NCBI RefSeq assembly: GCF_038594945.1 | Contig: NZ_JBCFYD010000001.1 | Span: 496,001-560,000 of the forward strand | DNA: 64,000 bases | From: Fodinibius sp. Rm-B-1B1-1 | GTDB taxonomy: Bacteria; Bacteroidota; Rhodothermia; Balneolales; Balneolaceae | Reading direction: 5' to 3' | In this document: piece after piece, positions 1-64,000 of the stretch | Numbering within the stretch: the stretch's first letter is position 1 | How the letters are laid out: every line of letters begins with the position of its first letter | The notes under the pieces: model-generated | Told to the model about the DNA's origin: nothing | Seen by the model: the letters and a program-made list of their open reading frames with translations, nothing else | The model's database searches: none | Position numbers and translations under genes: made by a program

Positions 1-2
1 CT

Positions 3-806
3 AAATGCTACCAGGCGATCAACCGGTTTTCGGAGGATATAGATCTTGTGGTGTTAGAAGATCCCGACCTGTCCAACACTCAAATGGACAAAAGAGTCCG
101 GGATGTTAGCAAAGTGGTTGATGATACCGATTTGGAGGAAGTAGAATTACCCAGGATTACCATGAAACGTGGGAAAAATAGAAAGGTAGCCTACGAGTAT
201 GCAAAACATGGATATGACCAAACCTATGGGCAGGTTCGCGATAAAATCATAGTTGAGGTTTCAAGGCTGGGACATTTTGAACCTCATGAAGAAGTAGAGG
301 TTCACTCGTTTATAGCCGATATGATGAAAGCGAGAGGTCAGAAAGAGCTCATTGAAAAATATGGATTAGCTCCCTTCCCCTTGAAAGTACTAACGATAGA
401 ACGGACCTTTTGCGAAAAGATAATGTCACTGGTCCGATTTTCTCACGCCGAAAATCCCTATGAGGATCTCGGGAATAAAGTCCGCCATACCTACGATATT
501 CACATGCTGTTAAAGCAACCGGCAATTCAAGACTTCTTTGAAAGCGATAAGCTGGATGAGATGCTGCTTCAAGTGGGAGCAGACGATATCGAAAGCTATG
601 GCGACAAATACAACTGGCTGTACAAGCATCCTGCATCAGCCCTTCTTTTTGACAAACCCGAAGCAACCTGGGATAAGATCAGGTCTGTTTATAACGGCAC
701 TTTTAGTGAGTTGGTTATTGGCGATCTTCCGGAAGATGATGCTGTACTACAAGATATTAAAAGGGTTGCTGAGCGGCTGAAAGATATTGATTGGGATCTG
801 GGATAG
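3..806 (+). CDS. AbiEii/AbiGii-family nucleotidyltransferase toxin, 5' truncated
   Basis: The reading frame is open to the left edge of the window, so the true start lies upstream. The first visible residues, AINRFSEDIDLVV, are the signature of the AbiEii/AbiGii nucleotidyltransferase family, with the metal-binding Asp pair in SEDIDL. The later segment LKVLTIERTFCEKIMSLVR followed by KVRHTYDIHML is also typical of the family. AbiEii proteins are toxins of type IV-like abortive-infection pairs; the AbiEi antitoxin normally lies just upstream and would be outside the window. The gene is convergent with the AT-rich minus-strand block that follows, and may belong to the same defence neighbourhood. 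The family call is firm; activity is inferred. Confidence 0.85.
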   Translation, partial: KCYQAINRFSEDIDLVVLEDPDLSNTQMDKRVRDVSKVVDDTDLEEVELPRITMKRGKNRKVAYEYAKHGYDQTYGQVRDKIIVEVSRLGHFEPHEEVEVHSFIADMMKARGQKELIEKYGLAPFPLKVLTIERTFCEKIMSLVRFSHAENPYEDLGNKVRHTYDIHMLLKQPAIQDFFESDKLDEMLLQVGADDIESYGDKYNWLYKHPASALLFDKPEATWDKIRSVYNGTFSELVIGDLPEDDAVLQDIKRVAERLKDIDWDLG

Positions 807-818
807 GACTACTTCACT

Positions 819-1829
819 TTAACCTTCCGCAAGCTTTCTACCCAATAAAGCTTCAAATCTATTTATAAGCATTGATTTAAGTTCGGTAATGTTACTGTAT
901 GCCGGCACATTATGAATGGCTAAATCAAAATGTATTTCGGTTCCTTTCTTTCGATATAAAATCGGTTTTTTATCCATTGCATGAGCATAGCCGATTTCGT
1001 AGTAAACATTAGGCCTTGAACCAGACAAATCCGCAATCAAGTATTCAGATTTCCGTATATGTTTTAGAATCACGTCGGTAATCCGATCTTGATGCTCAAT
1101 ATCATCTGCTCTGATTGCTTTTAGTCCAAATTTATCACAGACTTCTTTAATAGTATTTTTTACATCTTCCAGTCCTGGAATGTCTTCATTCATATGCATC
1201 ATAATAAAAACGGTATTTTTGTAAATACCCTCCTTTTCCTCTTCTTGCTTCTCAGGAATAGAAAATTCATTTCTATTACTATTACTGCGTTTCTCTAGTT
1301 TCTTATTGATTTGATCCTTTATATCAGAATAACTGAGATACTCTATTATAACACCTTCTCTTTCTAACCTTATTTTTGAGTACCCTTCTACATCTTTTTC
1401 ACTTGATGCTCCAGACCAAAAGTTTCCGAGGTCCCTCAAATAGTCAAAGATCTTCCTGACCCTTTCCTCTTGAATACTTAGACTTTCAGCAATTCTTGCA
1501 GAACTAACTTCCTCTAGCTGAGGATTAGCAACTAATTGCTTTCTAACTTCTTTGATTACTGCATCAGTATCATTTAGTAATTGATTATTTGGATCAACTA
1601 AAAAGACCCCCAATAAAGTAAGTTCTTGATATCTGTCGTTTCTCGTATCACTCACATAAAAATTTGAATTGACATTTGTTGGGTGAAAGTCATCAGATAA
1701 ATCATCCCAAAGGTCTACTAATAATTCTCGGGAATTTGCTTTTCCTTCCCCATTCGTCTGTTCATAAACACTCTCTATCCATAAAAATTCATCTTGTGTT
1801 AGCTCGTTTTTCTCTTCTTCTAAAGTCAT
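819..1829 (-). CDS. TIR/nucleoside 2-deoxyribosyltransferase-like effector protein
   Basis: This 336-residue protein has a C-terminal alpha/beta domain (about residues 205-336). It opens with VFIMM and carries ADLSGSRPNVYYEIGYAHA at 266-284. The Glu at 278 occupies the catalytic position of nucleoside 2-deoxyribosyltransferase-like and TIR-like NAD-consuming domains. Residues 105-135 read like a winged helix-turn-helix, and 170-200 are charged and probably a linker. There is no signal peptide or membrane span, so it is cytoplasmic. Proteins with this domain are frequent defence effectors that destroy NAD or nucleotides. It lies at the 3' end of a five-gene minus-strand block of very AT-rich DNA. 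The domain call is good; substrate and trigger are unknown. Confidence 0.65.
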   Translation of the reverse strand: MTLEEEKNELTQDEFLWIESVYEQTNGEGKANSRELLVDLWDDLSDDFHPTNVNSNFYVSDTRNDRYQELTLLGVFLVDPNNQLLNDTDAVIKEVRKQLVANPQLEEVSSARIAESLSIQEERVRKIFDYLRDLGNFWSGASSEKDVEGYSKIRLEREGVIIEYLSYSDIKDQINKKLEKRSNSNRNEFSIPEKQEEEKEGIYKNTVFIMMHMNEDIPGLEDVKNTIKEVCDKFGLKAIRADDIEHQDRITDVILKHIRKSEYLIADLSGSRPNVYYEIGYAHAMDKKPILYRKKGTEIHFDLAIHNVPAYSNITELKSMLINRFEALLGRKLAEG

Positions 1830-2003
1830 TTTTTCAATTATGTTAATTAAACTCTGAGAATGATAAGGGCTTAAATTGGATCAGAATTTTAGCTATTTGT
1901 AATAAACTTGCCTTTAATTGTTTGGGTTAATTCTTGCTGAAAAATTTAGGGAAACTAACCAGGAAGAAAAAAGCATATCCGTTTCCCTATTGCTAGCAAG
2001 TAT

Positions 2004-3119
2004 CTAAACTATCGATGGTTTTACAACATCTCTTTTTGCAAATTCACTCGCTACTAAGTAAACAAATTGTACTAATTGGTTATTTATAAATTCAGAGACA
2101 AACGTACTGTAGTTTGACTTCATAATCTTCTTAAATTGGGATGGTCTATATCTTGTAATCGAACTTAGATAGAATGAAAAAGCATATATAGAGGCTAATT
2201 GTGGTAGAACTAGCTCATTATCAGATTTATTTGCCATATAGGCATAATATTTTCTGTAAGGCTTGCTACTCGACAATACCACCCATGTTGGTGGTATTAA
2301 TTTATTGCTTAATTGCTCTAAATAATCAGAAGGCCAACCACCGTGAGTTATAGGGGTATCTAATTCAAATTCATAATAAATACCATCGCTGGAAACATGA
2401 GAGAAGTTATCTTTTAAATCTGTCCGCTTTAAGAAGTCTTTTACCGAAACTCTCAACCTCCTTAAATCATGTTTCTCAACTTTAAAATTCATCCATAGCT
2501 CATTATCATCATTATTTAACAATGTAATATCCTTTAAAGAGATAAATTTTTCTGCACTTCGTGTTGAGGAACACATTATTCTATGACCATTTAAAATTTG
2601 ATAAACAATATCTGATAATTTAATTATTGCTCTATTTTTCAATCGATCATTAGTCAAAAATTGATAGAAATCGTCAAACAAGTTGGAGGTTGTACCAGAT
2701 GACCGGTAATAAACTAGTTTATGATTTTCGAAAGATAAGTCTGAGTTAGATTCCTGTAAGCCATGTTTAGCTTCATCAACAGAAGGTTTAAAACCTCGCT
2801 TGAGCAGTAAAGTCTTAACCAGATTCATCATACAATAATATAGAAGCAATGGTTTTGAGGCTATGGATGTACTATTATTATAAGCTTTTTGAAAGTCTAC
2901 AGATTGTTCAAAATAATATTCTGCATCCGTCCTTATTTGGTCATTTTCAATTTCATTTAGCGATGCCCTGATTAATCCCCATGGATCATTAGTAAAAACT
3001 TGTGTCTGAGTTGTTGCTCTTCCTCGCCCCCTTCTTAGAATAGGCCAATAAGTAAATTTTACTGGACGTTCATTCACATGTAGCTGTTCACCAACTCTTT
3101 TTTCTCTTGTACGTGACAT
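2004..3119 (-). CDS. YaaC-like protein
   Basis: This 371-residue protein resembles the YaaC family. Near residues 85-105 it has SKPLLLYYCMMNLVKTLLLK, followed by KHGL, the family's most recognisable stretch. The rest is a mixed alpha/beta protein with no membrane span and no metal-binding motif that I can see. The function of YaaC proteins is not established. Here it sits between a HEPN protein and a TIR-like protein on the same strand, with 143-174 bases between genes, which suggests a role in the putative defence block. The start is the first ATG (MSRTREKR). Codon use is AT-rich, like its neighbours and unlike the DNA after 7700. Confidence 0.6.
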   Translation of the reverse strand: MSRTREKRVGEQLHVNERPVKFTYWPILRRGRGRATTQTQVFTNDPWGLIRASLNEIENDQIRTDAEYYFEQSVDFQKAYNNSTSIASKPLLLYYCMMNLVKTLLLKRGFKPSVDEAKHGLQESNSDLSFENHKLVYYRSSGTTSNLFDDFYQFLTNDRLKNRAIIKLSDIVYQILNGHRIMCSSTRSAEKFISLKDITLLNNDDNELWMNFKVEKHDLRRLRVSVKDFLKRTDLKDNFSHVSSDGIYYEFELDTPITHGGWPSDYLEQLSNKLIPPTWVVLSSSKPYRKYYAYMANKSDNELVLPQLASIYAFSFYLSSITRYRPSQFKKIMKSNYSTFVSEFINNQLVQFVYLVASEFAKRDVVKPSIV

Positions 3120-3262
3120 GAAAGGTTCGATTTCAAACAGTCAGACGTAAAAATTGCTGACCTAAGTATTAAAATTGACTATAAATGAAAGGGTAATCAT
3201 AAAAAGTTAGGCTACCAAGATCAGAAAACCCACTTCATTCGAATAAACTATTTTTTTAACTA

Positions 3263-4237
3263 CTACCCACCGAATGCGGCCGCTATTTTTTCGAAGTCAT
3301 TTATTTTTTTTAATTGATAAAAATCCCACTCAGCTGTCATCCCAAATTGATTTGGCTCGGATACTATGATCGCATAAATCACATTATTTTCTTCAAGATT
3401 GGTCGACTTAATGTACTCAATCAATTCATCAGTTAAATCAACAACAACAGTTGCGCCTGGCACATATACTTGACCTTCAATTGTTGTTTCTTTGAAATCG
3501 ATATCAAGATCAAGAATTTTATAAAAGTCCTCCTTCACAACTAAGTCTTGATCTGGTGAGAATGCAGTTGGAAATTTGAGTAAATGAGAAGATACATTCC
3601 TCAGCTTCATTATTGTCTCATTAAAGTTTCTTGCGTCTTCATTATCGGGTTTCGCAATATTTTTTATTAACTCAACGAAGTTTTCAGGGGTCAATTTGTC
3701 ATTAGCAAAGAGAATTGATCTAATAACTGATTTTAAGCTATTTAATACATTTAGAGCATCTCTCTTTAATTCTGCTTCATTTTTAACTTTAAAGTCATCA
3801 TTATAGTGCAAACAGTCATTTCTAATTTTTCTTATATCATCAATTGAATCGAAGATATCTTGTGTTATTAAGCCATCATCTAAAAGGTTGTTTGATCTTT
3901 GATACTGTGTATCATTTTCGTATTCAGGTTTACCAAGTTTGATTGCTAGATATTTTAGAAAATCTTCAGCTGAAACACCTATCAAAGCAATACAACTAGT
4001 ATAGAAACCTAACTCATATAAACTCTCTGCTTCACGAATGAGTTTAATAAAGTCACTTGTCTCAGATAAATATTGGATTTCTTCAATCTCCCATTTACGG
4101 TCAATCATATCATCAATATTATCATTTATCCACTCATTGATAATGTTTTCATAAGCATCTTTATCTCTCTTCTCGAACTTTTCTTGTAGCTCATTGGGTA
4201 CTAAGTCATAATTATATTTATGAAAGTCGATATACAT
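3263..4237 (-). CDS. HEPN-domain protein with RxxxxH motif
   Basis: Residues 65-175 of this 324-residue protein form a helical domain: an Ala/Glu helix around SLYELGFYTSCIALIGVSAE, then the motif R139-N-D-C-L-H144. That is the Rx4H active-site signature of HEPN ribonucleases, in a DUF4145-like arrangement. The C-terminal half (about 180-324) is a separate acidic alpha/beta region I do not recognise. HEPN proteins commonly act as RNases in abortive-infection, toxin-antitoxin and CRISPR systems. Its neighbours are nuclease-like and TIR-like genes on the same strand. The HEPN call rests on motif and helix context; RNase activity is inferred. Confidence 0.6.
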   Translation of the reverse strand: MYIDFHKYNYDLVPNELQEKFEKRDKDAYENIINEWINDNIDDMIDRKWEIEEIQYLSETSDFIKLIREAESLYELGFYTSCIALIGVSAEDFLKYLAIKLGKPEYENDTQYQRSNNLLDDGLITQDIFDSIDDIRKIRNDCLHYNDDFKVKNEAELKRDALNVLNSLKSVIRSILFANDKLTPENFVELIKNIAKPDNEDARNFNETIMKLRNVSSHLLKFPTAFSPDQDLVVKEDFYKILDLDIDFKETTIEGQVYVPGATVVVDLTDELIEYIKSTNLEENNVIYAIIVSEPNQFGMTAEWDFYQLKKINDFEKIAAAFGG

Positions 4238-4387
4238 AATTTTGTATTTGTTAGAATTGACTTACATAAGCTTTATTAAAATAAGTGACGCCTGAACATT
4301 GAGTTAATCAGTAACTTTAAAACAAAAACAGGTCGCGAGGCTTAACCAAATAGCATCTTCCTTTTTTAAAGAGTTATTCTGATAACT

Positions 4388-5350
4388 TTATTCGATTTTA
4401 TTTTTCTTTTCGATTATACGATCAAGAGTTTCTTCATATTCTTTTAATTGTTGGAGAGGGACTTGCAGTCTATTTATTTGATTGAGACCTAAGGAATGAT
4501 GAGCTCCAATACCTTCTTTACCAACAATCGATGTGAGGATTTTTTTAAACTCCTTTAATTGACTTAGCGGAACTTGTAATCTACTAATTGGATCTCCTAT
4601 AATCGCTCGTGTATGGATGTTACTTCCTGCGATAGATTGGAGTATTTTTTTAAACTCTTTTAATTCATCTAATGGTACTCTCAACTTAGAGACATGGCCT
4701 TTCTGTGATAATCCAGGTACGGATATTTGTGATGCATTTGAAAAGCCAGTTATCTGATTCAGAACATTTTGAAACTCTCTGAGTTCTTCAGTGGGTATAT
4801 TGTTTTTACTCTCTTTAATCACTTCATTAATTCTATCATTTATTTCGTGTAATACTTCATCTCTTGAACTAATAAAAGATATTTGTTCCTCCTTTGTCAT
4901 ATCTATATCGAGAAATTCAAGCCTTACGCCATAACAAGGTGGAGAATCTAAAGCTTGAGAAACTCTCTCTAAGTGATAAACATCTATTTCTATTTTCTCA
5001 TCTATATTTTTTAATTCTTTTCTTTCAGCAACAGTTATTTCTTGATTTGTAAAAAAGATAAAACCTTGTTGATCTGTCATTTTTTTGAAGTCATTGTTAA
5101 ACTTTTTCTTCAATTTTGACCAACTAAGTTCATTTTTTGAAAAAGTAACTGCTACTAAAAATACCTTATTATTTTTATAACAGATTATATCTTTACCTTG
5201 ATCAGGACCACCATGGGGATGAGAAGGATCTAAAAATTTGAATCCTTCATATCTTAATGTTTGCGATGCCAGTCGCTCTGCTTCTTTGCTACCTTTAGTC
5301 CAATTTTTAAGTCTATGCCATGTTTCATCTCCAGAATTTCTTCTACCCAT
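4388..5350 (-). CDS. PD-(D/E)xK-like nuclease domain with four C-terminal VPL..LKEF repeats
   Basis: The N-terminal part (about 25-140) looks like a restriction-endonuclease fold: a helix, then GGPDQGKDIICY with D50 and D54, then the strand KVFLVAVTF where the catalytic E/Q-x-K strand would fall, although the Lys is displaced. The C-terminal part has four copies of an 18-residue unit with consensus [IV]P[TL]xxL[KR]E[FY]xxxLxxI, at 185-202, 225-242, 260-277 and 297-314. The copies are 35-40 residues apart and separated by variable linkers. I know no named family with this architecture. It is probably cytoplasmic, and its position inside the AT-rich block suggests a defence function. Nuclease activity is uncertain because the canonical triad is incomplete. 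Confidence 0.55.
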   Translation of the reverse strand: MGRRNSGDETWHRLKNWTKGSKEAERLASQTLRYEGFKFLDPSHPHGGPDQGKDIICYKNNKVFLVAVTFSKNELSWSKLKKKFNNDFKKMTDQQGFIFFTNQEITVAERKELKNIDEKIEIDVYHLERVSQALDSPPCYGVRLEFLDIDMTKEEQISFISSRDEVLHEINDRINEVIKESKNNIPTEELREFQNVLNQITGFSNASQISVPGLSQKGHVSKLRVPLDELKEFKKILQSIAGSNIHTRAIIGDPISRLQVPLSQLKEFKKILTSIVGKEGIGAHHSLGLNQINRLQVPLQQLKEYEETLDRIIEKKNKIE

Positions 5351-5441
5351 AAAAATATTTTGGTTCGCGTTGATTTAATTCCTAATTATGTAAAATAGAA
5401 CTTAAAACTTTATGCACCTCCTTTTGAAGAAGTACTTAACA

Positions 5442-7472
5442 TTATTCTGACCAACGAATTACATTGTAAGCCCCTTTTACAATTGGCTCTATGCTAAGAT
5501 CAAACCACTCTTCTATATGATTTAACTCTTTAAGTACCTGGTCCTTAAAGTTATCATCATAATTATTCTGGCCCAATAGCCAACCCATCTGTCTTGAAGC
5601 TTCGACAAGTAATACTTCTGGTAAAACTATAACTAATTGAGTCATTTTTTCGGACTGCCTTTCCACTGGATCAGTTTTGTGTTTTTTGATAAGTAGTTCA
5701 CTGCAAAATTTATTAAGATCGATAAATTCCTTTAGGTGTTTTTCAAGTACTGAAATGAGTTTGCTTTTTGAAAGGTCTGGGGCTATCTGATCAACTAACT
5801 TGGCAAATTGTATTGCAAATTTAAATTCGATCTTTTGTAAGGTCTTTATTTTAAGATCAAAATTTTTAAAAAACTCTTTCCCAATATTATTACTCTCACG
5901 ATATACCATATATGAATCCATATTGTTAAACAGAATTCTCAAGTCTTCATACTCTAAATTAGAAACATATTCATCGGAAAAGTTAAACCCCACAAGTTCA
6001 AGTGATTCTTGTATTAATAATACAGCCTCCTTTGTGATTTTTTCTTCGAAATAAATTTTTAGCAATTCTTTTCTTAATCCAAAATCCTTTGGAAATCTTG
6101 AAATCAATTCTTTTAAAAGTTGTATTGCCTGCTTTTTTATTTGCTCATCTTTATTCCAAGAATTAATCAATATTGATAGTTTTAGACTTTTCAATGACTT
6201 ATCACCCGGATAAATTTGTTGCCCTGATCCAACAAGGCTTAAGGCAGTCTGTGTCTCACCTAGATCTTCATGAAATTTAGCTAACCAATAATAGATTACA
6301 CTGTTATCAAAATATCCATTTTCAGAAATGCGTAAAGCTTTATTCAATAACTTAATCGCTTGATGATATTCACTGAAAATATTACCTAAAGTAGCAGCTT
6401 TGCTGATTAAGGCTTCAATTAAATCCGGCTTTAGCTCTAAGGCTTTGTCGAGACATTCCATCTCTTTTTCATGTTCCTTAAGGTAGTAATAGCATTCGCT
6501 TAAATTTTTCCAAATTCTGGGATCATTAGGATTACCCTGCAGTGCTTTCTTATAATATTCCAACGCCTCAGAATAGTCTTCTAAGCCAGCACACATATTT
6601 CCAAAGTTGTAATAATCATCCCATCCCCATGAATCGCGACTTATATCAAGCATGATAGCTTTTGCATCTTTAACCATTTCCTTGTGTTGCTCTTTTCGCC
6701 CTTTATCACACAAAATAGCCGCTTTCATTTTTAACAATTGAGTATCTGAAGACTTTTTTCGAAGCGCTTTGACTATAAATCTAAGTGCCTGTTGATAATT
6801 ATGAGTCTGATAGTAACACCATGATACCAGAGAGTTTATTTCCGGATTATCTAATGAATTGTCTCTAACAAATCCTATAACTACTTCATATTTTCCTTGT
6901 AAGTATAGAAGTATCAATTCACGATATGTTACAGTCCCTTGAAGTGATTCAATCAAAGATTTTTCAAGAGGGCGGCGATCAACTTCAATATCTTTTAACA
7001 GGTGATTATCAGCAATCAACTTTTTGTGGATATCCTCAAAGGCACTTGTATCAAGCATCTTCTGGAAAGTATAGCTAAAAGTTTTTTGGTTAGTACTTTC
7101 CAGATCTATTTGTTTTGCGTTTGCTGAAAGTGCAATCTGACGTGTCCACTCCCAATAAAAAGCATCTTCATCAACTGAATAAATAATGAACAAGGAGTGT
7201 ATAGTATTAAGAAGATAATTAATAGTATTTATCGGTACGGGGAATCGAACACTATCACTTTTAGTTTCCTTCTTTTGACTTTTTACTTGAACATGAGCAC
7301 GTATATTTGTGACGCTGCCATCACTAACTACTTCTAAAATTCGGTCCACCCCATAATCTCCTCCATCTTCACTCCTAAGTATGAATAGGTCATTTGGCAG
7401 TAGTTCTCTGAGTTTTCCTAGACTTTTTGCTTCCTGCTTATGCGATGAGTGATGTTGAGGCAAATTCCCCAT
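5442..7472 (-). CDS. DUF4365 nuclease-like domain fused to TPR repeats
   Basis: The N-terminus of this 676-residue protein is a DUF4365 domain: GGDYGVDRILEV (D39, D43, E47) followed by HVQVKSQ (Q62, K64), which matches a PD-(D/E)xK nuclease core. Residues about 190-440 contain tandem tetratricopeptide repeats, for example the unit beginning YYNFGNMCAGLEDYSEALEYY. The remainder is a helical region with no motif I recognise. DUF4365 domains joined to sensor or scaffold domains are common in defence loci. It is the most upstream gene of the minus-strand block, so a promoter for the block should lie in 7473-7600. There is no signal peptide. The domain calls are good; the target is unknown. Confidence 0.75.
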   Translation of the reverse strand: MGNLPQHHSSHKQEAKSLGKLRELLPNDLFILRSEDGGDYGVDRILEVVSDGSVTNIRAHVQVKSQKKETKSDSVRFPVPINTINYLLNTIHSLFIIYSVDEDAFYWEWTRQIALSANAKQIDLESTNQKTFSYTFQKMLDTSAFEDIHKKLIADNHLLKDIEVDRRPLEKSLIESLQGTVTYRELILLYLQGKYEVVIGFVRDNSLDNPEINSLVSWCYYQTHNYQQALRFIVKALRKKSSDTQLLKMKAAILCDKGRKEQHKEMVKDAKAIMLDISRDSWGWDDYYNFGNMCAGLEDYSEALEYYKKALQGNPNDPRIWKNLSECYYYLKEHEKEMECLDKALELKPDLIEALISKAATLGNIFSEYHQAIKLLNKALRISENGYFDNSVIYYWLAKFHEDLGETQTALSLVGSGQQIYPGDKSLKSLKLSILINSWNKDEQIKKQAIQLLKELISRFPKDFGLRKELLKIYFEEKITKEAVLLIQESLELVGFNFSDEYVSNLEYEDLRILFNNMDSYMVYRESNNIGKEFFKNFDLKIKTLQKIEFKFAIQFAKLVDQIAPDLSKSKLISVLEKHLKEFIDLNKFCSELLIKKHKTDPVERQSEKMTQLVIVLPEVLLVEASRQMGWLLGQNNYDDNFKDQVLKELNHIEEWFDLSIEPIVKGAYNVIRWSE

Positions 7473-7636
7473 GATATTTTTTCGGTTGTTTTACATTTAC
7501 AAAAAAGAACTTCGAGATAAGATGTGGTGATTCAAAACTAAAAGGATCATCTTTTCCCAATCCGTCCCAAACGGAAACAACCCATCGCACCCTGTTCCAG
7601 CCCATCCCGGGGTATTTTTCCTGATTTGAATTAGTG

Positions 7637-7698
7637 TTACGTTAGCATCAGTTATTGATCACAGTGGTGCTATTGCATTACGCTAACCAACGCTAATC
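7637..7698. repeat. Three copies of an ACG(T/C)TA core upstream of the virus-like block
   Basis: The spacer before the first gene of the virus-like block holds TTACGTTAGC (7637-7646), TTACGCTAAC (7678-7687) and AACGCTAATC (7689-7698). They are related copies and also form GTTAGC/GCTAAC inverted pairs. The last copy ends just before the ATG at 7701. They could be an operator, a replication or packaging iteron, or part of a recombination site. The copy number is small, so chance is not excluded. Confidence 0.3.
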
Positions 7699-7700
7699 AG

Positions 7701-8717
7701 ATGCCTGAAACGCTGGAAAATATGCCTAACGAAACCCAAGAGCGGGATTACGCCACCTGCCTGCAAGAGCTGGAGCAGGGCCTGCCGATCTTTGGACGCA
7801 TCACCGGTACCACCGACGGGCTCCAGCAAGTTGAGAAGGAGCTCCCCTTTAATTTTCGTCAGCCCTTCAATGTGGTCAAGGCAATATTCAAATTGGACCC
7901 AGGGCTGTATTCTCTACACACCGGCATCGACGAAGATATTGTTATTGGCTTTCGCATTGATCCACCTGACGAGCAATCGGATACCCTGTTACAAGAAACT
8001 ACAAAAGCCAGCAGATCCACTCCTGAAAATTACTACCAGCAACGAGCTCTGCGCCTGGAAGGCGAGCTGCATGACGCCGACCGGAAGATTCGCCAACTCG
8101 TCGATGAAATCATGGGCCTCAAGCGACAGCTATCCGAAGACAAAACGGCTACGCTGCTAACCCATCAAAAAGAGCTGGGCGACCTCAAGGAATCTCACCG
8201 CAACGAAATTGACCGCCTCAAAGAAATTCAACGAAGTAACCTCAAGGCTCTCGAAAAAGAGCTTGGAGAGCTGGAAAAGCTGAAATTCCGCATGGAAATG
8301 GAACAACGAGCTGGTGGCCGAGACGCCGGAAGCCGCATGCTGGATATGCTGGAAGAAAATGCCCCGATGTTTTTTACCGTAATCTCCCAACTGTTTGCGG
8401 GTCAGAGCGCAAGAAATCAGCAAATAAATACGCCGACTGGCACTCCGGATATCAGTGAAGAGCAAGCTAAAGCCATGGCCGAATCTCTTAAAAGCCAACT
8501 TCAACCTACTTCTGGCTCGCTACCCCAACAACCCCATAGCCCCTCTACCGACGAGGCGAGCCAACCCAAAGGTGTCGGGGACCAGACTCCTCGGCACCTT
8601 CCCTCCGACGACAACTCGGAAACTGAGCCCGACGAACTTGGAACACCTGCCACTCTGAATGGCATGTTTGACCCGCCCCACACCAACGGCCACACCGAAC
8701 CAACCATCAGCCTGTAA
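7701..8717 (+). CDS. Coiled-coil protein, first gene of the virus-like block
   Basis: I do not recognise this 338-residue protein. Residues 1-110 look globular. About 113-205 form a long, highly charged coiled coil with regular Leu spacing (RALRLEGELHDADRKIRQL and on). About 210-235 is a short hydrophobic patch (NAPMFFTVISQLFAG), too weak for a membrane span. The last 100 residues are Pro/Ser/Thr-rich, low complexity and probably disordered. The ATG follows repeated ACGYTA elements. Base composition shifts sharply here from AT-rich to balanced, which marks the left side of a new element. It could be a structural or scaffold protein; no function is claimed. Confidence 0.7.
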   Translation: MPETLENMPNETQERDYATCLQELEQGLPIFGRITGTTDGLQQVEKELPFNFRQPFNVVKAIFKLDPGLYSLHTGIDEDIVIGFRIDPPDEQSDTLLQETTKASRSTPENYYQQRALRLEGELHDADRKIRQLVDEIMGLKRQLSEDKTATLLTHQKELGDLKESHRNEIDRLKEIQRSNLKALEKELGELEKLKFRMEMEQRAGGRDAGSRMLDMLEENAPMFFTVISQLFAGQSARNQQINTPTGTPDISEEQAKAMAESLKSQLQPTSGSLPQQPHSPSTDEASQPKGVGDQTPRHLPSDDNSETEPDELGTPATLNGMFDPPHTNGHTEPTISL

Positions 8718-8726
8718 GATTCCACG

Positions 8727-9122
8727 ATGAACCCCGGACAACTAACCCTTTTGAAAATGGCCTTGGAATACTTGGCTGACCAGCCCTGCGGATACGCCTG
8801 CTATGCCAAGCGCATTAAATCCCAGCTGGCTTTGATGCAGCAAGGCGGGCAACCAATCACCGCGACCGACTGGGTCCGGATGGCAAAGATACTTTCTGTG
8901 GAAGCGATAAGCAGGGATATAGGAGCCGAACGCATTGCAAAAACAATATATCCCCTTGTGGATGGATTAGGGCAACACGCTAATACGCTTTGCTATATCC
9001 CTGCCCCTTTCGCTTGTAATCAATTGTTGAGTTTCACGGGCACGACCGTCAGCCCGCAGGTCCGGCGACTGCTCACCGATGTCATCGCTGAGCTGCAAAA
9101 GCTCGTCAAATCCAGCCGGTAA
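8727..9122 (+). CDS. Hypothetical protein, 131 residues
   Basis: A small soluble protein with several Cys in the N-terminal third (CGYACYAKRIKSQL) and helical segments such as ATDWVRMAKILSVEAISRDIG. I cannot assign a family. It starts nine bases after the coiled-coil gene and is probably co-transcribed with it. It lacks the C-terminal membrane segment typical of the next seven small genes. The ATG at 8727 is the first start in the frame. Confidence 0.65.
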   Translation: MNPGQLTLLKMALEYLADQPCGYACYAKRIKSQLALMQQGGQPITATDWVRMAKILSVEAISRDIGAERIAKTIYPLVDGLGQHANTLCYIPAPFACNQLLSFTGTTVSPQVRRLLTDVIAELQKLVKSSR

Positions 9123-9152
9123 TCATATCCATGTCAACGATATCAACAACTA

Positions 9153-10178
9153 TTGAGTAGCAGCTATCCCATACCAACTTCCCGCAACGCAGTCACGACC
9201 CATGGTTCAGTGACGAGCACTAAGGCGGCAGCAAACTCCTCCCAAGGAGATGCTGCCGCCTCTATTATTGCCCACCGCAAGCAATACCCGGGAATCGAAG
9301 GCGTCCTGGAACTGGCTTCCCAGCTTGTTACCAAATATACCGGACGCGAGGATATCCGCGGACTAGCGCTAAAAATTACCCGCAAGGTTCCCAGGAATAT
9401 TAACACCGGTCTTCCTGACCTGCGGAATGTAGATCAAATTGCGGGTGCCATTTACAAGTGGATAACGAAAAATATCAACTACGTGCGCGATCCATGGAAT
9501 ATCGAGCGGATCCAATCCCCCGATGTCACCATCCGGCAAAAAGCCGGAGATTGCGACGACCACGCGATTCTGTCAGCGGCCCTGCTGCAAAGCCTGGGCA
9601 TCCAAACCGGCTTTCGGATTGTCAGCCGAACAGGACGAACCTATGACCATATTTATACCGTTTTCCGATCCCCAGAAGGGTGGAAATCCTTTGATACGAC
9701 CGTTGCTAAATATCCCGGGTTCAGGTTTGACGAGCGGCTGATCAAAAAGTCCAAGCACCTGCCCAACCGGATGCCGGATGGATTAGGCATTGATCCCGTT
9801 ACCCTCACCGCTGCGGCTTCGTCAGCACTGCAAATGGGCGTCACCATGAAACCACTGTTTTCCAAATGGTTTGGCGCCAAAGATAAGGGCGAACGCACCC
9901 AGCGCGGACAATGGCGCGATTACCTGATGGTCCGAGGGGTCCGTTCGGACGTGATTTCATTTTCCCAAAAGGATAACGCCATCCTCCAGCAGTACGCTAT
10001 GGTAATTCAAGAGCACGGACAACCGGCCGTTGATTACCTGAACAAATATGGAAGTTTGGACAACAGCTTTCTGGCCAACCAACAACAATCTCGAAACAAA
10101 AAATGGCTCCTGTACGGCGGACTCTCAGCCGGGCTTCTCACGCTTGGCGGGATCAGCTACTGGGCCCTCAACCATTAA
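9153..10178 (+). CDS. Transglutaminase-like cysteine peptidase-fold protein with C-terminal membrane anchor
   Basis: Residues about 95-185 are a transglutaminase-like domain with a complete triad: C134 in AGDCDDHA, H166 in YDHIY and D181 in FDTT. About 320-338 is a single hydrophobic span (LLYGGLSAGLLTLGGISYWA) ending just before the C-terminus, so the catalytic part would project from a membrane by its tail. The start is a TTG at 9153; the frame has no better ATG, and the resulting N-terminus MSSSYPIP matches MSSSY at the next gene. Transglutaminase-like domains occur in phage and virion proteins as peptidases or cross-linking enzymes. The role is inferred to be virion or cell-wall related. 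Confidence 0.75.
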   Translation: MSSSYPIPTSRNAVTTHGSVTSTKAAANSSQGDAAASIIAHRKQYPGIEGVLELASQLVTKYTGREDIRGLALKITRKVPRNINTGLPDLRNVDQIAGAIYKWITKNINYVRDPWNIERIQSPDVTIRQKAGDCDDHAILSAALLQSLGIQTGFRIVSRTGRTYDHIYTVFRSPEGWKSFDTTVAKYPGFRFDERLIKKSKHLPNRMPDGLGIDPVTLTAAASSALQMGVTMKPLFSKWFGAKDKGERTQRGQWRDYLMVRGVRSDVISFSQKDNAILQQYAMVIQEHGQPAVDYLNKYGSLDNSFLANQQQSRNKKWLLYGGLSAGLLTLGGISYWALNH

Positions 10179-10187
10179 CAACTGTTT

Positions 10188-10601
10188 ATGAGTAGTTCCT
10201 ATCTGCAACCCATTGCTATACAACCCGAAAATGATCAATTGATCATATCCAGCCAGCTTCCCAGTGGTGGACTGGAAGGTTGGGAGGAAGATGATCCCTG
10301 CCGGTATGCCAACCAAAGCTGCAAGGGCAAAATGTTTGGAAAGCTCAAAAGCTGCAGGCGCAAGCGCGAAAAATCGCAAGCCCTCTGCAAAGCTCACGAG
10401 CGTAAGCTAGCTGAGAAGAAGAGAATAGAACAGGAAAAACAGCAGCTCATGACGGCCTTACAGCATAACGTCACCGATACGGCTGCCAAACAAGAGACCG
10501 CATCCACAGCTATGATAGCAGGGGCAGCGGTGGGCGGGGTTGCCATTTTGGGAGCCGCCATCATGTTTGTCGCCAAAAAGAAAAAATTGAAATCCCAATA
10601 A
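10188..10601 (+). CDS. Small Cys-containing protein with C-terminal transmembrane anchor
   Basis: A 137-residue protein beginning MSSSYLQP. It has four Cys spread through a basic region (CRYANQSCKGKMF, CRRKREKSQALC), a charged helix at about 60-95, then one hydrophobic span at about 107-130 rich in Gly and Ala, and a KKKKLKSQ tail. This is a tail-anchored layout. It starts nine bases after the transglutaminase-like gene. I recognise no family. Its place within a series of similarly built proteins suggests a membrane protein of a virion with an internal lipid layer. Confidence 0.7.
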   Translation: MSSSYLQPIAIQPENDQLIISSQLPSGGLEGWEEDDPCRYANQSCKGKMFGKLKSCRRKREKSQALCKAHERKLAEKKRIEQEKQQLMTALQHNVTDTAAKQETASTAMIAGAAVGGVAILGAAIMFVAKKKKLKSQ

Positions 10602-10617
10602 GCATATCCCAATCCCT

Positions 10618-10980
10618 ATGAACAGCAGCTCCTACGATCAGTTAGATTTTTTGCAAACGACCCAGCCGTTTAACTACACAAACAGTTTCCTCCCTCCCGT
10701 GGGATCCACAAGCAGCACCTCAAAGAAAACCAAGTTTGGCAGTATCCTCAATGACCTGTCCAGCTTTTTAACCACAGCGGCCGATACCGCCGTAACTGTG
10801 GATGGAGTTATAAATGGCGGAAAACCTCAATCTGGGGGCACTGGCCTGACGCCCGAGCAACAGATGGCGTTGATGCAAGCCCAGAAGTCAAATGGAAATA
10901 TGACCTCCCTTCTACTTATTGGCGGCGTTGTCGTCGTAGGCGGAGGTATTATGTACACCCTGTTAAAAAAGAAATCCTGA
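10618..10980 (+). CDS. Small tail-anchored membrane protein, 120 residues
   Basis: Begins MNSSSYDQL, similar to the starts of the two preceding genes. It has a Ser/Thr/Gly-rich middle, a short amphipathic helix (FGSILNDLSSFLTTAADTA), and one C-terminal span at about 95-115 (LLLIGGVVVVGGGIMYTLL) followed by KKKS. No family is recognised. The genes on either side are 16 bases or fewer away on the same strand, which indicates one operon. A membrane-associated virion component is the most likely role. Confidence 0.7.
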   Translation: MNSSSYDQLDFLQTTQPFNYTNSFLPPVGSTSSTSKKTKFGSILNDLSSFLTTAADTAVTVDGVINGGKPQSGGTGLTPEQQMALMQAQKSNGNMTSLLLIGGVVVVGGGIMYTLLKKKS

Positions 10981-10981
10981 T

Positions 10982-11293
10982 ATGACCGAAGCTATTCAGA
11001 CAACAACCCATCCGGTTGGGATCTCTCACTTTATTGACGGACACATTCCCAACGGGCGGTATCCCAATCCAACGGCCTCGCAAGAAACCGTGTACCTGCA
11101 ACCCACCGTCCAGCTGCAAGAAGTAGCAAAAGGCGCGGAAGTAACGGGTCAATCCAAGCAAACCCTTTGCGGACGCCTGGCCGAAGAGGATCCCGTCAAA
11201 GGAATTCGCGCGTGGTTTAACCGCAATAAAGCTACGCTGGGATGGATTGCCGGTGGATACCTGGCGCTGCGAATCATAACCCGAAGGAGGTAA
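10982..11293 (+). CDS. Small tail-anchored protein, 103 residues
   Basis: It starts one base after the preceding stop. The N-terminal 65 residues are polar, and WFNRNKATLGWIAGGYLALRI near the C-terminus is a short membrane span followed by ITRRR. The motif is the same polar head, single span and basic tail seen in its neighbours. The stop codon overlaps the strong ribosome-binding sequence AAGGAGG (11284-11290) of the next gene, so translation is probably coupled. No homologous family is recognised. Confidence 0.65.
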   Translation: MTEAIQTTTHPVGISHFIDGHIPNGRYPNPTASQETVYLQPTVQLQEVAKGAEVTGQSKQTLCGRLAEEDPVKGIRAWFNRNKATLGWIAGGYLALRIITRRR

Positions 11294-11296
11294 CCA

Positions 11297-11971
11297 GTGA
11301 GCTATTCTAACTACAGTGACAACGGGTTAGGCTCGGCTTCCATATCCGGCAATATCATAAGCTCGGAAGCCGGTGAACTCCGCATCATCGGACGTCATCC
11401 CGAGCGCGGGCTCCCGAAATCCGGGGTACCCTTTTCAGTAGATGTGGAGGTCGATATCTACCGCACCTTTTGGAACTCGTTCCTTTTTGTCGTCTGCCCG
11501 GATGTAGTGGTTGCCGCCCTGGATCCCCAAAACCGATCAGTCTTAGCGATATCCCGTATTGTTACCAGTATGTGGGATGGCTGTCGCGGCCAAGCCCGAC
11601 TAGTCTTCGGGCGCTCGTTCCGACCAGATCGAAATCATCCCGTCATATTTGAGCTTCACTACAGCAATGTTACGGAGGCAAATATCTCACAGGCCAAGCC
11701 ACTCGCCTCCTCGAACGTGATGACCCTTGATCTGGATATCCAGGAAGGCCAACAAAGTGGAGTGTACGCCCAGCCCACCGAGTCCTGGTATGAAATCAAC
11801 CTACCGGACCCTGTGGGTGCATTCAGCGGCGTCAACAGTACGCTCACCAAAGCCCTGTGGCTGATTGGTATTGGCGCGGGCGCGTACTTCCTGGCACCTC
11901 TGATGCCCGGAGTTCGAGACAGCGTAAAACAAATGGCTGGGACGAAACAGAAGGAGAAATCTGATGAATGA
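11297..11971 (+). CDS. Beta-rich protein with C-terminal transmembrane anchor
   Basis: This 224-residue protein starts at GTG, chosen because AAGGAGG lies six bases upstream and because its N-terminus MSYSNYSD resembles the Ser/Tyr starts of nearby genes. Residues 20-165 alternate short hydrophobic and polar stretches and look like a beta-sandwich. About 185-203 is a hydrophobic span (ALWLIGIGAGAYFLAPL), followed by a basic, Lys-rich tail. It overlaps the next gene by eight bases. A membrane-anchored structural protein is plausible; no family is assigned. Confidence 0.65.
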   Translation: MSYSNYSDNGLGSASISGNIISSEAGELRIIGRHPERGLPKSGVPFSVDVEVDIYRTFWNSFLFVVCPDVVVAALDPQNRSVLAISRIVTSMWDGCRGQARLVFGRSFRPDRNHPVIFELHYSNVTEANISQAKPLASSNVMTLDLDIQEGQQSGVYAQPTESWYEINLPDPVGAFSGVNSTLTKALWLIGIGAGAYFLAPLMPGVRDSVKQMAGTKQKEKSDE

Positions 11972-12374
11972 GTTAATCGAAGGCCGAGACTACCAGATCG
12001 TCGATGACGGGATGGGTGATCTTAGCAGTTACCTGCGCCAAACCAGTCGAAACGCATTTAAGAAAGCAATCGGGCTAGCCGACCGTGCCCTGAGCGGGCG
12101 TAAAGGACAAGCTGCTACTACGGCCCTTGTCCTGGCTGATCTGACCAAAGACAGGCGCTCCTTCCAGCAAGTATTCAACGGAAATGCCGACGTCATCAAT
12201 CAGTACTTCGAGCACGTCGATCTGCAGGCGGTAAGCGATATGATCGGACTCCAAGATTCGGTCGCTAAAAGCAAGCCTGCGACAATAATCAAACATGCAG
12301 GTATTCTCTCGGCCGGTATTGCCATCGGTGTAGCCGGCCTTTCCCTATATAACAGAAAACGATCTTCAACATGA
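11964..12374 (+). CDS. Helical protein with C-terminal transmembrane anchor, 136 residues
   Basis: It overlaps the previous gene by eight bases and the next by four (ATGA), so translation is coupled. The head is mostly helical (about 20-100), and a single span near 110-128 (AGILSAGIAIGVAGLSLY) precedes the basic tail NRKRSST. No enzyme motif is visible. It shares the head-span-basic-tail layout with five other proteins of this block, and probably sits in the same membrane. Confidence 0.65.
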   Translation: MNELIEGRDYQIVDDGMGDLSSYLRQTSRNAFKKAIGLADRALSGRKGQAATTALVLADLTKDRRSFQQVFNGNADVINQYFEHVDLQAVSDMIGLQDSVAKSKPATIIKHAGILSAGIAIGVAGLSLYNRKRSST

Positions 12375-12694
12375 CTCTTAGCATAGGCGACAAAGGTCCG
12401 CAGGTCATGCACCTGCAATCAGCACTGAAAGCCCTAGGTATCGGGCTTCCCAAATATGGCGTTGATGGCATCTTTGGCCCCGAAACACAGGCAGCCGTCA
12501 AGCAAGCCCAACAAAAATTGAGACTACCACCGAGTGGAACAGCTGATGAAATATTACTCAAAAGGCTCGGCATTACTCAGCAATCCCTACAAGTGCCAAC
12601 AAAAGGGGCCTTACCCAAACCAGCCCTCCTTGTAATAGGGACCATCGCCATTATTGGAATTGGAATCGCAATCAAACGAACGAAACGAGATTAA
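12371..12694 (+). CDS. Peptidoglycan-binding domain protein with C-terminal membrane anchor
   Basis: Residues 1-68 are a PG_binding_1 domain: the typical GDKGPQVMHLQSALKALGI and YGVDGIFGPETQAAVKQAQ. About 82-100 is one hydrophobic span (LLVIGTIAIIGIGIAI), followed by KRTKRD. The combination would hold a cell-wall-binding head on a membrane, as expected for a virion protein involved in entry or egress at the peptidoglycan layer. The start ATG overlaps the preceding stop, and the next gene follows after one base. Confidence 0.8.
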   Translation: MTLSIGDKGPQVMHLQSALKALGIGLPKYGVDGIFGPETQAAVKQAQQKLRLPPSGTADEILLKRLGITQQSLQVPTKGALPKPALLVIGTIAIIGIGIAIKRTKRD

Positions 12695-12695
12695 T

Positions 12696-13949
12696 ATGGA
12701 ATCCATGACTGCCCAGCAGCTTGCAAAACTGAATATCAAAGGCATAACAATAGCCCAACCCTACGGGCGACTGCTCGGCGAACCCGAGAAGAATGCCGTC
12801 ATTTTTATCTGGGGCGAAAAAGGAGCCGGTAAATCAACGATGAGCCTGGGACTCGCTGACGCATTAGCCGAACATGGCCGCATCGAATATATCCCCGCCG
12901 AAGAACATTTTGGTAAAACCTTGGTCGACCGCGTAAAACGCCTGGGAGCTACCCACCGGAACCTGAATTTTACCAAATGGAAATCGATTCAGGCCCTCAA
13001 AGAAATTCTGCTTAAAAACAGGTCCTTCGCCTGCATCCTGGATTCCATTTCGGTGATTGATGCCAACGCGAAGGAAACGGTCGAGCTAGCCCAATGGTGT
13101 CGCGAAAACGGAATCATGTTCGTCATGGTCTCCCATGCCACCAAAGACGGACAGTACAAAGGCAACACTAGCATCGCCCATGAGTGTGATATCGAAATTA
13201 AGGTTACCAAAGAAGGCGGAGCCGAAACCGAAAAGAATCGCTACCGTGAACTTACTGCTATCGCCGTACCCTTTACGGCCCAAGACCGTGAAGGAGCACC
13301 AGCTAACCCTGCCACTAAAGAAGCAAGCAAGTCGGACACCCGAGAAAACCCGGTGGATACCCCTTTTAAGATTACCCTCAAAGAGATCGACAAGCTCCAC
13401 AAAATTCGATCCTGGAAACGCATCAACTCCATGTTTGGAAGCAAAATGCCCTGCTACGGGTCCAAGCATTCCGGGGAATCCGAAAACGCCCACCTGTCTA
13501 TCCGGTACACAGCCGACTATCCCAAGAAGCGGTACATCATGGACTTGCTGCTGGACGGCCACCTGGAATACCAAGCATGCACGGAAGGCAAAGGAGGCGG
13601 GCTCAAAGCGTGCTGGAAAAAGTTAGTCAACAAATATGGCGACCTGGAAATCCGAATTTATAAGCAGGACCACGCCAAAGTCGTGCTAGGCGCCAAAGAG
13701 TACAAACGCCAGGAACGCGCGCTTGGCAAAAAAGAAAAATCTACTGCGACTAACCCACCTGCGCCAAAGACCAAGAAGAAACCAGCTTCTAAAAAGAAAC
13801 CAACTCCTGTTAAGCGATCAAAGAAAACTACTACCAAAAAGAAGGACAACAGTACATCTGACGGGAAACCCCAGCAGCGAGTAGACATCGAAGCGGCCAA
13901 AGAAAGTCAGGCTAAATTGGACGCCTTCCTAACCAAAGTATTAGGCTAA
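12696..13949 (+). CDS. RadA/RecA-like ATPase with Lys-rich tail
   Basis: The start chosen is the ATG at 12696, one base after the preceding stop. Walker A is GEKGAGKST at 40-48; a Walker B-like strand is SFACILDSISVID. The segment MFVMVSHATKDGQYKG followed by IAHECDIEI, with KNRY further on, closely follows the RadA/Sms pattern. After residue about 200 the protein is unlike RadA: a linker with DTRENPVDTP at 214-223, a second unrecognised domain (235-345), and a Lys/Thr/Pro-rich basic tail (345-390) that could bind DNA. It is the only stand-alone NTPase in the block, so it may serve recombination or genome packaging. Confidence 0.75.
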   Translation: MESMTAQQLAKLNIKGITIAQPYGRLLGEPEKNAVIFIWGEKGAGKSTMSLGLADALAEHGRIEYIPAEEHFGKTLVDRVKRLGATHRNLNFTKWKSIQALKEILLKNRSFACILDSISVIDANAKETVELAQWCRENGIMFVMVSHATKDGQYKGNTSIAHECDIEIKVTKEGGAETEKNRYRELTAIAVPFTAQDREGAPANPATKEASKSDTRENPVDTPFKITLKEIDKLHKIRSWKRINSMFGSKMPCYGSKHSGESENAHLSIRYTADYPKKRYIMDLLLDGHLEYQACTEGKGGGLKACWKKLVNKYGDLEIRIYKQDHAKVVLGAKEYKRQERALGKKEKSTATNPPAPKTKKKPASKKKPTPVKRSKKTTTKKKDNSTSDGKPQQRVDIEAAKESQAKLDAFLTKVLG

Positions 13950-13953
13950 CCCC

Positions 13954-16900
13954 ATGCGAGACAATCCGATTGTTACTCCTTTTGAAGACATTACAACTGA
14001 GGACTACCCCGGCATTTTTGGCGATTTTGATGGGGACGGGATCCCCAATGCTGACGATCCCAACCCACAACTGGCTGGCGACACCGAAACTGTCGAAGAA
14101 ACCAAGCTTACCGACGAAATCAAACAGTTGATCGAATTGCGAGGGGACTACCAGCAGGCCTTGGACGAGGTAACCAGCAAGCTCAAAGGGCTGCAACCCG
14201 AAGCCACCGTAAAGGGCCGAGTAAAATCTCCCTATTCGGTCATCAATAAATTGCGTCGCAAGCGCATTAAAGGAAATATCAAGCAGGCTAATCCTGGTGA
14301 GCTCTATACTCAGGGGCTGACCGATATGGCCGGATGCATGATCGTACTGTCTGGTCAAACCGAGCTGAACCAGGTGGTAAAACAAATTGTATCAGGAGCA
14401 ATCGGAGAAGTATTTGAACATGAAGATAAATACGCCGAACCCGTCGGTGGCTATCGAGCGCATCACTTCATCGTGATGGCTGGGGAGGCCGGAGATATTC
14501 CCGTCGAGATTCAGGTAAAAACGCAGCGGATGGCACAAATTGCAAGTGCCGCCCACATGCCGTACAAAAATGGCAGACTCAATACCCAACGAATGAACCA
14601 GCTCACCGACCTGGCCTGGCAAGCTGATCAAGGTGATGAGCAGGCAGCCAGTTCTATCGACTCCCTCCTTGGAAATCCAGAAAAACTGACCAGCAAATTG
14701 ACGACCCGTGAGAATCCTTCGAGCGACCTCCAACAGCTCCAAGAGTCATTCACTGAAACCGTGATGAAACTGGCCCTGGCCTTTTCCCTCGATAAGTTTC
14801 CCACAGAGCACCGCGAGCAGGCATTGGAATTATTTCGAGATCACGGGCAAGTCATCGGCGTCGATTTTAACCAGGTTTTCTCGGCAGCCCAACAGGAAGC
14901 AAAAAAACCTGAAAAAGAAGACGATCAATCATACCAACCCTCCATGGATCGGCCGGGAGAAGCCAAATATGGAAGCCGTTTTTCCGGCATCCATCTGGAA
15001 AAACTTGCCCCCATTAAACTCTCGAAGTCCGAACGCCGGAAAGCCAACGAGGCGGCACTGGCCGTCTTGGAAAAAGAGGACCGGGCGATTACCGAATCGG
15101 ACCTGGATCTGCTTCGCAGGTACACGGGCGCCGGTGGACTCGGATATGGCGAAGACGCAACCGGAACCGAACGCGGTCTGCTTAACGAGCATTACACCTC
15201 CTACCCGTTGGTCAAACTCATCTGGGATAAACTCCAAACCATGGGCGTGGATGGGGGCAACATTTTAGAACCCGGGGCGGGCGTAGGCAATTTTGCAGGC
15301 TTCCTTCCCAACCGCCAGACCTATCGCATGCTGATGGTCGAGCGTTCTGCAGTAAGCTCCCGCATTGCGGGGCTGCTATACCCGAGCCAGCTGGTCCGCC
15401 ACGAAAACTTTGCCCAGACCGACCTGTCGCTATACAACTTGACCGGAGCCATAGGCAATGTCCCCTTTGGAGATATCAAAATTCATACCCAGCGAGACCC
15501 ACTGGCTCCCCTTAATCCACGTATCCACGACTACTTTATCCTGAAGTCCCTGGACGCTCTTCAGCCCGGCGGGTTTCTAGCAGTGATTACTTCGGTCGGC
15601 ACGATGGACAAGAAGGATCCGGCCATTCGACAGGCCATGGTCCAGCGCGCCCGATTTGTGGGTGCTTACCGGCTCCCGTCCACTGCATTCAAAGACAATG
15701 CCGATACACTGGTTACAACGGATCTGATCTTGTTTCAGAAATACCCCGATGTTGACGGCGAAACCCATCCTGACGTAAGCAGCGAATTAAATCAGCTCTT
15801 TGCCTACCAGGATCTCGCGGTAAGTATCACCGAACATAAGGACCAGTCTTACGGGGCCTATTATAATCCGTACTACCATAAATATCCCCAGCAGGTATTA
15901 GGTGAGCACATTCAGGGGCACGACATGCAGTTTTTGACCCGCATGGGCGTAAAAGGCCAAGTTGATGAGGCTTTGACCGGTAAGGTTCTTGGAGATGGTC
16001 TTCGCTTCCCATACCCGCTTCCGGGGAAGATGCCGTTCTACCGGATCCCCGATGAGGGCGTGCGCCTGGAGACGACCCGCGATTATTACGCCGGGAATAT
16101 TGTCTACCATGATGAGAAATTCTACGAAAAACAGCGCCACTATTTCAAACCTGTTACCGTAGGTGGATCGGATAAAGCGGGTGACGGCCTTCGTGCCAAG
16201 ATAAACTCGGCCTGCCAAATGCTAGACAAATACGATGATTTCGTAACGGCGCTGGCTCAAGACAGCAAGCAAAAAGAGCCGCTTCGCGGGGAGTTTAAGG
16301 AGCTACTCGAAAGCCACATCAATAGCTACGGCATTCCCGACGAAGACGAGGATATCCGCGAGGTATTTCGCTACGACAACCGGTTGTATAAGCTTACGAC
16401 CTTTGTGAAACGCGATCCCATCAGCGGAGAGCTGGTCTATGCCGATATTATCGATGCCGACTCGATGTTCAACCGCAACTACGTACCAGCGGTTTCCGAC
16501 TCAAATGACCTGGCCGAAATTGCCATGTACGGCCGCTCCATCGGCGAAGAGCTGACCCTTGATTTCTACCAGTCCACCTACAAAGGAGGCACAGCCAGCC
16601 GGACAGAACTTACTAAAGCAATCGAAAATCACCCTGACTTCTTTTACAATCCCGAGACCAATAATTACGAGTTTCGTTATCAATACCTGGCCGGTAATGT
16701 CCGCCGCAAGCTGGAAATAGCCGAAGACAATCAGCTGGAGAAAAATACCGAAGCCCTAAAGGCAGTTCTCCCGGAGTGGATTGATGCCTATAGCATTACC
16801 GTCGATCCGCGCCACATTTTCACCTACTTGCCAACGAAAGTCCTTACCCAGTGGATAAAAGATGAGCTGGGCTACCGAGACGTACATATCGGACTCGTCA

Positions 16901-19900
16901 AAGACAAAGCCGATCTTGGTAACCGCTTCTATATGAAACTTCGCAAAGGCGGGCGGTATATTAAAAATGGAGAAGAAACGGCCGATGACTGGAACCAAGG
17001 TTGGGGCGAGACGCCGTTTAGCAAGATTATTAATAACTATATTCAAGATTCCAGCTTCCCGCTGGTCTTCTACGACGAGGACGACAACGTGCTCCCGAAT
17101 ATGACGCTCAAACGAGCCGAAGAAAAAGGCTTTACAGCTTTGATCGAGCGTTCCCGTGCCAAACAGCGCACCCATAACGACCAGATGCTCACGCGCGTGC
17201 CCCAAAAGTTCAACCAATGGGTACGCACCAAAGCCTCTACCGAAATTCGTGAACTCATTGAGCAGGCCTATAACCACGAGTATAATGCTCATATCAACCC
17301 TCAATTTGATGGAGCCACTCTTCGAGTGCGCGGGATGTCGGACACCTTCTATGGCGTCAAAGATTTTGCGGTGTACAAACACAACCGCGCAGTGGCCGAA
17401 AAGTTGGTTTGGAACGGGCGCGGAGCCAACTGCCACGACGTCGGCGCCGGTAAAACGCTCTCGGCCATTATTACCTCCCAGGTTCTGCTGCAACAGGGCG
17501 CTTGCCACAAACCGATGTTTGTGGTGCCCGGCAAAGTACAGGAAAAGTGGGTCGAAGAGTACGCCATGCTGTTCCCGGAAGCCAAAATCCTCAATATGAA
17601 AATGACGGGCTCCGAACGCCACAAGGAACTCACTATGGCCCAGCTTTACAACTGGGATGCGATCTTTATTGCTGACCATGCGTTCAAGAGTCTGCCGCTA
17701 TCTCCATCGGTGCAACAGAATATGTACAGCGAGCGCGTAGAATACTTTGATCAGATGATTGATAGTTTCGACGAGCTTATCGAAGAAGATGATGCCCTCA
17801 GCTCCACGGCCAAAAAGTCGATGGTCACGCGCCTGGAGAAGATGAAAGAAGAATGGGAGGCCAAGCTCCGCAATGTAGCAAGTGCGAAGCGACTAGACAC
17901 CGACATCTTTTTTGACGAGCTCGGTGTGGACGCCCTGTTCTTTGACGAGGCCCACTTTTACAAAAACGCGCTGGGCAGCGCCAAAGCGGCCAAGCTCGGC
18001 ATTGCCGCTAATAAACCCTCCCAGAGAGCCGAAGACGCCCTCCAAAAAACGAAATGGCTGTTTTCCAAAATAGGCTTTAAAAACGTCTTTGTCTTGACTG
18101 CTACGCCAGTCGTGAATTCCCCGGTGGAGGTATGGCACATGCTCAACCTCTGCGCCCCGGACCTGCTCGAAAAATACCAGATTGCCAACTTAGACAACTT
18201 TATCAACCAGTTTGTCCGCGAGGAAGAAAAGATCGTCAAAAAGACCAACGGCGAATACCGAACCGAGCGCGTAGTGGCCGGATACTATAACCTCCCAGAA
18301 ATGCGGGCGATTATCGACGAGGTTATGGACATCAAAAGCTATGACCAACTAGTGGGATTCTACGAGAAGTTTCCAGACCTGCTCAAAGATGATAACGGTA
18401 ACCTTGTAAAAGATGAACAGGGCCAAACTAAAGTGTTAAAGCCAAAGTTCAAGCGCCCCGAGGCCGAAACCAAACAGCAGGTTATTGAGCCCAGCGAAAT
18501 TCACAAATTGTTATTCGACGATATCATCCTCCGGGCCGATAACATCTTGGACTGCATGCGCCAACGCGGATGCCAGACCAAAGACAATTTCCTGGTCATT
18601 ACCGGCGATGGCAGCAAAATTGCGACCGATCTGCGCGTCTATGACCACAGCTTCGCGGGCGTAGATGGCAAGTTTATGAAGCTCGGAGCACTGGTGAATA
18701 ACGTCACCCAAAGTTATACTACCCGCGCAAACCCTGCTCCTAGCAGAGTACCGGAAAGCATTTATGGCGATTATTTTTCCAAAGTAACATCTGCCCCAGC
18801 CAGAGAAAATCCGAACCCATACTTTGGCCAACCCCGCCACACCCTCATTAAAGAACTCAAATCTCTGGGATACTTCGAAGAGGTAGCCGGTGAAATTGAA
18901 GCCACCGAAGGAGACCTCCACGCAGTGCCCGTCGGCAAACAATTCTTGTTCAATAAAATCGAAAAACAGCGTGAGTTGCTTTCCGACGGGTCGGACGCCA
19001 TGGAAGAAACCTTTGACCGAGCGGTGATGATTGTCGAGGCCCTGTCTGGGACCCGCGAAAATCCGGCTGCCCCATCCTTTCGCAACCAAATCATCTTCTG
19101 CGACTGGATCTCCGTAGAAGGCCAAAAAGGCGGAAGCTACCACCAGCTTATTAAGCAAGAATTGGCAAAAGCAGGTATTCCGGCCAAAGAAATCGCCATT
19201 ATTAACGGATCGATTATTGGCACCAACCCCAAAGGCGGCGACTATTTTGTCTCTTCATCCGACGATAAGGAAGCCCTCAAAAAAGAGGTGCAGGACGATT
19301 TCAATATTGGCAAGTACCGAGTGCTGATTGGCAACCAATCCATCGCCGAAGGCATGAACCTGCAAAAATGGACCACCGACCTGCATCATATGGACGTGCC
19401 CTACACGCCCTCCCAGATTCAGCAGCGCAACGGGCGCGGGCTCCGGCAGGGCAACCAACACGGGAAAGTGAACATCCATTTTTATCTGATGAAGGACTCT
19501 TTTGATCAGTACCGCCTGGAGCTGGTCAGCAAGAAGCAAAGCTGGATCGACGAACTCTTCTTTGGCGACGGTCGGGAAACCTCTGCCGACTCCGAGGGAG
19601 AGTCTCTGGAATACGAGCAGATGGTGGCCGCCACCAACTCCGATCCCCGAGTCAAAGAATTCTTCCAATCCAAAGCCCAAACCAAGGTATTGAAGGCCCG
19701 CATCGACTCCCTGCTAAGCGAGACACAGCGTCTGGAGTCTTCCCTTGGGCAAGCAAGCCAGGACGTGACCAAACGTTCCGAGCGAATGGAGTCTGCTATC
19801 CAAAGAGAACAAGCACTAATTGATTCAAAACTACCAACTTCAGCCACCGAAGCCCTTGACCAAGGACTCATTCGCATCGGCTGGTTAGACTACAGCGGGG

Positions 19901-21207
19901 AGATCGGAACCATTGAAAACAACTTGTCTTCCGACGGCAAACGCATTCCCCGGTTCCGCCACGAGCTGGCTTTGGAAGTGCCCAAAAATAACGCCAATGG
20001 CCGGGTGCTGTTTAACCTGATTCCTGATCCGAACGCACCTAATCGAAGTTTCTACAACAAGATTAAGTGGAGCTCCATCAAGCAGATGGCCGGCGACCAG
20101 CTAAATAACCAATTTGGCTGGGGTATGGATGAGCCCGTCCAATCGGGCCAAAGCCTGGCGGGCAACAAAGGGAATATTATTGCGGACGAATCTGACTTTT
20201 ACGCCCATTACGAGATAGATATCGAGGCCGAAAAACAGAAAACGGGCCACGACGAAGCCGAAGTAACCTACGATCAGATCAAGCAGCAGCTGGGCATGTA
20301 CAAGACCGAGCGGTGGCTGCCGATTATCAAGCGTAAGCTGGCGGGGCTCTTCCTGGCCCTGGAACGAGGCTGGCAGCAATCGGCCCAGGCCCGTATTCAA
20401 CAAATCACCTCAGAGCTGAAACGATCGGAGAAAACCTTGCGAGAACTGGAGGCTACCCACCAGCAAACCCAAAAAGAGTTGGAGCAAGCCCAATTGGATC
20501 TCACCTCCAACCAAAACACCGTAACCAAATTGCAAGATGTGGTCAATGAGCTGGTCAAGACCAAATTTTCTGACCGTACGGAACTTTATGAAGAACTGAA
20601 TCGGATAGCTCCCACCTATGGGGTGAAAGGAACCGTTCGCGTGCGTGAGGTTGGTATTTATCGCGATAGTTCACCGGAGGAAAAAATACGCCCGAATCGA
20701 TCTAGTAAACAGACAACGAAATCTCTCCCCATGCCTCTGAAAACCTTATTTGGCGACCCACTGGTGTACGCGGGCTCCGTTGGTGAACTGGAGTTTATTG
20801 ACACCAAAGGATTTATGCAGCGCATACTTTCTGAGGATGAGGATCTAGCAATGGTTATCGACGCCGAGGGAACCACGCTGTTTGCCTTCCCGACCCAGCG
20901 CATGAAGCTTCTAAAAGGAGCCTTTGACAACGGAGATGCCGAACAGATGTACCAGGAGTTCCACCATTTCCCGGCCGACGGCTACGACTACGAACTATTT
21001 CCACCGGCTGATGCTGACCTCGTCTCCATCGGTCACGCCGAGCGCATCATGTACAGCAGCGACAAGGTGATCTACTCGGGCGACAAGAAAGGAGACGACC
21101 ACCATTATTACCACTATTTCGACGACGGCAAGCGTCCTGTCTTTCAATATGGAGACGTATATATCATTACGAACCTGAATATTGACGGCCGAGGCATCCT
21201 TAATTAA
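13954..21207 (+). CDS. Giant 2417-residue fusion: RelA/SpoT-like domain, N6-DNA methylase, SNF2-type helicase
   Basis: Residues 24-36 hold DFDGDGIPNADDP, a calcium-loop-like motif. Residues 85-207 match the RelA/SpoT nucleotidyltransferase fold: GRVKSPYSVINKL (88-100), LTDMAGCMIV (122-131), GGYRAHHF (165-172), VEIQVKTQ (184-191) and HMPYK (201-205), with the catalytic-position D124 and E185 kept. A class I methylase follows, with LEPGAGVGNF (438-447) and motif IV-like GNVPFGD (501-507). The helicase has Walker A HDVGAGKT (1161-1168), DEAH (1331-1334), TATP, and motif VI QQRNGRGLRQG (1823-1833). Coiled coil covers about 1930-2290, and the C-terminal tail is unassigned. Methylase-helicase giants (DarB-like, polyvalent proteins) protect phage and plasmid DNA from restriction. 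The N-terminal RelA/SpoT-like fusion is unusual. Confidence 0.85.
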   Translation: MRDNPIVTPFEDITTEDYPGIFGDFDGDGIPNADDPNPQLAGDTETVEETKLTDEIKQLIELRGDYQQALDEVTSKLKGLQPEATVKGRVKSPYSVINKLRRKRIKGNIKQANPGELYTQGLTDMAGCMIVLSGQTELNQVVKQIVSGAIGEVFEHEDKYAEPVGGYRAHHFIVMAGEAGDIPVEIQVKTQRMAQIASAAHMPYKNGRLNTQRMNQLTDLAWQADQGDEQAASSIDSLLGNPEKLTSKLTTRENPSSDLQQLQESFTETVMKLALAFSLDKFPTEHREQALELFRDHGQVIGVDFNQVFSAAQQEAKKPEKEDDQSYQPSMDRPGEAKYGSRFSGIHLEKLAPIKLSKSERRKANEAALAVLEKEDRAITESDLDLLRRYTGAGGLGYGEDATGTERGLLNEHYTSYPLVKLIWDKLQTMGVDGGNILEPGAGVGNFAGFLPNRQTYRMLMVERSAVSSRIAGLLYPSQLVRHENFAQTDLSLYNLTGAIGNVPFGDIKIHTQRDPLAPLNPRIHDYFILKSLDALQPGGFLAVITSVGTMDKKDPAIRQAMVQRARFVGAYRLPSTAFKDNADTLVTTDLILFQKYPDVDGETHPDVSSELNQLFAYQDLAVSITEHKDQSYGAYYNPYYHKYPQQVLGEHIQGHDMQFLTRMGVKGQVDEALTGKVLGDGLRFPYPLPGKMPFYRIPDEGVRLETTRDYYAGNIVYHDEKFYEKQRHYFKPVTVGGSDKAGDGLRAKINSACQMLDKYDDFVTALAQDSKQKEPLRGEFKELLESHINSYGIPDEDEDIREVFRYDNRLYKLTTFVKRDPISGELVYADIIDADSMFNRNYVPAVSDSNDLAEIAMYGRSIGEELTLDFYQSTYKGGTASRTELTKAIENHPDFFYNPETNNYEFRYQYLAGNVRRKLEIAEDNQLEKNTEALKAVLPEWIDAYSITVDPRHIFTYLPTKVLTQWIKDELGYRDVHIGLVKDKADLGNRFYMKLRKGGRYIKNGEETADDWNQGWGETPFSKIINNYIQDSSFPLVFYDEDDNVLPNMTLKRAEEKGFTALIERSRAKQRTHNDQMLTRVPQKFNQWVRTKASTEIRELIEQAYNHEYNAHINPQFDGATLRVRGMSDTFYGVKDFAVYKHNRAVAEKLVWNGRGANCHDVGAGKTLSAIITSQVLLQQGACHKPMFVVPGKVQEKWVEEYAMLFPEAKILNMKMTGSERHKELTMAQLYNWDAIFIADHAFKSLPLSPSVQQNMYSERVEYFDQMIDSFDELIEEDDALSSTAKKSMVTRLEKMKEEWEAKLRNVASAKRLDTDIFFDELGVDALFFDEAHFYKNALGSAKAAKLGIAANKPSQRAEDALQKTKWLFSKIGFKNVFVLTATPVVNSPVEVWHMLNLCAPDLLEKYQIANLDNFINQFVREEEKIVKKTNGEYRTERVVAGYYNLPEMRAIIDEVMDIKSYDQLVGFYEKFPDLLKDDNGNLVKDEQGQTKVLKPKFKRPEAETKQQVIEPSEIHKLLFDDIILRADNILDCMRQRGCQTKDNFLVITGDGSKIATDLRVYDHSFAGVDGKFMKLGALVNNVTQSYTTRANPAPSRVPESIYGDYFSKVTSAPARENPNPYFGQPRHTLIKELKSLGYFEEVAGEIEATEGDLHAVPVGKQFLFNKIEKQRELLSDGSDAMEETFDRAVMIVEALSGTRENPAAPSFRNQIIFCDWISVEGQKGGSYHQLIKQELAKAGIPAKEIAIINGSIIGTNPKGGDYFVSSSDDKEALKKEVQDDFNIGKYRVLIGNQSIAEGMNLQKWTTDLHHMDVPYTPSQIQQRNGRGLRQGNQHGKVNIHFYLMKDSFDQYRLELVSKKQSWIDELFFGDGRETSADSEGESLEYEQMVAATNSDPRVKEFFQSKAQTKVLKARIDSLLSETQRLESSLGQASQDVTKRSERMESAIQREQALIDSKLPTSATEALDQGLIRIGWLDYSGEIGTIENNLSSDGKRIPRFRHELALEVPKNNANGRVLFNLIPDPNAPNRSFYNKIKWSSIKQMAGDQLNNQFGWGMDEPVQSGQSLAGNKGNIIADESDFYAHYEIDIEAEKQKTGHDEAEVTYDQIKQQLGMYKTERWLPIIKRKLAGLFLALERGWQQSAQARIQQITSELKRSEKTLRELEATHQQTQKELEQAQLDLTSNQNTVTKLQDVVNELVKTKFSDRTELYEELNRIAPTYGVKGTVRVREVGIYRDSSPEEKIRPNRSSKQTTKSLPMPLKTLFGDPLVYAGSVGELEFIDTKGFMQRILSEDEDLAMVIDAEGTTLFAFPTQRMKLLKGAFDNGDAEQMYQEFHHFPADGYDYELFPPADADLVSIGHAERIMYSSDKVIYSGDKKGDDHHYYHYFDDGKRPVFQYGDVYIITNLNIDGRGILN

Positions 21208-21225
21208 CCCTTATCGAACCGACCT

Positions 21226-21747
21226 ATGACCCAACGAATATTTGCAAAAAATCCAACTCACTTGGATGTAATCGAAAACCCAACAACCCCAAAACCTGCA
21301 ACTATGGCAAAACAACTAACAACCGAAAAAGCTGTCAGCGAATTTAAGCAGCAGCTTATCACTGCCGGATACATTGTGGGCGGCCAGGCAATTGGTGCGC
21401 AGCTTAATGGGCTGGCCGTACCCGCTATCCTTGGCGGAAGCTCGGCTACCGTCCAGCAAGCGGCCCGCGTTGGCCTCCCGCTCACCCTCGGCATGGCCTT
21501 TACCATGTTCACCAAAAACAAACACCTTCGTGGCCTAGCCATGGGACTCGGCGTGCAAGGCGTGATGGAGCTGATCAAGTTCGTCATGCCCGACTGGACC
21601 CCCTCCCAGGGCCTTATGGAAGGAAGCGACTACCTGTGGGATGAGGAGAACTTAACTCCCCAACCCACGCCACCAGTGCAACTTCCCGTGGAAACCGGCC
21701 ACGTCTCTCAAATCGAAACCGTATTTGAAGATACCGTGGAGGTGTAA
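21226..21747 (+). CDS. Membrane protein with NP-motif N-terminus, 173 residues
   Basis: The N-terminus has FAKNPTHLDVIENPTTP, two xNP motifs like those in the giant protein and the ATPase. Residues about 45-75 and 85-115 contain moderately hydrophobic segments (AGYIVGGQAIGAQLNGLAV; LPLTLGMAFTMF and GLAMGLGVQGVMELI), so two spans or re-entrant helices are likely. The C-terminal 45 residues are Pro/Glu-rich. A possible second start is MAKQLTTEK at residue 27. It lies between the giant gene and the capsid candidates, and may be a virion membrane protein. No family is recognised. Confidence 0.65.
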   Translation: MTQRIFAKNPTHLDVIENPTTPKPATMAKQLTTEKAVSEFKQQLITAGYIVGGQAIGAQLNGLAVPAILGGSSATVQQAARVGLPLTLGMAFTMFTKNKHLRGLAMGLGVQGVMELIKFVMPDWTPSQGLMEGSDYLWDEENLTPQPTPPVQLPVETGHVSQIETVFEDTVEV

Positions 21748-21854
21748 TTGGCAACCCATTTTTCTCATAGCTCTTGCTGACTAGGGACTGCCTGCGGGAA
21801 CAAGCAGTAGGCCACAACGGCCCCACTTACAACCCTTTTAACTAACAACGAACT

Positions 21855-22475
21855 ATGAGTAACCAAATTTCTAAAAAAGCTATTGTCCCCGCCAGCGCGC
21901 GCATCAAAACCTATTTTGATACCCAGCAAGTCACCCAAAACGGCGCTGTCGTTAACTTCTTTCCGCCCAACTCGACGCGGAAAATCACCCGCAACAATTA
22001 CGTAGGTAATCCCTTCCCGGGCGAACTCAAGCGACGTATCCTCGCGCTTTCCTTCGAGGTGACCAAGCAATTCATCGAGGACGATGAGGCCAACGGCATC
22101 GATGCCCGCGGGATCGTCAACTCGCTAAAAGATGCGGGCGTCATTTTACAGGCCGATAATGACAACAAAGAGTTCCTGCGCGTGCCCATCTCCAAGCATT
22201 CCAACTTTTCCGGCACCGACGTTCAGTTGGTAGCTGGCACGGCGAATACCGTAGATGCTCCGGTGGTCTTCAAGCGCATCGCTTCTCTTAAATCCGCTGA
22301 CGAGTACCGCTTGGCCGATCCATTCGATCTGGCGGTCAATCAGACCTTGTCACTGTCAGTTCACTTCGAGGACTCCTCGGTGTTCCCCAGTGACGAAAAC
22401 TGGACGACTTCTGGCCAAGGCTTGCTGTACCTGCGCGCCAGTATTGTCGTAGCTGAAATGAAGCCCGAAAAATAA
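21855..22475 (+). CDS. Candidate capsid protein (beta-rich, 206 residues)
   Basis: The protein has no membrane span and no enzyme motif. It is rich in short alternating strands (QNGAVVNFF, DVQLVAGTANTV, NQTLSLSVHF, LLYLRASIVVAEM), which looks like a jelly-roll fold of the size of single-barrel capsid proteins. It is preceded by a 107-base gap, unusually long for this block, and followed by a strong hairpin, consistent with separate high-level expression. It sits directly before a second beta-rich protein of 259 residues, recalling the small plus large capsid pair of sphaerolipovirus-type viruses. The assignment is by size, fold impression and context only. Confidence 0.5.
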   Translation: MSNQISKKAIVPASARIKTYFDTQQVTQNGAVVNFFPPNSTRKITRNNYVGNPFPGELKRRILALSFEVTKQFIEDDEANGIDARGIVNSLKDAGVILQADNDNKEFLRVPISKHSNFSGTDVQLVAGTANTVDAPVVFKRIASLKSADEYRLADPFDLAVNQTLSLSVHFEDSSVFPSDENWTTSGQGLLYLRASIVVAEMKPEK

Positions 22476-22482
22476 CCTCTCT

Positions 22483-22513
22483 AACCGGCAGCGGCCCGGG
22501 GCCGTTGCCGGTT
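22483..22513 (+). terminator. Strong GC hairpin between the two capsid candidates
   Basis: A 14-base-pair stem with one G-U pair and a three-base loop: left arm AACCGGCAGCGGCC at 22483-22496, right arm GGCCGTTGCCGGTT at 22500-22513. It lies eight bases after the 206-residue gene stop. It is followed by ATTCAATATTG rather than a full T-run, so it may be an attenuator or an mRNA-stabilising stem rather than a complete terminator. Confidence 0.6.
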
Positions 22514-22548
22514 ATTCAATATTGCTCTAATCCTTTAATACATCAGCG

Positions 22549-23328
22549 ATGAAGATTGTAAAGAACTTTATTCCACCAACCGAGTCCAGCCCCTTTAATC
22601 CGGCCAAAGCTATCCAGCTACAAGCTGGGGAAACCGGACATGTTATGATGAATGGCATGGGCGGAGAAAGTTTCGGCGTCCGAAAGATATTACCCTATGC
22701 CCCTAACATGAATAAGGTGTTTGTCTCCGCTCGACTTAATGAAGATCTGTACCTGTTTCGTGACCTACAGCTTGCTGTAGTCCACCGGCTTTTCCAGCGC
22801 ATCGATGGCCTGCTTGCTCCATTTATCATTCAGAAAAGCAACAGCCTCGTCTTTGAGCTTACCAATACCCACAGCGCCCCACAGACCATCAATATTGAAG
22901 TGATCGGATTCGATCATTTTGGGCTGGCTAAACTCACCGCGATTTACGAGGAAATCGGTTCCCCGATGCCACAACCACGCTTTTTGTATGGGCAAGCGAG
23001 CTTGCCGTCAGGGGCTGTGAATATTGACCTGGGTGTCAAGGCTAAGAGCATTGACGTGGAAGCCCGACGCCTGGCCATGAGCAGCGACCGACCCGGTGAT
23101 ATCACCGCCAGCCTAAAGGTATATAATACCACCATCCGCAATGAAGTATTTGTCGAGCAGCTCAATGATGAGTTCAGCCAATTCTATGCCAACGTGCCGT
23201 TTATCGTTGGTTCAAACATGCCATTTCAGGTGTATGCGTCCAACAAAGGCCCCTCGCAGGCCAACGTAAGTTTCCTCTGTGAAGCATACGCTGTCCAACA
23301 AGCTGATAGCAAACCACTGGAGGTATAA
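22549..23328 (+). CDS. Second candidate capsid protein (beta-rich, 259 residues)
   Basis: No membrane span and no catalytic motif. It appears to have two beta-rich halves: about 60-125, ending SLVFELTNTHSAPQTINIEVIGF, and about 150-255, ending ANVSFLCEAYAVQ. That pattern fits a double or paired jelly roll. It is near the size of large capsid or penton proteins of tailless membrane-containing viruses. It lies 74 bases after the first candidate across a strong hairpin, and three bases before the next gene. A structural prediction is needed to choose between capsid and spike base. Confidence 0.5.
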   Translation: MKIVKNFIPPTESSPFNPAKAIQLQAGETGHVMMNGMGGESFGVRKILPYAPNMNKVFVSARLNEDLYLFRDLQLAVVHRLFQRIDGLLAPFIIQKSNSLVFELTNTHSAPQTINIEVIGFDHFGLAKLTAIYEEIGSPMPQPRFLYGQASLPSGAVNIDLGVKAKSIDVEARRLAMSSDRPGDITASLKVYNTTIRNEVFVEQLNDEFSQFYANVPFIVGSNMPFQVYASNKGPSQANVSFLCEAYAVQQADSKPLEV

Positions 23329-23330
23329 CT

Positions 23331-23750
23331 ATGTGGAACGCCTTAATCGCATCTCTCTGCGAGCTGACCCAAAAGCTGGATACGCTATTGCTTGAACTTC
23401 GTGGTAATAATATCTCAGTGGGCTTGCAGGGAAGCAGGCGAATTGGAACCTCTATTTCGCCGGTATTAAAACAAACCACCAATCCCGTAAAATTGGTTAA
23501 CTCGAATCCGATGCGTCTGGGTGTCATCATCCATAATAGCAGCGATGGAGAATTTATGATTGCCCTGGATGAGAACCGTATTGACGGGCGCTATTATACC
23601 TTCAAACTCAAGCCTGGCGAAACGCTCCACATGGACGAACGCCAGTTCAAAGAACTCTACAAAGGTGGCATGATGGGCCTGTGGGATGAGGATTCCGGAG
23701 CCCTAGAAACCTCGAAAGCCCTCGTAACCGAAATCTTCTGGAGCGCCTGA
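23331..23750 (+). CDS. Virion-associated small protein, 139 residues
   Basis: A helical start (about 1-25) is followed by a beta domain. The stretch PVKLVNSNPMRLGVIIHNSS, later LKPGETLHMDERQFKELYKGG and MGLWDE, resembles small phage structural proteins in which a surface beta domain ends in an aromatic Gly-x-W segment. No enzyme signature or membrane segment is present. The gene is almost contiguous with its neighbours (2 and 1 bases). A minor capsid or spike-base protein is the best guess. Confidence 0.5.
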   Translation: MWNALIASLCELTQKLDTLLLELRGNNISVGLQGSRRIGTSISPVLKQTTNPVKLVNSNPMRLGVIIHNSSDGEFMIALDENRIDGRYYTFKLKPGETLHMDERQFKELYKGGMMGLWDEDSGALETSKALVTEIFWSA

Positions 23751-23751
23751 C

Positions 23752-24303
23752 ATGAGCGAAATTACCGGTAAAGAGTTTAGCGAAGGATTTAAAATGCGGG
23801 TCGTCAGCGGCATGCTGGTTGACGGCTCCATCCAGGTTTCGTGGGCTACCGGCAAAAAAGCCTCCTCCCAAATGGACTGGGGCTTGGATCCGGAAAATCT
23901 GGCTACGACTCCTGAATATCATCGGGAGCCGTCAGAGATGCTGCGTTATCATACGCTCTACTTCCCGATCACCTATCTGGATGCCCGGCACTATTTCCGG
24001 GTGCGTTCCAAGACAGCAGGTGGCCAAATTGGTCAATCTCGAATTTACTCGGTCATTACCCCCGACGATGTCCAGCGGACAACACAGTCTCCGACTGGCC
24101 AGGTCATCCTAGAACTGCAACCCATCGACGACCATGAAGATATCTTTTTCTGCTATCCGGAGACGAGTATCCGAGCGGACCACCAACCCGAAGCAACGTC
24201 ACAAACCCTAACGAGTGAACTGCACACAGATGAAAACGTGTCAGAGCTGACGGGAGCCGCCAGCAGCAATGCCACGACTAACCCCATTACCATTATCACC
24301 TAA
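23752..24303 (+). CDS. Fibronectin type III-like virion protein, 183 residues
   Basis: Residues about 12-105 have the layout of an FnIII or purple-acid-phosphatase-N type beta sandwich: VDGSIQVSWATG, a middle strand ending RYHTLYFPITYLDARHYFRV, and a closing SRIYSVITPD. The rest is acidic, polar and probably disordered, with a Ser/Thr/Asn-rich end. Such domains are frequent in phage surface proteins that touch host glycans. It precedes the spike-like gene by four bases. The start ATG overlaps a TGACATG context after the previous stop. Confidence 0.55.
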   Translation: MSEITGKEFSEGFKMRVVSGMLVDGSIQVSWATGKKASSQMDWGLDPENLATTPEYHREPSEMLRYHTLYFPITYLDARHYFRVRSKTAGGQIGQSRIYSVITPDDVQRTTQSPTGQVILELQPIDDHEDIFFCYPETSIRADHQPEATSQTLTSELHTDENVSELTGAASSNATTNPITIIT

Positions 24304-24307
24304 CTCC

Positions 24308-25759
24308 ATGAATACTATCAATCAAACTCTCTCCATTGGCACCCCGAAATCGGGAATGGACCTGTTTTGCAATGTTAGCATCGACGGGCAGCATCTGTTT
24401 CGGATGCACTGCGAGTCCTTCGTGGGCAACCTCCTGCGTGATGTCCACGGGATGATGCACGGCGGCAAAACCAATCGCCTGATTAGCCCCGGGGACGATT
24501 ACGTGCAGGATGGGAAGATTACCTCCCTGCATATCGTCAATGGGGCGCTGGAAATTTATAGCCAGTACTATCTGGAATACATATTTAACGGCATGCACGG
24601 GGTCAATCCCAACGGCGAGGAGCCGGTGTGGGTACATATCTGGGGATGCAGCTCGGTCCCGCAAATCAATGGCACTTGGCAGGTTGAAAGCACGCACGGC
24701 GACTATTATATCCGCCTCAAAGACGCTCCCACGGACATTGATCCCGCAACTTATGTCGCCGACCAGGCGCAAGTCATTGCCAAGCACTATCATCCCATTA
24801 CGACTACCGAAAGCTACTGCCCACCCTTTCGTGTCATTTTGCCAACTATTGGACAAGGCAGCCGCCCCGTAAGTATCTCTGATGTAGGGCTTCATAATCC
24901 CATTGACGCGCTGCTGGCTCGGGGCGCGCGATCGGTTTCGGGGGTGGTTACCGACCAGCAGAAAAGCGTCTTTACCGTATCGGCCCCATTTACCAACGAC
25001 TCCGGAGGTGACCTGGCTATCACAGAAATGGGACTGATGACACATATCAATGTCAACCGCCATGAAATTAACACTATTGCTACCCTCTATGCCCGTGACG
25101 TGTTGCCTGCAGCTCTGAACCTTCCAAATGGCAAAACGCTGACCTTGGATTATGAATGCCGTTTTGAGCTGGAAAACTTCAATCAGGATACTAACCTCAA
25201 TGGTTCCAACGGGGGATTCACCGCTGAATTTGTGGGAGCACTACGAAAACAAGCGGTCGAAAACACCAATACCAACTGGCGGGACCTGATGTGTATCGGC
25301 GGGGGGGGAACCTCAATGACCTCCCTAGAGCGCCGGGCTTCGGAAGTCAATAAAGGGTGGCACCTGGGACTCCGGCTGGGCCAAAGCAACAAATTTGTCT
25401 CTATGACAGACGCTGACCTTTCTCCCGATGCCACGCAAGAGACTCCTTATAACCTCGGAGGTATCATCCATGGCAGCGGAGACGGGGAGCTCATCCATCA
25501 CGGCATGCTCATTGACGACCAGGTGACGATTGATGAAGCTAACAATGAAGCATATTTCAACTTAGCTCGCGTATTTGAAAACCGGGGCACTACCGACATC
25601 ACCATAAAAGAGGTAGGTATTTACGCCAACCGTGGGGATGACTATGACGAATGGATTCCAAAGCTGGTAGCCCGCCGGGCGCTTGCCCCAGCCGACCAAT
25701 TTACCATCATGGCCGGACAGATGCGCAAGGTCAACTATAAGATCAAAATGGTTGTCTAA
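24308..25759 (+). CDS. Spike/fibre-like protein with internal duplication
   Basis: The start used is the ATG at 24308, just after the preceding stop. The 483-residue protein has no membrane span. Two parts resemble each other. Repeat A (about 187-288) has VSISDVGLHNP, FTVSAPFTNDSGGDLAITEMGL, then LYARDVL and a final Tyr-x-hydrophobic strand. Repeat B (about 364-483) has VSMTDADLSPD, FNLARVFENRGTTDITIKEVGI, then LVARRAL and VNYKIKMV. The duplication suggests two stacked beta domains of a trimeric spike or fibre. The N-terminal 170 residues would attach it to the virion. It overlaps the next gene by one base (TAATG). Receptor binding is inferred. Confidence 0.6.
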   Translation: MNTINQTLSIGTPKSGMDLFCNVSIDGQHLFRMHCESFVGNLLRDVHGMMHGGKTNRLISPGDDYVQDGKITSLHIVNGALEIYSQYYLEYIFNGMHGVNPNGEEPVWVHIWGCSSVPQINGTWQVESTHGDYYIRLKDAPTDIDPATYVADQAQVIAKHYHPITTTESYCPPFRVILPTIGQGSRPVSISDVGLHNPIDALLARGARSVSGVVTDQQKSVFTVSAPFTNDSGGDLAITEMGLMTHINVNRHEINTIATLYARDVLPAALNLPNGKTLTLDYECRFELENFNQDTNLNGSNGGFTAEFVGALRKQAVENTNTNWRDLMCIGGGGTSMTSLERRASEVNKGWHLGLRLGQSNKFVSMTDADLSPDATQETPYNLGGIIHGSGDGELIHHGMLIDDQVTIDEANNEAYFNLARVFENRGTTDITIKEVGIYANRGDDYDEWIPKLVARRALAPADQFTIMAGQMRKVNYKIKMVV

Positions 25760-26319
25760 TGGCCAGCTCAATTTCCTTGTCAACCGAACTTACCTACGTG
25801 CGCCTGCGCGGGCTAATGCCTTTCTTTACCGAAGCATCGAAGCGATATGGTATCCCTCTCATCTTGTTACTCGCTATCGCTTCCCGAGAAAGCCGAATGG
25901 GACTAGCCTTATCTGCTGATGGCACTGGAGATCATGGGAACGGCATCGGTATTATGCAAATCGACCGGCGATATCATCCTGAGTTTACCGACCGCCATAG
26001 CCCCTTTGACCACCAAGCCAATATTGATTATGGAGCCCAGTACTTGGCAAAACTTCTTCAGCAGTTTAACGGAAATACCGCCCGGGCCATAGCGGCCTAT
26101 AACGCTGGTCCAAATAAAGTACGGACCGCTATTTACGCGGGGCTACCTCCGGATTCGGTAACCACCGGCCGAGACTACAGCCGCGATGTCCTGCAGCGAA
26201 AACAGCTTATCGGCCAGCTACTCGGCCTCTCCAAAGCCGTTAGCCTGTCGGCGTACCTGCTGCCATTAAGTGCCGTAGCCTTTCTTACCTACAACTATAT
26301 CAACCCACAGAAATTATGA
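25759..26319 (+). CDS. SLT-family lytic transglycosylase with C-terminal hydrophobic segment
   Basis: Residues about 15-140 are a soluble-lytic-transglycosylase (goose-lysozyme-like) domain: LLLAIASRESRMG holds the catalytic Glu, GNGIGIMQIDRRYH is the GLMQ-type motif, and ARAIAAYNAGPNKVRTA is the closing motif. About 158-178 (VSLSAYLLPLSAVAFLTYNY) is a membrane span near the C-terminus. It would cut peptidoglycan glycan strands during virus entry or release. The start overlaps the spike gene stop by one base and the next gene overlaps its end by four. Confidence 0.85.
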   Translation: MASSISLSTELTYVRLRGLMPFFTEASKRYGIPLILLLAIASRESRMGLALSADGTGDHGNGIGIMQIDRRYHPEFTDRHSPFDHQANIDYGAQYLAKLLQQFNGNTARAIAAYNAGPNKVRTAIYAGLPPDSVTTGRDYSRDVLQRKQLIGQLLGLSKAVSLSAYLLPLSAVAFLTYNYINPQKL

Positions 26320-26807
26320 CCACTGATTCCCATTATATCGATGCCGACGAGACCTATCCGGAGGGTTTAGGACGCCTGCCCGCTATTCGACACCAAAGGC
26401 TACGTCCCGCTATTGAAATCAGGACGCCCGTCAGAACCGTTTCTGGTTCTCGAAGACCCTCTCCAAAACCCAGAATAACCCCCATTATGAAGAGGCCGGT
26501 TCTGGATCCGGTCATTGAACACCGTAGTCCCATTCCGGCCCCTCGGCCTGTCACGGTTAAACCGGCCAGGAAACCACCTGTCACTACGAACGTGAAGACC
26601 CGACCCAAACAGAAGTCAACGGCAAAAACATCTTCTCAAAAGAAGAAACTGGCAACTAAATCGTTCGCGCAAAGCAGCTCACCAAGTACCAACAGTGGTT
26701 TTCTGGACGGGTCAATAACGATCGGTGGCATGCAGATCAAGAAAACACACGCCGCAGCAGGTGGGGCAACTATATCCGGCCTGTTGCTCTGGAAACTTCT
26801 CTTTTAA
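26316..26807 (+). CDS. Basic Pro-rich protein with C-terminal transmembrane anchor, 163 residues
   Basis: Residues 25-125 are Arg/Lys/Pro-rich, with repeated IP, RP and KP dipeptides and no obvious fold, so they are probably disordered and able to bind nucleic acid. About 135-162 (IGGMQIKKTHAAAGGATISGLLLW) ends in a membrane span. A basic, flexible head on a membrane anchor would suit a protein linking the genome to an internal membrane. This is speculative. No family is recognised. Confidence 0.6.
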   Translation: MTTDSHYIDADETYPEGLGRLPAIRHQRLRPAIEIRTPVRTVSGSRRPSPKPRITPIMKRPVLDPVIEHRSPIPAPRPVTVKPARKPPVTTNVKTRPKQKSTAKTSSQKKKLATKSFAQSSSPSTNSGFLDGSITIGGMQIKKTHAAAGGATISGLLLWKLLF

Positions 26808-26844
26808 CTCCATTCAACGATAACCAACTCATTACAACTCTATC

Positions 26845-27117
26845 ATGGAACATACATTACATTCCTCCGACCAGTCATGCGGTTGCGGCTGCACAGATCA
26901 CTCATTAGCGAATGGGTCCGGGTACCTGCAAAGCGATTGCGGATGCCAAACAGGCTTGGGTGAATCAAGCCAAGACAAAACCAACAGTGAGACCCAAGAA
27001 GATCTGATCAAGGAAGCCAAAAAGTACATCAACAGCGAAATACCAACGCCAGTAAAAGTAGTCGGCGGGCTGGCAGCCCTAGGCCTGTTGCTTATAGCCA
27101 CAAGAGGTAAAAAGTAA
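26845..27117 (+). CDS. Cys-cluster mini-protein with C-terminal transmembrane anchor, 90 residues
   Basis: The head contains SCGCGCTDHS near residue 12 and DCGCQTG near 32, six Cys in all, arranged as two Cys-Gly clusters able to hold a metal ion or form disulfides. About 40-65 is a charged helix, and 68-84 (VKVVGGLAALGLLLIAT) is a membrane span followed by RGKK. It overlaps the next gene by one base (TAATG). It has the tail-anchored layout typical of this block and no recognised family. Confidence 0.65.
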   Translation: MEHTLHSSDQSCGCGCTDHSLANGSGYLQSDCGCQTGLGESSQDKTNSETQEDLIKEAKKYINSEIPTPVKVVGGLAALGLLLIATRGKK

Positions 27118-27650
27118 TGAATATCCAAGATTATAACGCACTGCTGGACAGTTACGGCAACCACTTCTCTATCGAAGAACTCGAAATCCAGGGTCCAGGA
27201 ACCGTCAAGCGCATGGACATCGGATTTCTGCGTTCGTTTTTAGCATGGCGCCGATGGCACGGGCTGCCAACTCTTATCAGCTCTGCCTGGAGAAAGGGAG
27301 ACCAAAAATCTCACGGCCACGGACTAGCTTTTGATGTATTGCTTTTTGACCAGTGGCTTTCCAGTCAAGTTTCAGAAATCCAACATTGGTTGCTTGCCAC
27401 CACTTGGGGATTTAATGGCGTAGGCTTGTACTTTGATTGGATGTACACCAACAAAGAAGGTAACAAAGTACCGGCTATCGGTTTGCACGTGGACGGATGG
27501 GCAGGGAACGGCCATTCCCAGCGTCCGCTACGGTGGCTGCGAATCAACGGCCAGTATTACTACCAATCACTTGCCAGCGGCCACTTCTATTGCAAATCGA
27601 ATAAGCAATCTTTAACGCTGGATGAGGCGATATGGAGATATGCCCCATGA
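27117..27650 (+). CDS. M15/hedgehog-type metallopeptidase-like endolysin
   Basis: This 177-residue soluble protein carries SAWRKGDQKSHGHGLAFDV (zinc ligands His and Asp of the SxHxxGxAxD type) and a later GLHVDGW, the second HxD-type ligand pair expected for peptidase M15 or hedgehog-like amidases. There is no signal peptide, so it would need a holin or virion delivery. Its position at the end of the block, immediately before three small hydrophobic proteins, suggests a lysis cassette. Catalysis is inferred from motif order. Confidence 0.65.
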   Translation: MNIQDYNALLDSYGNHFSIEELEIQGPGTVKRMDIGFLRSFLAWRRWHGLPTLISSAWRKGDQKSHGHGLAFDVLLFDQWLSSQVSEIQHWLLATTWGFNGVGLYFDWMYTNKEGNKVPAIGLHVDGWAGNGHSQRPLRWLRINGQYYYQSLASGHFYCKSNKQSLTLDEAIWRYAP

Positions 27651-28006
27651 ACAACTCAAAAACGGATAGCTTTTTCAAAAAGTACAAAGAGCTGATTGTC
27701 ACCACGATCATCTGCCTGTTTTTAACCGGAATCTATGATTCCATAAATAACCAGACCGCTGAAATCAAAAAGTGGTACCAGCTGATGATTGGCATCAATG
27801 AGAAAGTGAAAGTGCAGGCTGACAACCTCCATAGATTGGAAAAAAGCTTAGAAACCCATGCCCAGCATGCGGATGAACGATTCAAAGATCACAACAGGCG
27901 AATTCGCTCTATTGAATTCAAAACCATTCCCACCCAACTCCACCGGTATAAGTCTCTAATTAAGGAGGACACCTCTCATGCTGAAGATACTAAAACCAAT
28001 TATTAA
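27647..28006 (+). CDS. Small single-span membrane protein, spanin/holin-like, 119 residues
   Basis: The start chosen is the ATG at 27647, which overlaps the peptidase stop (ATGA); an ATG at 27632 is also in frame. The sequence has one N-terminal span (ELIVTTIICLFLTGIYDSI) and then a charged coiled-coil helix (about 35-95). This membrane anchor plus long external helix resembles phage lysis accessory proteins. It overlaps the next gene by 29 bases. No family is confirmed. Confidence 0.5.
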   Translation: MNNSKTDSFFKKYKELIVTTIICLFLTGIYDSINNQTAEIKKWYQLMIGINEKVKVQADNLHRLEKSLETHAQHADERFKDHNRRIRSIEFKTIPTQLHRYKSLIKEDTSHAEDTKTNY

Positions 28007-28445
28007 GGCTGTTCCCACCTTAATCAGTCTTTTCAAAAGCAAAACCCCTGAAAAGGGAAAAGGAATCGTAAAAAGTGGCATAGCCAGCCTCACAGTTTCA
28101 GGACTTATATCAACAGGAAAACTGTCTGCATCTGGTATTGATACAACCCTTTTGCTCATCCTCTCCATCCTAGAGATCATAGGATATCTCTATGGCATGA
28201 TAGCCATTTCTTCAGGTGCGGCCCAAACCAACGGCATAGACCAGCTACTCCAAGGCCAGGGAGAAGGCCTACAAAAACAACAGGCAAAAAACCTGGGACG
28301 CCATTGGCTCAAACAGATCCAGAAGAACCAACATCAAAAGCTACCAGGCAACTCTTTGTTTGATGACGACCGCTCCGACCTACAAGTCAAAGCCATGGAT
28401 ATTTCCAAATACAAAACCCATAAACCTAATAAGAATAACCAATGA
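27978..28445 (+). CDS. Membrane protein, holin-like, 155 residues
   Basis: The start is fixed by a strong TAAGGAGG at 27961-27968, nine bases upstream. The N-terminal 20 residues are amphipathic and basic. About 30-50 is a weak hydrophobic helix and about 53-78 (LLLILSILEIIGYLYGMIAI) is a clear span; the C-terminal half is polar and basic. The gene overlaps its neighbours on both sides. The topology fits a small holin or virion membrane protein. Confidence 0.5.
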   Translation: MLKILKPIIKAVPTLISLFKSKTPEKGKGIVKSGIASLTVSGLISTGKLSASGIDTTLLLILSILEIIGYLYGMIAISSGAAQTNGIDQLLQGQGEGLQKQQAKNLGRHWLKQIQKNQHQKLPGNSLFDDDRSDLQVKAMDISKYKTHKPNKNNQ

Positions 28446-28816
28446 TTACCTTCCTAACTTTTTTATTTACCACCATCCTGCTCCTTACCACCAGCGAATG
28501 GGTAACTAGTCTGCTCACTCCGAATAACCTAGCCGAAATAGGCGTGGTAATATTGGGAATAATCGCCGTTTCGGCCTCGGCTCAAATCCGAACCCTGTTT
28601 GAAAAATGCCAAGAGATTCTTCGCTTGTATGCCCGATACACCAACCCCACCAGCGAAGAAGGTAGAAAACTCTCTCCACAGGAAAAGGAGCGACTGCTTG
28701 ATCTTTTTCTACATGAGTTGCGGATGGTAATTGAGCAATTTGGTGGGAAAATAGTTATTCGGATAGGTGGATTTATTAGGAAGGTGTTTGATAAGCTGTT
28801 TGGATATAAGGCATAA
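28442..28816 (+). CDS. Two-span holin-like protein, 124 residues, last gene of the virus-like block
   Basis: It overlaps the previous gene by four bases (ATGA). It has two N-terminal spans (LTFLFTTILLLTTSEW; IGVVILGIIAVSASAQI) and then a charged helical cytoplasmic part ending VFDKLFGYKA. The size and two-span layout are common for holins. The gene ends seven bases before the 3' end of lspA on the other strand, so the right boundary of the element is probably at or very near 28816-28823. Confidence 0.55.
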   Translation: MITFLTFLFTTILLLTTSEWVTSLLTPNNLAEIGVVILGIIAVSASAQIRTLFEKCQEILRLYARYTNPTSEEGRKLSPQEKERLLDLFLHELRMVIEQFGGKIVIRIGGFIRKVFDKLFGYKA

Positions 28817-28822
28817 CTGATT

Positions 28823-29377
28823 TCAGGCAGGGGAATGGTCGGTTAACGACTTATTTTGTTCTGATGGTTCCGGTAACAGGCGCCGATTAAACAATAATAG
28901 TAGAATGATAGAAGTGCTTATAAACACATCCGCCATATTGAAAATATAGGGGAATACCGGATCACCGCCAATGGAAAAGGTAAAGTACAGAAAGTCATTT
29001 ACGCGACCCTGCAAGATATGTCCGTAGCCTTCTATTTTGGCCATAATCAGCCGGTCGATGATATTCCCCAGCGCTCCGCCCAGTATCAGTCCCATGCAGA
29101 TAAGGTACCCGGGGGTTGCCTGGCTCAAATTCCTTGCTACGTATATAAAAATACCGGCGACCGCCACAATGGAAATCAGGCTGATAGCCCAGGTGGGAAA
29201 CCAGTCAATTCCCAGCGCCATACCCGGATTTTGGGTGTAGGCAAAAATCAGCCAACCCGGAATGATTTCCAGGTTCTGCAGGGACGGGGTCGTACGAACC
29301 AGTTGTTTGGTGAGTTGATCGATGAGTGCCGCCAGCAGGACCGGCGCAAACAAAAACCACAATTTTTTTCTGTTCAT
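28823..29377 (-). CDS. lspA: Lipoprotein signal peptidase (signal peptidase II)
   Basis: A 184-residue integral membrane protein with four spans. The catalytic Asp pair is visible in GNIIDRL and in FNMADVFIS, each in the family context (GGALGN before the first). It cleaves the signal peptide of prolipoproteins in the inner membrane after lipidation of the Cys. Several lipoprotein-type precursors (lipobox before Cys) are encoded downstream, including a multicopper oxidase, DUF411, TlpA and cytochrome genes. Copies of lspA often travel with metal-resistance islands, so this may not be the housekeeping copy. Confidence 0.95.
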   Translation of the reverse strand: MNRKKLWFLFAPVLLAALIDQLTKQLVRTTPSLQNLEIIPGWLIFAYTQNPGMALGIDWFPTWAISLISIVAVAGIFIYVARNLSQATPGYLICMGLILGGALGNIIDRLIMAKIEGYGHILQGRVNDFLYFTFSIGGDPVFPYIFNMADVFISTSIILLLLFNRRLLPEPSEQNKSLTDHSPA

Positions 29378-29424
29378 AAGGGCTGATATTACAAATATAT
29401 TGGGGTTAGAAGAATATCCGGTAC

Positions 29425-29439
29425 AACGATTGGATCGTT
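29425..29439. promoter_or_regulatory. Inverted repeat AACGAT-tgg-ATCGTT between lspA and the cadmium sensor
   Basis: A perfect six-base inverted repeat with a three-base centre in the divergent space between lspA and the ArsR-type gene. It could be an operator or a short mRNA stem. The evidence is the symmetry alone. Confidence 0.3.
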
Positions 29440-29454
29440 ATGTTGTTTTGAATA

Positions 29455-29470
29455 ATATATAATTATATAT
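29455..29470. promoter_or_regulatory. Candidate ArsR/SmtB operator, 16-base perfect palindrome
   Basis: ATATATAATTATATAT lies 29 bases before the start of the CmtR-like sensor gene. AT-rich palindromes of this type overlapping the promoter are the usual binding sites of ArsR/SmtB repressors, so autoregulation of the sensor and its CDF transporter is likely. AT-rich palindromes also arise by chance. Confidence 0.45.
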
Positions 29471-29499
29471 TTATATAAACATAATTAATCAACCTTTTT

Positions 29500-29829
29500 A
29501 TGCCTTCCATAACAGCTGAACCCGGCATCGAATTAAAATCGAAACTGTTCCGCGGCTTCTCCGACGGCTCCCGCCTTTCCATTTTAAAGATTTTGGTAGA
29601 GGGAGATACCACCGTGGGTGAGATCGTGGAACAGACCGGCCTGAGCCAGCCCAACGTGTCCAGTCACCTGCGCTGCCTCAGCGAGTGCGGACTTGCTCTA
29701 AGCCGCAGGGACGGCCGCCATATCTATTACCGGGCCAGCGATCCCCGCGTGCACAAAATCATACAGCTTGCTGAAGAACTGCTGGCCGACAGCGCCAAAG
29801 GAATCTACGAATGTACACGGTACGAGTAA
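29500..29829 (+). CDS. ArsR/SmtB-family sensor, CmtR-like (cadmium/lead type)
   Basis: A 109-residue winged-helix repressor. The recognition helix is in GLSQPNVSSHLRCLSECGL, the wing in RRDGRHIYYRA. Cys59 and Cys63 (CLSEC) lie in the recognition-helix region and Cys105 lies near the C-terminus. This spacing follows mycobacterial CmtR, which binds Cd and Pb through Cys57, Cys61 and Cys102. It should repress transcription until metal binds. A CDF transporter follows in the same direction 39 bases later, and a perfect palindrome lies upstream. Confidence 0.85.
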   Translation: MPSITAEPGIELKSKLFRGFSDGSRLSILKILVEGDTTVGEIVEQTGLSQPNVSSHLRCLSECGLALSRRDGRHIYYRASDPRVHKIIQLAEELLADSAKGIYECTRYE

Positions 29830-29868
29830 TACAGCCTTACCATACTATATTCCCTGAGTTAACAAACC

Positions 29869-30660
29869 ATGAAGAAATCAACGTTTAAAATTACGCAAAT
29901 GGATTGCTCTTCCGAAGAGCAACTGATTCGAATGAAACTGGAAGACATTGGAACTATACAATGGCTGGACTTTGATATTCCAAATCGTACACTGAGCGTT
30001 TATCATGAGGAAGGGATATCTGAAATAGACGATGCCCTTAACTCATTAAATCTAAATTCTTCCTTTGAAACGACGAAAAAAGTGATTGATATACCTTCTT
30101 CTAATAAGAAACAAGAGAAAAAGATATTGTGGTGGGTTCTGGGTATCAATGCGGTCTTTTTTGTCATAGAAATGACGGCCGGCTGGCTTGTCAACTCGAT
30201 GGGCCTGATCGCAGATTCCCTGGATATGCTGGCAGATGCGTCCGTTTACGGGCTTAGCCTGTTTGCGGTAGGCAGTACCGTTGCAAGGAAAAAGAAGGTG
30301 GCAAAAATAAGCGGCTATCTCCAGATGGGATTGGCTTCTCTGGGATTTTTAGAAGTACTCCGCCGATTTATGGGCGTAGGCGAAACGCCTTTGTTTCAAT
30401 GGATGATTATCATTGCCTCTGTAGCACTCGTCGCGAATCTCGTTACCCTTTGGCTCATAAATAAAGCTAAAAGTCAGGAAGCCCACATGAGGGCAAGCTC
30501 TATTTTCACTTCGAATGATATCATTGTAAATAGCGGCGTAATTACAGCCGGTATTCTGGTTTATTTTACAGGCTCTAAGTGGCCGGACTTAGTGATTGGA
30601 GCCGTCGTATTTTGTTTTGTAATGTGGGGTGCCATACGAATTTTAAGGTTATCTAAATAG
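29869..30660 (+). CDS. Cation diffusion facilitator (CDF) transporter with N-terminal metal-binding-like domain
   Basis: The first 80 residues look like a small ferredoxin-like domain beginning KITQMDCSSEEQ, comparable to heavy-metal-associated domains but with one Cys. The membrane part has family motifs MGLIADSLDMLADASVYG (metal-site Asp residues) and FTSNDIIVNSGV, and ends WPDLVIGAVVFCF. CDF proteins export divalent metals by proton antiport. There is no C-terminal cytoplasmic domain, so it is short (263 residues). It is probably regulated with the preceding CmtR-like sensor. The substrate is likely Cd, Zn or Pb. Confidence 0.85.
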   Translation: MKKSTFKITQMDCSSEEQLIRMKLEDIGTIQWLDFDIPNRTLSVYHEEGISEIDDALNSLNLNSSFETTKKVIDIPSSNKKQEKKILWWVLGINAVFFVIEMTAGWLVNSMGLIADSLDMLADASVYGLSLFAVGSTVARKKKVAKISGYLQMGLASLGFLEVLRRFMGVGETPLFQWMIIIASVALVANLVTLWLINKAKSQEAHMRASSIFTSNDIIVNSGVITAGILVYFTGSKWPDLVIGAVVFCFVMWGAIRILRLSK

Positions 30661-30746
30661 AATATATACCGGTCTTAAATGGTCCAAGTTATATGTAAGC
30701 TTAATTCTACTAATTTCAATATGTAAAATAGCAAGGATATACTATT

Positions 30747-32288
30747 ATGAAACGCAAAGAATTCCTTAAACTTTTGAGTATTGGTACCGGAGTGGCAACA
30801 TTTTCACCAGGGCTGCTGGCCTGCACCTCGGACGGAAATACCGATCTGGCACTGCCTGACAACGCTTTTTCCCGTTCGCTGGTCTTCCCGGAAGAGATTC
30901 GCGCAAACGATTTTGAGCTGGCCGCCGAAACCGCCCGGCATACCCTGGCCGGAGATACGTCTTCGGATGTCTATACCCTCAACGGCTCGCTGCCCAGCCC
31001 CACCATCCGTGTAAAGAGGGGTGAAAGCCTGGCCATCGACTACCAAAACCGCATCGACCAAGAGAGCATTATTCACTGGCACGGGCTGATCGTCCCGCCC
31101 GACATGGACGGCCACCCTAAAGATGCTGTCCAGCCCGGACAAACCTACAACTACCGCTTCGATATTGACCAACGGGCCGGCACCTACTGGTACCACCCCC
31201 ACCCCGACAAGCTGACCGGCCCGCAGGTGTACCGGGGGCTAGGCGGTCTTTTCATCATTGAAGATGAAGAGGAGCAGGCGTTGAATTTGCCGTCGGGAGA
31301 CTACGAGTTGCCTTTGATCGTCCAGGATAAAAGATTCAACGACAGTGGACAGATGACCTACAACCTGAACAGAATGGACCGGCGGATGGGGTTCTTTGGA
31401 AATACCATACTGGTTAACGGCATGCAGGCACCCTACCACGAAGTAAGTAATCGTTTTTATCGGCTGCGCCTGCTGAACGGTTCGAATGCTCGCATTCTGG
31501 ATTTTTCCTTTAGCGACGACAGCTCGTTTTATGTTATCGGAAGCGACGGGGGGCTGCACGACCGACCGTATGAAATCTCTTCCATTACCTTAACGCCGGG
31601 CGAACGGGCCGACCTGCTGGTGGACTTCAGCGGCTATGAAGCAGGAAAGAAGGTTCGCATGACCGCCGAGCCCCGAAACGGCATGGGCGGGATGATGAAT
31701 GGTATGATGGACGGCGGAAGGAATGGAAATCGTTGGTGGAATCGTGGCCGGAGGCGAAATAACCGTGATAACGACGGTGGAAACATGTGCTGCGGTAGGG
31801 ATGGTGCCGGGAATAGCGGCGGGGCTTTCCTGGAATTTCGTATCACCAACAAGGAAGAAGATTCCTTCCGGTTGCCGCAAGCCCTCACGGAGCTGTCGTT
31901 CCCCGATGAGGCCGACGCCGACCGCACCCGCCGCATCGACCTGACCATGGAGATGATGCGCGGGCCGGCTATCGACGGAAAGTTTTTTGAAATGCTGCGA
32001 GCGGACCAAACTGTGCAGCAGGGCGCCCTGGAGGTCTGGGAGTTTAATAACCGCACCGGGATGCCGCATCCCATGCATCTGCACGCCACCCAGTTTAAAG
32101 TGCTGGACCGCAGCCGGGGCAGTCTGGCCCCGCACGAGCGCGGCTGGAAAGACACGGTCCGCGTTGAACGCAGGGAAACCGTACGTATGCTTACCAAGTT
32201 CGATGCCGAAAAAGGCCTGTACGCATTTCACTGCCACAATCTGGAGCACGAAGACAACGGCATGATGGCCAATTTCGAGATTGTATAA
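30747..32288 (+). CDS. Multicopper oxidase (CueO-like), exported lipoprotein type
   Basis: The N-terminus MKRKEFLKLLSIG is a Tat-like signal with Lys in place of one Arg, and ends in the lipobox LLAC. Copper ligands appear in the right order: IHWHGL, YWYHPHPDK, HPMHLHA and FHCHNLEHEDNGMM, covering type 1, 2 and 3 sites. Between about residues 310 and 355 there is an insertion rich in Met, Asn, Arg and Gly with a Cys pair, where CueO has its Met-rich copper-binding region. It should oxidise Cu(I) to the less toxic Cu(II) at the membrane face. A short gap precedes a DUF4105 gene. Confidence 0.9.
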   Translation: MKRKEFLKLLSIGTGVATFSPGLLACTSDGNTDLALPDNAFSRSLVFPEEIRANDFELAAETARHTLAGDTSSDVYTLNGSLPSPTIRVKRGESLAIDYQNRIDQESIIHWHGLIVPPDMDGHPKDAVQPGQTYNYRFDIDQRAGTYWYHPHPDKLTGPQVYRGLGGLFIIEDEEEQALNLPSGDYELPLIVQDKRFNDSGQMTYNLNRMDRRMGFFGNTILVNGMQAPYHEVSNRFYRLRLLNGSNARILDFSFSDDSSFYVIGSDGGLHDRPYEISSITLTPGERADLLVDFSGYEAGKKVRMTAEPRNGMGGMMNGMMDGGRNGNRWWNRGRRRNNRDNDGGNMCCGRDGAGNSGGAFLEFRITNKEEDSFRLPQALTELSFPDEADADRTRRIDLTMEMMRGPAIDGKFFEMLRADQTVQQGALEVWEFNNRTGMPHPMHLHATQFKVLDRSRGSLAPHERGWKDTVRVERRETVRMLTKFDAEKGLYAFHCHNLEHEDNGMMANFEIV

Positions 32289-32292
32289 AGTC

Positions 32293-33543
32293 ATGCCCGT
32301 TTTAACTGTTGATCAATGTTTCATATACAAATACAAAAAGTTCTGCATCCTGCTGGCAGTATTTTTTGGGGTTTTAACCACTCCGCTTTGGGCACAGCAG
32401 GCACAGCTTTCGTCTGAGACTAAGGTAAGTCTTATCACAGCCTCACCGGGCGATGAACTCTATACAATTTTCGGCCACACCGCCCTGCGGATTACCGATC
32501 CGACCAATAACATCGACCGCACCTACAACTACGGCACCTTCGATTTTGATACCGAAGGCTTTTACCGGAAGTTTGCCCTTGGCAACCTGCAATATTTTCT
32601 TTCGGTAAACGAATACGAAAGGGCAAAACAAGCATACCTGAAGGCCGGACGCACCATTACTGAGCAGCGGCTCAATCTTAGCCTGGAGCAAACCCAACAA
32701 CTGTTCCGCTATTTACAGACTAACGCCCGGCCCGAAAACCGGTACTACTCCTATGAGTTCTTTTATGACAACTGTACTACACGGGTCTATGACGCCATCA
32801 ATGCAGTTGCGGGTGACGCGCTTCGATTTCAAGAGCCACTGAATCCGAAGCAGGAAAGTTTCCGGGAGTTTATCAATTCCTATCTGGAACCGGTGCCTTG
32901 GGTTAAACTGGGTGTTAATCTGGTACTGGGTCTTCCAACCGATGAAATTCCTTCAGGGTCAGAAATGCTATTTTTACCCAATCTTCTCAAAAAACGTTTT
33001 GCTAATGCCAAAATTCAAAATGCTGACACTTCTGTCGCTTTGGTCGATGATCAAACAATTTATACTCCCGCTAATAAAGCTGTCCTTAACCCGCCGGTCT
33101 TAACCCCTAAACTTGTTTTTTGGTCGTTGTTCGTTCTTGTGATACCACTTGGAATTGCTTTCTCTAATAAGCAATCTCTCTGGCGTTGGTTTGATTGCGT
33201 GCTCTTTGGGATTGTGGGCGGGATTGGATTTCTCATCCTAATTCTTTGGTTGTTTTCTGCGTATCCGACTACCACATGGAATGCCAATATAGTATGGACA
33301 TTAATAGCTCCCATAATTCTATACGTAGTTATCCATAAAAAGAAATGCCGGTTACAAACATGGAAGTTGACAGAACCGGTCATCTTGGGAATTGTTTTCA
33401 TGGCAATGACATTTTTATTAATTCATCAGGATATCCCGCCTGCCCTCTATCCCGTATTGGTTCTTTTAATTTTTAGAGGTTGGATGTGTTTTTTCATGAG
33501 TAAGCCAAAGTATGCTACCTTGTTAGAGGTCAACTCCAATTAA
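32293..33543 (+). CDS. DUF4105-containing membrane protein
   Basis: The start is the ATG at 32293, four bases after the oxidase stop. A signal or N-terminal span (FCILLAVFFGVLTTPLWA) leads into a periplasmic DUF4105 domain: SPGDELYTIFGHTALRI, then RTYNYGTFDF and FYDNCTTRVYDAI with the conserved Cys. The C-terminal third has about four spans. The domain resembles the N-terminal part of Lnb, an enzyme of lipoprotein N-acylation, which is of interest because several lipoproteins are encoded nearby. Catalysis is not proven. Confidence 0.8.
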   Translation: MPVLTVDQCFIYKYKKFCILLAVFFGVLTTPLWAQQAQLSSETKVSLITASPGDELYTIFGHTALRITDPTNNIDRTYNYGTFDFDTEGFYRKFALGNLQYFLSVNEYERAKQAYLKAGRTITEQRLNLSLEQTQQLFRYLQTNARPENRYYSYEFFYDNCTTRVYDAINAVAGDALRFQEPLNPKQESFREFINSYLEPVPWVKLGVNLVLGLPTDEIPSGSEMLFLPNLLKKRFANAKIQNADTSVALVDDQTIYTPANKAVLNPPVLTPKLVFWSLFVLVIPLGIAFSNKQSLWRWFDCVLFGIVGGIGFLILILWLFSAYPTTTWNANIVWTLIAPIILYVVIHKKKCRLQTWKLTEPVILGIVFMAMTFLLIHQDIPPALYPVLVLLIFRGWMCFFMSKPKYATLLEVNSN

Positions 33544-33600
33544 TATTAACCCAGATAAGACGATTTAAGAAGCCCTGGTTTGTAATCCCCTCATGACCTA

Positions 33601-34119
33601 TTGTTTCCCTCAATTTATTATGATTACCTAATTTCTTATCTTCCTACCGAATTCTATAATCGCGGTTCTACATTGAAAGGAAATATCAGGAAATACCGTC
33701 ATGCTATATTGTTGCTGCTGATCACGTTTGCAGCAAATATAGTTTTGCCATCAGCTCACCATGCGGTAACCCTGTTCTGTCAAATGGAGACCACCCCGCA
33801 ACTTGTGGCCAGTGTTTCCGATAAGTCTGTCGAATGCTGCCCTGAGGTTAAGACAGAGAATGCTGATAAATCGGCAAGTACAGATCAAATTGAAAGTTGT
33901 ACTTTCAGGGCAGTTTGCCAGCAATCTTTTTCCCATTCCCTTATCGACCTGACGAGCCCGTTGCCCATGGAAAAGTTGTTTGCCAAAGCTATCTGGCCGA
34001 CACAAACGGTTTCCAATCACATACAGGATAAAGGACTATTCATAAACCTTCCGCTGGATAATTCGTTATCTTATTCTACTCCTCCCATCTTCTTGATAAA
34101 CAGCACTTTTCTGAATTAG
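33601..34119 (+). CDS. Small exported Cys-containing protein
   Basis: The frame is open from a TTG at 33601; a second TTG at 33673 gives a better signal peptide (RKYRHAILLLLITFAANIV), so the start is uncertain. The mature part has VECCPEVK and two further Cys, suggesting metal or disulfide chemistry outside the cytoplasm. No family is assigned. A TTTAAG at 33563 followed by 11 bases and TGTAAT resembles half of the copper-promoter element found elsewhere in this island. The downstream genes are DUF411 and thioredoxin-like. Confidence 0.55.
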   Translation: MFPSIYYDYLISYLPTEFYNRGSTLKGNIRKYRHAILLLLITFAANIVLPSAHHAVTLFCQMETTPQLVASVSDKSVECCPEVKTENADKSASTDQIESCTFRAVCQQSFSHSLIDLTSPLPMEKLFAKAIWPTQTVSNHIQDKGLFINLPLDNSLSYSTPPIFLINSTFLN

Positions 34120-34254
34120 CAACTCTTCTCTAAGCGATACTATTAGGAGGGCTTTCCATATCCTCGCATCTAATTACATAGCCTTAGCTCCTAACCAAAT
34201 AGTATCCAATCCACCTCACTGATTTTTAATTCAATAACTCTATATCCTTTAAAA

Positions 34255-34755
34255 ATGAAATACCAAACTTCACGATCATATTTCTTGGCAGTTCTCGTCC
34301 TGTTTATCGGCATTATTGGCTGCTCCCAGGGAAAACAAGATAAAACCAATACAACAGATGATGTAGCCCTTGCACAACCCAAACCGATCAATGTGACGAT
34401 GTACAAAAATCCGAACTGCAAGTGTTGCTCCAAGTGGGCCACCTACATGGAGGAAAACGGATTTTCAGTGACCGAGCAGCCGACAGATACGCTTGCCTCC
34501 GTTAAGAAACAAAAAGGTGTTCCGGATAAACTCAGTGCCTGCCATACGGTAGTTGTCAGGGGATATATCGTAGAAGGGCATGTCCCGGCCAAAGCAGTTC
34601 GGGAACTGCTTAAAAAACAACCCAACGCCAAGGGTATTACCGTGCCCGGCATGCCGGCTCAATCCCCGGGTATGGCGGAAGAGCCCGGACCAGTTGACGT
34701 ATACTTTTTTAATGGGCCCGACCAAGTCGCCTATTTTGGAAAGATTAAACCATAA
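34255..34755 (+). CDS. DUF411 metal-binding lipoprotein
   Basis: The signal peptide ends in a lipobox (FIGIIGCSQ). The DUF411 domain starts VTMYKNPNCKCCSKWATYM, with the Cys triplet CKCC expected to bind copper or another soft metal. It continues LSACHTVVVRGYIVEGHVP, where C and H are conserved, and ends near GITVPGMPAQSPGM. The fold is thioredoxin-like. DUF411 proteins are usual members of copper-resistance clusters; the exact role (chaperone or sensor) is unknown. It is probably co-transcribed with the small gene that starts eight bases later. Confidence 0.9.
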   Translation: MKYQTSRSYFLAVLVLFIGIIGCSQGKQDKTNTTDDVALAQPKPINVTMYKNPNCKCCSKWATYMEENGFSVTEQPTDTLASVKKQKGVPDKLSACHTVVVRGYIVEGHVPAKAVRELLKKQPNAKGITVPGMPAQSPGMAEEPGPVDVYFFNGPDQVAYFGKIKP

Positions 34756-34763
34756 ATGACGCT

Positions 34764-35051
34764 ATGACATCTAAAAACAAATACAAATACCTGTTTATAC
34801 TGGGAGTGCTCATTGCTGCAGGCTTTGCCCTGGCAGATTCACTGGGCTTTTTTAATCCCAAACCGTATACAGCCGTAAATCACGGCTCACACAATCATTA
34901 CGTCCCTGAAAACCGAGATTCAGGAGTGGGCATCAACAAATTTCCCATGGAGGAGCCGGGACCCAGAGAGATAATTACGCCAACCGGTCAAATCGTCCGA
35001 AAGGATAAATGGGAATCTCAGCAAGCCGATTCGGCAGCCCAAAAACCTTGA
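34764..35051 (+). CDS. Small membrane-anchored or exported His-containing protein, 95 residues
   Basis: An N-terminal hydrophobic segment (YLFILGVLIAAGFALADSLG) may be a signal anchor. The mature part has NHGSHNHYVPEN, a His cluster that could bind metal, and a conserved-looking MEEPGPREI. It lies eight bases after DUF411 and before a TlpA gene. No family is recognised. A role in periplasmic copper handling is plausible from context only. Confidence 0.6.
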   Translation: MTSKNKYKYLFILGVLIAAGFALADSLGFFNPKPYTAVNHGSHNHYVPENRDSGVGINKFPMEEPGPREIITPTGQIVRKDKWESQQADSAAQKP

Positions 35052-35135
35052 GGTCGACAACTTAAACTGCTTATTCTCCCCTTCACTATAGAAATATAGG
35101 GGTAATAAATTGTTCAACCGAAAACTGCTTACACT

Positions 35136-35714
35136 ATGAAATACTTTATCTATTCAATGTTGTTGATTGCTTTCACAGCTTGTGGAGCGGAACAGAACGA
35201 AACTACAGAACATGGTATGGGAAGTGCCACTGCCAAGAAAGTGGAACACCTTGATCCTGCTTCCGCCCCGTTACATGAGGCTAAAAAAGAAGCCCCCGCC
35301 ACGGATTTCGAGATCACGCTCCTGAGTGGAGAACCGTTTCGCCTCTCCGATCAAAAAGGAAAAGTCGTACTGATGAATATCTGGGCTACCTGGTGTGCAC
35401 CATGCCGGGAAGAGACTCCTGATCTTGTTGCCTTATACGAAAAATACAAAGACCAGGGATATGTCACGCTCGGTGTCTCAGTTGACGAACAGGGCGAATC
35501 GGTAGTGCGTCCGTTTATGGAAGAGTATAACGTTACCTATCCGATGTACATCGACACCGACGGTACCGTTATGGAAAAATACGGTCCTACGATGGGCATC
35601 CCGACGACCTATATTATCGGCCGGAAGGGTAATCTCCGATACTTTGCCGTGGGAGCACTGACCAATAAAGAACTTGAACCCCGTTTGAAAGAGCTTCTGG
35701 CAGAAGAAAGGTAA
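35136..35714 (+). CDS. TlpA/ResA-type thioredoxin lipoprotein
   Basis: The signal peptide ends in the lipobox FTACG. After a short linker the thioredoxin fold carries MNIWATWCAPCREETPDL with the CAPC active site, then cis-Pro in GIPTTYIIG. It should reduce periplasmic disulfides or copper-oxidised thiols on the membrane face. It lies 28 bases before a DsbD-like gene, which would feed it electrons. The pair fits repair of thiol damage under copper stress or maturation of c-type cytochromes. Confidence 0.9.
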   Translation: MKYFIYSMLLIAFTACGAEQNETTEHGMGSATAKKVEHLDPASAPLHEAKKEAPATDFEITLLSGEPFRLSDQKGKVVLMNIWATWCAPCREETPDLVALYEKYKDQGYVTLGVSVDEQGESVVRPFMEEYNVTYPMYIDTDGTVMEKYGPTMGIPTTYIIGRKGNLRYFAVGALTNKELEPRLKELLAEER

Positions 35715-35742
35715 TCCTAATCCCCAATTGCCCCTACCACCT

Positions 35743-37542
35743 ATGAACATTCAAAAAAATCTCGTTCCACTACTTTTCACTTTTCTTCTATCCAGTATTG
35801 GTCCCCTGCTCCAAGCCCAGCCTGTGGGTAGTACCGGGAAAGTATCCACCGAAGTCAAACTCTCGCAAAATGTAATCCCAGCTGGAGACTCTATGGCTGT
35901 GGCAGTAGAAATGAATATCGATGATACCTGGCACGTCAATGCGCAAAAACCCACGCTCGATTATTTGATCGGTACTGAGCTGAGCCTTGATTCTCTTTCG
36001 GGGTTCAGTATGAGCGGAATACAATATCCCGATTCGGAACGATTCACCTTTGCCTTTGCCGATGAGCCTATCGATGTATATCAGGGCAATGCCCCAATAT
36101 TTTTTACGCTCACTACTACCCCCGATATATCCCCCGGATCGTACACCATAACAGGCACCTTGCGCGTTCAGGCATGCAATGATAACTCTTGTCTGCCACC
36201 ATCAACCCTTGATATTTCCATTCCTGTTGAAGTGGCCGCAGCCAATACCGGATACAAATCCATCAATCAAGATCTATTTGAGGACTATGGGCAAACATCG
36301 ACAGCCGGCAATTCTTCAACGTTGTTGCCTGACAATTCCATTGCCACTATGTTCAGTGAACGCGGGGCTGTCTGGGCATTCTTAAGTATTTTCCTGATTG
36401 GACTGGCGCTTAATCTAACCCCTTGTGTGTATCCCATGCTCTCGGTCACCGTGTCGCTGTTTGGCGGACGTGCTGATCAACAAATAAGTGCATATCAGTC
36501 TTTTACAAAGGCTTTAATTTACATATTGGGCATTGTCTTTATGTACAGCGTACTGGGGGTAGCGGCTGCCTACACGGGCAGTCTGTTTGGAAGCTGGCTA
36601 CAAAGTTCAGTCGTTTTGGCTGCAGTGGGGGGAATTCTGCTGGCTATGGCATTGAGTATGTTCGGACTTTATGAGTTGCAGCCACCACAATGGGTATTGC
36701 AAAAGCTGGGTGGATCCCAACGGTCTGTAGGGCCTGTAGGTCTTTTTCTTTCTGGGGTAATGGTAGGTATTTTTGCAGCCCCCTGCATCGGACCACCAGT
36801 AATCGCCCTGCTGACATTTGTAGGTGCCCAAGGTAACCCATTGTTTGGCTTTTTTACCTTCTTTGTGATGGCATTCGGTCTTGGGCTTCCGTATCTCGTC
36901 CTCGGTACCTTCAGCAGTCTACTGTCCAAACTTCCGAAATCCGGGGAATGGATGGTGTGGGTCAAAAAGGTATTTGGAGTAGTTTTGATCGGCGCTGCCC
37001 TGTTTTTCCTTGCTCTGGCCTGGTTTCCTCAATACGTACTGTATATCCTCCCCCCGACACTTATCCTGGGTGGCATCTACCTCGGATTTATGGAATCCTC
37101 CGGACAAAACCTTAAAACATTTAACCGCGTTAAACGAATAGTGGGTGTTGCCGGTATAATTGGTGGTGTTCTATTCACTATGAATCTGACAAAACCAACA
37201 GTTCAATGGGAATCATATCATCCCGATAAACTGGAAAAAGCGGCCCAGGCAGGAACACCCGTAGTACTCGATTTTTATGCTGACTGGTGCGTGCCATGCC
37301 TGGAGTTGGATCGGATCACGTTTACCAATGAAGAAGTTATCTCTGCACTGCAATCCTACCGAACGATAAAAGTCGACCTCACCGATTATGAATCCCCCGA
37401 AGCTGAAGCAATACGCAAAAAGTTTGGCGTGGCTGGCGTACCCACGATCATATTTCTGAATAAAAACGGAATAGAAATCAAAGAGTCACGAGTGGTTGGA
37501 TTTGTAGGAGCAAAAGAATTTCTGAAACGAATACCAGAATGA
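35743..37542 (+). CDS. DsbD-like thiol:disulfide interchange protein
   Basis: The start is the ATG at 35743 (MNIQKN). The signal peptide is followed by a DsbD-alpha-like domain (about 30-170, with CNDNSCLPP). The eight-span core has its two essential Cys in NLTPCVYPML and AAPCIGPPV. A C-terminal thioredoxin domain (about 490-600) has DWCVPCLELD. Electrons pass from cytoplasmic thioredoxin through the core to the periplasm. The partner is probably the TlpA-type protein just upstream. A hairpin with a T-run follows the stop. Length matches full DsbD. Confidence 0.9.
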   Translation: MNIQKNLVPLLFTFLLSSIGPLLQAQPVGSTGKVSTEVKLSQNVIPAGDSMAVAVEMNIDDTWHVNAQKPTLDYLIGTELSLDSLSGFSMSGIQYPDSERFTFAFADEPIDVYQGNAPIFFTLTTTPDISPGSYTITGTLRVQACNDNSCLPPSTLDISIPVEVAAANTGYKSINQDLFEDYGQTSTAGNSSTLLPDNSIATMFSERGAVWAFLSIFLIGLALNLTPCVYPMLSVTVSLFGGRADQQISAYQSFTKALIYILGIVFMYSVLGVAAAYTGSLFGSWLQSSVVLAAVGGILLAMALSMFGLYELQPPQWVLQKLGGSQRSVGPVGLFLSGVMVGIFAAPCIGPPVIALLTFVGAQGNPLFGFFTFFVMAFGLGLPYLVLGTFSSLLSKLPKSGEWMVWVKKVFGVVLIGAALFFLALAWFPQYVLYILPPTLILGGIYLGFMESSGQNLKTFNRVKRIVGVAGIIGGVLFTMNLTKPTVQWESYHPDKLEKAAQAGTPVVLDFYADWCVPCLELDRITFTNEEVISALQSYRTIKVDLTDYESPEAEAIRKKFGVAGVPTIIFLNKNGIEIKESRVVGFVGAKEFLKRIPE

Positions 37543-37600
37543 TTCAACCCAATCTCATCCTGTCGCAGCAATCAGCTCGTGTACGTATTCATCAGGAATG

Positions 37601-37640
37601 CTCAACACAAATTAGTTGTGTTGGGGATTACCATTTTTTA
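37601..37640 (+). terminator. Rho-independent terminator after the DsbD-like gene
   Basis: Stem CAACACAA / TTGTGTTG (37603-37610 and 37616-37623), extended by two further pairs, with loop ATTAG. It is followed by a T-rich run near 37634-37639. It separates the thiol operon from the ATPase promoter that begins at about 37650. Confidence 0.65.
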
Positions 37641-37649
37641 GAAATAAAA

Positions 37650-37692
37650 ATTAAGCTTTTTAAGCTTAATTTAAGCCTCTTCTTCCTATAAT
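37650..37692 (+). promoter_or_regulatory. Copper-type promoter A: TTTAAG-N5-TTTAAG plus TATAAT, before the P1B-3 ATPase
   Basis: TTTAAG copies start at 37659 and 37670, 11 bases apart, with a weaker ATTAAG at 37650. The second copy is followed by 11 bases and TATAAT (37687-37692). The same arrangement occurs upstream of three other metal operons in this window. Direct repeats spaced by one helical turn next to a -10 box are typical of OmpR-family response-regulator sites. Confidence 0.75.
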
Positions 37693-37753
37693 ACCTGAAA
37701 ACCAAGGCCCATAATCTATGGGTTACCACAATAAATAGCTTAAGGATGGTATT

Positions 37754-39820
37754 ATGGAACATTCTCACCAAGACATGAAGCACGATCATAATCACAGTGG
37801 CAATCAGCATCACGACCATGAACATAACCACGAAAATCATAGAGAACACAAGCACTCCGGTGGGCATGCTGAACACCACGCCCACATGGCCGAGGATTTT
37901 CTGAAGCGTTTTTGGATATCCATTGCCCTAACCATTCCTATCCTGATTCTTTCTCACATGATTCAGGGGTTCTTGGGATTAGGAGATACCCTCCAGTTTA
38001 CCGGTGATACCTATATCTCATTCATCCTTTCTAGCATCGTGTTCTTTTATGGTGGGTGGCCATTTTTGAAGGGCCTCTACGACGAGGTAAGTGATCGCCA
38101 GCCCGGAATGATGACCCTGATCGGTGTTGCCATTACGGCCGCTTACGTATATAGCACTCTCGTAGTCTTTGCGGTAGAAGGACAGGTTTTCTTCTGGGAG
38201 CTGGCTACGCTGGTGGATATCATGCTGATCGGTCATTATATCGAGATGAAATCCGTAATGAGCGCTTCCCGAGCCCTTGAGGAACTGGCAAAATTGATGC
38301 CGTCGGAAGCGCACGTAATTCAAGAAGACGGTTCCACCAAAGACGTCCCACTTGAAGAATTGCAAAAGGGATATAAAGTGTTGGTAAAACCCGGCGAAAA
38401 GATTCCGGCCGATGGAATGGTTATTGACGGTAAGTCATCAGTTAATGAATCACTGATGACAGGAGAATCTAAACCAGTGTCCAAACAAAAAGACGATGAA
38501 GTCATCGGGGGATCTATCAATGGAGAAGGATCTCTTACGATTGAAGTTAACCGGACGGGTGAGGACTCCTTTCTCTCCCAGGTCATTGACCTTGTACGGC
38601 AAGCCCAAGAAAGCAAGTCCCGAACACAAGATTTGGCTAACCGTGCCGCATTTTGGCTTACCATCATTGCTTTAGGTGCCGGTGCGCTCACCTTCTTTGC
38701 GTGGACCTTCTTTACTACCGAAAATTTTGTATTCGCCCTGGAACGTACCGTTACCGTGATGGTGATTGCCTGTCCGCATGCGCTGGGACTGGCCGTACCA
38801 CTGGTCGTAGCCGTTTCCACCAGCCTGGCCGCCCAGAATGGATTCCTGATCCGCAACCGTACCGCCTTTGAAGAAGCCCGTAATCTCGGAGCTATCATCT
38901 TCGATAAAACGGGAACACTGACCCATGGTGAGTTTGGCGTAACGGATGTCCTGACATTCAATGGCTTCGACGATAAGGAACAACTCTTGAGCCTGGCCGG
39001 CTCGCTGGAGCAAAACTCTGAACATCCTATTGCCCGTGGCATCGTGAAAGCTACTGACGGGCTGATGAAAGTAGAGGAGTTCAACTCTATCACAGGAAAG
39101 GGAATTGAAGGACGCGTAGATGGCAAACAGATTAAAGTGGTAAGTCCCGGCTACCTGCGTGAACACAACATTGACCATCCAACAGAACAGTATGAACAGC
39201 TTTCCGGTCAGGGGAAAACCGTCGTGTTCGTCATTATTGACGACCAGCTCCAGGGGGCGATCGCCCTTGGTGATAATATCCGGGAAGATTCCCGCGAGGC
39301 TATTCAAAGCCTCCACGACATGGGTATCCAGTGTATTATGCTCACCGGCGACAACCGGCAAACCGCCGCCTATGTGGCCAACGAGCTCGGACTGGATGAT
39401 TTCTTTGCCGAGGTATTGCCCGAAGAAAAAGCAGCTAAAATTAGAGAAGTACAACAGCGCGGACTCAAAGTGGCCATGACCGGCGACGGTGTGAATGACG
39501 CTCCCGCCCTGGCGCAGGCCGATGTGGGTATTGCTATCGGGGCTGGTTCGGATGTTGCAGTAGAGACTGGTGATATCATTCTTACCCAGAGCAATCCCAA
39601 AGATGTAGCGTCATTAATCGCGCTTGCAAAAGCGACCTACAAGAAAATGGTGCAGAACTTGTGGTGGGCTACGGGATACAACGCCTTTGCGATACCGTTG
39701 GCTGCAGGTGTGTTATACACTTATGGCATTATTCTGAGCCCCGCCCTTGGCGCTGTGCTCATGTCACTCAGTACCGTAATCGTGGCTATTAATGCACGGT
39801 TCCTTAAAATTGAACGCTAA
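37754..39820 (+). CDS. copB: P1B-3-type copper-translocating ATPase (CopB type)
   Basis: The N-terminal 45 residues are a His-rich metal-binding tail (HHDHEHNHENHREHKHSGGH within it). The transport motif is CPH at 340-342 (VIACPHALGL), the signature of the P1B-3 copper/silver subgroup, rather than CPC. The phosphorylated Asp is D384 in DKTGTLTHG, with TGES and GDGVNDAPALAQADVGIA present. The pump exports copper from the cytoplasm at ATP cost. It has its own TTTAAG-type promoter and is followed by a PII-like gene after a short gap. Note that this CopB ATPase is unrelated to the outer-membrane CopB encoded at 55238. Confidence 0.93.
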   Translation: MEHSHQDMKHDHNHSGNQHHDHEHNHENHREHKHSGGHAEHHAHMAEDFLKRFWISIALTIPILILSHMIQGFLGLGDTLQFTGDTYISFILSSIVFFYGGWPFLKGLYDEVSDRQPGMMTLIGVAITAAYVYSTLVVFAVEGQVFFWELATLVDIMLIGHYIEMKSVMSASRALEELAKLMPSEAHVIQEDGSTKDVPLEELQKGYKVLVKPGEKIPADGMVIDGKSSVNESLMTGESKPVSKQKDDEVIGGSINGEGSLTIEVNRTGEDSFLSQVIDLVRQAQESKSRTQDLANRAAFWLTIIALGAGALTFFAWTFFTTENFVFALERTVTVMVIACPHALGLAVPLVVAVSTSLAAQNGFLIRNRTAFEEARNLGAIIFDKTGTLTHGEFGVTDVLTFNGFDDKEQLLSLAGSLEQNSEHPIARGIVKATDGLMKVEEFNSITGKGIEGRVDGKQIKVVSPGYLREHNIDHPTEQYEQLSGQGKTVVFVIIDDQLQGAIALGDNIREDSREAIQSLHDMGIQCIMLTGDNRQTAAYVANELGLDDFFAEVLPEEKAAKIREVQQRGLKVAMTGDGVNDAPALAQADVGIAIGAGSDVAVETGDIILTQSNPKDVASLIALAKATYKKMVQNLWWATGYNAFAIPLAAGVLYTYGIILSPALGAVLMSLSTVIVAINARFLKIER

Positions 39821-39830
39821 ATCCGAGGTT

Positions 39831-40175
39831 ATGATGAAATTAGTCAAAGCATACATCCGACCCATGCTACTGGAAGATGTTTACACAGCACTCCGCAAAG
39901 AAGGGCATTGCTGCATGACTGTTTTCGAAGGTGAAGGCACAGGTCGTTTCAGCGACCCCAATGATCAGCATGGATCTCTAAACTTCCCGGCCATGCATAC
40001 GCATGTGGCAAAGATTGAAATTGCAGTGGAATCAGACGATGTAGCTACAGTTATCGATATTATTAAAAAGCATGGAAAAACGGGTCACAAAGGAGACGGC
40101 ATCGTCTTTGTCTGCCCCATAGAGAGAGTAACAAGAATTCGTGACGGTAAAGAGGGTGCAACAGTTCTTAATTAA
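39831..40175 (+). CDS. PII-like protein associated with metal transport
   Basis: A start at 39831 gives MMKLVKAYIRPMLLEDVY, the first strand and helix of the PII fold. The loop region reads EGEGTGRFSDPNDQHG in place of the canonical YRGAEY T-loop, so uridylylation is not expected. It contains CC at 27-28 and several His. Related PII-like proteins sit beside heavy-metal efflux genes and are thought to bind nucleotides or metals. It is probably co-transcribed with the P1B-3 ATPase, which it may regulate. Confidence 0.75.
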   Translation: MMKLVKAYIRPMLLEDVYTALRKEGHCCMTVFEGEGTGRFSDPNDQHGSLNFPAMHTHVAKIEIAVESDDVATVIDIIKKHGKTGHKGDGIVFVCPIERVTRIRDGKEGATVLN

Positions 40176-40186
40176 CTCTTGCGCAC

Positions 40187-40220
40187 TTTAAGGTTGCTTT
40201 AAGGGAGGTTGTTGTATGTT
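40187..40220 (+). promoter_or_regulatory. Copper-type promoter B: TTTAAG-N5-TTTAAG plus TATGTT, before DUF302
   Basis: TTTAAG copies start at 40187 and 40198; 11 bases after the second is TATGTT (40215-40220). The spacing is identical to the sites at 37659 and 43018. It begins 12 bases after the PII-like gene stop and precedes the DUF302 gene at 40268. Confidence 0.75.
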
Positions 40221-40267
40221 ACAGTAGAACATCAAAACCTATTGAATCTTAAAAGACCAAAAACACT

Positions 40268-40654
40268 ATGGAATATTTCACATCACAGAAAGTCGATCTC
40301 TCCTATGATCAGGCCATAGAAAAGGTAACTGGCCTACTGAAAGAAGAAGGCTTTGGCGTGTTGACGGAAATCGACGTCAAGGATACCCTGAAAGAGAAAC
40401 TGGATGTAGATTTTAAAAAGTATAAAATCCTGGGAGCCTGCAATCCAAACTTTGCCCACAAGGCGCTGCAGGCGGAAGACAAAATTGGCGTAATGCTCCC
40501 CTGTAATGTCATTGTGGAGGAAAATGAAGATGGTACGGTAGAAGTTTCGGCCGTCAACCCGGTGGCTTCGATGCAGGCCGTTTCCAATGACCGGCTTCAG
40601 CCTATTGCCGACGAGGTCCGAACGAGATTAGAAAAGGTAATCAGCAACCTATAA
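40268..40654 (+). CDS. DUF302 protein
   Basis: This 128-residue protein matches DUF302: an initial strand and helix (YDQAIEKVTGLLKEEGFGVLTEID), then KKYKILGACNPNFAHKAL with a conserved Cys, and MLPCNVIVEEN. The fold is a small alpha/beta homodimer, cytoplasmic and of unknown biochemical function. DUF302 genes recur in copper and sulfur clusters. It has its own copper-type promoter and precedes a Met-rich exported protein. Confidence 0.9.
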   Translation: MEYFTSQKVDLSYDQAIEKVTGLLKEEGFGVLTEIDVKDTLKEKLDVDFKKYKILGACNPNFAHKALQAEDKIGVMLPCNVIVEENEDGTVEVSAVNPVASMQAVSNDRLQPIADEVRTRLEKVISNL

Positions 40655-40698
40655 CAAGGAATTAAACTGGAATTAAATCCAAATAAAAGGTGACTACA

Positions 40699-41184
40699 AT
40701 GAAACGCTTAACAATGATTCTATCCTTCATGCTACTCTTTACAACTATGGGTATGGCTCAGCAGAAGCAGGGGGACATGACACAAAAAAGACAACAAATG
40801 ATGGAGATGATGCAGGACTCCACCATGCGTACTATGATGATGGAACACATGGCCCAAAATCCCCAGATGCGCCAACAAATGATGCAACAGATGATGGGCT
40901 CTATGGACATGGATCACACCATGATGATGGGGAATATGCAGAAGATGATGAATGATCCCCAGATGAAGGAGCGCATGCAAAAGCATATGGAGATGATGCA
41001 GTCCATGATGCAGGATGGTGAAATGGACCATTCTAAAATGATGGAGATGATGGGTGACTCATCCATGATGAAAATGCATATGATGTGCATGCAGATGATG
41101 AAGGGTAACATGATGGATGGACAGGGAATGATGAACAAAAAAGACGGCATGAACGGCAACAGCCACGGGCAACATCACAACTGA
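40699..41184 (+). CDS. Met-rich exported copper-binding protein candidate
   Basis: The start is ATG 40699, giving a signal peptide LTMILSFMLLFTTMGMAQQ. The mature part has Met at about one residue in four, often in MxxMM or MM pairs, plus dispersed His (DMDHTMMMG). Methionine-rich periplasmic proteins bind Cu(I) or Ag(I). No fold or family name is certain. It follows DUF302 and precedes SHOCT and DUF2933-like genes, a usual copper-resistance neighbourhood. Confidence 0.8.
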   Translation: MKRLTMILSFMLLFTTMGMAQQKQGDMTQKRQQMMEMMQDSTMRTMMMEHMAQNPQMRQQMMQQMMGSMDMDHTMMMGNMQKMMNDPQMKERMQKHMEMMQSMMQDGEMDHSKMMEMMGDSSMMKMHMMCMQMMKGNMMDGQGMMNKKDGMNGNSHGQHHN

Positions 41185-41186
41185 TC

Positions 41187-41402
41187 ATGGACTGGCTAAA
41201 CGCACTGAATACCCATTGGGCCCCGGTACTGTGGCTACTTCTTGCCGGGGTCTTTCTACTGATCTGGTATCTGGCCCTGCGTGGCAAACACCGGCTTGAA
41301 ATCAGAAATGCAGCCGTCGAAGTTCACCGAAGACGATTTCAAACCGGTGAGATATCGAAAGAAGAGTTCAACAGGCTCAAAAGTTCACTTACCAACAACT
41401 AA
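41187..41402 (+). CDS. SHOCT-type mini membrane protein
   Basis: 71 residues: one span (WLLLAGVFLLIWYLAL) then a C-terminal SHOCT segment HRRRFQTGEISKEEFNRLK. SHOCT segments are short helical oligomerisation modules. Two similar genes occur at 43114 and 56052 within the same island, each beside copper genes. The biochemical role is unknown. It starts two bases after the Met-rich gene. Confidence 0.8.
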   Translation: MDWLNALNTHWAPVLWLLLAGVFLLIWYLALRGKHRLEIRNAAVEVHRRRFQTGEISKEEFNRLKSSLTNN

Positions 41403-41417
41403 CCATATCACATAAAA

Positions 41418-41606
41418 ATGAACAAGCATACCCTTTGGATGATTATTGGTTGTGGTGTTCCACTTCTGCTTCTGTTTTTCGCCCCAATGCTGGGGCTGAG
41501 CAGTAATATAACCATCTTTCTATTTGTCGTAGCAATGTTTGCCTGCCACATCCTGATGATTGGGCACCACCGAAAAGGATCCAAACATCAAGATCATCAA
41601 CATTAA
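41418..41606 (+). CDS. DUF2933-like small membrane protein
   Basis: 62 residues, with two spans (LWMIIGCGVPLLLLFFAP and ITIFLFVVAMFACHILMIGHH) and a His-rich end (GHHRKGSKHQDHQH). The Gly-Cys near the first span and the His after the second are typical of DUF2933 proteins from metal-resistance clusters. It probably sits in the inner membrane with a metal-binding tail. Function is unknown. Confidence 0.7.
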   Translation: MNKHTLWMIIGCGVPLLLLFFAPMLGLSSNITIFLFVVAMFACHILMIGHHRKGSKHQDHQH

Positions 41607-41620
41607 ATACGGAGGTCACT

Positions 41621-41920
41621 ATGAAAACGCTAAGCATAAAAAAATTGGGAATGGCCGTTGGCACTACTGGCGCTGTTCTATATATCGGCTGTATTATCCT
41701 GATGGTTTCAGTTGGAAGAGAAGGAACCATCTTCTTCTTTAATAGCCTATTGCACGGGCTTGATGTAGAACCCATAATTCGCATGAGTGTACCGCCATTG
41801 GATGCACTGTTTGGCCTCATACAAACCTTTATTCTGGGTTGGCTGGTCGGTGCATTGATCGCGGCTATATATAATATTGGCATTGATCAGGATACACAAG
41901 AGGAAAGCAGACCATCATGA
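41621..41920 (+). CDS. DUF5676-like membrane protein
   Basis: 99 residues with two spans (GAVLYIGCIILMVSVG; ALFGLIQTFILGWLVGALIAAIYNIG) and a polar tail. The layout, including GWLVGALIAAIYN near the end, resembles the DUF5676 family found beside copper genes. Its stop overlaps the start of the M50 protease (ATGA), so the two are translationally coupled. Function is unknown. Confidence 0.7.
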   Translation: MKTLSIKKLGMAVGTTGAVLYIGCIILMVSVGREGTIFFFNSLLHGLDVEPIIRMSVPPLDALFGLIQTFILGWLVGALIAAIYNIGIDQDTQEESRPS

Positions 41921-43002
41921 AGTGGTCCCTCTACCTCGGTAAACCAGCAGGCATCAAAGTTTTTATTCATTGGACCTTTATCCTGTTGGTTATATGGCTC
42001 TCCTGGATGCACCTGCAACAGGGGCACGGAATTTTTGAAATTATAATGGGCCTGTTCTTTCTGGCCTTACTGTTTGCTTGTGTGACGCTACACGAATTTG
42101 GACATGCCTTGGCAGCTCGCAGGTATGGTATCGATACACAGGATATCAACTTATTACCCATTGGTGGAGTAGCAAGACTTGAGCGAATGCCTGAGGACCC
42201 CAAGCAAGAATTAGTTGTTGCGGCTGCCGGTCCTGCCGTAAATGTGGCTATTGCCGGTTTACTATTCTTGTTGATACTGGTTACCGGACAGAGCCAACTC
42301 GATATTAGCCATCATGTAACGGGGAGTAATTTCCTGTCTGATTTGCTTGTAATTAATATCATCTTAGTCGTTTTCAACTTAATACCAGCATTTCCAATGG
42401 ACGGAGGCCGCGTGCTCCGAGCCTTGTTGGCTTTTAAAATGAAACGTGCCAAAGCCACCCAAGTTGCTGCCTCGATAGGACAACTACTGGCCGTAGGCTT
42501 TATACTATTCGGACTTTTTTACAATCCATTCCTACTGTTTATTGGGATTTTTGTATTTCTTGGCGCTGGGGCTGAAGCCCGACAGGTCTCCATGACTGAA
42601 TCTATGAAGGTGATAACAGCAAAAGATATCATGACCAGTAATTACCAGAGTATCTCCCTGAGTGCTTCTGTAGCACAGGCCGCTTCTCTCATGCTTGAAA
42701 ACCGATCCTCTGAACTTGTTGTTAAAAACGGGGACCAATTTGTAGGAATCGTGTCTTATAGATCCGTTATTCAGGCACTTCAGGGTGGTAAATCAGAACG
42801 CCCAATAATTGATCTTATTCAGGATGATGTAAAAACTCTTGAGCCCAATTTATTATTGGCGGATGTCGTTGATGTCCTTCAAATGGAGGATCAATCCATG
42901 TATCCTGTTATTGGCAACAACAAGATTTGGGGCATAGTTACAAAGTCTGATCTCAATAAGATTCTTCTTGAACAACAGATAACTGCACAAGCTGAAGAAT
43001 AA
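41917..43002 (+). CDS. Site-2-type M50 metalloprotease with CBS pair
   Basis: The zinc site is HEFGHALAARRYG (HExxH) near residue 65, and the second motif is NLIPAFPMDGGRVLRALL, with the Asp ligand in MDGG. About 230-355 holds two CBS domains (MTSNYQSISLSASVAQAASLM and the later WGIVTKSDLNKILLEQ). Site-2 proteases cut membrane-bound regulators or damaged membrane proteins; CBS pairs sense adenosine nucleotides. It is the last gene of the DUF302 operon and is followed by copper promoter C. Confidence 0.92.
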   Translation: MKWSLYLGKPAGIKVFIHWTFILLVIWLSWMHLQQGHGIFEIIMGLFFLALLFACVTLHEFGHALAARRYGIDTQDINLLPIGGVARLERMPEDPKQELVVAAAGPAVNVAIAGLLFLLILVTGQSQLDISHHVTGSNFLSDLLVINIILVVFNLIPAFPMDGGRVLRALLAFKMKRAKATQVAASIGQLLAVGFILFGLFYNPFLLFIGIFVFLGAGAEARQVSMTESMKVITAKDIMTSNYQSISLSASVAQAASLMLENRSSELVVKNGDQFVGIVSYRSVIQALQGGKSERPIIDLIQDDVKTLEPNLLLADVVDVLQMEDQSMYPVIGNNKIWGIVTKSDLNKILLEQQITAQAEE

Positions 43003-43017
43003 ATAATCCCCGCCCAA

Positions 43018-43051
43018 TTTAAGCTTGTTTTAAGGCGTCCGTTCCTATCTT
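43018..43051 (+). promoter_or_regulatory. Copper-type promoter C: TTTAAG-N5-TTTAAG plus TATCTT, before SHOCT and GAPDH genes
   Basis: TTTAAG copies start at 43018 and 43029; after 11 bases comes TATCTT (43046-43051). The spacing equals that of promoters A and B. It begins 16 bases after the protease stop and should drive the SHOCT gene at 43114, the GAPDH gene, and probably the genes after it. Confidence 0.75.
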
Positions 43052-43113
43052 ACTATAAGTTTCAATACAGTCCTTACTGTATTTACCAACCGTTAATTAA
43101 AAAAATAAGGATT

Positions 43114-43329
43114 ATGTTTTACGATCATCACTTTATAGGCATGCATTGGATATGGTGGCTCATTGTGGTTGGTATTATCCTATTGGTTGTTTTCAATATC
43201 ATTCCCTATCGCCCCAAAACAGAACTGGAAGAAGATGCCATGGATATATTAAAGAGAAGGTTCGCCCGTGGTGAAATTGAGCGGGAAGAATTTGAGGAAC
43301 GGAAAAAAATCTTAAAACAAAGCAATTAA
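43114..43329 (+). CDS. SHOCT-type mini membrane protein
   Basis: 71 residues: an N-terminal His-containing stretch (MFYDHHFIGMHW), one span (WWLIVVGIILLVVFNII), then LKRRFARGEIEREEFEERK, the SHOCT segment. It is the first gene after copper promoter C and lies 17 bases before the GAPDH gene. It is paralogous in layout to the genes at 41187 and 56052. Function is unknown. Confidence 0.8.
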   Translation: MFYDHHFIGMHWIWWLIVVGIILLVVFNIIPYRPKTELEEDAMDILKRRFARGEIEREEFEERKKILKQSN

Positions 43330-43346
43330 TATTTAAGACCAAACTT

Positions 43347-44378
43347 ATGAAGAAAGTAAAAGTTGCCGTCAATGGCTATGGAGTAATCGGAAAAAGAGTA
43401 GCCGAAGCTGTGGACCTACAAGATGATATGGAACTTATTGGCATTGGAGATGTAGCTGCCGACTGGAGAATTCAATCAGCTGAATCAAAAGGATACTCCA
43501 TATATGCCAATACCGAAGAAGGGCGGAAATTGATGACCAGCAATAACATCAAAATAGCCGGTGATCTTGATGATCTGCTTGATAGTACCGATGTAGTCGT
43601 GGACTGTGCTCCCAAAAAGTTCGGTGCTAAAAATGCCGACCGATATAAAGCAGCGGGTGTAAAATATATTGTGCAGGGCGGGGAGAAACATGAGACGACC
43701 GGGCATTCCTTCAGCGCAGAAAATAATTATTCCTCTGCTTTAAATCGGGAAAGCACCCGTGTGGTCTCTTGCAATACCACATCCATCATACGAACGCTTA
43801 GCGCATTAAAACGGGCAGGACTGCTGAATAAAGCGCGAGGTACGCTGTTGCGCCGAGCCACTGACCCGTGGGAGAGCCACAAAAACGGCATCATGAACAC
43901 GCTGGTTCCCGAACCGGAAATTCCCAGTCATCAAGGTCCTGATGCACAGAGCGTGGATCCCGAATTGAATGTTGTAACCGCAGCGGTAAAAGTGCCTCAA
44001 ACACTTTCTCATCTGCACTACTGGACTGTTCAATTGACCCGGGAAGCATCCAAAGAGGAAGTGTTGGAAGCGTTAGGCACCTCTTCCCGAACCGCTTTTA
44101 TACGCATGGATGATGAATTATCAGCAAATAATGCTGTGAAGGAATTGATGCTGGACCTGGGCCGTCCCCATGGCGACATGTACGAAGTAGCCATCTGGGA
44201 GGATATGCTCAAGGTGCAAGGCAATGAGCTCTATTACGCCTATTTGGTCGATAATCAGGCCATCATTATTCCCGAAACCATCGATGCCATTCGAGCACTA
44301 ACCGGCATAGAATCCAATCCCGAAAAATCGATAGACAAAACAAATCGATCATTGGGTATTAAGCAACGGTTTATTTAG
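43347..44378 (+). CDS. Type II (archaeal-type) glyceraldehyde-3-phosphate dehydrogenase
   Basis: This 343-residue enzyme starts KVKVAVNGYGVIGKRVAEAV, the NAD(P)-binding motif, and has the active-site Cys in VVSCNTTSIIRT, the type II form rather than bacterial SCTTN. LLRRATDPWESHKNGIMN is also characteristic. It oxidises glyceraldehyde-3-phosphate to 1,3-bisphosphoglycerate. Only two Cys are present in the whole chain. It lies within a copper operon behind a TTTAAG-type promoter. Copper is known to inactivate class I GAPDH in some bacteria, so a replacement isozyme under copper control is an attractive inference. Horizontal acquisition is likely. Confidence 0.92.
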   Translation: MKKVKVAVNGYGVIGKRVAEAVDLQDDMELIGIGDVAADWRIQSAESKGYSIYANTEEGRKLMTSNNIKIAGDLDDLLDSTDVVVDCAPKKFGAKNADRYKAAGVKYIVQGGEKHETTGHSFSAENNYSSALNRESTRVVSCNTTSIIRTLSALKRAGLLNKARGTLLRRATDPWESHKNGIMNTLVPEPEIPSHQGPDAQSVDPELNVVTAAVKVPQTLSHLHYWTVQLTREASKEEVLEALGTSSRTAFIRMDDELSANNAVKELMLDLGRPHGDMYEVAIWEDMLKVQGNELYYAYLVDNQAIIIPETIDAIRALTGIESNPEKSIDKTNRSLGIKQRFI

Positions 44379-44429
44379 AAAATGATCCGTTTTCATTACC
44401 AAAACTACTATAACTGACGGTATAAATAC

Positions 44430-45095
44430 ATGGAACGAGGAATAGAACATTCAGGAGCCTGGATTATCGCACTTTTTGTTATCGTTTTTGCCTCCTGGCT
44501 TTTATACAAGTATCTGGCGCCCAAAACCTGGCGGGAGTGGATGGGAGCGGGGTTGATTCAAGGCTTTATCATTGCACTATATGCAGAGATGTATGGCTTC
44601 CCGCTTACTATTTATCTGATGGTGCGATTCCTGGGAATTGACAGTGGATATGTAGATGCCAATCTCTGGTCCACATTATTAGGCATGGGTCAAACCGGCA
44701 TGATGATCTCAATGATTCTGGGCTATACCCTGCTTTTCATTGGATTCGGTATTTTTATCCAGGGCTGGCGTCAGCTTTATCATGCCAAACAGGAAAACAG
44801 GCTGGCAACCGACGGATTATATAGCCTGGTCAGACATCCCCAATACACTGGATTGTTTATCGGACTTTTTGGAGAAGGCGTCATTCACTGGCCCACCATT
44901 TTCTCGGTAGGTCTGTTCCCAGCTATCGTTATCGCTTATGTTTTGCTTGCCCGAAGAGAAGAACAGAAAGTAATTGAAGAGTTTGGCGAAGAGTATCTCC
45001 AGTACAAACGAAACGTGCCGGCCTTCCTTCCGGTCAAAGGTAAATGGAAACAGTTTCTGCAACGGTCAAGTAATTCGGGCCAATCAAATTTATAG
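44430..45095 (+). CDS. ICMT/PEMT-type membrane methyltransferase-like protein
   Basis: 221 residues with four or five spans. The C-terminal signature is TDGLYSLVRHPQYTGLFIGLFG, then RREEQKVIEEFGEEYLQYKRNVPAFLP, as in isoprenylcysteine carboxyl methyltransferase and related phospholipid N-methyltransferases. The bacterial substrates are mostly unknown. It follows GAPDH by 51 bases in the same direction and may share its promoter. Similar genes are common in copper and mercury clusters. The family call is firm, the substrate open. Confidence 0.85.
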   Translation: MERGIEHSGAWIIALFVIVFASWLLYKYLAPKTWREWMGAGLIQGFIIALYAEMYGFPLTIYLMVRFLGIDSGYVDANLWSTLLGMGQTGMMISMILGYTLLFIGFGIFIQGWRQLYHAKQENRLATDGLYSLVRHPQYTGLFIGLFGEGVIHWPTIFSVGLFPAIVIAYVLLARREEQKVIEEFGEEYLQYKRNVPAFLPVKGKWKQFLQRSSNSGQSNL

Positions 45096-45123
45096 TTATT
45101 TCAATCCAATAATAGTCTAAAAT

Positions 45124-45969
45124 ATGACACCGATCACAGTCACCAAAGCATCCGGAGAAAAAGAATCATTTGATGAAAATAAACTTCGGCGTTCACTCAA
45201 CAGTGCAGGTGCTGATCAACAAATTATTGATCGAATTGCAAATGCAATCTGTGAGATACTCTATGATGGCATTTCCACTCAGGAGATCTACAAAAGGGCT
45301 TTTCGACTGCTTAGACAGTATTCCGATCGTTCCGCAGGACGTTATAAGTTAAAAGAAGCATTATTGGAGCTGGGACCTACTGGTTACCCCTTTGAAAAGT
45401 TTGTTGGAGAACTACTTAAAAGGTTAGGCTACCAAACTGAAACAGGAGTTACTGTAAATGGTAATTGCGTGTCCCATGAAATTGATGTGATCGCTGAGAA
45501 GGATAACAAGCATTTCATGATAGAATGCAAATTTCACAACCGAAAAGGGCATAAATGTAATGTGAAAGTCCCCCTTTACATTCAATCGCGTTTCAAGGAT
45601 GTGGAAAGAAACTGGAGTAGCCAGCCCGGTCACGAAGACAAGCAACACCAGGGATGGGTGGTAACCAATACTCGTTTTACCAAGGATGCCCTGCAATATG
45701 GCAATTGTATCGGCCTTAAACTATTAAGTTGGGACTATCCTCAAAATGTGGGGCTTAAAGATCTTATTAGCGAAGTGAATCTCCATCCTATTACTTGTCT
45801 TTCAACCCTTAGTAAGAAAGATAAACAGCAGTTGCTTCAGCAGAATATCGTTTTTTGCCAACAGTTATGTGAGAATGATAAGATCCTGACAAGCATAGGG
45901 CTGGACAGCCGAAAGAAGAATCAAGTATTGAAGGAAGCTCAGGATATCTGTAATGTCAATAAATATTAA
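45124..45969 (+). CDS. ATP-cone domain fused to Mrr-like restriction endonuclease domain
   Basis: Residues 1-65 are an ATP-cone: ITVTKASGEKESFDENKLRR, then IIDRIANAICEILYDGIST. Residues about 80-215 have an Mrr-like nuclease core: FEKFVGELLKRLGY, HEIDVIAEKD (catalytic Asp) and FMIECKFHN (E-x-K). The C-terminal 60 residues are helical. ATP-cones bind ATP or dATP and normally control ribonucleotide reductase. Here the domain may gate a DNA nuclease. The next-but-one gene carries a near copy of the same ATP-cone, so the trio likely works together. There is no membrane span. Confidence 0.85.
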   Translation: MTPITVTKASGEKESFDENKLRRSLNSAGADQQIIDRIANAICEILYDGISTQEIYKRAFRLLRQYSDRSAGRYKLKEALLELGPTGYPFEKFVGELLKRLGYQTETGVTVNGNCVSHEIDVIAEKDNKHFMIECKFHNRKGHKCNVKVPLYIQSRFKDVERNWSSQPGHEDKQHQGWVVTNTRFTKDALQYGNCIGLKLLSWDYPQNVGLKDLISEVNLHPITCLSTLSKKDKQQLLQQNIVFCQQLCENDKILTSIGLDSRKKNQVLKEAQDICNVNKY

Positions 45970-45977
45970 GTACCCAA

Positions 45978-46310
45978 ATGAATTACTCCGATGATAATCA
46001 CCTCGAAAAGTATTCAACTTTAATTATTTACTGCAAGGAATGGTGTGAATACCTCCAGAAATTAGTCAATCTGCTTCGGGCCAAACAGCAAGCATTTACC
46101 TTTATCGATTTACGCTTTGATACCAAGCAAGCAAAAGCGTTGATATCTGAACTGGGAAATCCCTTGATTCTGCCAGTACTCTTCTTAAATGGGTCCTATC
46201 ACGAAAAGCCCCCGATTTCGGAAGTCAAAAGTATTTTAGATCGATATCAATGGCGAAAACAGGTTGACCACAAATATTATGGTACCCTACCTGCTAAAGA
46301 CCATCAGTAA
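45978..46310 (+). CDS. Glutaredoxin-like protein with CxxxC active-site variant
   Basis: A 110-residue thioredoxin-fold protein. The strand TLIIYCKEWCEYLQKLVNLL puts two Cys in CKEWC, one residue longer than the usual CxxC, followed by FIDLRFDTKQAKALISELG and LILPVLFLNG, where ILP would supply the cis-Pro. It lacks a signal peptide. It lies nine bases after the ATP-cone nuclease and 12 before the ATP-cone glucoamylase-like gene. The family is inferred from the fold pattern; redox activity is uncertain because the spacing is altered. Confidence 0.6.
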   Translation: MNYSDDNHLEKYSTLIIYCKEWCEYLQKLVNLLRAKQQAFTFIDLRFDTKQAKALISELGNPLILPVLFLNGSYHEKPPISEVKSILDRYQWRKQVDHKYYGTLPAKDHQ

Positions 46311-46321
46311 CCACTTTGCCT

Positions 46322-47851
46322 ATGGCTACGATAAACGTCACAAAAGCATCCGGAGAAAAAGAACCTTATAATGAGGCTAAGCTACGCCGTATGCTGGTTG
46401 CTACCGGTGCTGATTCAAAAGTGATTGACCGGGTAATTAAGGCTATAGAAGATAAACTTTATGACGGTATTTCTACCCAAAGGATAACAGAAGAGGCATT
46501 TCGTCAGCTGCCAAAAAAATCAGAAAATATTCGATTCGAAAAGATACCATCAGAACACAAACCACCTTCCGACTTTGATAGTGGAAGATTGGATAGGTTG
46601 CAACGCCACGCTTTCGATTATTTCTTGCATGAAACTAATCCGAATAACGGGCTGGTAGCAGACAATTCACAGTTGGGTTCGCCTGCCAGTATAGCTTCGG
46701 TCGGTTTTGCATTAGGAGCCTATGTGGTGGGAGTTGAACGCGACTGGATATCACGAAGCGAAGCAGTTCAACGTACCTTATCCACCCTGCGCTTCTTTTG
46801 GACCAGCAAGCAAAGTCCCGCTCCAAATGCTACCGGACACAAAGGTTTCTATTATCATTTTCTGGATATGAAGACTGGGAAACGTGCCGGTAAGTGCGAA
46901 TTGTCGACGATCGATACCGGTATTCTGCTGGCTGGTATGCTTCTGGCTGCCGCCTTTTTTGACCGCGAAACCAAACAGGAACAGGAAATCCGAACCCTGG
47001 TCGATAAGATTTATCGCCGTGTCGATTGGAAATGGGCTTGCAACGGTAAAGCCACAATTACCCACGGGTGGACACCAGAGGACGGCTTTCTACCCTATCG
47101 GTGGGAAGGCTATGACGAGGCTGGGCTCTTGTACTTCCTCGCTCTTGGCTCTCCGTCCCAACCGTTGCCGAGGGAAAGCTACAAAGCCTGGACTTCTTCC
47201 TATGAATGGAAGAAAATATATGGCTATGAATTCATCTACGGCGGCCCGCTGTTTATCCATCAGTATTCTCAAATCTGGATCGATTTTCGTGGCATCCAGG
47301 ACGGCTTTATGCGTGAAAAGGGAATCGACTATTTTGAAAACAGCCGTCGGGCAACGTATGTCCAGCGAGAATACGCTATACAAAATCCATTGGACTTTAA
47401 AGGCTACGGGGAAAATTTCTGGGGAATAACAGCCAGCGACGGCCCGGGTTGGAACACAAAAAAAATCAACGGCATTGAACGCCCCTTCTTTGGCTATGTT
47501 GCCCGTGGTGCACCCTATGGTCCCGATGATGGTACGGTTGCCCCGTGGGCTGTAGTCACTTCACTACCCTTCGCACCAGAAATTGTACTGCCAACAATTC
47601 AAAATTTCCAAGATGTTTATCCCGAGATCACAGGAAAATATTGTCTGAGATGTAGTTTCAATCTTAGTTATCCAAATGGGAAAAATGCAAGTAATGGGTG
47701 GACGTCTTCCGATCATTATGGTATCAATCTTGGGCCGGTTGTCTTGATGATAGAAAACTATCGTTCGGAATTGATATGGCACCTCATGCAAGACTCCAAA
47801 TACATTGTAAATGGGTTAAAAAAAGCAGGATTTAGAAACGGATGGTTATGA
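46322..47851 (+). CDS. ATP-cone domain fused to glucoamylase-like (GH144/DUF-type) domain
   Basis: The start is ATG 46322, giving MATINVTKASGEKEPYNEAK, an ATP-cone very similar to that of the gene at 45124. After a linker, residues about 90-500 resemble the bacterial glucoamylase-like family: LQRHAFDYFLHETNPNNGLV, a central stretch with GHKGFYYHFLDM and STIDTGILLAGML, and later GYGENFWGITASDGPG and APYGPDDGTVAPWAVVTSLPF. The family includes beta-glucan hydrolases. Such enzymes are normally exported, but this one has no signal peptide. The fusion is unusual; see the separate finding. Confidence 0.85.
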   Translation: MATINVTKASGEKEPYNEAKLRRMLVATGADSKVIDRVIKAIEDKLYDGISTQRITEEAFRQLPKKSENIRFEKIPSEHKPPSDFDSGRLDRLQRHAFDYFLHETNPNNGLVADNSQLGSPASIASVGFALGAYVVGVERDWISRSEAVQRTLSTLRFFWTSKQSPAPNATGHKGFYYHFLDMKTGKRAGKCELSTIDTGILLAGMLLAAAFFDRETKQEQEIRTLVDKIYRRVDWKWACNGKATITHGWTPEDGFLPYRWEGYDEAGLLYFLALGSPSQPLPRESYKAWTSSYEWKKIYGYEFIYGGPLFIHQYSQIWIDFRGIQDGFMREKGIDYFENSRRATYVQREYAIQNPLDFKGYGENFWGITASDGPGWNTKKINGIERPFFGYVARGAPYGPDDGTVAPWAVVTSLPFAPEIVLPTIQNFQDVYPEITGKYCLRCSFNLSYPNGKNASNGWTSSDHYGINLGPVVLMIENYRSELIWHLMQDSKYIVNGLKKAGFRNGWL

Positions 47852-47906
47852 ATCATATTAAAAGAAGTTTATCATGAATTAACTTTAACTAGAGAAGAGG
47901 GTTGTG

Positions 47907-48827
47907 ATGAATAAAAAAGACATTGGACTTTATGCGTTAACAATTGGACTCCTCATTTTTCTATCCTCCTGTCAAATGGGAGGCTCTGGCTACATGAGTG
48001 AGGAACAACGGGAGGAATTAGAAACCGCTTACGATTCCCTGCAGTCTAATTACAAAATGCTGCTGGCAAACTACGAAGCAGAAACAGATACTCTGCCAGC
48101 GGAATTGAAATCGCTTTATTCCCAAATGCAGCAGATGCACCAACAGATGGATACCAACCATCGCCAGATGATGAGTATGCACATGGACCGGCACATGCAG
48201 GGCGATAAGATGATGGCAGAAGGCATGGGTATGCATATGCAGAATAACATGACAAGTGAATGGTACAACCAAATGATGAGTATGCACGACCGAATGGCAA
48301 CTATGCATCAAAAAAGGGAGCAACAATCAATGGCAGAGATGAACAGGCGGCTTTCAGAAGGATATGCCAAGATGAGACAAATGAGCCCCAGCACGGATGA
48401 AACGTCGGAAGTTCCCTTCAATGATGAGGGAGATCCTTCTTTACTTAACGGTGAATCCCTTTTTGCCCAAAATTGTGCTTCCTGCCACGGCAATCATGCA
48501 GAAGGAATTGGCGGTGCTTTCCCACCACTTGTCGATTCAGAGTGGATAACTGGTGATAAATCCGTCCCCGTTCGCATCCTTCTTCATGGCCTTTCGGGAG
48601 AAATAGAAGTCAGCGGACAATCTTATCAGGGCAACATGCCTTCTTTTAAAGCACGACTCAGTGCAGCGGAAATGGCGGCCATTCTCAATCACCTGCGTAC
48701 GAAAAGTGAGGGAGATCAACCGAATATTTCCCAAGAAGATATCATCCGAATTAGCAATACCTACAGTGACCGTGTAACCCCCTGGAATGCAGAAGAGTTG
48801 AATGTACAAGAACAAGGCAACCAATAA
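47907..48827 (+). CDS. Met/His-rich lipoprotein with C-terminal cytochrome c domain
   Basis: The start is ATG 47907. A signal peptide ends in the lipobox LSSCQ. Residues 25-170 are helical and rich in Met, His and Gln (for example HMQGDKMMAEGMGMHMQ), probably a copper-binding coiled coil. The C-terminal domain (about 195-285) has the heme motif CASCHG and a Met ligand candidate in GNMPSFK. It would be a periplasmic membrane-attached electron carrier linked to copper. Its stop is one base from the start of the next gene. Confidence 0.82.
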   Translation: MNKKDIGLYALTIGLLIFLSSCQMGGSGYMSEEQREELETAYDSLQSNYKMLLANYEAETDTLPAELKSLYSQMQQMHQQMDTNHRQMMSMHMDRHMQGDKMMAEGMGMHMQNNMTSEWYNQMMSMHDRMATMHQKREQQSMAEMNRRLSEGYAKMRQMSPSTDETSEVPFNDEGDPSLLNGESLFAQNCASCHGNHAEGIGGAFPPLVDSEWITGDKSVPVRILLHGLSGEIEVSGQSYQGNMPSFKARLSAAEMAAILNHLRTKSEGDQPNISQEDIIRISNTYSDRVTPWNAEELNVQEQGNQ

Positions 48828-48828
48828 T

Positions 48829-49659
48829 ATGCATGCCAAGTCTAATAAAACCGCACTTGTTCTCTGCGGAGGTGGGGCCCAAGGCGCTGCTGAAATTGGT
48901 TTCTATCAAGCTATGGTGGAGCAGGGGGTAAAACCAGATTATATTATTGGCACTTCAATTGGGGCTATTAACGGGGCTTTCATTGCCTCTGGACTAGATA
49001 TAAGTCAACTAAAAGAACTATGGAAAGGAATTTCAGAACAGAAACTTTACCGGTTCAACCCAGAGCTTCTATGGAAATGGGGTAATGCTTCTAGTTTGTT
49101 CAAACCCACAGGTATAAAACATTTCCTGAAAAGGAATCTACCAGTCGATTCTTTTGAAGAACTCGATATTCCGCTGACGGTAGTAGCAACCGACCTTCAA
49201 AAAGCCGGTTCCACCTATATCGATAAGGGTAAATTACAACCTGCCCTGCTAGCAAGTTGTGCCCTACCGGTATATTTTCCTCCGCAAATTATAAATGGCA
49301 ATCAAATGGTTGATGGAGGAATCACCAACAACATCCCTATAGACAAAGCTTACGACCTGGGAGCAGATGCCATCTATTGCATGTTGAGCGATTGTAGACA
49401 CCAGTTCAAAAACACGGTAAATGGACTGTTTAATATGATCATTCGTACTGCCCAAGTCAGCCAACACGAAAAATTGAGAAATGATATTCAAAAAATTGCT
49501 GCCAATACAGAGCTGTACCTCTTGGATCTCTGTATTAATACCCGTCTCAAGAGCGTGTTGGATTTCAGCAAGACTGAAATGATCATTGAAGAAGCATACC
49601 AATTTTCCAAACAAGCCTTGGAGCAAGGATATGGGTGCATTCCTTTGCCAGTTGAATAA
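48829..49659 (+). CDS. Patatin-like phospholipase
   Basis: The start is ATG 48829. Oxyanion motif LCGGGAQGAAEIG, nucleophile GTSIGA (GxSxG) and the catalytic Asp in VDGGITNNIP are all present, so a Ser-Asp lipid acyl hydrolase is expected. There is no signal peptide; such enzymes are cytoplasmic or membrane-peripheral. The length (276 residues) is usual. It begins one base after the cytochrome gene, suggesting co-expression, though a functional link with copper is not obvious beyond membrane repair. Confidence 0.9.
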   Translation: MHAKSNKTALVLCGGGAQGAAEIGFYQAMVEQGVKPDYIIGTSIGAINGAFIASGLDISQLKELWKGISEQKLYRFNPELLWKWGNASSLFKPTGIKHFLKRNLPVDSFEELDIPLTVVATDLQKAGSTYIDKGKLQPALLASCALPVYFPPQIINGNQMVDGGITNNIPIDKAYDLGADAIYCMLSDCRHQFKNTVNGLFNMIIRTAQVSQHEKLRNDIQKIAANTELYLLDLCINTRLKSVLDFSKTEMIIEEAYQFSKQALEQGYGCIPLPVE

Positions 49660-49680
49660 CTAAATAGTTATACCTGATTA

Positions 49681-50385
49681 ATGCCTGATAAAAAAACAGA
49701 GAACTGCTTAAAACTATTCTTCATCCTGTGCTTGTATATCTTACTTCCGTCTTTAAGTTTTGGCCAGGATACCCAAATGCTACTCTTTGAAATTGACGGC
49801 AACGAGTACAAAAAATGCAACTATAGCAAAGAGGAAGAGGTTGAGTCATATCAAAAGCTAATAGTCGGTACCATAGAAGAAAAAGCCAATACCTATCGTC
49901 TTCCAGTTGAACTTTATTCATACAATGCTAAAGGGGAGCTACAAGACAGCACCAAAACAATCTACACCTGTAGACCGGACGAACGGCGCATATTATTGAA
50001 TGTCTTTCCCTTTACCAACTATGGAAAAGGTAGTGAAATCAAGGTCAACCTACTGGATACCAATGCTTTTTACCCTGTAACGCCAGACCCAGGATGGGAA
50101 ATGAAATCCATTGAATTTGAGATGAATATCGACAAGGGACTGGTGGGTTTTCTGGGAGGAAAAAGCAAAATAACCATCTACGACCGACAGGTTATAACTA
50201 ACGATACGCTACAAGCTGGACAGTATCAAATTAACTCAGATGTAGATCTTAGTGTGTATGTACTCGGCATAAAAGTTAAAGGTTTTGCTTACAATGTAAT
50301 TGAAATCATAGATAAAGAACGGGGAATCATACGCCAAAAACTTACCAGTGATGACGGGAGTTATTTCATGATACGCTTACTATAA
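49681..50385 (+). CDS. Exported hypothetical protein, 234 residues
   Basis: A signal peptide (FFILCLYILLPSLSFGQD) precedes a soluble beta-rich protein with no Cys cluster. I recognise no domain. It contains CTYRC-like isolated Cys only (two or three), charged loops and a C-terminal RLL. It follows the patatin gene by 21 bases in the same direction. It may be an outer-membrane-associated or periplasmic protein. Confidence 0.6.
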   Translation: MPDKKTENCLKLFFILCLYILLPSLSFGQDTQMLLFEIDGNEYKKCNYSKEEEVESYQKLIVGTIEEKANTYRLPVELYSYNAKGELQDSTKTIYTCRPDERRILLNVFPFTNYGKGSEIKVNLLDTNAFYPVTPDPGWEMKSIEFEMNIDKGLVGFLGGKSKITIYDRQVITNDTLQAGQYQINSDVDLSVYVLGIKVKGFAYNVIEIIDKERGIIRQKLTSDDGSYFMIRLL

Positions 50386-50425
50386 ATCCGAATAAAAATA
50401 AATTTAATATACAGTCTCGATTCGA

Positions 50426-51067
50426 ATGAATAATTCAAATCCTAAACAAACCCAATTTACTAAAAAGCGGTACAACGCTACATCAGTTATATATAATCTG
50501 ATGGAGTGGCCGGTCGAACATCTTTGGTATAAAAAATGGCGAGAAAAACTTTGGCAACAGATCCACGGTCCAAAAGTATTGGAAATCGGCGTGGGCACTG
50601 GTAAAAACATCCCGTACTACCCTAAAGAGATTGAAATAACAGGAATAGACCTTTCTCCCGGCATGCTCAAACGGGCAAAAGGGCTGCTGAAGGATAAACA
50701 AAAAGACCATGTTATCCTTAAAGAGATGGATGCCCAGGACATGGATTTTCCAGACAATCATTTTGACGAAGTGGTTGCAACCTTTGTGCTTTGCTCGGTA
50801 CCAGATCCCATTTTGGGATTAAAAGAAGCCCTGCGCGTCACCAAGCCTGGTGGTAAACTTCATCTGTTGGAACACATGCGTGCTGAAAATCCTATGCTAG
50901 GTTCGTTAATGGATAGACTTGACAGCCCAATACACTATATAAGTGGTGTTCACATTGCTCGGCAAACGGTCGAAAATGTTGAAAAGGCTGGCTGGAGTAT
51001 TGAAAAGGTTCAGGATTTAACTGCGAAGGGCATTTTCAAAAAAATCGAAGCGAGCAAACCGCATTAA
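50426..51067 (+). CDS. Class I SAM-dependent methyltransferase
   Basis: 213 residues with motif I VLEIGVGTGKNIPYY, acidic post-I ITGIDLSPGMLKRA, motif II DEVVATFVLCSVPDP, and motif III LRVTKPGGKLHLLEHM. This is a UbiE/UbiG-type small-molecule or lipid methyltransferase arrangement. The C-terminal segment (HIARQTVENVEKAGW) resembles phospholipid methyltransferase homologues. The substrate is unknown. It overlaps the end of the histidine kinase gene on the opposite strand by four bases. Confidence 0.88.
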   Translation: MNNSNPKQTQFTKKRYNATSVIYNLMEWPVEHLWYKKWREKLWQQIHGPKVLEIGVGTGKNIPYYPKEIEITGIDLSPGMLKRAKGLLKDKQKDHVILKEMDAQDMDFPDNHFDEVVATFVLCSVPDPILGLKEALRVTKPGGKLHLLEHMRAENPMLGSLMDRLDSPIHYISGVHIARQTVENVEKAGWSIEKVQDLTAKGIFKKIEASKPH

Positions 51068-52512
51068 ATTTCCTTTCCATCTGCCAGCGGCAACTCAACC
51101 ACGAATGTACTTCCTTTCCCCTCTCCTTCACTATAAGCTCGAATCTTTCCACCATATAATTCGATAATGGCTTTTACGAGTGGCAGCCCTAAGCCACTTC
51201 CGGACTGCTGTTGTACTTCTGACTCATTGGCCCGGTAAAACCGTTCAAAAAGATGCTTTTTGGTCTCCTCCTCAAAACCGATGCCAGTATCATTCAGGTG
51301 GATAACTGCCTTGCCGCTGCTGCGTTGTAGTTGCAGCTTTACCTGGCCACCTTCAGGTGTGTACTTCACAGCATTTTCCATCAGATTGTTGATCACCTCT
51401 TCAATGTACGCTCCATGCGCCCGGACTTGCAGGTCAGGATCAATCTGCGTTTGAATACTGATATTCTTTGCCTGAGCACTTTCCTGGTGTTGATCGGCCA
51501 CTGCTTCTGTAATGCGGCTTATACAAACCTTCTCCGGCTTCGAGCGGTGTACCGATTCTACCCGTGAAAGCTGCAGCAACAGATGCACCATTTCGCTCAT
51601 CTTTTGAACCTCTTTCAGCATACGCTCTATCGTTTCCTGGTATTCCTCTTTGGAACGGGGTTTACGGAGCATAATCTCGGCATTACTGCGCATCGATGAA
51701 AGTGGGGTCATGAGTTCGTGGGCGGCGTCGGAGGTAAAGCGTTTCTCTCGTTCAAAGCCTTTTTGCAGGCGATTGAGCATCATATTAAAGGTTTCGGCCA
51801 AGTCGGTCAGCTCGTCTTTTACCTGGTAGTTTACCGGAATACGTTTGTCTAAATCGGTGGCTGTGATTGATTTGGCTGCTTCATTGATAGAGGCTACCGG
51901 CGTTAGTGCTCTTCGGGAAAGCCAGTATCCCCCGAGAATAGAAAATGCCACACTTATGGCAATTAGAACCAACAGGTACCTTCTGAACCGATTCAGTTCT
52001 TCGTGCAGCGTCCATTCAAATCCGGTCACTTCCAGCCAGCCGCAAAACGTTCCACCGGAGTCATGGATCGGGTAGAAAAGTGTTCGTGCCGGCAGGTCCT
52101 GCCATTGGCTGCTGAAGGAATACTCTTCCGTCTCATTGGGGATCTCTGTTTCCAGTGGCTGATCGACATCGATAAAGTTCGGACTCCGGTAAATGAGTTG
52201 GCCGTTCTGGTTGTATAGCCGCACGTAGGTTCCGTATTCGACGCCACTTTTAAGTGCCGCATTGCGACTATATCCCGACAAGTCAATAGCCAGCGTATCC
52301 CCGGAGGTGTTGATATGCGGGAGCAGTTGTTCGGCCTCGAACCGAAGGTGGCGATCATAGTTATGATGGATCGACTGATGGTACGACTCGTATAAAAAGT
52401 AACCGAACAGGCTGAGCATCACGAACAAACTTAGCCCATACCAAAATGCCAGTTTTTTAGAGATTGAGAGCCGATCAAAAAAGCTTGTTATGCTACTCAC
52501 AATGCTACTCAT
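51064..52512 (-). CDS. Sensor histidine kinase, CusS/CopS-like
   Basis: 482 residues: span 1 at about 21-41, periplasmic sensor to about 177, span 2 at about 178-198, HAMP at about 199-250, then the phospho-acceptor H265 in SDAAHELMTPL and ATPase motifs NLMENAVKYTPEGG, DTGIGF and GSGLGLPLVKAI. The architecture matches heavy-metal sensor kinases. It overlaps its response regulator by eight bases. It is transcribed divergently from copA/copB and is probably the sensor of periplasmic copper. Confidence 0.92.
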   Translation of the reverse strand: MSSIVSSITSFFDRLSISKKLAFWYGLSLFVMLSLFGYFLYESYHQSIHHNYDRHLRFEAEQLLPHINTSGDTLAIDLSGYSRNAALKSGVEYGTYVRLYNQNGQLIYRSPNFIDVDQPLETEIPNETEEYSFSSQWQDLPARTLFYPIHDSGGTFCGWLEVTGFEWTLHEELNRFRRYLLVLIAISVAFSILGGYWLSRRALTPVASINEAAKSITATDLDKRIPVNYQVKDELTDLAETFNMMLNRLQKGFEREKRFTSDAAHELMTPLSSMRSNAEIMLRKPRSKEEYQETIERMLKEVQKMSEMVHLLLQLSRVESVHRSKPEKVCISRITEAVADQHQESAQAKNISIQTQIDPDLQVRAHGAYIEEVINNLMENAVKYTPEGGQVKLQLQRSSGKAVIHLNDTGIGFEEETKKHLFERFYRANESEVQQQSGSGLGLPLVKAIIELYGGKIRAYSEGEGKGSTFVVELPLADGKEI

Positions 52513-53227
52513 TGTTGTTAATTAGGTCACTATGTAGTCGATACCCTGCACCCCGAATCGTTTCAATCACCTGAGAATGATCCTCCAAGAATATTTTCCC
52601 GCATTCATCAAACGATTCGGCCAACTTCTGGCGCAGTGTTGAAATTGTAGCTTCAATGGTGTTATCGCTCACGTGGTAGGCCGAGCCCCAGACCCGCTCG
52701 GCTAATTGCGTCTTTGAAAACACCGTTTCCGGCTCTCCAAGCAACAGTTCCAACAGAATAAATTCTTTGGGCCTGAGCGAACGCTTAATACCGCATACTT
52801 TTACCCAGTGTTTGCGCGCATCCAACTCAATGGGCCCTACCGAGACCACCTCATCGTTCTGCATCTCCGAGGACCGTCGTCCCAATGCCCGAACGCGGGC
52901 CAGCAGCTCTTCAAACGAAAACGGCTTGCCCATATAATCATCGGCGCCCGCATCAAGGCCTGACACTTTGTGATCCAAATCCCCCAGGGCCGTTAGCATG
53001 AGAACGGGGAAGGTCCGCTCTTCCGCCCGCCAATGCTCCAGAATTTGCTTGCCGTCCCGATGGGGCAACCGCCAGTCCAGGATCACCATGTCGTAATCAT
53101 TGACCAGTCCCTGCAGCTCAGCCTCCTCTCCGTCGTGCATCACTTCCACTACATGCCCTTCTTCTTCCAGTCCACGCTTGAGGGAACGGGCAAGCTGTTT
53201 TTCATCTTCGACTAATAATATCCACAT
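52505..53227 (-). CDS. OmpR-family response regulator, CusR/CopR-like
   Basis: 240 residues with phospho-acceptor D51 (VILDWRLPHRDG), a Lys in the LMLTALGDLDHKVSGLDAGADDYMGKPF region, and a C-terminal winged helix (RPKEFILLELLLGEP, VSDNTIEATISTLRQKL). Such regulators bind as dimers to tandem direct repeats 11 bases apart. Exactly such repeats (TTTAAG-N5-TTTAAG) lie in the intergenic space to copA and before three more metal operons, making this protein the likely binder. This is an inference from family, spacing and location. Confidence 0.93.
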   Translation of the reverse strand: MWILLVEDEKQLARSLKRGLEEEGHVVEVMHDGEEAELQGLVNDYDMVILDWRLPHRDGKQILEHWRAEERTFPVLMLTALGDLDHKVSGLDAGADDYMGKPFSFEELLARVRALGRRSSEMQNDEVVSVGPIELDARKHWVKVCGIKRSLRPKEFILLELLLGEPETVFSKTQLAERVWGSAYHVSDNTIEATISTLRQKLAESFDECGKIFLEDHSQVIETIRGAGYRLHSDLINNNE

Positions 53228-53290
53228 ACTACTAACTTTCTGATTATTTAAATAACGACCTAAAGATAAAAGATGCTGACCAATAATGTT

Positions 53291-53323
53291 TTAAGCTTGA
53301 TTTAAGGTTTACCCCTTATATTG
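53291..53323 (+). promoter_or_regulatory. Copper-type promoter D: TTTAAG-N5-TTTAAG plus TATATT, before copA
   Basis: TTTAAG copies start at 53291 and 53302; after ten bases comes TATATT (53318-53323). It lies in the 156-base divergent space between the response regulator and copA, so it could control both directions. Spacing to the -10 hexamer is one base shorter than at promoters A, B and C. Confidence 0.75.
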
Positions 53324-53383
53324 CGGCACTATCTCAGAATCATATTGCTATAACACTGAATAAAAGAGGACATATAACCAGCT

Positions 53384-55180
53384 ATGAGTGAAGATAATAA
53401 CATGACACGCCGTCGCTTTCTACGTTATACCGCCTCAATGGCGGCATTTGCAGGAGTAAGCTCCATCTTGCCAGGTTATGCCCTTGGCGGATTTAACACC
53501 ACAAACGAAAACGTACTCACTCCCCAGGGACCGGACAACGTTATTGATCTGACCATCGGCAAAATGGCACACCAGATCGATGGAAAGCGAGGAGAAGCCA
53601 TCGGTATTAATGGAACGGTACCTGCCCCGCTCATTCGCCTCAAAGAAGGGCAAGACGTACTGCTTCGAGTAACCAACAAGCTGGATGATACGACTTCTAT
53701 CCACTGGCACGGAATCCTGTTGCCTTTCCAGATGGATGGCGTACCTGGCGTTAGTTTTGACGGCATCGCCCCCGGTGAAACCTTTGAATATCGCTATCCA
53801 GTGCGACAGAGTGGTACCTACTGGTATCACAGCCACTCGGGCCTGCAGGAACAGCTCGGCCATTACGGTCCCATGATTATCGACCCGGCCGATGAAGATC
53901 CGGTCGAATACGACCGTGAGTACCCGATCGTACTCTCCGACTGGACCTTTGAAGATCCCCACGACGTATTGGCACACAGCGTGAAGCAGGAAGGGTACTA
54001 TAATTATCAGAAGCGAGACCTCGGAGAATTTATCAATGATGTCAAAGAAGATGGGTTTGGTAATGCTGTTAAGGATTATCTCTCCTTTGGCAAGATGCGG
54101 ATGAGCGCCACGGATCTGCTGGATGTAACCAGTGCGACCTATACGTATCTGATGAATGGACGTGGTCCCAATTCTAACTGGAACGCCTTGTTCAAAAAAG
54201 GTGAAAAAGTGCGCCTGCGATTTATCAATGCTTCTGCCGGGACCACGGCCTTTGATGTTCGCATTCCCGGCCTGGAGATGACGGTGGTAGCCGCCGACGG
54301 CCAAAATGTGGAGGCGGTACCCATCGAAGAATTCCGTATCGGTATTGCTGAGACTTATGACGTGATTGTCGAACCCAAAGAAGAAAAACCCTATACCATT
54401 TTTGCCGAATCCCTGGACCGTAGTGGCTACGCCCGTGGCACACTTGCGCCGCGCGAAGGGATGGAAGCGCCGGTACCTGAGCTTCGCCCCCGTCCCAAAC
54501 GCAGCATGAGAGACATGGGCATGATGATGGCTATGGGCGACATGGAGGGTATGGACCATGGCGATATGAACCACGGAGATATGGATCATAGCGATATGCA
54601 AATGCCGGCCATGAAGAAGACCCCCGTAAAACACGGCCCCGACAAGCACGGGCCGGGGGCAGCGGCCGTTGCCCAAAACCAGTTTGACCGGCTCGATGAA
54701 CCCGGTATTGGTCTTGGCAACGACGGACGAAAAGTACTGGTCTATAACGATCTAAAAAGCCTGCGTCCCAACAAAGACACCCGCGATGCCCAGCGTGAAG
54801 TAGAACTACACCTAACCGGCAATATGGAACGCTACATGTGGTCGTTCGACGGCGAGCAGTTTCATGAAGTGGATGGTCCCATTGAATTTACCCACAACGA
54901 GCGGCTCCGGCTCACGCTGGTCAATGACACCATGATGGAACACCCGATTCACCTACACGGCATGTGGATGGAGCTGGAAAACGGAAACGGGCAATACAAT
55001 CCCCGCCAGCATACCCTGCTCGTACAACCTGCGCAGCGGATTTCGGCCCTCATTACGCCACGTGACAAAGGGCGTTGGGCCTTCCACTGCCACATCCTCT
55101 ACCACATGGAACGCGGCATGTTTCGCGTGGTCCAGGTGGCCGACGAAGACGGCAGCATCTACGGACAGGACTATTCGTAA
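53384..55180 (+). CDS. copA: Copper resistance multicopper oxidase CopA
   Basis: A Tat signal, TRRRFLRYTASMAAFAG, precedes the three cupredoxin domains. Copper ligands are IHWHGI, YWYHSHSGLQ, HPIHLHGM and FHCHILYHMERGM. Between about 378 and 410 is a Met/His-rich insert (for example GMDHGDMNHGDMDH), typical of CopA/PcoA. It oxidises or sequesters periplasmic copper. It is transcribed behind promoter D and followed by CopB after 57 bases. Domain order and length (598) are as expected. Confidence 0.95.
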   Translation: MSEDNNMTRRRFLRYTASMAAFAGVSSILPGYALGGFNTTNENVLTPQGPDNVIDLTIGKMAHQIDGKRGEAIGINGTVPAPLIRLKEGQDVLLRVTNKLDDTTSIHWHGILLPFQMDGVPGVSFDGIAPGETFEYRYPVRQSGTYWYHSHSGLQEQLGHYGPMIIDPADEDPVEYDREYPIVLSDWTFEDPHDVLAHSVKQEGYYNYQKRDLGEFINDVKEDGFGNAVKDYLSFGKMRMSATDLLDVTSATYTYLMNGRGPNSNWNALFKKGEKVRLRFINASAGTTAFDVRIPGLEMTVVAADGQNVEAVPIEEFRIGIAETYDVIVEPKEEKPYTIFAESLDRSGYARGTLAPREGMEAPVPELRPRPKRSMRDMGMMMAMGDMEGMDHGDMNHGDMDHSDMQMPAMKKTPVKHGPDKHGPGAAAVAQNQFDRLDEPGIGLGNDGRKVLVYNDLKSLRPNKDTRDAQREVELHLTGNMERYMWSFDGEQFHEVDGPIEFTHNERLRLTLVNDTMMEHPIHLHGMWMELENGNGQYNPRQHTLLVQPAQRISALITPRDKGRWAFHCHILYHMERGMFRVVQVADEDGSIYGQDYS

Positions 55181-55237
55181 GTACATCCAACGAGCCTTAA
55201 CGAACGAATTCTTTCTGACATACAAAATTGCACCATA

Positions 55238-56002
55238 ATGACCATGATTAAACGCACCTCATCATTCATTCTCACTATTTTCGCTATCATCATAATCACC
55301 GGCAGTTCGGCCTTTGCCCAAAAAGCACCTGAGTTCAGCAACGACTTGATGATGGACGATAAAACCTACGTCTATCTGATTGCTGAAAAGTTGGAGTACC
55401 GCAGCGTTAGCGGCGTCAATCCCCTGATGTGGGAAGTGCAAGGGTATGTAGGCAAAGATCTGAACAAATTATGGTTTAAATCTCACGGCGAAGCGCTGAC
55501 CACCGAGAGCGAAGCCGAAATGGAATTCCAAGGCCTCTACAGTCGGGCCATTGGTCCTTATTTTGACATTCAGGGAGGAATAAGATACGACCTGGCCTAT
55601 GAAGATGGGGGCAACAAGTCCAGAGGTTTTGCGGTAATTGGCCTGCAAGGCATGGCCCCCTATTTCTTCCACGTTGATGGCGGTATGTTTGTCAGCGAGG
55701 ACGGTGATATTTCGGCCTCATTGGAAGCGGAGTATGACCTACTATTTACGCAACGACTGATCGGTCAGCCGATCTTCGAAACCAGTGTGGCCCTGCAGGA
55801 TGTTCCGGAATGGGGCGTCGGATCCGGATTTAACGACATCGGGCTCGGCTTCCGGCTCCGTTACGAGTTCGTCCGGGAATTTGCTCCCTATATCGGCATC
55901 AACTGGGAACGCAAGCTGGGCGAAACCGCCGATATGGCTCGCGCTGAAGGCGGACATGTGAGTAACCTGAGTTTGCTCGGCGGCGTTCGCATGTGGTTTT
56001 AA
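55238..56002 (+). CDS. copB: Copper resistance protein B, outer-membrane type
   Basis: A signal peptide (SFILTIFAIIIITGSSAFAQ) is followed by a beta-barrel protein. The start of the mature part has VYLIAEKLEYRSVSGVNPLMWEVQGYVG, and later blocks DLNKLWFKSHGEAL and PYFDIQGGIRYDL match the CopB/PcoB family, with the end LSLLGGVRMWF closing the barrel. It works with CopA in the outer membrane to handle copper. It lacks the long Met-rich N-terminal insert of some family members. It is probably in one operon with copA. Confidence 0.92.
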   Translation: MTMIKRTSSFILTIFAIIIITGSSAFAQKAPEFSNDLMMDDKTYVYLIAEKLEYRSVSGVNPLMWEVQGYVGKDLNKLWFKSHGEALTTESEAEMEFQGLYSRAIGPYFDIQGGIRYDLAYEDGGNKSRGFAVIGLQGMAPYFFHVDGGMFVSEDGDISASLEAEYDLLFTQRLIGQPIFETSVALQDVPEWGVGSGFNDIGLGFRLRYEFVREFAPYIGINWERKLGETADMARAEGGHVSNLSLLGGVRMWF

Positions 56003-56051
56003 TGGTTGATTCTACTTTAATTAATATTAAACAACACAGTGGTGAGATCTT

Positions 56052-56273
56052 ATGCATGATTTCAATTTCTTTGGAGGTGGATGGATGATGTTTATCTGGT
56101 GGTTTCTAGTTATCGCGCTGGTCATAGTTGCTGTCCGGGCCGTAATGAACTCTGGTCCAGCCAGTCAGACTCAGCCTAAAGAAACACCGATGGAAATCCT
56201 TAAACGCCGGTATGCTGAGGGCGAAATTGATGAAGAGGAATTTAATAAGAGAAAAAATGAATTACTTAAGTGA
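56052..56273 (+). CDS. SHOCT-type mini membrane protein
   Basis: 73 residues: an aromatic start (HDFNFFGGGWMMFIWWF), one span, then LKRRYAEGEIDEEEFNKRK, the SHOCT segment. This is the third such gene in the island, here directly after copA-copB. The function is unknown; co-occurrence with copper operons is the only clue. Confidence 0.8.
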   Translation: MHDFNFFGGGWMMFIWWFLVIALVIVAVRAVMNSGPASQTQPKETPMEILKRRYAEGEIDEEEFNKRKNELLK

Positions 56274-56400
56274 TTATAACTGATATAGTTATTTATTAAT
56301 CAAGTACTTTAATATCCCATTATAATCTAATACCATGCGCCCGGTTTGAACGACTGGGCGTATGCACTTGAAAGCAAAAATTTAGCAACCATTATTACTT

Positions 56401-57606
56401 ATGGATTTTTTAAGTCTATACGGTGAATCAGCAAAAACGGCACTGGGTTTTTTCTGGAAAGCCGGCTGGGCTTTTGTGCTGGGCTACTTTGTGAGCGGTA
56501 TGATCCAGGCCTTTGTCCCCAAGAAAGAGCTTACCAAATATATGGGAGAAGCTGATTTCAAAAGTATTTCACTGTCCACTTTCTTTGGAGCGGCTTCCTC
56601 GTCCTGCTCGTTTGCTGCATTAGCAGCAGCACGGGCCCTCATCAAAAAGGGAGCTCATTTTATTGCCGGTGTGGCTTTCATGTTTGCATCCACAAATCTT
56701 GTTATTGAGCTTGGAATATTGATTTTAATCTTCCTGGGATGGCAGTTTTTAGCCGCGGAACTTATTGGGGGACTTGTACTTATTGCTATAAGCAGCCTGC
56801 TCATCAAATGGACCTATCCCGACAGCTGGCTGGAGGCCGCCCGGGAGAAAGTAGAAAGCGAAGGGGACGAGCTGATCGAAGACTTTGACTGGAAAAAACG
56901 CATCAAAAGTAAAGAAGGGTGGCAACTGGTAGGTCACAAATTTGTCAATGACTGGAAGATGGCCTGGGAGGATATCCTGATTGGATTTACTATTGCCGGC
57001 TTTGTGGCCGTGCTGGTCCCCGAATCGTTCTGGGCGAGCCTTTTTCTGACGGAAGCTCAGCACCTGCCCGGCTGGCTGGTAACCTTGGAGAATGCCCTTG
57101 TAGCTCCTTTTGTAGCAGCTGCTACCTTTATTGGTTCTATGGGAAATATTCCCCTGGCAACAGTCTTGAATCAAAACGGAGTCCTCTTTGCCGGTATCAT
57201 GGGCTTCATCTATTCTGATCTGATGGTACCACCGCTTGTTCACATCAATGCCAAATACTACGGCTGGCGGGTAGCGCTTTATATAGCCGGTGTGATGTTT
57301 GTTAGTATTGTTCTTACAGCACTCATCTTAAACGGACTCTTCTCATTTCTGGACATCGTCCCCGAAAGCAGGCGGGTCGTATCGGAGATCACCCAATTCA
57401 AAATTGACTATACCTTCTGGATGAATCTCATTTTTATCTGGATAGCCGGCATACTTATATGGCTGCATAAAAAGTACATGCAGACCCATGGAATGAAAAT
57501 GATGGATATGGAAGGCGGCGGAAAGATCAAGAGAATTGCTGTCTCCATATTTATTATCATTAATGTTTTAGGATTATCAGCATTCGCATATACGCAACTG
57601 TTATAA
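56401..57606 (+). CDS. Permease of the ArsP/DUF318 type
   Basis: A 401-residue protein with about eight spans in two halves. Half one has FFGAASSSCSFAALAAARAL and GVAFMFASTNLVIELGILI; half two has FIGSMGNIPLATVLNQNGVL and IYSDLMVPPLVHIN. This matches the permease family PF03773, which includes ArsP, exporter of trivalent organoarsenicals. The Cys in SSSCS is a candidate substrate site. The metal or metalloid moved here is not known. It lies 18 bases before a DUF2231 gene. Confidence 0.88.
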   Translation: MDFLSLYGESAKTALGFFWKAGWAFVLGYFVSGMIQAFVPKKELTKYMGEADFKSISLSTFFGAASSSCSFAALAAARALIKKGAHFIAGVAFMFASTNLVIELGILILIFLGWQFLAAELIGGLVLIAISSLLIKWTYPDSWLEAAREKVESEGDELIEDFDWKKRIKSKEGWQLVGHKFVNDWKMAWEDILIGFTIAGFVAVLVPESFWASLFLTEAQHLPGWLVTLENALVAPFVAAATFIGSMGNIPLATVLNQNGVLFAGIMGFIYSDLMVPPLVHINAKYYGWRVALYIAGVMFVSIVLTALILNGLFSFLDIVPESRRVVSEITQFKIDYTFWMNLIFIWIAGILIWLHKKYMQTHGMKMMDMEGGGKIKRIAVSIFIIINVLGLSAFAYTQLL

Positions 57607-57624
57607 TTAATAGAAACTCTTGTT

Positions 57625-58698
57625 ATGGAATTAATTCCCGAATGGGCACCCAATATTCACCCGATCCTTGTTCATTTCCCAATAGCCATTATTCTGCTGG
57701 CGGTATTGATGGACTTGTTAAACTTCTTTCTACCCGATAACTGGTGGGATGATCTAAAAACAACGATCCTTTACGGAGTTGGCGCTGTTTCGGCTATTGC
57801 CGCTTACTATACGGGCAACCTTGCGGCCAACAGCGTGTTTCTGCCGTCGGGAGCGCAATCAATCTTAACCGAACATAGCGACTGGGCTCTCTGGACGGTA
57901 TGGTTTTTCGGTATCTACGCCATACTACGGATCTTGCTCCACTGGTATCAAAAAATAGATCAGCAGGCCATTCGAATCGGGCTGTTTGTCCTTGCATTGC
58001 CTGGGGTATTCTTCCTCTATGAAACCGGCGATCACGGTGCACAATTGGTCTTTGGCTATGGCGCCGGCACCGGGCAGTTGTTACAACAGGAGGAAAGCAC
58101 TTCTGTCGCAACCGACAGCCTGATGGCTGAAACAGGTACCACGTTCACCGTTCAGGAAAACGGCAATTGGTCATGGGAAATGGGGCCCAATGCGGTGAGC
58201 GCACTGCTCGAAAATTTCCACTGGCTGGAAGGCTCTATTCAGGATCTGCAACCCGCTGTAGTTAAAAGCGACAACAACTATCTGCTGCAGTTGAGCGGAG
58301 ACTCCCTGTCGAATTTCTTTACCGGCCATAATTCCTTCCAAAACGTGCAAGTAGATTACTACCTGGACCTGTCTGATTTTGAGGGAGATATTTCGCTCGT
58401 TAACCACGTGCAGGATGCCCAAAACTATGATTTTGTGACCTTAACTTCCGATGGCAAAATATCCCAAGGTCGGGTTAGTGACGGCAACCGTGAAGTATTT
58501 GCAGAGGAGTCCTACTCCGCTTCAGGGATGCTATTTATTCGCACTGTGGGCAACGGCACGCATTTCCGGGGTTATATCAACAAAGAGATGGTTGTTCATG
58601 GCCATGGGGATGCCCCTGAGGCCGGAAGTGTGGGGCTAAAGCTAAATGGAACTGGAACCATACTTATTGATCGAATGACCTTAACGCAACTCAATTAA
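57625..58698 (+). CDS. DUF2231 membrane protein with C-terminal extracytoplasmic beta domain
   Basis: The N-terminal 155 residues are DUF2231: HPILVHFPIAIILLAVLMDL, then three further spans and GDHGAQLVFGYGAG. A linker of about 20 residues leads to a C-terminal beta-rich domain (about 175-357) resembling sugar-binding or DUF1080-like jelly rolls, ending RMTLTQLN. The His residues in the membrane part may bind heme or metal. It is followed by an NTF2-like gene 18 bases away. Function is unknown. Confidence 0.8.
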   Translation: MELIPEWAPNIHPILVHFPIAIILLAVLMDLLNFFLPDNWWDDLKTTILYGVGAVSAIAAYYTGNLAANSVFLPSGAQSILTEHSDWALWTVWFFGIYAILRILLHWYQKIDQQAIRIGLFVLALPGVFFLYETGDHGAQLVFGYGAGTGQLLQQEESTSVATDSLMAETGTTFTVQENGNWSWEMGPNAVSALLENFHWLEGSIQDLQPAVVKSDNNYLLQLSGDSLSNFFTGHNSFQNVQVDYYLDLSDFEGDISLVNHVQDAQNYDFVTLTSDGKISQGRVSDGNREVFAEESYSASGMLFIRTVGNGTHFRGYINKEMVVHGHGDAPEAGSVGLKLNGTGTILIDRMTLTQLN

Positions 58699-58716
58699 TC
58701 ATTTTAAAACTATATT

Positions 58717-59166
58717 ATGTTTACACGAATATCACTAACTGCAGTTTGTCTGTTTATAATCGGAACATCCATTGCTATAGGACAAGATTCTCCTACAGAG
58801 AGAAATGTAATTAAGACGCTTGATGCATTCCACCAAGCCATTATTGAGAACGACAGTCAAGCAGCCCAGAATCTACTCTCAGAATCAGTCCGAATCCTGG
58901 AAGGCGGAAATATCGAAACTAAGGAGGAATACTTGTCTCACCATTTTCATTCTGATGGAAAATTTCTGAGTGCCATGAAACGTGAAGTTGAATCACGTAA
59001 TGTTTCGATTGATAAAAATACCGCCTGGGTCTCAACTCAAACCCATACCTGGGGCACCTATAGCGATAGAAAATTAGATCTTAGCAGTCTTGAACTGGCT
59101 GTCCTGAAAAAGGTAGAAGGCAACTGGAAAATCTCCGCGCTTCACTGGTCGTCTAGCAATAATTAA
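58717..59166 (+). CDS. Exported NTF2/SnoaL-like protein
   Basis: A signal peptide (LTAVCLFIIGTSIAIGQD) and then a 125-residue NTF2-like fold: VIKTLDAFHQAIIENDSQAAQNLL, VRILEGGNIETKEEYLSHH, then strands ending NWKISALHWSSS. The pocket contains several His. No catalytic residues are assigned. Such proteins often occur in metal operons in this phylum; the ligand is unknown. It ends before the MerR-type promoter at 59173. Confidence 0.8.
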   Translation: MFTRISLTAVCLFIIGTSIAIGQDSPTERNVIKTLDAFHQAIIENDSQAAQNLLSESVRILEGGNIETKEEYLSHHFHSDGKFLSAMKREVESRNVSIDKNTAWVSTQTHTWGTYSDRKLDLSSLELAVLKKVEGNWKISALHWSSSNN

Positions 59167-59172
59167 TATTAT

Positions 59173-59203
59173 TTGACTCTCGACCATGGTACAGGCCTTA
59201 TAT
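59173..59203 (+). promoter_or_regulatory. MerR-type promoter/operator with 19-base spacer
   Basis: TTGACT at 59173-59178, a 19-base spacer, then TTATAT at 59198-59203. The spacer holds the dyad CT-n2-ACCATGGT-n2-AG at its centre. An over-long 19-base spacer with a dyad between -35 and -10 is the hallmark of MerR-activated promoters such as the mer promoter. It precedes the 48-residue Cys-rich gene and may also serve the merR gene. Confidence 0.75.
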
Positions 59204-59244
59204 TATAGGTGAATTGCATTCTATAATAAACAAAAGATATTGTT

Positions 59245-59391
59245 ATGCCACTTAAAAAAGGAGAAGTTTACCGGTGTCCCGATGACAGTTGCGGATGCGA
59301 AGTCACGGTTACCAAAGGAGCACCCAGCGACTGCTCGGGAATGCAAAACCCGACTTGTTGCTGTGGGAAAACGATGGAAAAGGTTAATTAA
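59245..59391 (+). CDS. 48-residue Cys-rich mini-protein under a MerR-type promoter
   Basis: The frame runs from ATG 59245 to TAA 59391. The protein begins MPLKKGEVYRCPDDSCGCEV and has eight Cys: CPDDSCGC in the first part, one Cys in DCSG, then CCC in PTCCCGK near the end. The pattern resembles a small zinc-ribbon or metallothionein-like metal-binding protein. It is the first gene after the mer-type promoter and ends before a hairpin terminator, so it would be strongly expressed when metal is present. No name is assigned; a mercury or cadmium buffer is an inference. Confidence 0.75.
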   Translation: MPLKKGEVYRCPDDSCGCEVTVTKGAPSDCSGMQNPTCCCGKTMEKVN

Positions 59392-59398
59392 AAACTTT

Positions 59399-59445
59399 AC
59401 TGGGGTGACATCTTTTCTAGGTGCCATCCCCAGTTTATTTATTAT
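59399..59445 (+). terminator. Terminator after the Cys-rich mini-protein
   Basis: An interrupted stem pairs ACTGGGG (59399-59405) with CCCCAGT (59428-59434), with inner pairing TGACA/TGCCA. It is followed by a T-rich run (TTATTTATTATATTTTT) up to the merR start, so read-through to merR would be reduced. Confidence 0.55.
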
Positions 59446-59457
59446 ATTTTTCTTCAT

Positions 59458-59916
59458 ATGAGAGAAGACATGAACCAAAAGTATGAGGGCATCACCACGT
59501 TTAAAATCGGGGAAGTAGCCCACCGGGCGGGGGTCAACAAAGAAACGGTTCGTTATTATGAGGAGCGGGAACTGATTCCCAAACCAGACCGACGCCGTTC
59601 CGGCTACCGGATCTTTACACAGCGACACATCGATCAAATCCGATTTATTAAGCGGGCACAACAGCTAGGGTTTACCCTCAGCGAAATTAAGGAGCTACTG
59701 GAGCTGCGTTTGGATGAAGATACCACCTGTTCGGAAATTAAACAGGAGGCCCAAGAAAAATACCAAGATGTCAAAGAGAAGATTGAAGACCTGCAACACA
59801 TTAAGGAAATCCTGATTGAGCTGATCGACTCATGCGCCGGGGAAGGACCCAAAGGAGATTGCCCAATTCTTGGCGCCCTCGAAGGAGAGACAGAAACCGG
59901 TAAACAGCTAAGATAA
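59458..59916 (+). CDS. merR: MerR, mercury-responsive regulator
   Basis: 152 residues: helix-turn-helix KIGEVAHRAGVNKETVRYYEERELI, then the long dimer helix and the Cys set C91 (TTCSEIK), C126 and C135 (DSCAGEGPKGDCPIL). Spacing of 35 and 9 is identical to canonical MerR (82, 117, 126), which forms the three-coordinate Hg(II) site between the two subunits. It should activate the 19-base-spacer promoter at 59173. A start at ATG 59470 is also possible. Confidence 0.93.
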   Translation: MREDMNQKYEGITTFKIGEVAHRAGVNKETVRYYEERELIPKPDRRRSGYRIFTQRHIDQIRFIKRAQQLGFTLSEIKELLELRLDEDTTCSEIKQEAQEKYQDVKEKIEDLQHIKEILIELIDSCAGEGPKGDCPILGALEGETETGKQLR

Positions 59917-59960
59917 CCACCTTCAGTAATAGGTATGGACAGTTTAAATTTTTATTTAAG

Positions 59961-59974
59961 TATTTAATTAAATA
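59961..59974. promoter_or_regulatory. Candidate operator before the CadC-like gene, 14-base palindrome
   Basis: TATTTAATTAAATA is a perfect palindrome 56 bases before the ATG of the ArsR-type gene, flanked by TAAG and AAGT. It is a typical AT-rich ArsR/SmtB operator candidate. The flanking sequence is also AT-rich, so chance symmetry is possible. Confidence 0.4.
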
Positions 59975-60029
59975 AGTAAATTATAATACTTATGTTGTAA
60001 TAATAAAACGCAACCAACAGCCAGTATTT

Positions 60030-60410
60030 ATGAGCAAGCAAGAATGTATTCGTGAGGTCGCCGACCTAAACCAGATTAACCGTTGTATTGATTCCCTGGA
60101 AGAAGTAGAAGGATCTATTGACCGGTTAACTAATATTCTGAAACTGGCAGCCAACGACGTGCGCCTTAAGATCCTTTATCTGCTTAGCAAAGAAGAGCAC
60201 CTTTGTCCCTGTGACCTGAGTGATATCCTGGATATGAGCGTGCCGGCCATCTCCCAGCACCTGCGAAAACTGAAAGACGGGGGACTGGTGGAAACCGAGC
60301 GCGACGGACAAACCATTTTTTACTCGCTGAATCCGCTATTTAATGAGATTCTTTCACCCAATTTTGATCACATTAAAGACAACAATATCCTGGAGGTGTT
60401 AGCCGCATGA
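60030..60410 (+). CDS. ArsR-family repressor, CadC-like Cys arrangement
   Basis: 126 residues with a winged-helix core (VRLKILYLLSKEEHLCPCDLSDIL, MSVPAISQHLRKLKDGGL). C59 and C61 (LCPCDL) match the CadC pair C58-V-C60. C6 and C19 in the N-terminal arm could complete a thiolate site. Metals that fit are Cd, Pb, Bi or Hg. Its stop overlaps the start of the MerT-MerP fusion gene by four bases, so it probably represses the mer operon together with, or in place of, MerR. Confidence 0.88.
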   Translation: MSKQECIREVADLNQINRCIDSLEEVEGSIDRLTNILKLAANDVRLKILYLLSKEEHLCPCDLSDILDMSVPAISQHLRKLKDGGLVETERDGQTIFYSLNPLFNEILSPNFDHIKDNNILEVLAA

Positions 60411-61024
60411 ACAAGCAAAACCAAGATTACACTGATACGAAATGGATGGGCGCCGGCCTTTTTGCCGCGTTTGTGGCATCCCTCTGCTGCGTAACTCCAG
60501 TGTTGGCATTTCTGGCAGGTATTAGCGGTGTGGCATCGACCTTTTCATGGGTTGAGCCTTTTCGGCCGTATTTAATTGGTCTGACCGCCCTGCTGCTGGG
60601 ATTCGCCTGGTATCAAAAGCTCAGGCCCCAATGGGATCCGGAATGTACCTGTGAGGAGGACCACTCTTTCTGGCAGACCAAAGGATTTCTGGGTGTGGTA
60701 ACCGTCCTGGCTGCCCTGCTGCTGGCATTCCCGTATTATTCGGACGCCTTTTTCCCCAGCCAAGAAAAACAAGTGGTTTATGTACAGGAAAGCCAGGTGC
60801 ATACCATCACCTGGGACATTAAAGGCATGACCTGCACCGGGTGCGAGGCGACTGTCGAAAATGCTGCCAGCGGTGTAGATGGGGTTCTAGAAGCTGACGC
60901 TTCGTATGATACCGGTAAGGCGACCGTTAAATACGATCAGAGCAAGACCAACCGGGAGGCCATTACAGCTGCTATTAATGAGACCGGATTTACTGTCGTT
61001 AATAATGTAGAACCGAACAATTAA
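60407..61024 (+). CDS. merTP: MerT-MerP fusion: mercuric ion transporter with C-terminal HMA domain
   Basis: 205 residues: three spans with the MerT CC pair (C27, C28; SLCCVTPV) in the first, C80 and C82 in a cytoplasmic loop (ECTCEE), and a C-terminal MerP-like domain after residue 130 with GMTCTGCEATV (C143, C146). It would carry Hg(II) from the periplasm to a cytoplasmic reductase. Fusion of MerT and MerP in one chain is known in this phylum. Translation is coupled to the ArsR gene by ATGA overlap; the next gene follows after three bases. Confidence 0.92.
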   Translation: MNKQNQDYTDTKWMGAGLFAAFVASLCCVTPVLAFLAGISGVASTFSWVEPFRPYLIGLTALLLGFAWYQKLRPQWDPECTCEEDHSFWQTKGFLGVVTVLAALLLAFPYYSDAFFPSQEKQVVYVQESQVHTITWDIKGMTCTGCEATVENAASGVDGVLEADASYDTGKATVKYDQSKTNREAITAAINETGFTVVNNVEPNN

Positions 61025-61027
61025 ACG

Positions 61028-61237
61028 ATGTCGAATATTACTAAAATATCTACAATCACCTGTCCTGAATGCGGGAATCAATCGGAGGAGGAAATGCCAA
61101 CCGATTCCTGCCAGTTTTTTTGGGAGTGTCCGAATTGCGAAGAAGTACTAAAACCACAAAATGGCGACTGCTGCGTGTTCTGTTCATACGGGGATACCCC
61201 ATGTCCGCCTATTCAAGCCAATAAATCCTGTTGCTGA
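61028..61237 (+). CDS. GDCCVxCSYG small metal-binding protein
   Basis: 69 residues with Cys pairs CPECG, CPNCEE, the family motif GDCCVFCSYGD, CPP and a terminal SCC. Such GDCCVxC proteins are common in mercury operons and probably carry or bind Hg(II) in the cytoplasm. The gene lies between the MerT-MerP fusion and the reductase-like gene, almost without gaps. The function is inferred from operon context. Confidence 0.85.
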   Translation: MSNITKISTITCPECGNQSEEEMPTDSCQFFWECPNCEEVLKPQNGDCCVFCSYGDTPCPPIQANKSCC

Positions 61238-61238
61238 T

Positions 61239-62588
61239 ATGGCTAAACACTTTGACCTCATTGTTATTGGCACCGGATCGGGCGGCTCAACGGCCGCCGG
61301 AAAATGCGCAACAGCGGGCTGGAAAGTTGCACAAATTGACTCGCGCCCCTTTGGAGGTACCTGCGCCCGTCGGGGCTGCGACCCCAAAAAAGTGCTGGTC
61401 GGGGCCGCTGAACTAATTGATTGGAACCTTAGGATGAAGGGCCACGGTATTTCCGGTGCTACGTCCATCGATTGGCAGGAGTTGATGGAATTCAAACGCA
61501 CCTTTACCCAGCCCGTACCGGAAAATCGAGAAAAGGGCATGGAGAGGGTAGGCATTACTCCTATTCACGGACGGGCATCTTTTGTAGATGAAGAAACCAT
61601 TGAGGTAAATGGCGAAACCCTGAAAGCTAATAATTTTCTTATTGCCGCCGGAGCAAAACCAGCTCCACTTCCTATCGATGGATTTGAGCACTTAATCACC
61701 AGTACACAATTCTTAGAACTGGACGAACTACCCGACAAACTTATTTTTGTGGGCGGAGGGTATATATCCTTTGAGTTTGCCTTTATCGCTGCACTGGCAG
61801 GCGCCCAGGTAGAAATTCTGCATCAAGGAGAGCGCCCCCTGGAAGGTTTTGATGCAGATTTAGTTAACATACTGTTGGAGAGGACCGGAGAATTAAATAT
61901 CAAGGTCCATCTGAATACCGAAGTAAAGTCCGTTACAAAGGATGGAAATTCTTATAGAGTAGAAGCCTCTCAAAAGGGTAATGCGCAAACCTATACAGGA
62001 AACCTGGTCATCCACGGTGCCGGTCGCGTTCCTGACATAGATAATATGCAACTGAAAGAAGGAAACGTAGAACGAACTAAAGAAGGAATTAAGGTAAATG
62101 AGTACCTGCAAAGTATTAGCAATCCCAACGTTTATGCTGCCGGTGATGCCGTTGATTCCAATGGCCTGCCATTAACCCCGGTAGCCGGATTTGAATCTCA
62201 TGTTGTTGCTTCGAATCTGCTGGATGGAAACCACCGAAAAGCAGAATATCCGGCTCAGCCTACCGCAGTGTTTACCATCCCGCCTCTGGCTATGGTCGGG
62301 TTAACCGAACAACAGGCTCGCGATGCGGGCAATGACATAGAGGTCAACTTCAAAAAAACAGATGAATGGTATTCCTACCGGCGGACCAATGAATCAACCG
62401 CTGCTTTTAAAACCATCATCAATAAAGAAACCGGTCACATACTCGGAGCTCATATTTTAGGGAGTAAGGCTGAAGAGATTATTAACCTCTTTGCAATGGC
62501 TATGAACCAGAACCTGAAAGCAACAGCACTAAAAAAGATGGTCTATGCTTATCCTTCTCATGCTTCCGATATTCCGTATATGGTTTAA
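61239..62588 (+). CDS. MerA-like FAD/NAD(P) disulfide oxidoreductase without C-terminal Cys pair
   Basis: The start is ATG 61239. FAD motif VIGTGSGGSTAA, redox-active C42 and C47 in GGTCARRGCDPKKV, NAD(P) motif FVGGGYISFEFA and the final FAD motif NVYAAGDAVD are present. There is no N-terminal HMA domain, and the C-terminus ends YAYPSHASDIPYMV. The vicinal Cys pair that delivers Hg(II) to the active site of classical MerA is absent, and the dimer-interface His-Pro-Thr is replaced by Pro-Ser-His. It could reduce mercury with help from the GDCC protein, or a different substrate. It is the last gene of the mer operon. Confidence 0.85.
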   Translation: MAKHFDLIVIGTGSGGSTAAGKCATAGWKVAQIDSRPFGGTCARRGCDPKKVLVGAAELIDWNLRMKGHGISGATSIDWQELMEFKRTFTQPVPENREKGMERVGITPIHGRASFVDEETIEVNGETLKANNFLIAAGAKPAPLPIDGFEHLITSTQFLELDELPDKLIFVGGGYISFEFAFIAALAGAQVEILHQGERPLEGFDADLVNILLERTGELNIKVHLNTEVKSVTKDGNSYRVEASQKGNAQTYTGNLVIHGAGRVPDIDNMQLKEGNVERTKEGIKVNEYLQSISNPNVYAAGDAVDSNGLPLTPVAGFESHVVASNLLDGNHRKAEYPAQPTAVFTIPPLAMVGLTEQQARDAGNDIEVNFKKTDEWYSYRRTNESTAAFKTIINKETGHILGAHILGSKAEEIINLFAMAMNQNLKATALKKMVYAYPSHASDIPYMV

Positions 62589-62736
62589 CCTATTTTATCT
62601 TCTGTTGTTTTCGAAAAACATGTTAAAATTTTGCAATCACTAAAAACCTATAATAGTCTTTTAAGTTCTTAGTCATTTTCGCTTTTTTCCCTCCCAGCTA
62701 TTCCCTAACTTTGGGCTTAATTTAAAAGATTTCCAA

Positions 62737-63207
62737 ATGCATCAGATCCAATCCACATACAAGAAAAGCCTCAAGAGCATCACGCTTGCCCTTCTTTTCC
62801 TGTTTGGACTGCATTTTCTTAGCATCCACGGATTTGTTGACAGTCTCGTCTATTGTTTTGAAGAAGATGGGCAAATCAATATCGAATCAGAAGTCGGTTC
62901 CATCTTCAGCTTCCCTTCGGAAGATGTCGTTCATGCTGAAGATCAGCACGTTCATGAAGAGCCTACCTTTGATAATGTAGAAGACAGTCACCATGATGTC
63001 TCCCTTTCTCTGATTTGCTCAAAAGAACAACAGACCACCCGGTTTGATCAAGAACGCACACTCAAATTTCTTGATGGAATTCTGAACAGTAAGGTTGAAA
63101 ACCTCCCGCAATCACGGGTCTTTCAACTTGTTTCTTACAGCCCTCCTTTGATTGAGGATACGATAACAGCTTCGCTCAAAACGGTTGTTCGCATCCTCTA
63201 CAACTAA
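62737..63207 (+). CDS. Exported His-containing protein of unknown family, 156 residues
   Basis: A signal peptide (SITLALLFLFGLHFLSIHG) precedes an acidic and His-rich segment (EDVVHAEDQHVHEE, VEDSHHDVS) that could bind metal. No family is recognised. It precedes an outer-membrane efflux gene in the same direction; small exported proteins of this type often open RND efflux operons in related bacteria. It is the second such orphan, after that at 33601. Confidence 0.6.
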   Translation: MHQIQSTYKKSLKSITLALLFLFGLHFLSIHGFVDSLVYCFEEDGQINIESEVGSIFSFPSEDVVHAEDQHVHEEPTFDNVEDSHHDVSLSLICSKEQQTTRFDQERTLKFLDGILNSKVENLPQSRVFQLVSYSPPLIEDTITASLKTVVRILYN

Positions 63208-63326
63208 GTAGTTCCAGCCCTTCCATATCGCCATTTCACTTGCAAGTAATGTAATCAGGTAAGGAATAGTTATATCCTTCTGGTTCTGCTTGCCCCTCTA
63301 TAACAACAAAAATTGGCTGGAAACAC

Positions 63327-64000
63327 ATGAAATTATTTAAACCACTACTGGCCCTCGGCATGCTTGTGCTTGCTGCCGGTTGTGCCACAGAAGAAACCGT
63401 TATTGAACCACCTTCAGAAAGCACACTGGGAGACCAAACCTACGAGACGTCTCCCGCCTTAAATATGAACGTAAACTCGCAGGATACTACAACCAAGGTC
63501 ACCATTTCAGATACGCTGACCTTCTCGGATGCGCTGTCCAAAGCCCTGCTCGAAAATCCCCAGCTGCAAAGCTACGGCTGGCAGGTGCGCGTCAAAGAAG
63601 CCGAACGCATTCAGGCTTCGCTTCTTCCGAACCCAACTCTTAACGCCGAGATGGAAAACTTTGGCGGGACGGGACCCTTTGAAGGCTACGACGGCCGAGA
63701 AGTAACCGTCAAATTGGGACAGAAAATCCTGCTGGGCGCTGACCGACTTAAGCGCAAACGACTGGCAAGAGCCACAAAAGAGTTGGCCGGATGGGATTAT
63801 GAAGCCCAACGGCTGGACGTGCTGACCGGAGTGACCAAAGCCTACATCTCAGCACTGGAAGCTCAGCGCCAGTGGCAGCAGCAAAAAGAGCTGGTTGATG
63901 TGGCGCAAAACCTGTACAACTCCATATCTGCCCAAGTGAAGGCCGGAAAAGTCTCCAAGCTGGCCCAGACCAAAGCCCAGGTTGAGCTTTCCCGCGCAAA
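63327..64000 (+). CDS. TolC-family outer-membrane efflux lipoprotein (CusC/CzcC type), 3' truncated by the window
   Basis: The ATG at 63327 opens a frame that runs off the window edge. A signal peptide ends in the lipobox LVLAAGCAT. From about residue 60 the OEP pattern starts: LTFSDALSKALLENPQLQ, then helical repeats with ISALEAQRQWQQQKELVDVAQ. It is the outer-membrane channel of a tripartite metal efflux pump; adaptor and RND genes should follow beyond 64000. The visible part is about 224 residues of the usual 420-470. Confidence 0.9.
   Translation, partial: MKLFKPLLALGMLVLAAGCATEETVIEPPSESTLGDQTYETSPALNMNVNSQDTTTKVTISDTLTFSDALSKALLENPQLQSYGWQVRVKEAERIQASLLPNPTLNAEMENFGGTGPFEGYDGREVTVKLGQKILLGADRLKRKRLARATKELAGWDYEAQRLDVLTGVTKAYISALEAQRQWQQQKELVDVAQNLYNSISAQVKAGKVSKLAQTKAQVELSRA

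What the first reader, a model, noticed from the sequence alone, without database searches (positions are those of the whole stretch)
13954..14577. RelA/SpoT-like nucleotidyltransferase domain at the N-terminus of a phage-type methylase-helicase giant
Residues 85-207 carry the five linear motifs of the RelA/SpoT fold (GRVKSPYS, LTDMAGCM, GGYRAHHF, VEIQVKTQ, HMPYK) in correct order and spacing, including the Asp and Glu positions needed for catalysis. Fusion to a DNA methylase and helicase is, to my knowledge, undescribed. It could make alarmones, pyrophosphorylate tRNA as toxic SAS enzymes do, or act as a counter-defence.
Basis: partly seen in the sequence, partly recalled or inferred. Interest (0 to 1): 0.9.

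Follow-up and report, generated by a model that had tools for sequence, protein, structure and literature searches.

The report
RelA-type enzyme in phage payload protein
A bacterial virus hidden in this chromosome, a relative of a tailless phage with an inner membrane, encodes a giant protein probably carried inside its particle, and the first module of that protein is an apparently intact relative of the enzymes that make bacterial stress signals, which suggests that the virus injects a stress-signal-type enzyme together with its DNA.

Summary
Residues 88-207 of the 2417-aa ORF (13954-21207) match Pfam RelA_SpoT at 56 bits (cut-off 27), and the module folds like RelP/RelQ. The catalytic residues are invariant in all 14 full-length homologues aligned. 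dN/dS is mostly 0.02-0.13.

The context differs from a tailed phage. The ORF lies in a conserved 21-kb cassette of a provirus of roughly 46 kb related to SSIP-1, a tailless, membrane-containing phage. SSIP-1's protein at the same place (gp43) is annotated as a virion structural protein and shares our giant's C-terminal ~110-140 residues. Our giant is therefore probably a virion-borne polyvalent protein: RelA + DarB-like methylase + SNF2 helicase. Related proviruses carry other payloads in this format.

The RelA module belongs to a mobile-element clade separate from the cellular enzymes sampled (support 99/97; also IMG/VR viruses and an archaeal plasmid). That clade lacks the usual adenine-stacking Arg; so does the active toxin Apk2.

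RelA domains in phage polyvalent proteins were described in 2017, so this is a new variant of a known kind. The fusion to methylase-helicase, the tailless-virus setting and conserved R-x-N-P tetrapeptides near module borders look new. Substrate, delivery and processing are untested.

The parts
13954..21207 (+). Giant polyvalent protein, 2417 aa: RelA/SpoT module + DarB-like adenine methylase + SNF2 helicase + shared C-terminal domain
   Evidence: 20 copies in 17 of 129 genomes of the order, all in frames of 2410-2525 aa
14023..14061 (+). aa 24-36, D-x-D-x-D-G...DD stretch (calcium-loop-like) preceding the SYNTH domain; shared with IMG/VR and archaeal relatives
   Evidence: alignments; sequences
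14113..14703 (+). aa 54-250, RelA/SpoT-type pyrophosphokinase (SYNTH) module with flanking helices
   Evidence: PF04607 aa 88-207; AF2 + Foldseek; dN/dS mostly 0.02-0.13
14707..14718 (+). aa 252-255, R-E-N-P right after the RelA module; candidate border/processing or docking motif
   Evidence: R252 and N254 invariant; 5 RxNP in giant vs 0.24 expected
14986..15783 (+). aa 345-610, DarB-like adenine methylase (EPGAGVGNF, GNVPF)
   Evidence: PHROG DarB-like / DNA methyltransferase matches; motifs conserved
17221..18243 (+). aa 1090-1430, SNF2 helicase lobe 1 (GAGKT, DEAH, TATP)
   Evidence: PF00176; motifs invariant
18724..18735 (+). aa 1591-1594 RxNP motif
   Evidence: conserved in all relatives
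18802..18813 (+). aa 1617-1620 RxNP motif
   Evidence: conserved in all relatives although flanks differ
19054..19065 (+). aa 1701-1704 RxNP motif
   Evidence: conserved in all relatives
19066..19833 (+). aa 1705-1960, SNF2 helicase lobe 2 (QQRNGRG)
   Evidence: PF00271
20761..21204 (+). aa 2270-2417, C-terminal domain ending ID-G-RGILN, shared with SSIP-1 gp43 and with other provirus payload proteins; candidate virion-docking domain
   Evidence: hhalign E 7.3e-13, prob 97.8 to gp43; BLASTP E 7e-24 to L080 protein
7701..28816 (+). One-strand structural/lysis cassette conserved around the giant in the other loci of the family whose flanks were fetched
   Evidence: synteny table
9153..10178 (+). 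Transglutaminase-like protein, homologue of SSIP-1 structural gp34
   Evidence: PF01841; E 5e-33
12371..12694 (+). Peptidoglycan-binding protein with C-terminal hydrophobic segment
   Evidence: PF01471
12654..13949 (+). ATPase, homologue of SSIP-1 structural ATPase gp40; carries one RxNP at aa 230
   Evidence: E 2e-24, 2e-29
21226..21747 (+). Conserved membrane-type protein directly downstream (position of SSIP-1 structural gp44), with FAKNP/IENP near its N-terminus
21855..22475 (+). Capsid protein candidate, homologue of SSIP-1 structural gp45/gp46
   Evidence: E 7e-17 and 5e-7
22549..23328 (+). Capsid protein candidate, homologue of SSIP-1 structural gp47
   Evidence: E 1e-6; fold prediction failed
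25759..26319 (+). Lytic transglycosylase, homologous to SSIP-1 ORF54
   Evidence: PF01464; E 2e-33

Best explanation
The domain is the N-terminal enzymatic payload of a virion-borne polyvalent protein of an SSIP-1-like tailless membrane phage that is integrated in a Balneolota (Aliifodinibius/Fodinibius) chromosome. The giant is made late with the capsid genes and packaged in the particle through its C-terminal domain. It enters the next cell with the DNA. There the methylase-helicase part modifies the incoming DNA against restriction, as proposed for P1 DarB. The RelA-type module, perhaps cut free at the R-x-N-P motif that follows it, transfers pyrophosphate from ATP to a nucleotide or RNA 3' end and so damps host transcription, translation or alarm circuits during takeover. 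SHOWN here by computation: RelA family and fold, intact catalytic residues, purifying selection, provirus context, homology of the C-terminus to a protein annotated as structural, payload swapping in relatives. INFERRED: packaging of this giant, injection, cleavage, the exact acceptor (a guanosine-type alarmone slightly favoured, because the G-loop keeps GY-x-A-x-H and not the GxN of adenosine enzymes) and the benefit to the virus.
For: PF04607 56 bits; AF2/Foldseek match to RelP, RelQ, Rel, CapRel; catalytic and ligand residues invariant; dN/dS mostly 0.02-0.13 in the module. Cassette 7701-28816 conserved and homologous to SSIP-1 ATPase gp40, gp34, gp45-47 and ORF54 in the same order around gp43; SSIP-1 gp43 annotated 'DNA methyltransferase, structural protein', with a homologous C-terminus. 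Tyrosine integrase and replication protein at C1:479118-480269 and 481829-483964 give int-to-lysis about 46 kb, against 43.8 kb for SSIP-1. N-terminal slot holds ART-PolyVal in an order relative; the same C-terminal domain ends proteins that carry other payloads. One viral protein has ART-PolyVal + RelA, and in another virus a DarB-like gene lies two genes from the RelA-module gene.
Against: No experiment on any member of this clade. The adenine-stacking Arg is Met. Virion location is an annotation for SSIP-1 gp43, which shares only the C-terminus with our giant and has a different methylase arrangement without the helicase motifs. The capsid fold could not be confirmed. Two of five RxNP motifs lie between the two helicase lobes, where cutting would split the helicase. 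No attachment repeats were found. No close relative of the module or the capsid protein turned up in IMG/VR by peptide patterns.
Confidence: 0.6

Rival explanations
1. The module is a tRNA 3'-CCA pyrophosphokinase (toxSAS type) that stops translation in the infected cell.
For: RelA fold; CapRel is among the structural matches; phage-borne members of this class exist (PhRel, cited in PMC11782079).
Against: In FaRel2 the Arg of DxxGxR helps to hold the adenine of ATP and, by the authors' inference, the terminal adenine of tRNA; it is absent here. Sequence profile ranks RelP/RelQ far above CapRel (1e-9 against 0.02). The tRNA-binding N-terminal Lys-Arg pair could not be mapped.
Confidence: 0.2
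2. The module makes (p)ppApp, like the phage MuF toxin Apk2, and drains ATP.
For: Lacks the syn2 Arg as Apk2 does (RYT in place of AVR; PMC12226406); the viral relatives even have Thr at this site.
Against: Syn3 is GYRAHH (His kept), not Apk's GxN, and syn4 is ExQVKT, not the YH form.
Confidence: 0.2
3. Counter-defence: the module is not used for its product but binds or titrates a host alarmone, Rel or a CapRel-like sensor.
For: Polyvalent proteins often carry counter-defence parts (DarB, ArdC-like); the Arg change might weaken ATP binding.
Against: All catalytic positions, not only ligand-binding ones, are invariant across homologues down to about 47% identity over the module.
Confidence: 0.12
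4. A decayed or domesticated element: the RelA module and giant no longer act in any virus.
For: Proviruses decay; a relative (G011) has lost most of the cassette.
Against: 20 uninterrupted copies of 2410-2525 aa in the order, dN/dS far below 1, integrase and replication gene present.
Confidence: 0.07

Closest known systems
Polyvalent proteins with RelA/SpoT domains in phages of Spirochaetes and epsilonproteobacteria (Iyer et al. 2017, PMC5512222)
   Same: RelA/SpoT domain as one module of a large multidomain mobile-element protein thought to be delivered with DNA; the same paper defines the DarB methylase-SNF2 dyad
   Different: Here in a tailless SSIP-1-like provirus of Balneolota, fused N-terminally to the dyad; the passages read name no such fusion (the architecture figure could not be read)
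Phage P1 DarB
   Same: Adenine methylase + SNF2 helicase, virion-borne antirestriction protein; DarB-like PHROG matched at 4.5e-170
   Different: The DarB descriptions read here name no RelA domain; here RelA is the N-terminal module and a SSIP-1-type C-terminal domain is present
SSIP-1 gp43 (Salisaeta icosahedral phage 1, NC_017983)
   Same: Same genomic place between ATPase and capsid genes, methylase, homologous C-terminal ~110-140 residues; annotated structural
   Different: No RelA or SNF2 match found; has a ParB_N match; little similarity outside the C-terminus
Apk2 / MuF-RelA polymorphic toxins of temperate phages (PMC12226406, PMC5576092)
   Same: Phage-encoded pyrophosphokinase proposed to be loaded in the head and injected; lacks the same syn2 Arg
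   Different: MuF fusion in tailed phages, GxN G-loop, encoded with immunity genes; none of these found here
Small alarmone synthetases RelP/RelQ
   Same: Closest solved folds and sequences
   Different: Free-standing cellular enzymes with the DxxGxR Arg; separate branch

Membership tests
RelA/SpoT synthetase (PF04607) | Profile score over curated cut-off | tested here: met
   56.3 bits vs 27
RelA/SpoT synthetase (PF04607) | Catalytic Asp and Glu, syn1 RxK..S, G-loop Tyr, ExQ, His | tested here: met
   D124, E185, R89/K91/S95, Y167, Q187, H171, H201 invariant in 14
RelA/SpoT synthetase (PF04607) | Arg of DxxGxR stacking on adenine | tested here: not met
   Met in all 14; Thr/Ser in viral and archaeal relatives. 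Also absent in active Apk2, so not strictly defining
RelA/SpoT synthetase (PF04607) | RelA-like fold | tested here: met
   AF2 mean pLDDT 71 (weak at 1-53 and 101-122), Foldseek E 3.5e-10 to RelP
RelA/SpoT synthetase (PF04607) | Pyrophosphotransfer activity | not testable with these tools
   needs enzyme assay
DarB-like methylase-helicase polyvalent protein | Adenine methylase + SNF2 with intact motifs | tested here: met
   phrog_10089 E 4.5e-170; EPGAGVGNF, GAGKT, DEAH, TATP, QQRNGRG conserved; catalytic motif is NVPF not NPPF
DarB-like methylase-helicase polyvalent protein | Present in the virion | not testable with these tools
   only by homology of C-terminus to SSIP-1 gp43, annotated structural
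SSIP-1-like tailless membrane phage | Homologous ATPase and structural genes in the same order | tested here: met
SSIP-1-like tailless membrane phage | Vertical beta-barrel capsid proteins | tested here: inconclusive
   sequence homology to SSIP-1 gp45-47 only; AF2 failed, pLDDT 34
MuF polymorphic toxin (Apk2) | MuF domain with C-terminal toxin | tested here: not met
   no MuF match in Pfam or PHROGs scan of the ORF; RelA is N-terminal
toxSAS toxin-antitoxin | Cognate antitoxin gene next to the toxin | tested here: inconclusive
   neighbours are an ATPase and a membrane-type protein conserved with the cassette; no known antitoxin identified

The most novel reading that the evidence does not exclude
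Tailless membrane phages of the SSIP-1 kind use a general injected-payload format: swappable enzymatic modules (RelA, ART, methylase-helicase, ArdC-like, ParB-like) strung between R-x-N-P processing or docking sites and ended by a common C-terminal virion-docking domain (ending RGI/LLN). The RelA module is a founder member of a mobile-element-specific pyrophosphokinase clade with an altered nucleotide site and possibly a new acceptor.
Probability: 0.3. Interest if true: 0.8.

Novelty: new variant of a known kind. Interest (0 to 1): 0.6.

Why it matters
It would extend injected effector proteins, known mainly from tailed phages and conjugative elements, to tailless membrane phages, and show a virus delivering a stress-signal-type enzyme physically coupled to its antirestriction machine. 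The clade-wide loss of a residue thought important for ATP binding, under strong purifying selection, makes a clear biochemical question. The module borders and the shared C-terminal domain give testable handles on how such viruses load and release payloads.

Tried and rejected
Conjugative-element origin: considered after the lytic transglycosylase and ATPase matches, rejected because the ATPase and capsid genes match SSIP-1 and the 37754-39820 'ATPase' is a P-type metal pump. Tailed-phage origin: no portal, terminase or tail-assembly protein recognised among the cassette proteins scanned. Attachment repeats and empty site: none found; G011 proved to be a deleted provirus, not an empty site. 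Close relatives of the module in IMG/VR with single-family patterns: none; the mixed alignment A4 worked. RelA hits in other phage records: four were opened, two were long bacterial Rel enzymes and two free small synthetases, not fusions. A phylum-wide PF04607 search was swamped by housekeeping Rel.

Full report
CHECK OF THE OBSERVATION. The ORF 13954-21207 encodes 2417 aa. Pfam RelA_SpoT matches residues 88-207 (E 4.6e-15, 56 bits, cut-off 27); the PDB search finds RelP, RelQ and Rel. The genome has one other RelA_SpoT protein, its housekeeping 764-aa Rel on contig 2. Among 14 full-length homologues (46-93% identical over the N-terminal 270 residues) R89, K91, S95, K99, D124, G127, Y167, H171, E185, Q187, H201, Y204, K205 and also M129 are invariant. 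dN/dS over the RelA domain and its helices is mostly 0.02-0.13 (0.17 for one distant pair), of the same order as in the other domains. AlphaFold gives a confident core (pLDDT 85-95 over most of 61-250, poor at 1-53 and 101-122), and Foldseek ranks RelP, RelQ, RelSeq and CapRel, E down to 3.5e-10.

WHERE IT SITS. The host is a Balneolota (Aliifodinibius/Fodinibius). The giant recurs in 17 of 129 genomes of the order (20 copies, all in frames of 2410-2525 aa), always near full length. In the loci whose flanks I fetched it lies in one syntenic one-strand cassette, window 7701-28816, at different chromosomal sites. The cassette's ATPase best matches SSIP-1 gp40 (2e-24). The transglutaminase-like, two capsid-candidate and transglycosylase genes match SSIP-1 gp34, gp45/46, gp47 and ORF54 in the same order. 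SSIP-1 is a tailless icosahedral phage with an internal membrane and two major capsid proteins (PMC6356626, PMC4958249). At the giant's position SSIP-1 has gp43, annotated 'DNA methyltransferase, structural protein'. Left of the window lie a tyrosine recombinase and a replication protein, homologous to ones beside the cassette in relatives. From integrase to lysis genes is about 46 kb, close to SSIP-1's 43.8 kb. Between them lie defence genes: type IIG restriction, Gabija GajA/GajB, an AbiE-like pair (called by eye) and others. I conclude that this is a provirus, with ends not mapped.

ANATOMY OF THE GIANT. An N-terminal tail with D-x-D-x-D-G...DD; RelA module (54-250); a linker starting with RENP; DarB-like adenine methylase; SNF2 helicase with all motifs conserved (PHROG DarB-like 4.5e-170); and a C-terminal domain that ends RGILN. 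That last domain is homologous to the C-terminus of SSIP-1 gp43 (hhalign probability 97.8, E 7.3e-13) and of two other provirus proteins in relatives, of 1017 and 1400 aa. In those, the cassette's ATPase is itself fused to other payloads (ArdC-like and ParB-like, by eye only) before the same terminus. In an order relative the N-terminal slot holds ART-PolyVal instead of RelA (68 bits). So the payload is swappable while the C-terminus is constant.

R-x-N-P. The tetrapeptide occurs 5 times in the giant (0.24 expected; none of 2000 shuffles reached 5), once in the ATPase, 3 and 5 times in the 1017- and 1400-aa payload proteins, and not at all in the flanking proteins tested. It is kept in relatives even where flanking residues differ (one relative has NS at one site). 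It brackets the RelA module (aa 2 and 252) and, in L080, the borders of the ATPase and the ArdC-like and ParB-like segments. Processing sites or docking motifs are the obvious ideas; neither is shown. Two of the giant's sites lie between the helicase lobes.

THE RELA CLADE. A mixed alignment recovered seven IMG/VR contigs, six with the same D-x-D-x-D-G + SYNTH module, and an archaeal plasmid carries one too. All seven viral proteins pass the PF04607 cut-off, and one has ART-PolyVal and RelA together. In L086 a DarB-like gene lies two genes upstream of the RelA-module gene, a split counterpart of our fusion. The tree puts the 14 mobile-element domains on one side of a 99/97 branch, apart from the sampled long Rel and RelQ/RelP-type enzymes; the archaeal row is long-branched and its exact place unsure, and only seven outgroup rows were used. 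All 14 lack the DxxGxR Arg (Met, Thr or Ser). In FaRel2 that Arg stacks on adenine (PMC11782079), but active Apk2 has RYT for AVR (PMC12226406). The Arg loss is therefore compatible with catalysis. The G-loop GY-x-A-x-H and ExQ[VIL]KT resemble guanosine enzymes more than Apk2's GxN and YH.

MECHANISM. Most likely the giant is packaged (C-terminal domain), enters with DNA, its methylase-helicase protects DNA, and its RelA module pyrophosphorylates a cellular nucleotide or RNA to damp host functions. Shown: family, fold, conservation, context, homology to an annotated structural protein. Inferred: packaging of this protein, injection, cleavage, acceptor, benefit.

KNOWN OR NEW. RelA/SpoT domains in phage polyvalent proteins, said there to be only in phage-type ones, and the methylase-SNF2 dyad were reported in 2017 (PMC5512222); RelA-like MuF toxins are established. 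New here, as far as the searched library and collections show: the covalent RelA-methylase-SNF2 fusion, its home in SSIP-1-like proviruses, the mobile-element SYNTH clade without the Arg, and the RxNP/RGILN payload format. Hence a new variant of a known kind.

Noticed in passing
window 14707-14718, 18724-18735, 18802-18813, 19054-19065, and 12654-13949 (aa 230); L079:5085-8135; L080:3392-7591: Conserved tetrapeptide R-x-N-P, strongly over-represented in the giant, the ATPase and related payload proteins and often at domain borders; the downstream membrane protein has K-N-P/x-N-P near its N-terminus.
   Followed up: partly
L085:7107-11882, L087:6462-11303: IMG/VR RelA-module proteins carry 8 and 15 copies of AKGG spread between segments (about 0.1 expected), perhaps an analogous border or processing motif in another virus group.
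   Followed up: partly
L074:5674-8685 (LC711081): An archaeal plasmid protein of 1003 aa has the same calcium-loop-like stretch plus RelA module (not listed by Pfam) and a JAB-like HTHP...S..D stretch seen by eye.
   Followed up: partly
L090:11261-18816 and window 48-7472: Defence cargo between replication gene and structural cassette: type IIG restriction, Gabija GajA/GajB, AbiE-like pair, a TIR-effector-like match and DUF4365/TPR genes; a different set sits at this place in each relative.
   Followed up: partly
L080:3392-7591, L079:5085-8135 (G006:C4, G009:C5): A second type of related provirus in which the ATPase is itself fused to ArdC-like and ParB-like payloads and to the same C-terminal domain.
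   Followed up: partly
L092 (G011:C39): A relative with the same flanks but a deletion from the start of the cassette (window 7960) to near its lysis genes (27012): a decayed provirus at the same place.
   Followed up: partly
window 28823-39820: Metal-resistance genes (ArsR-type regulator, cation efflux, multicopper oxidase, P-type ATPase) adjoin the cassette; efflux genes also lie downstream in several relatives.
   Followed up: no
L084-L088: IMG/VR viruses of about 50-79 kb encode this RelA module, with P-loop ATPases nearby and few recognisable structural genes: possibly another poorly described virus group.
   Followed up: no
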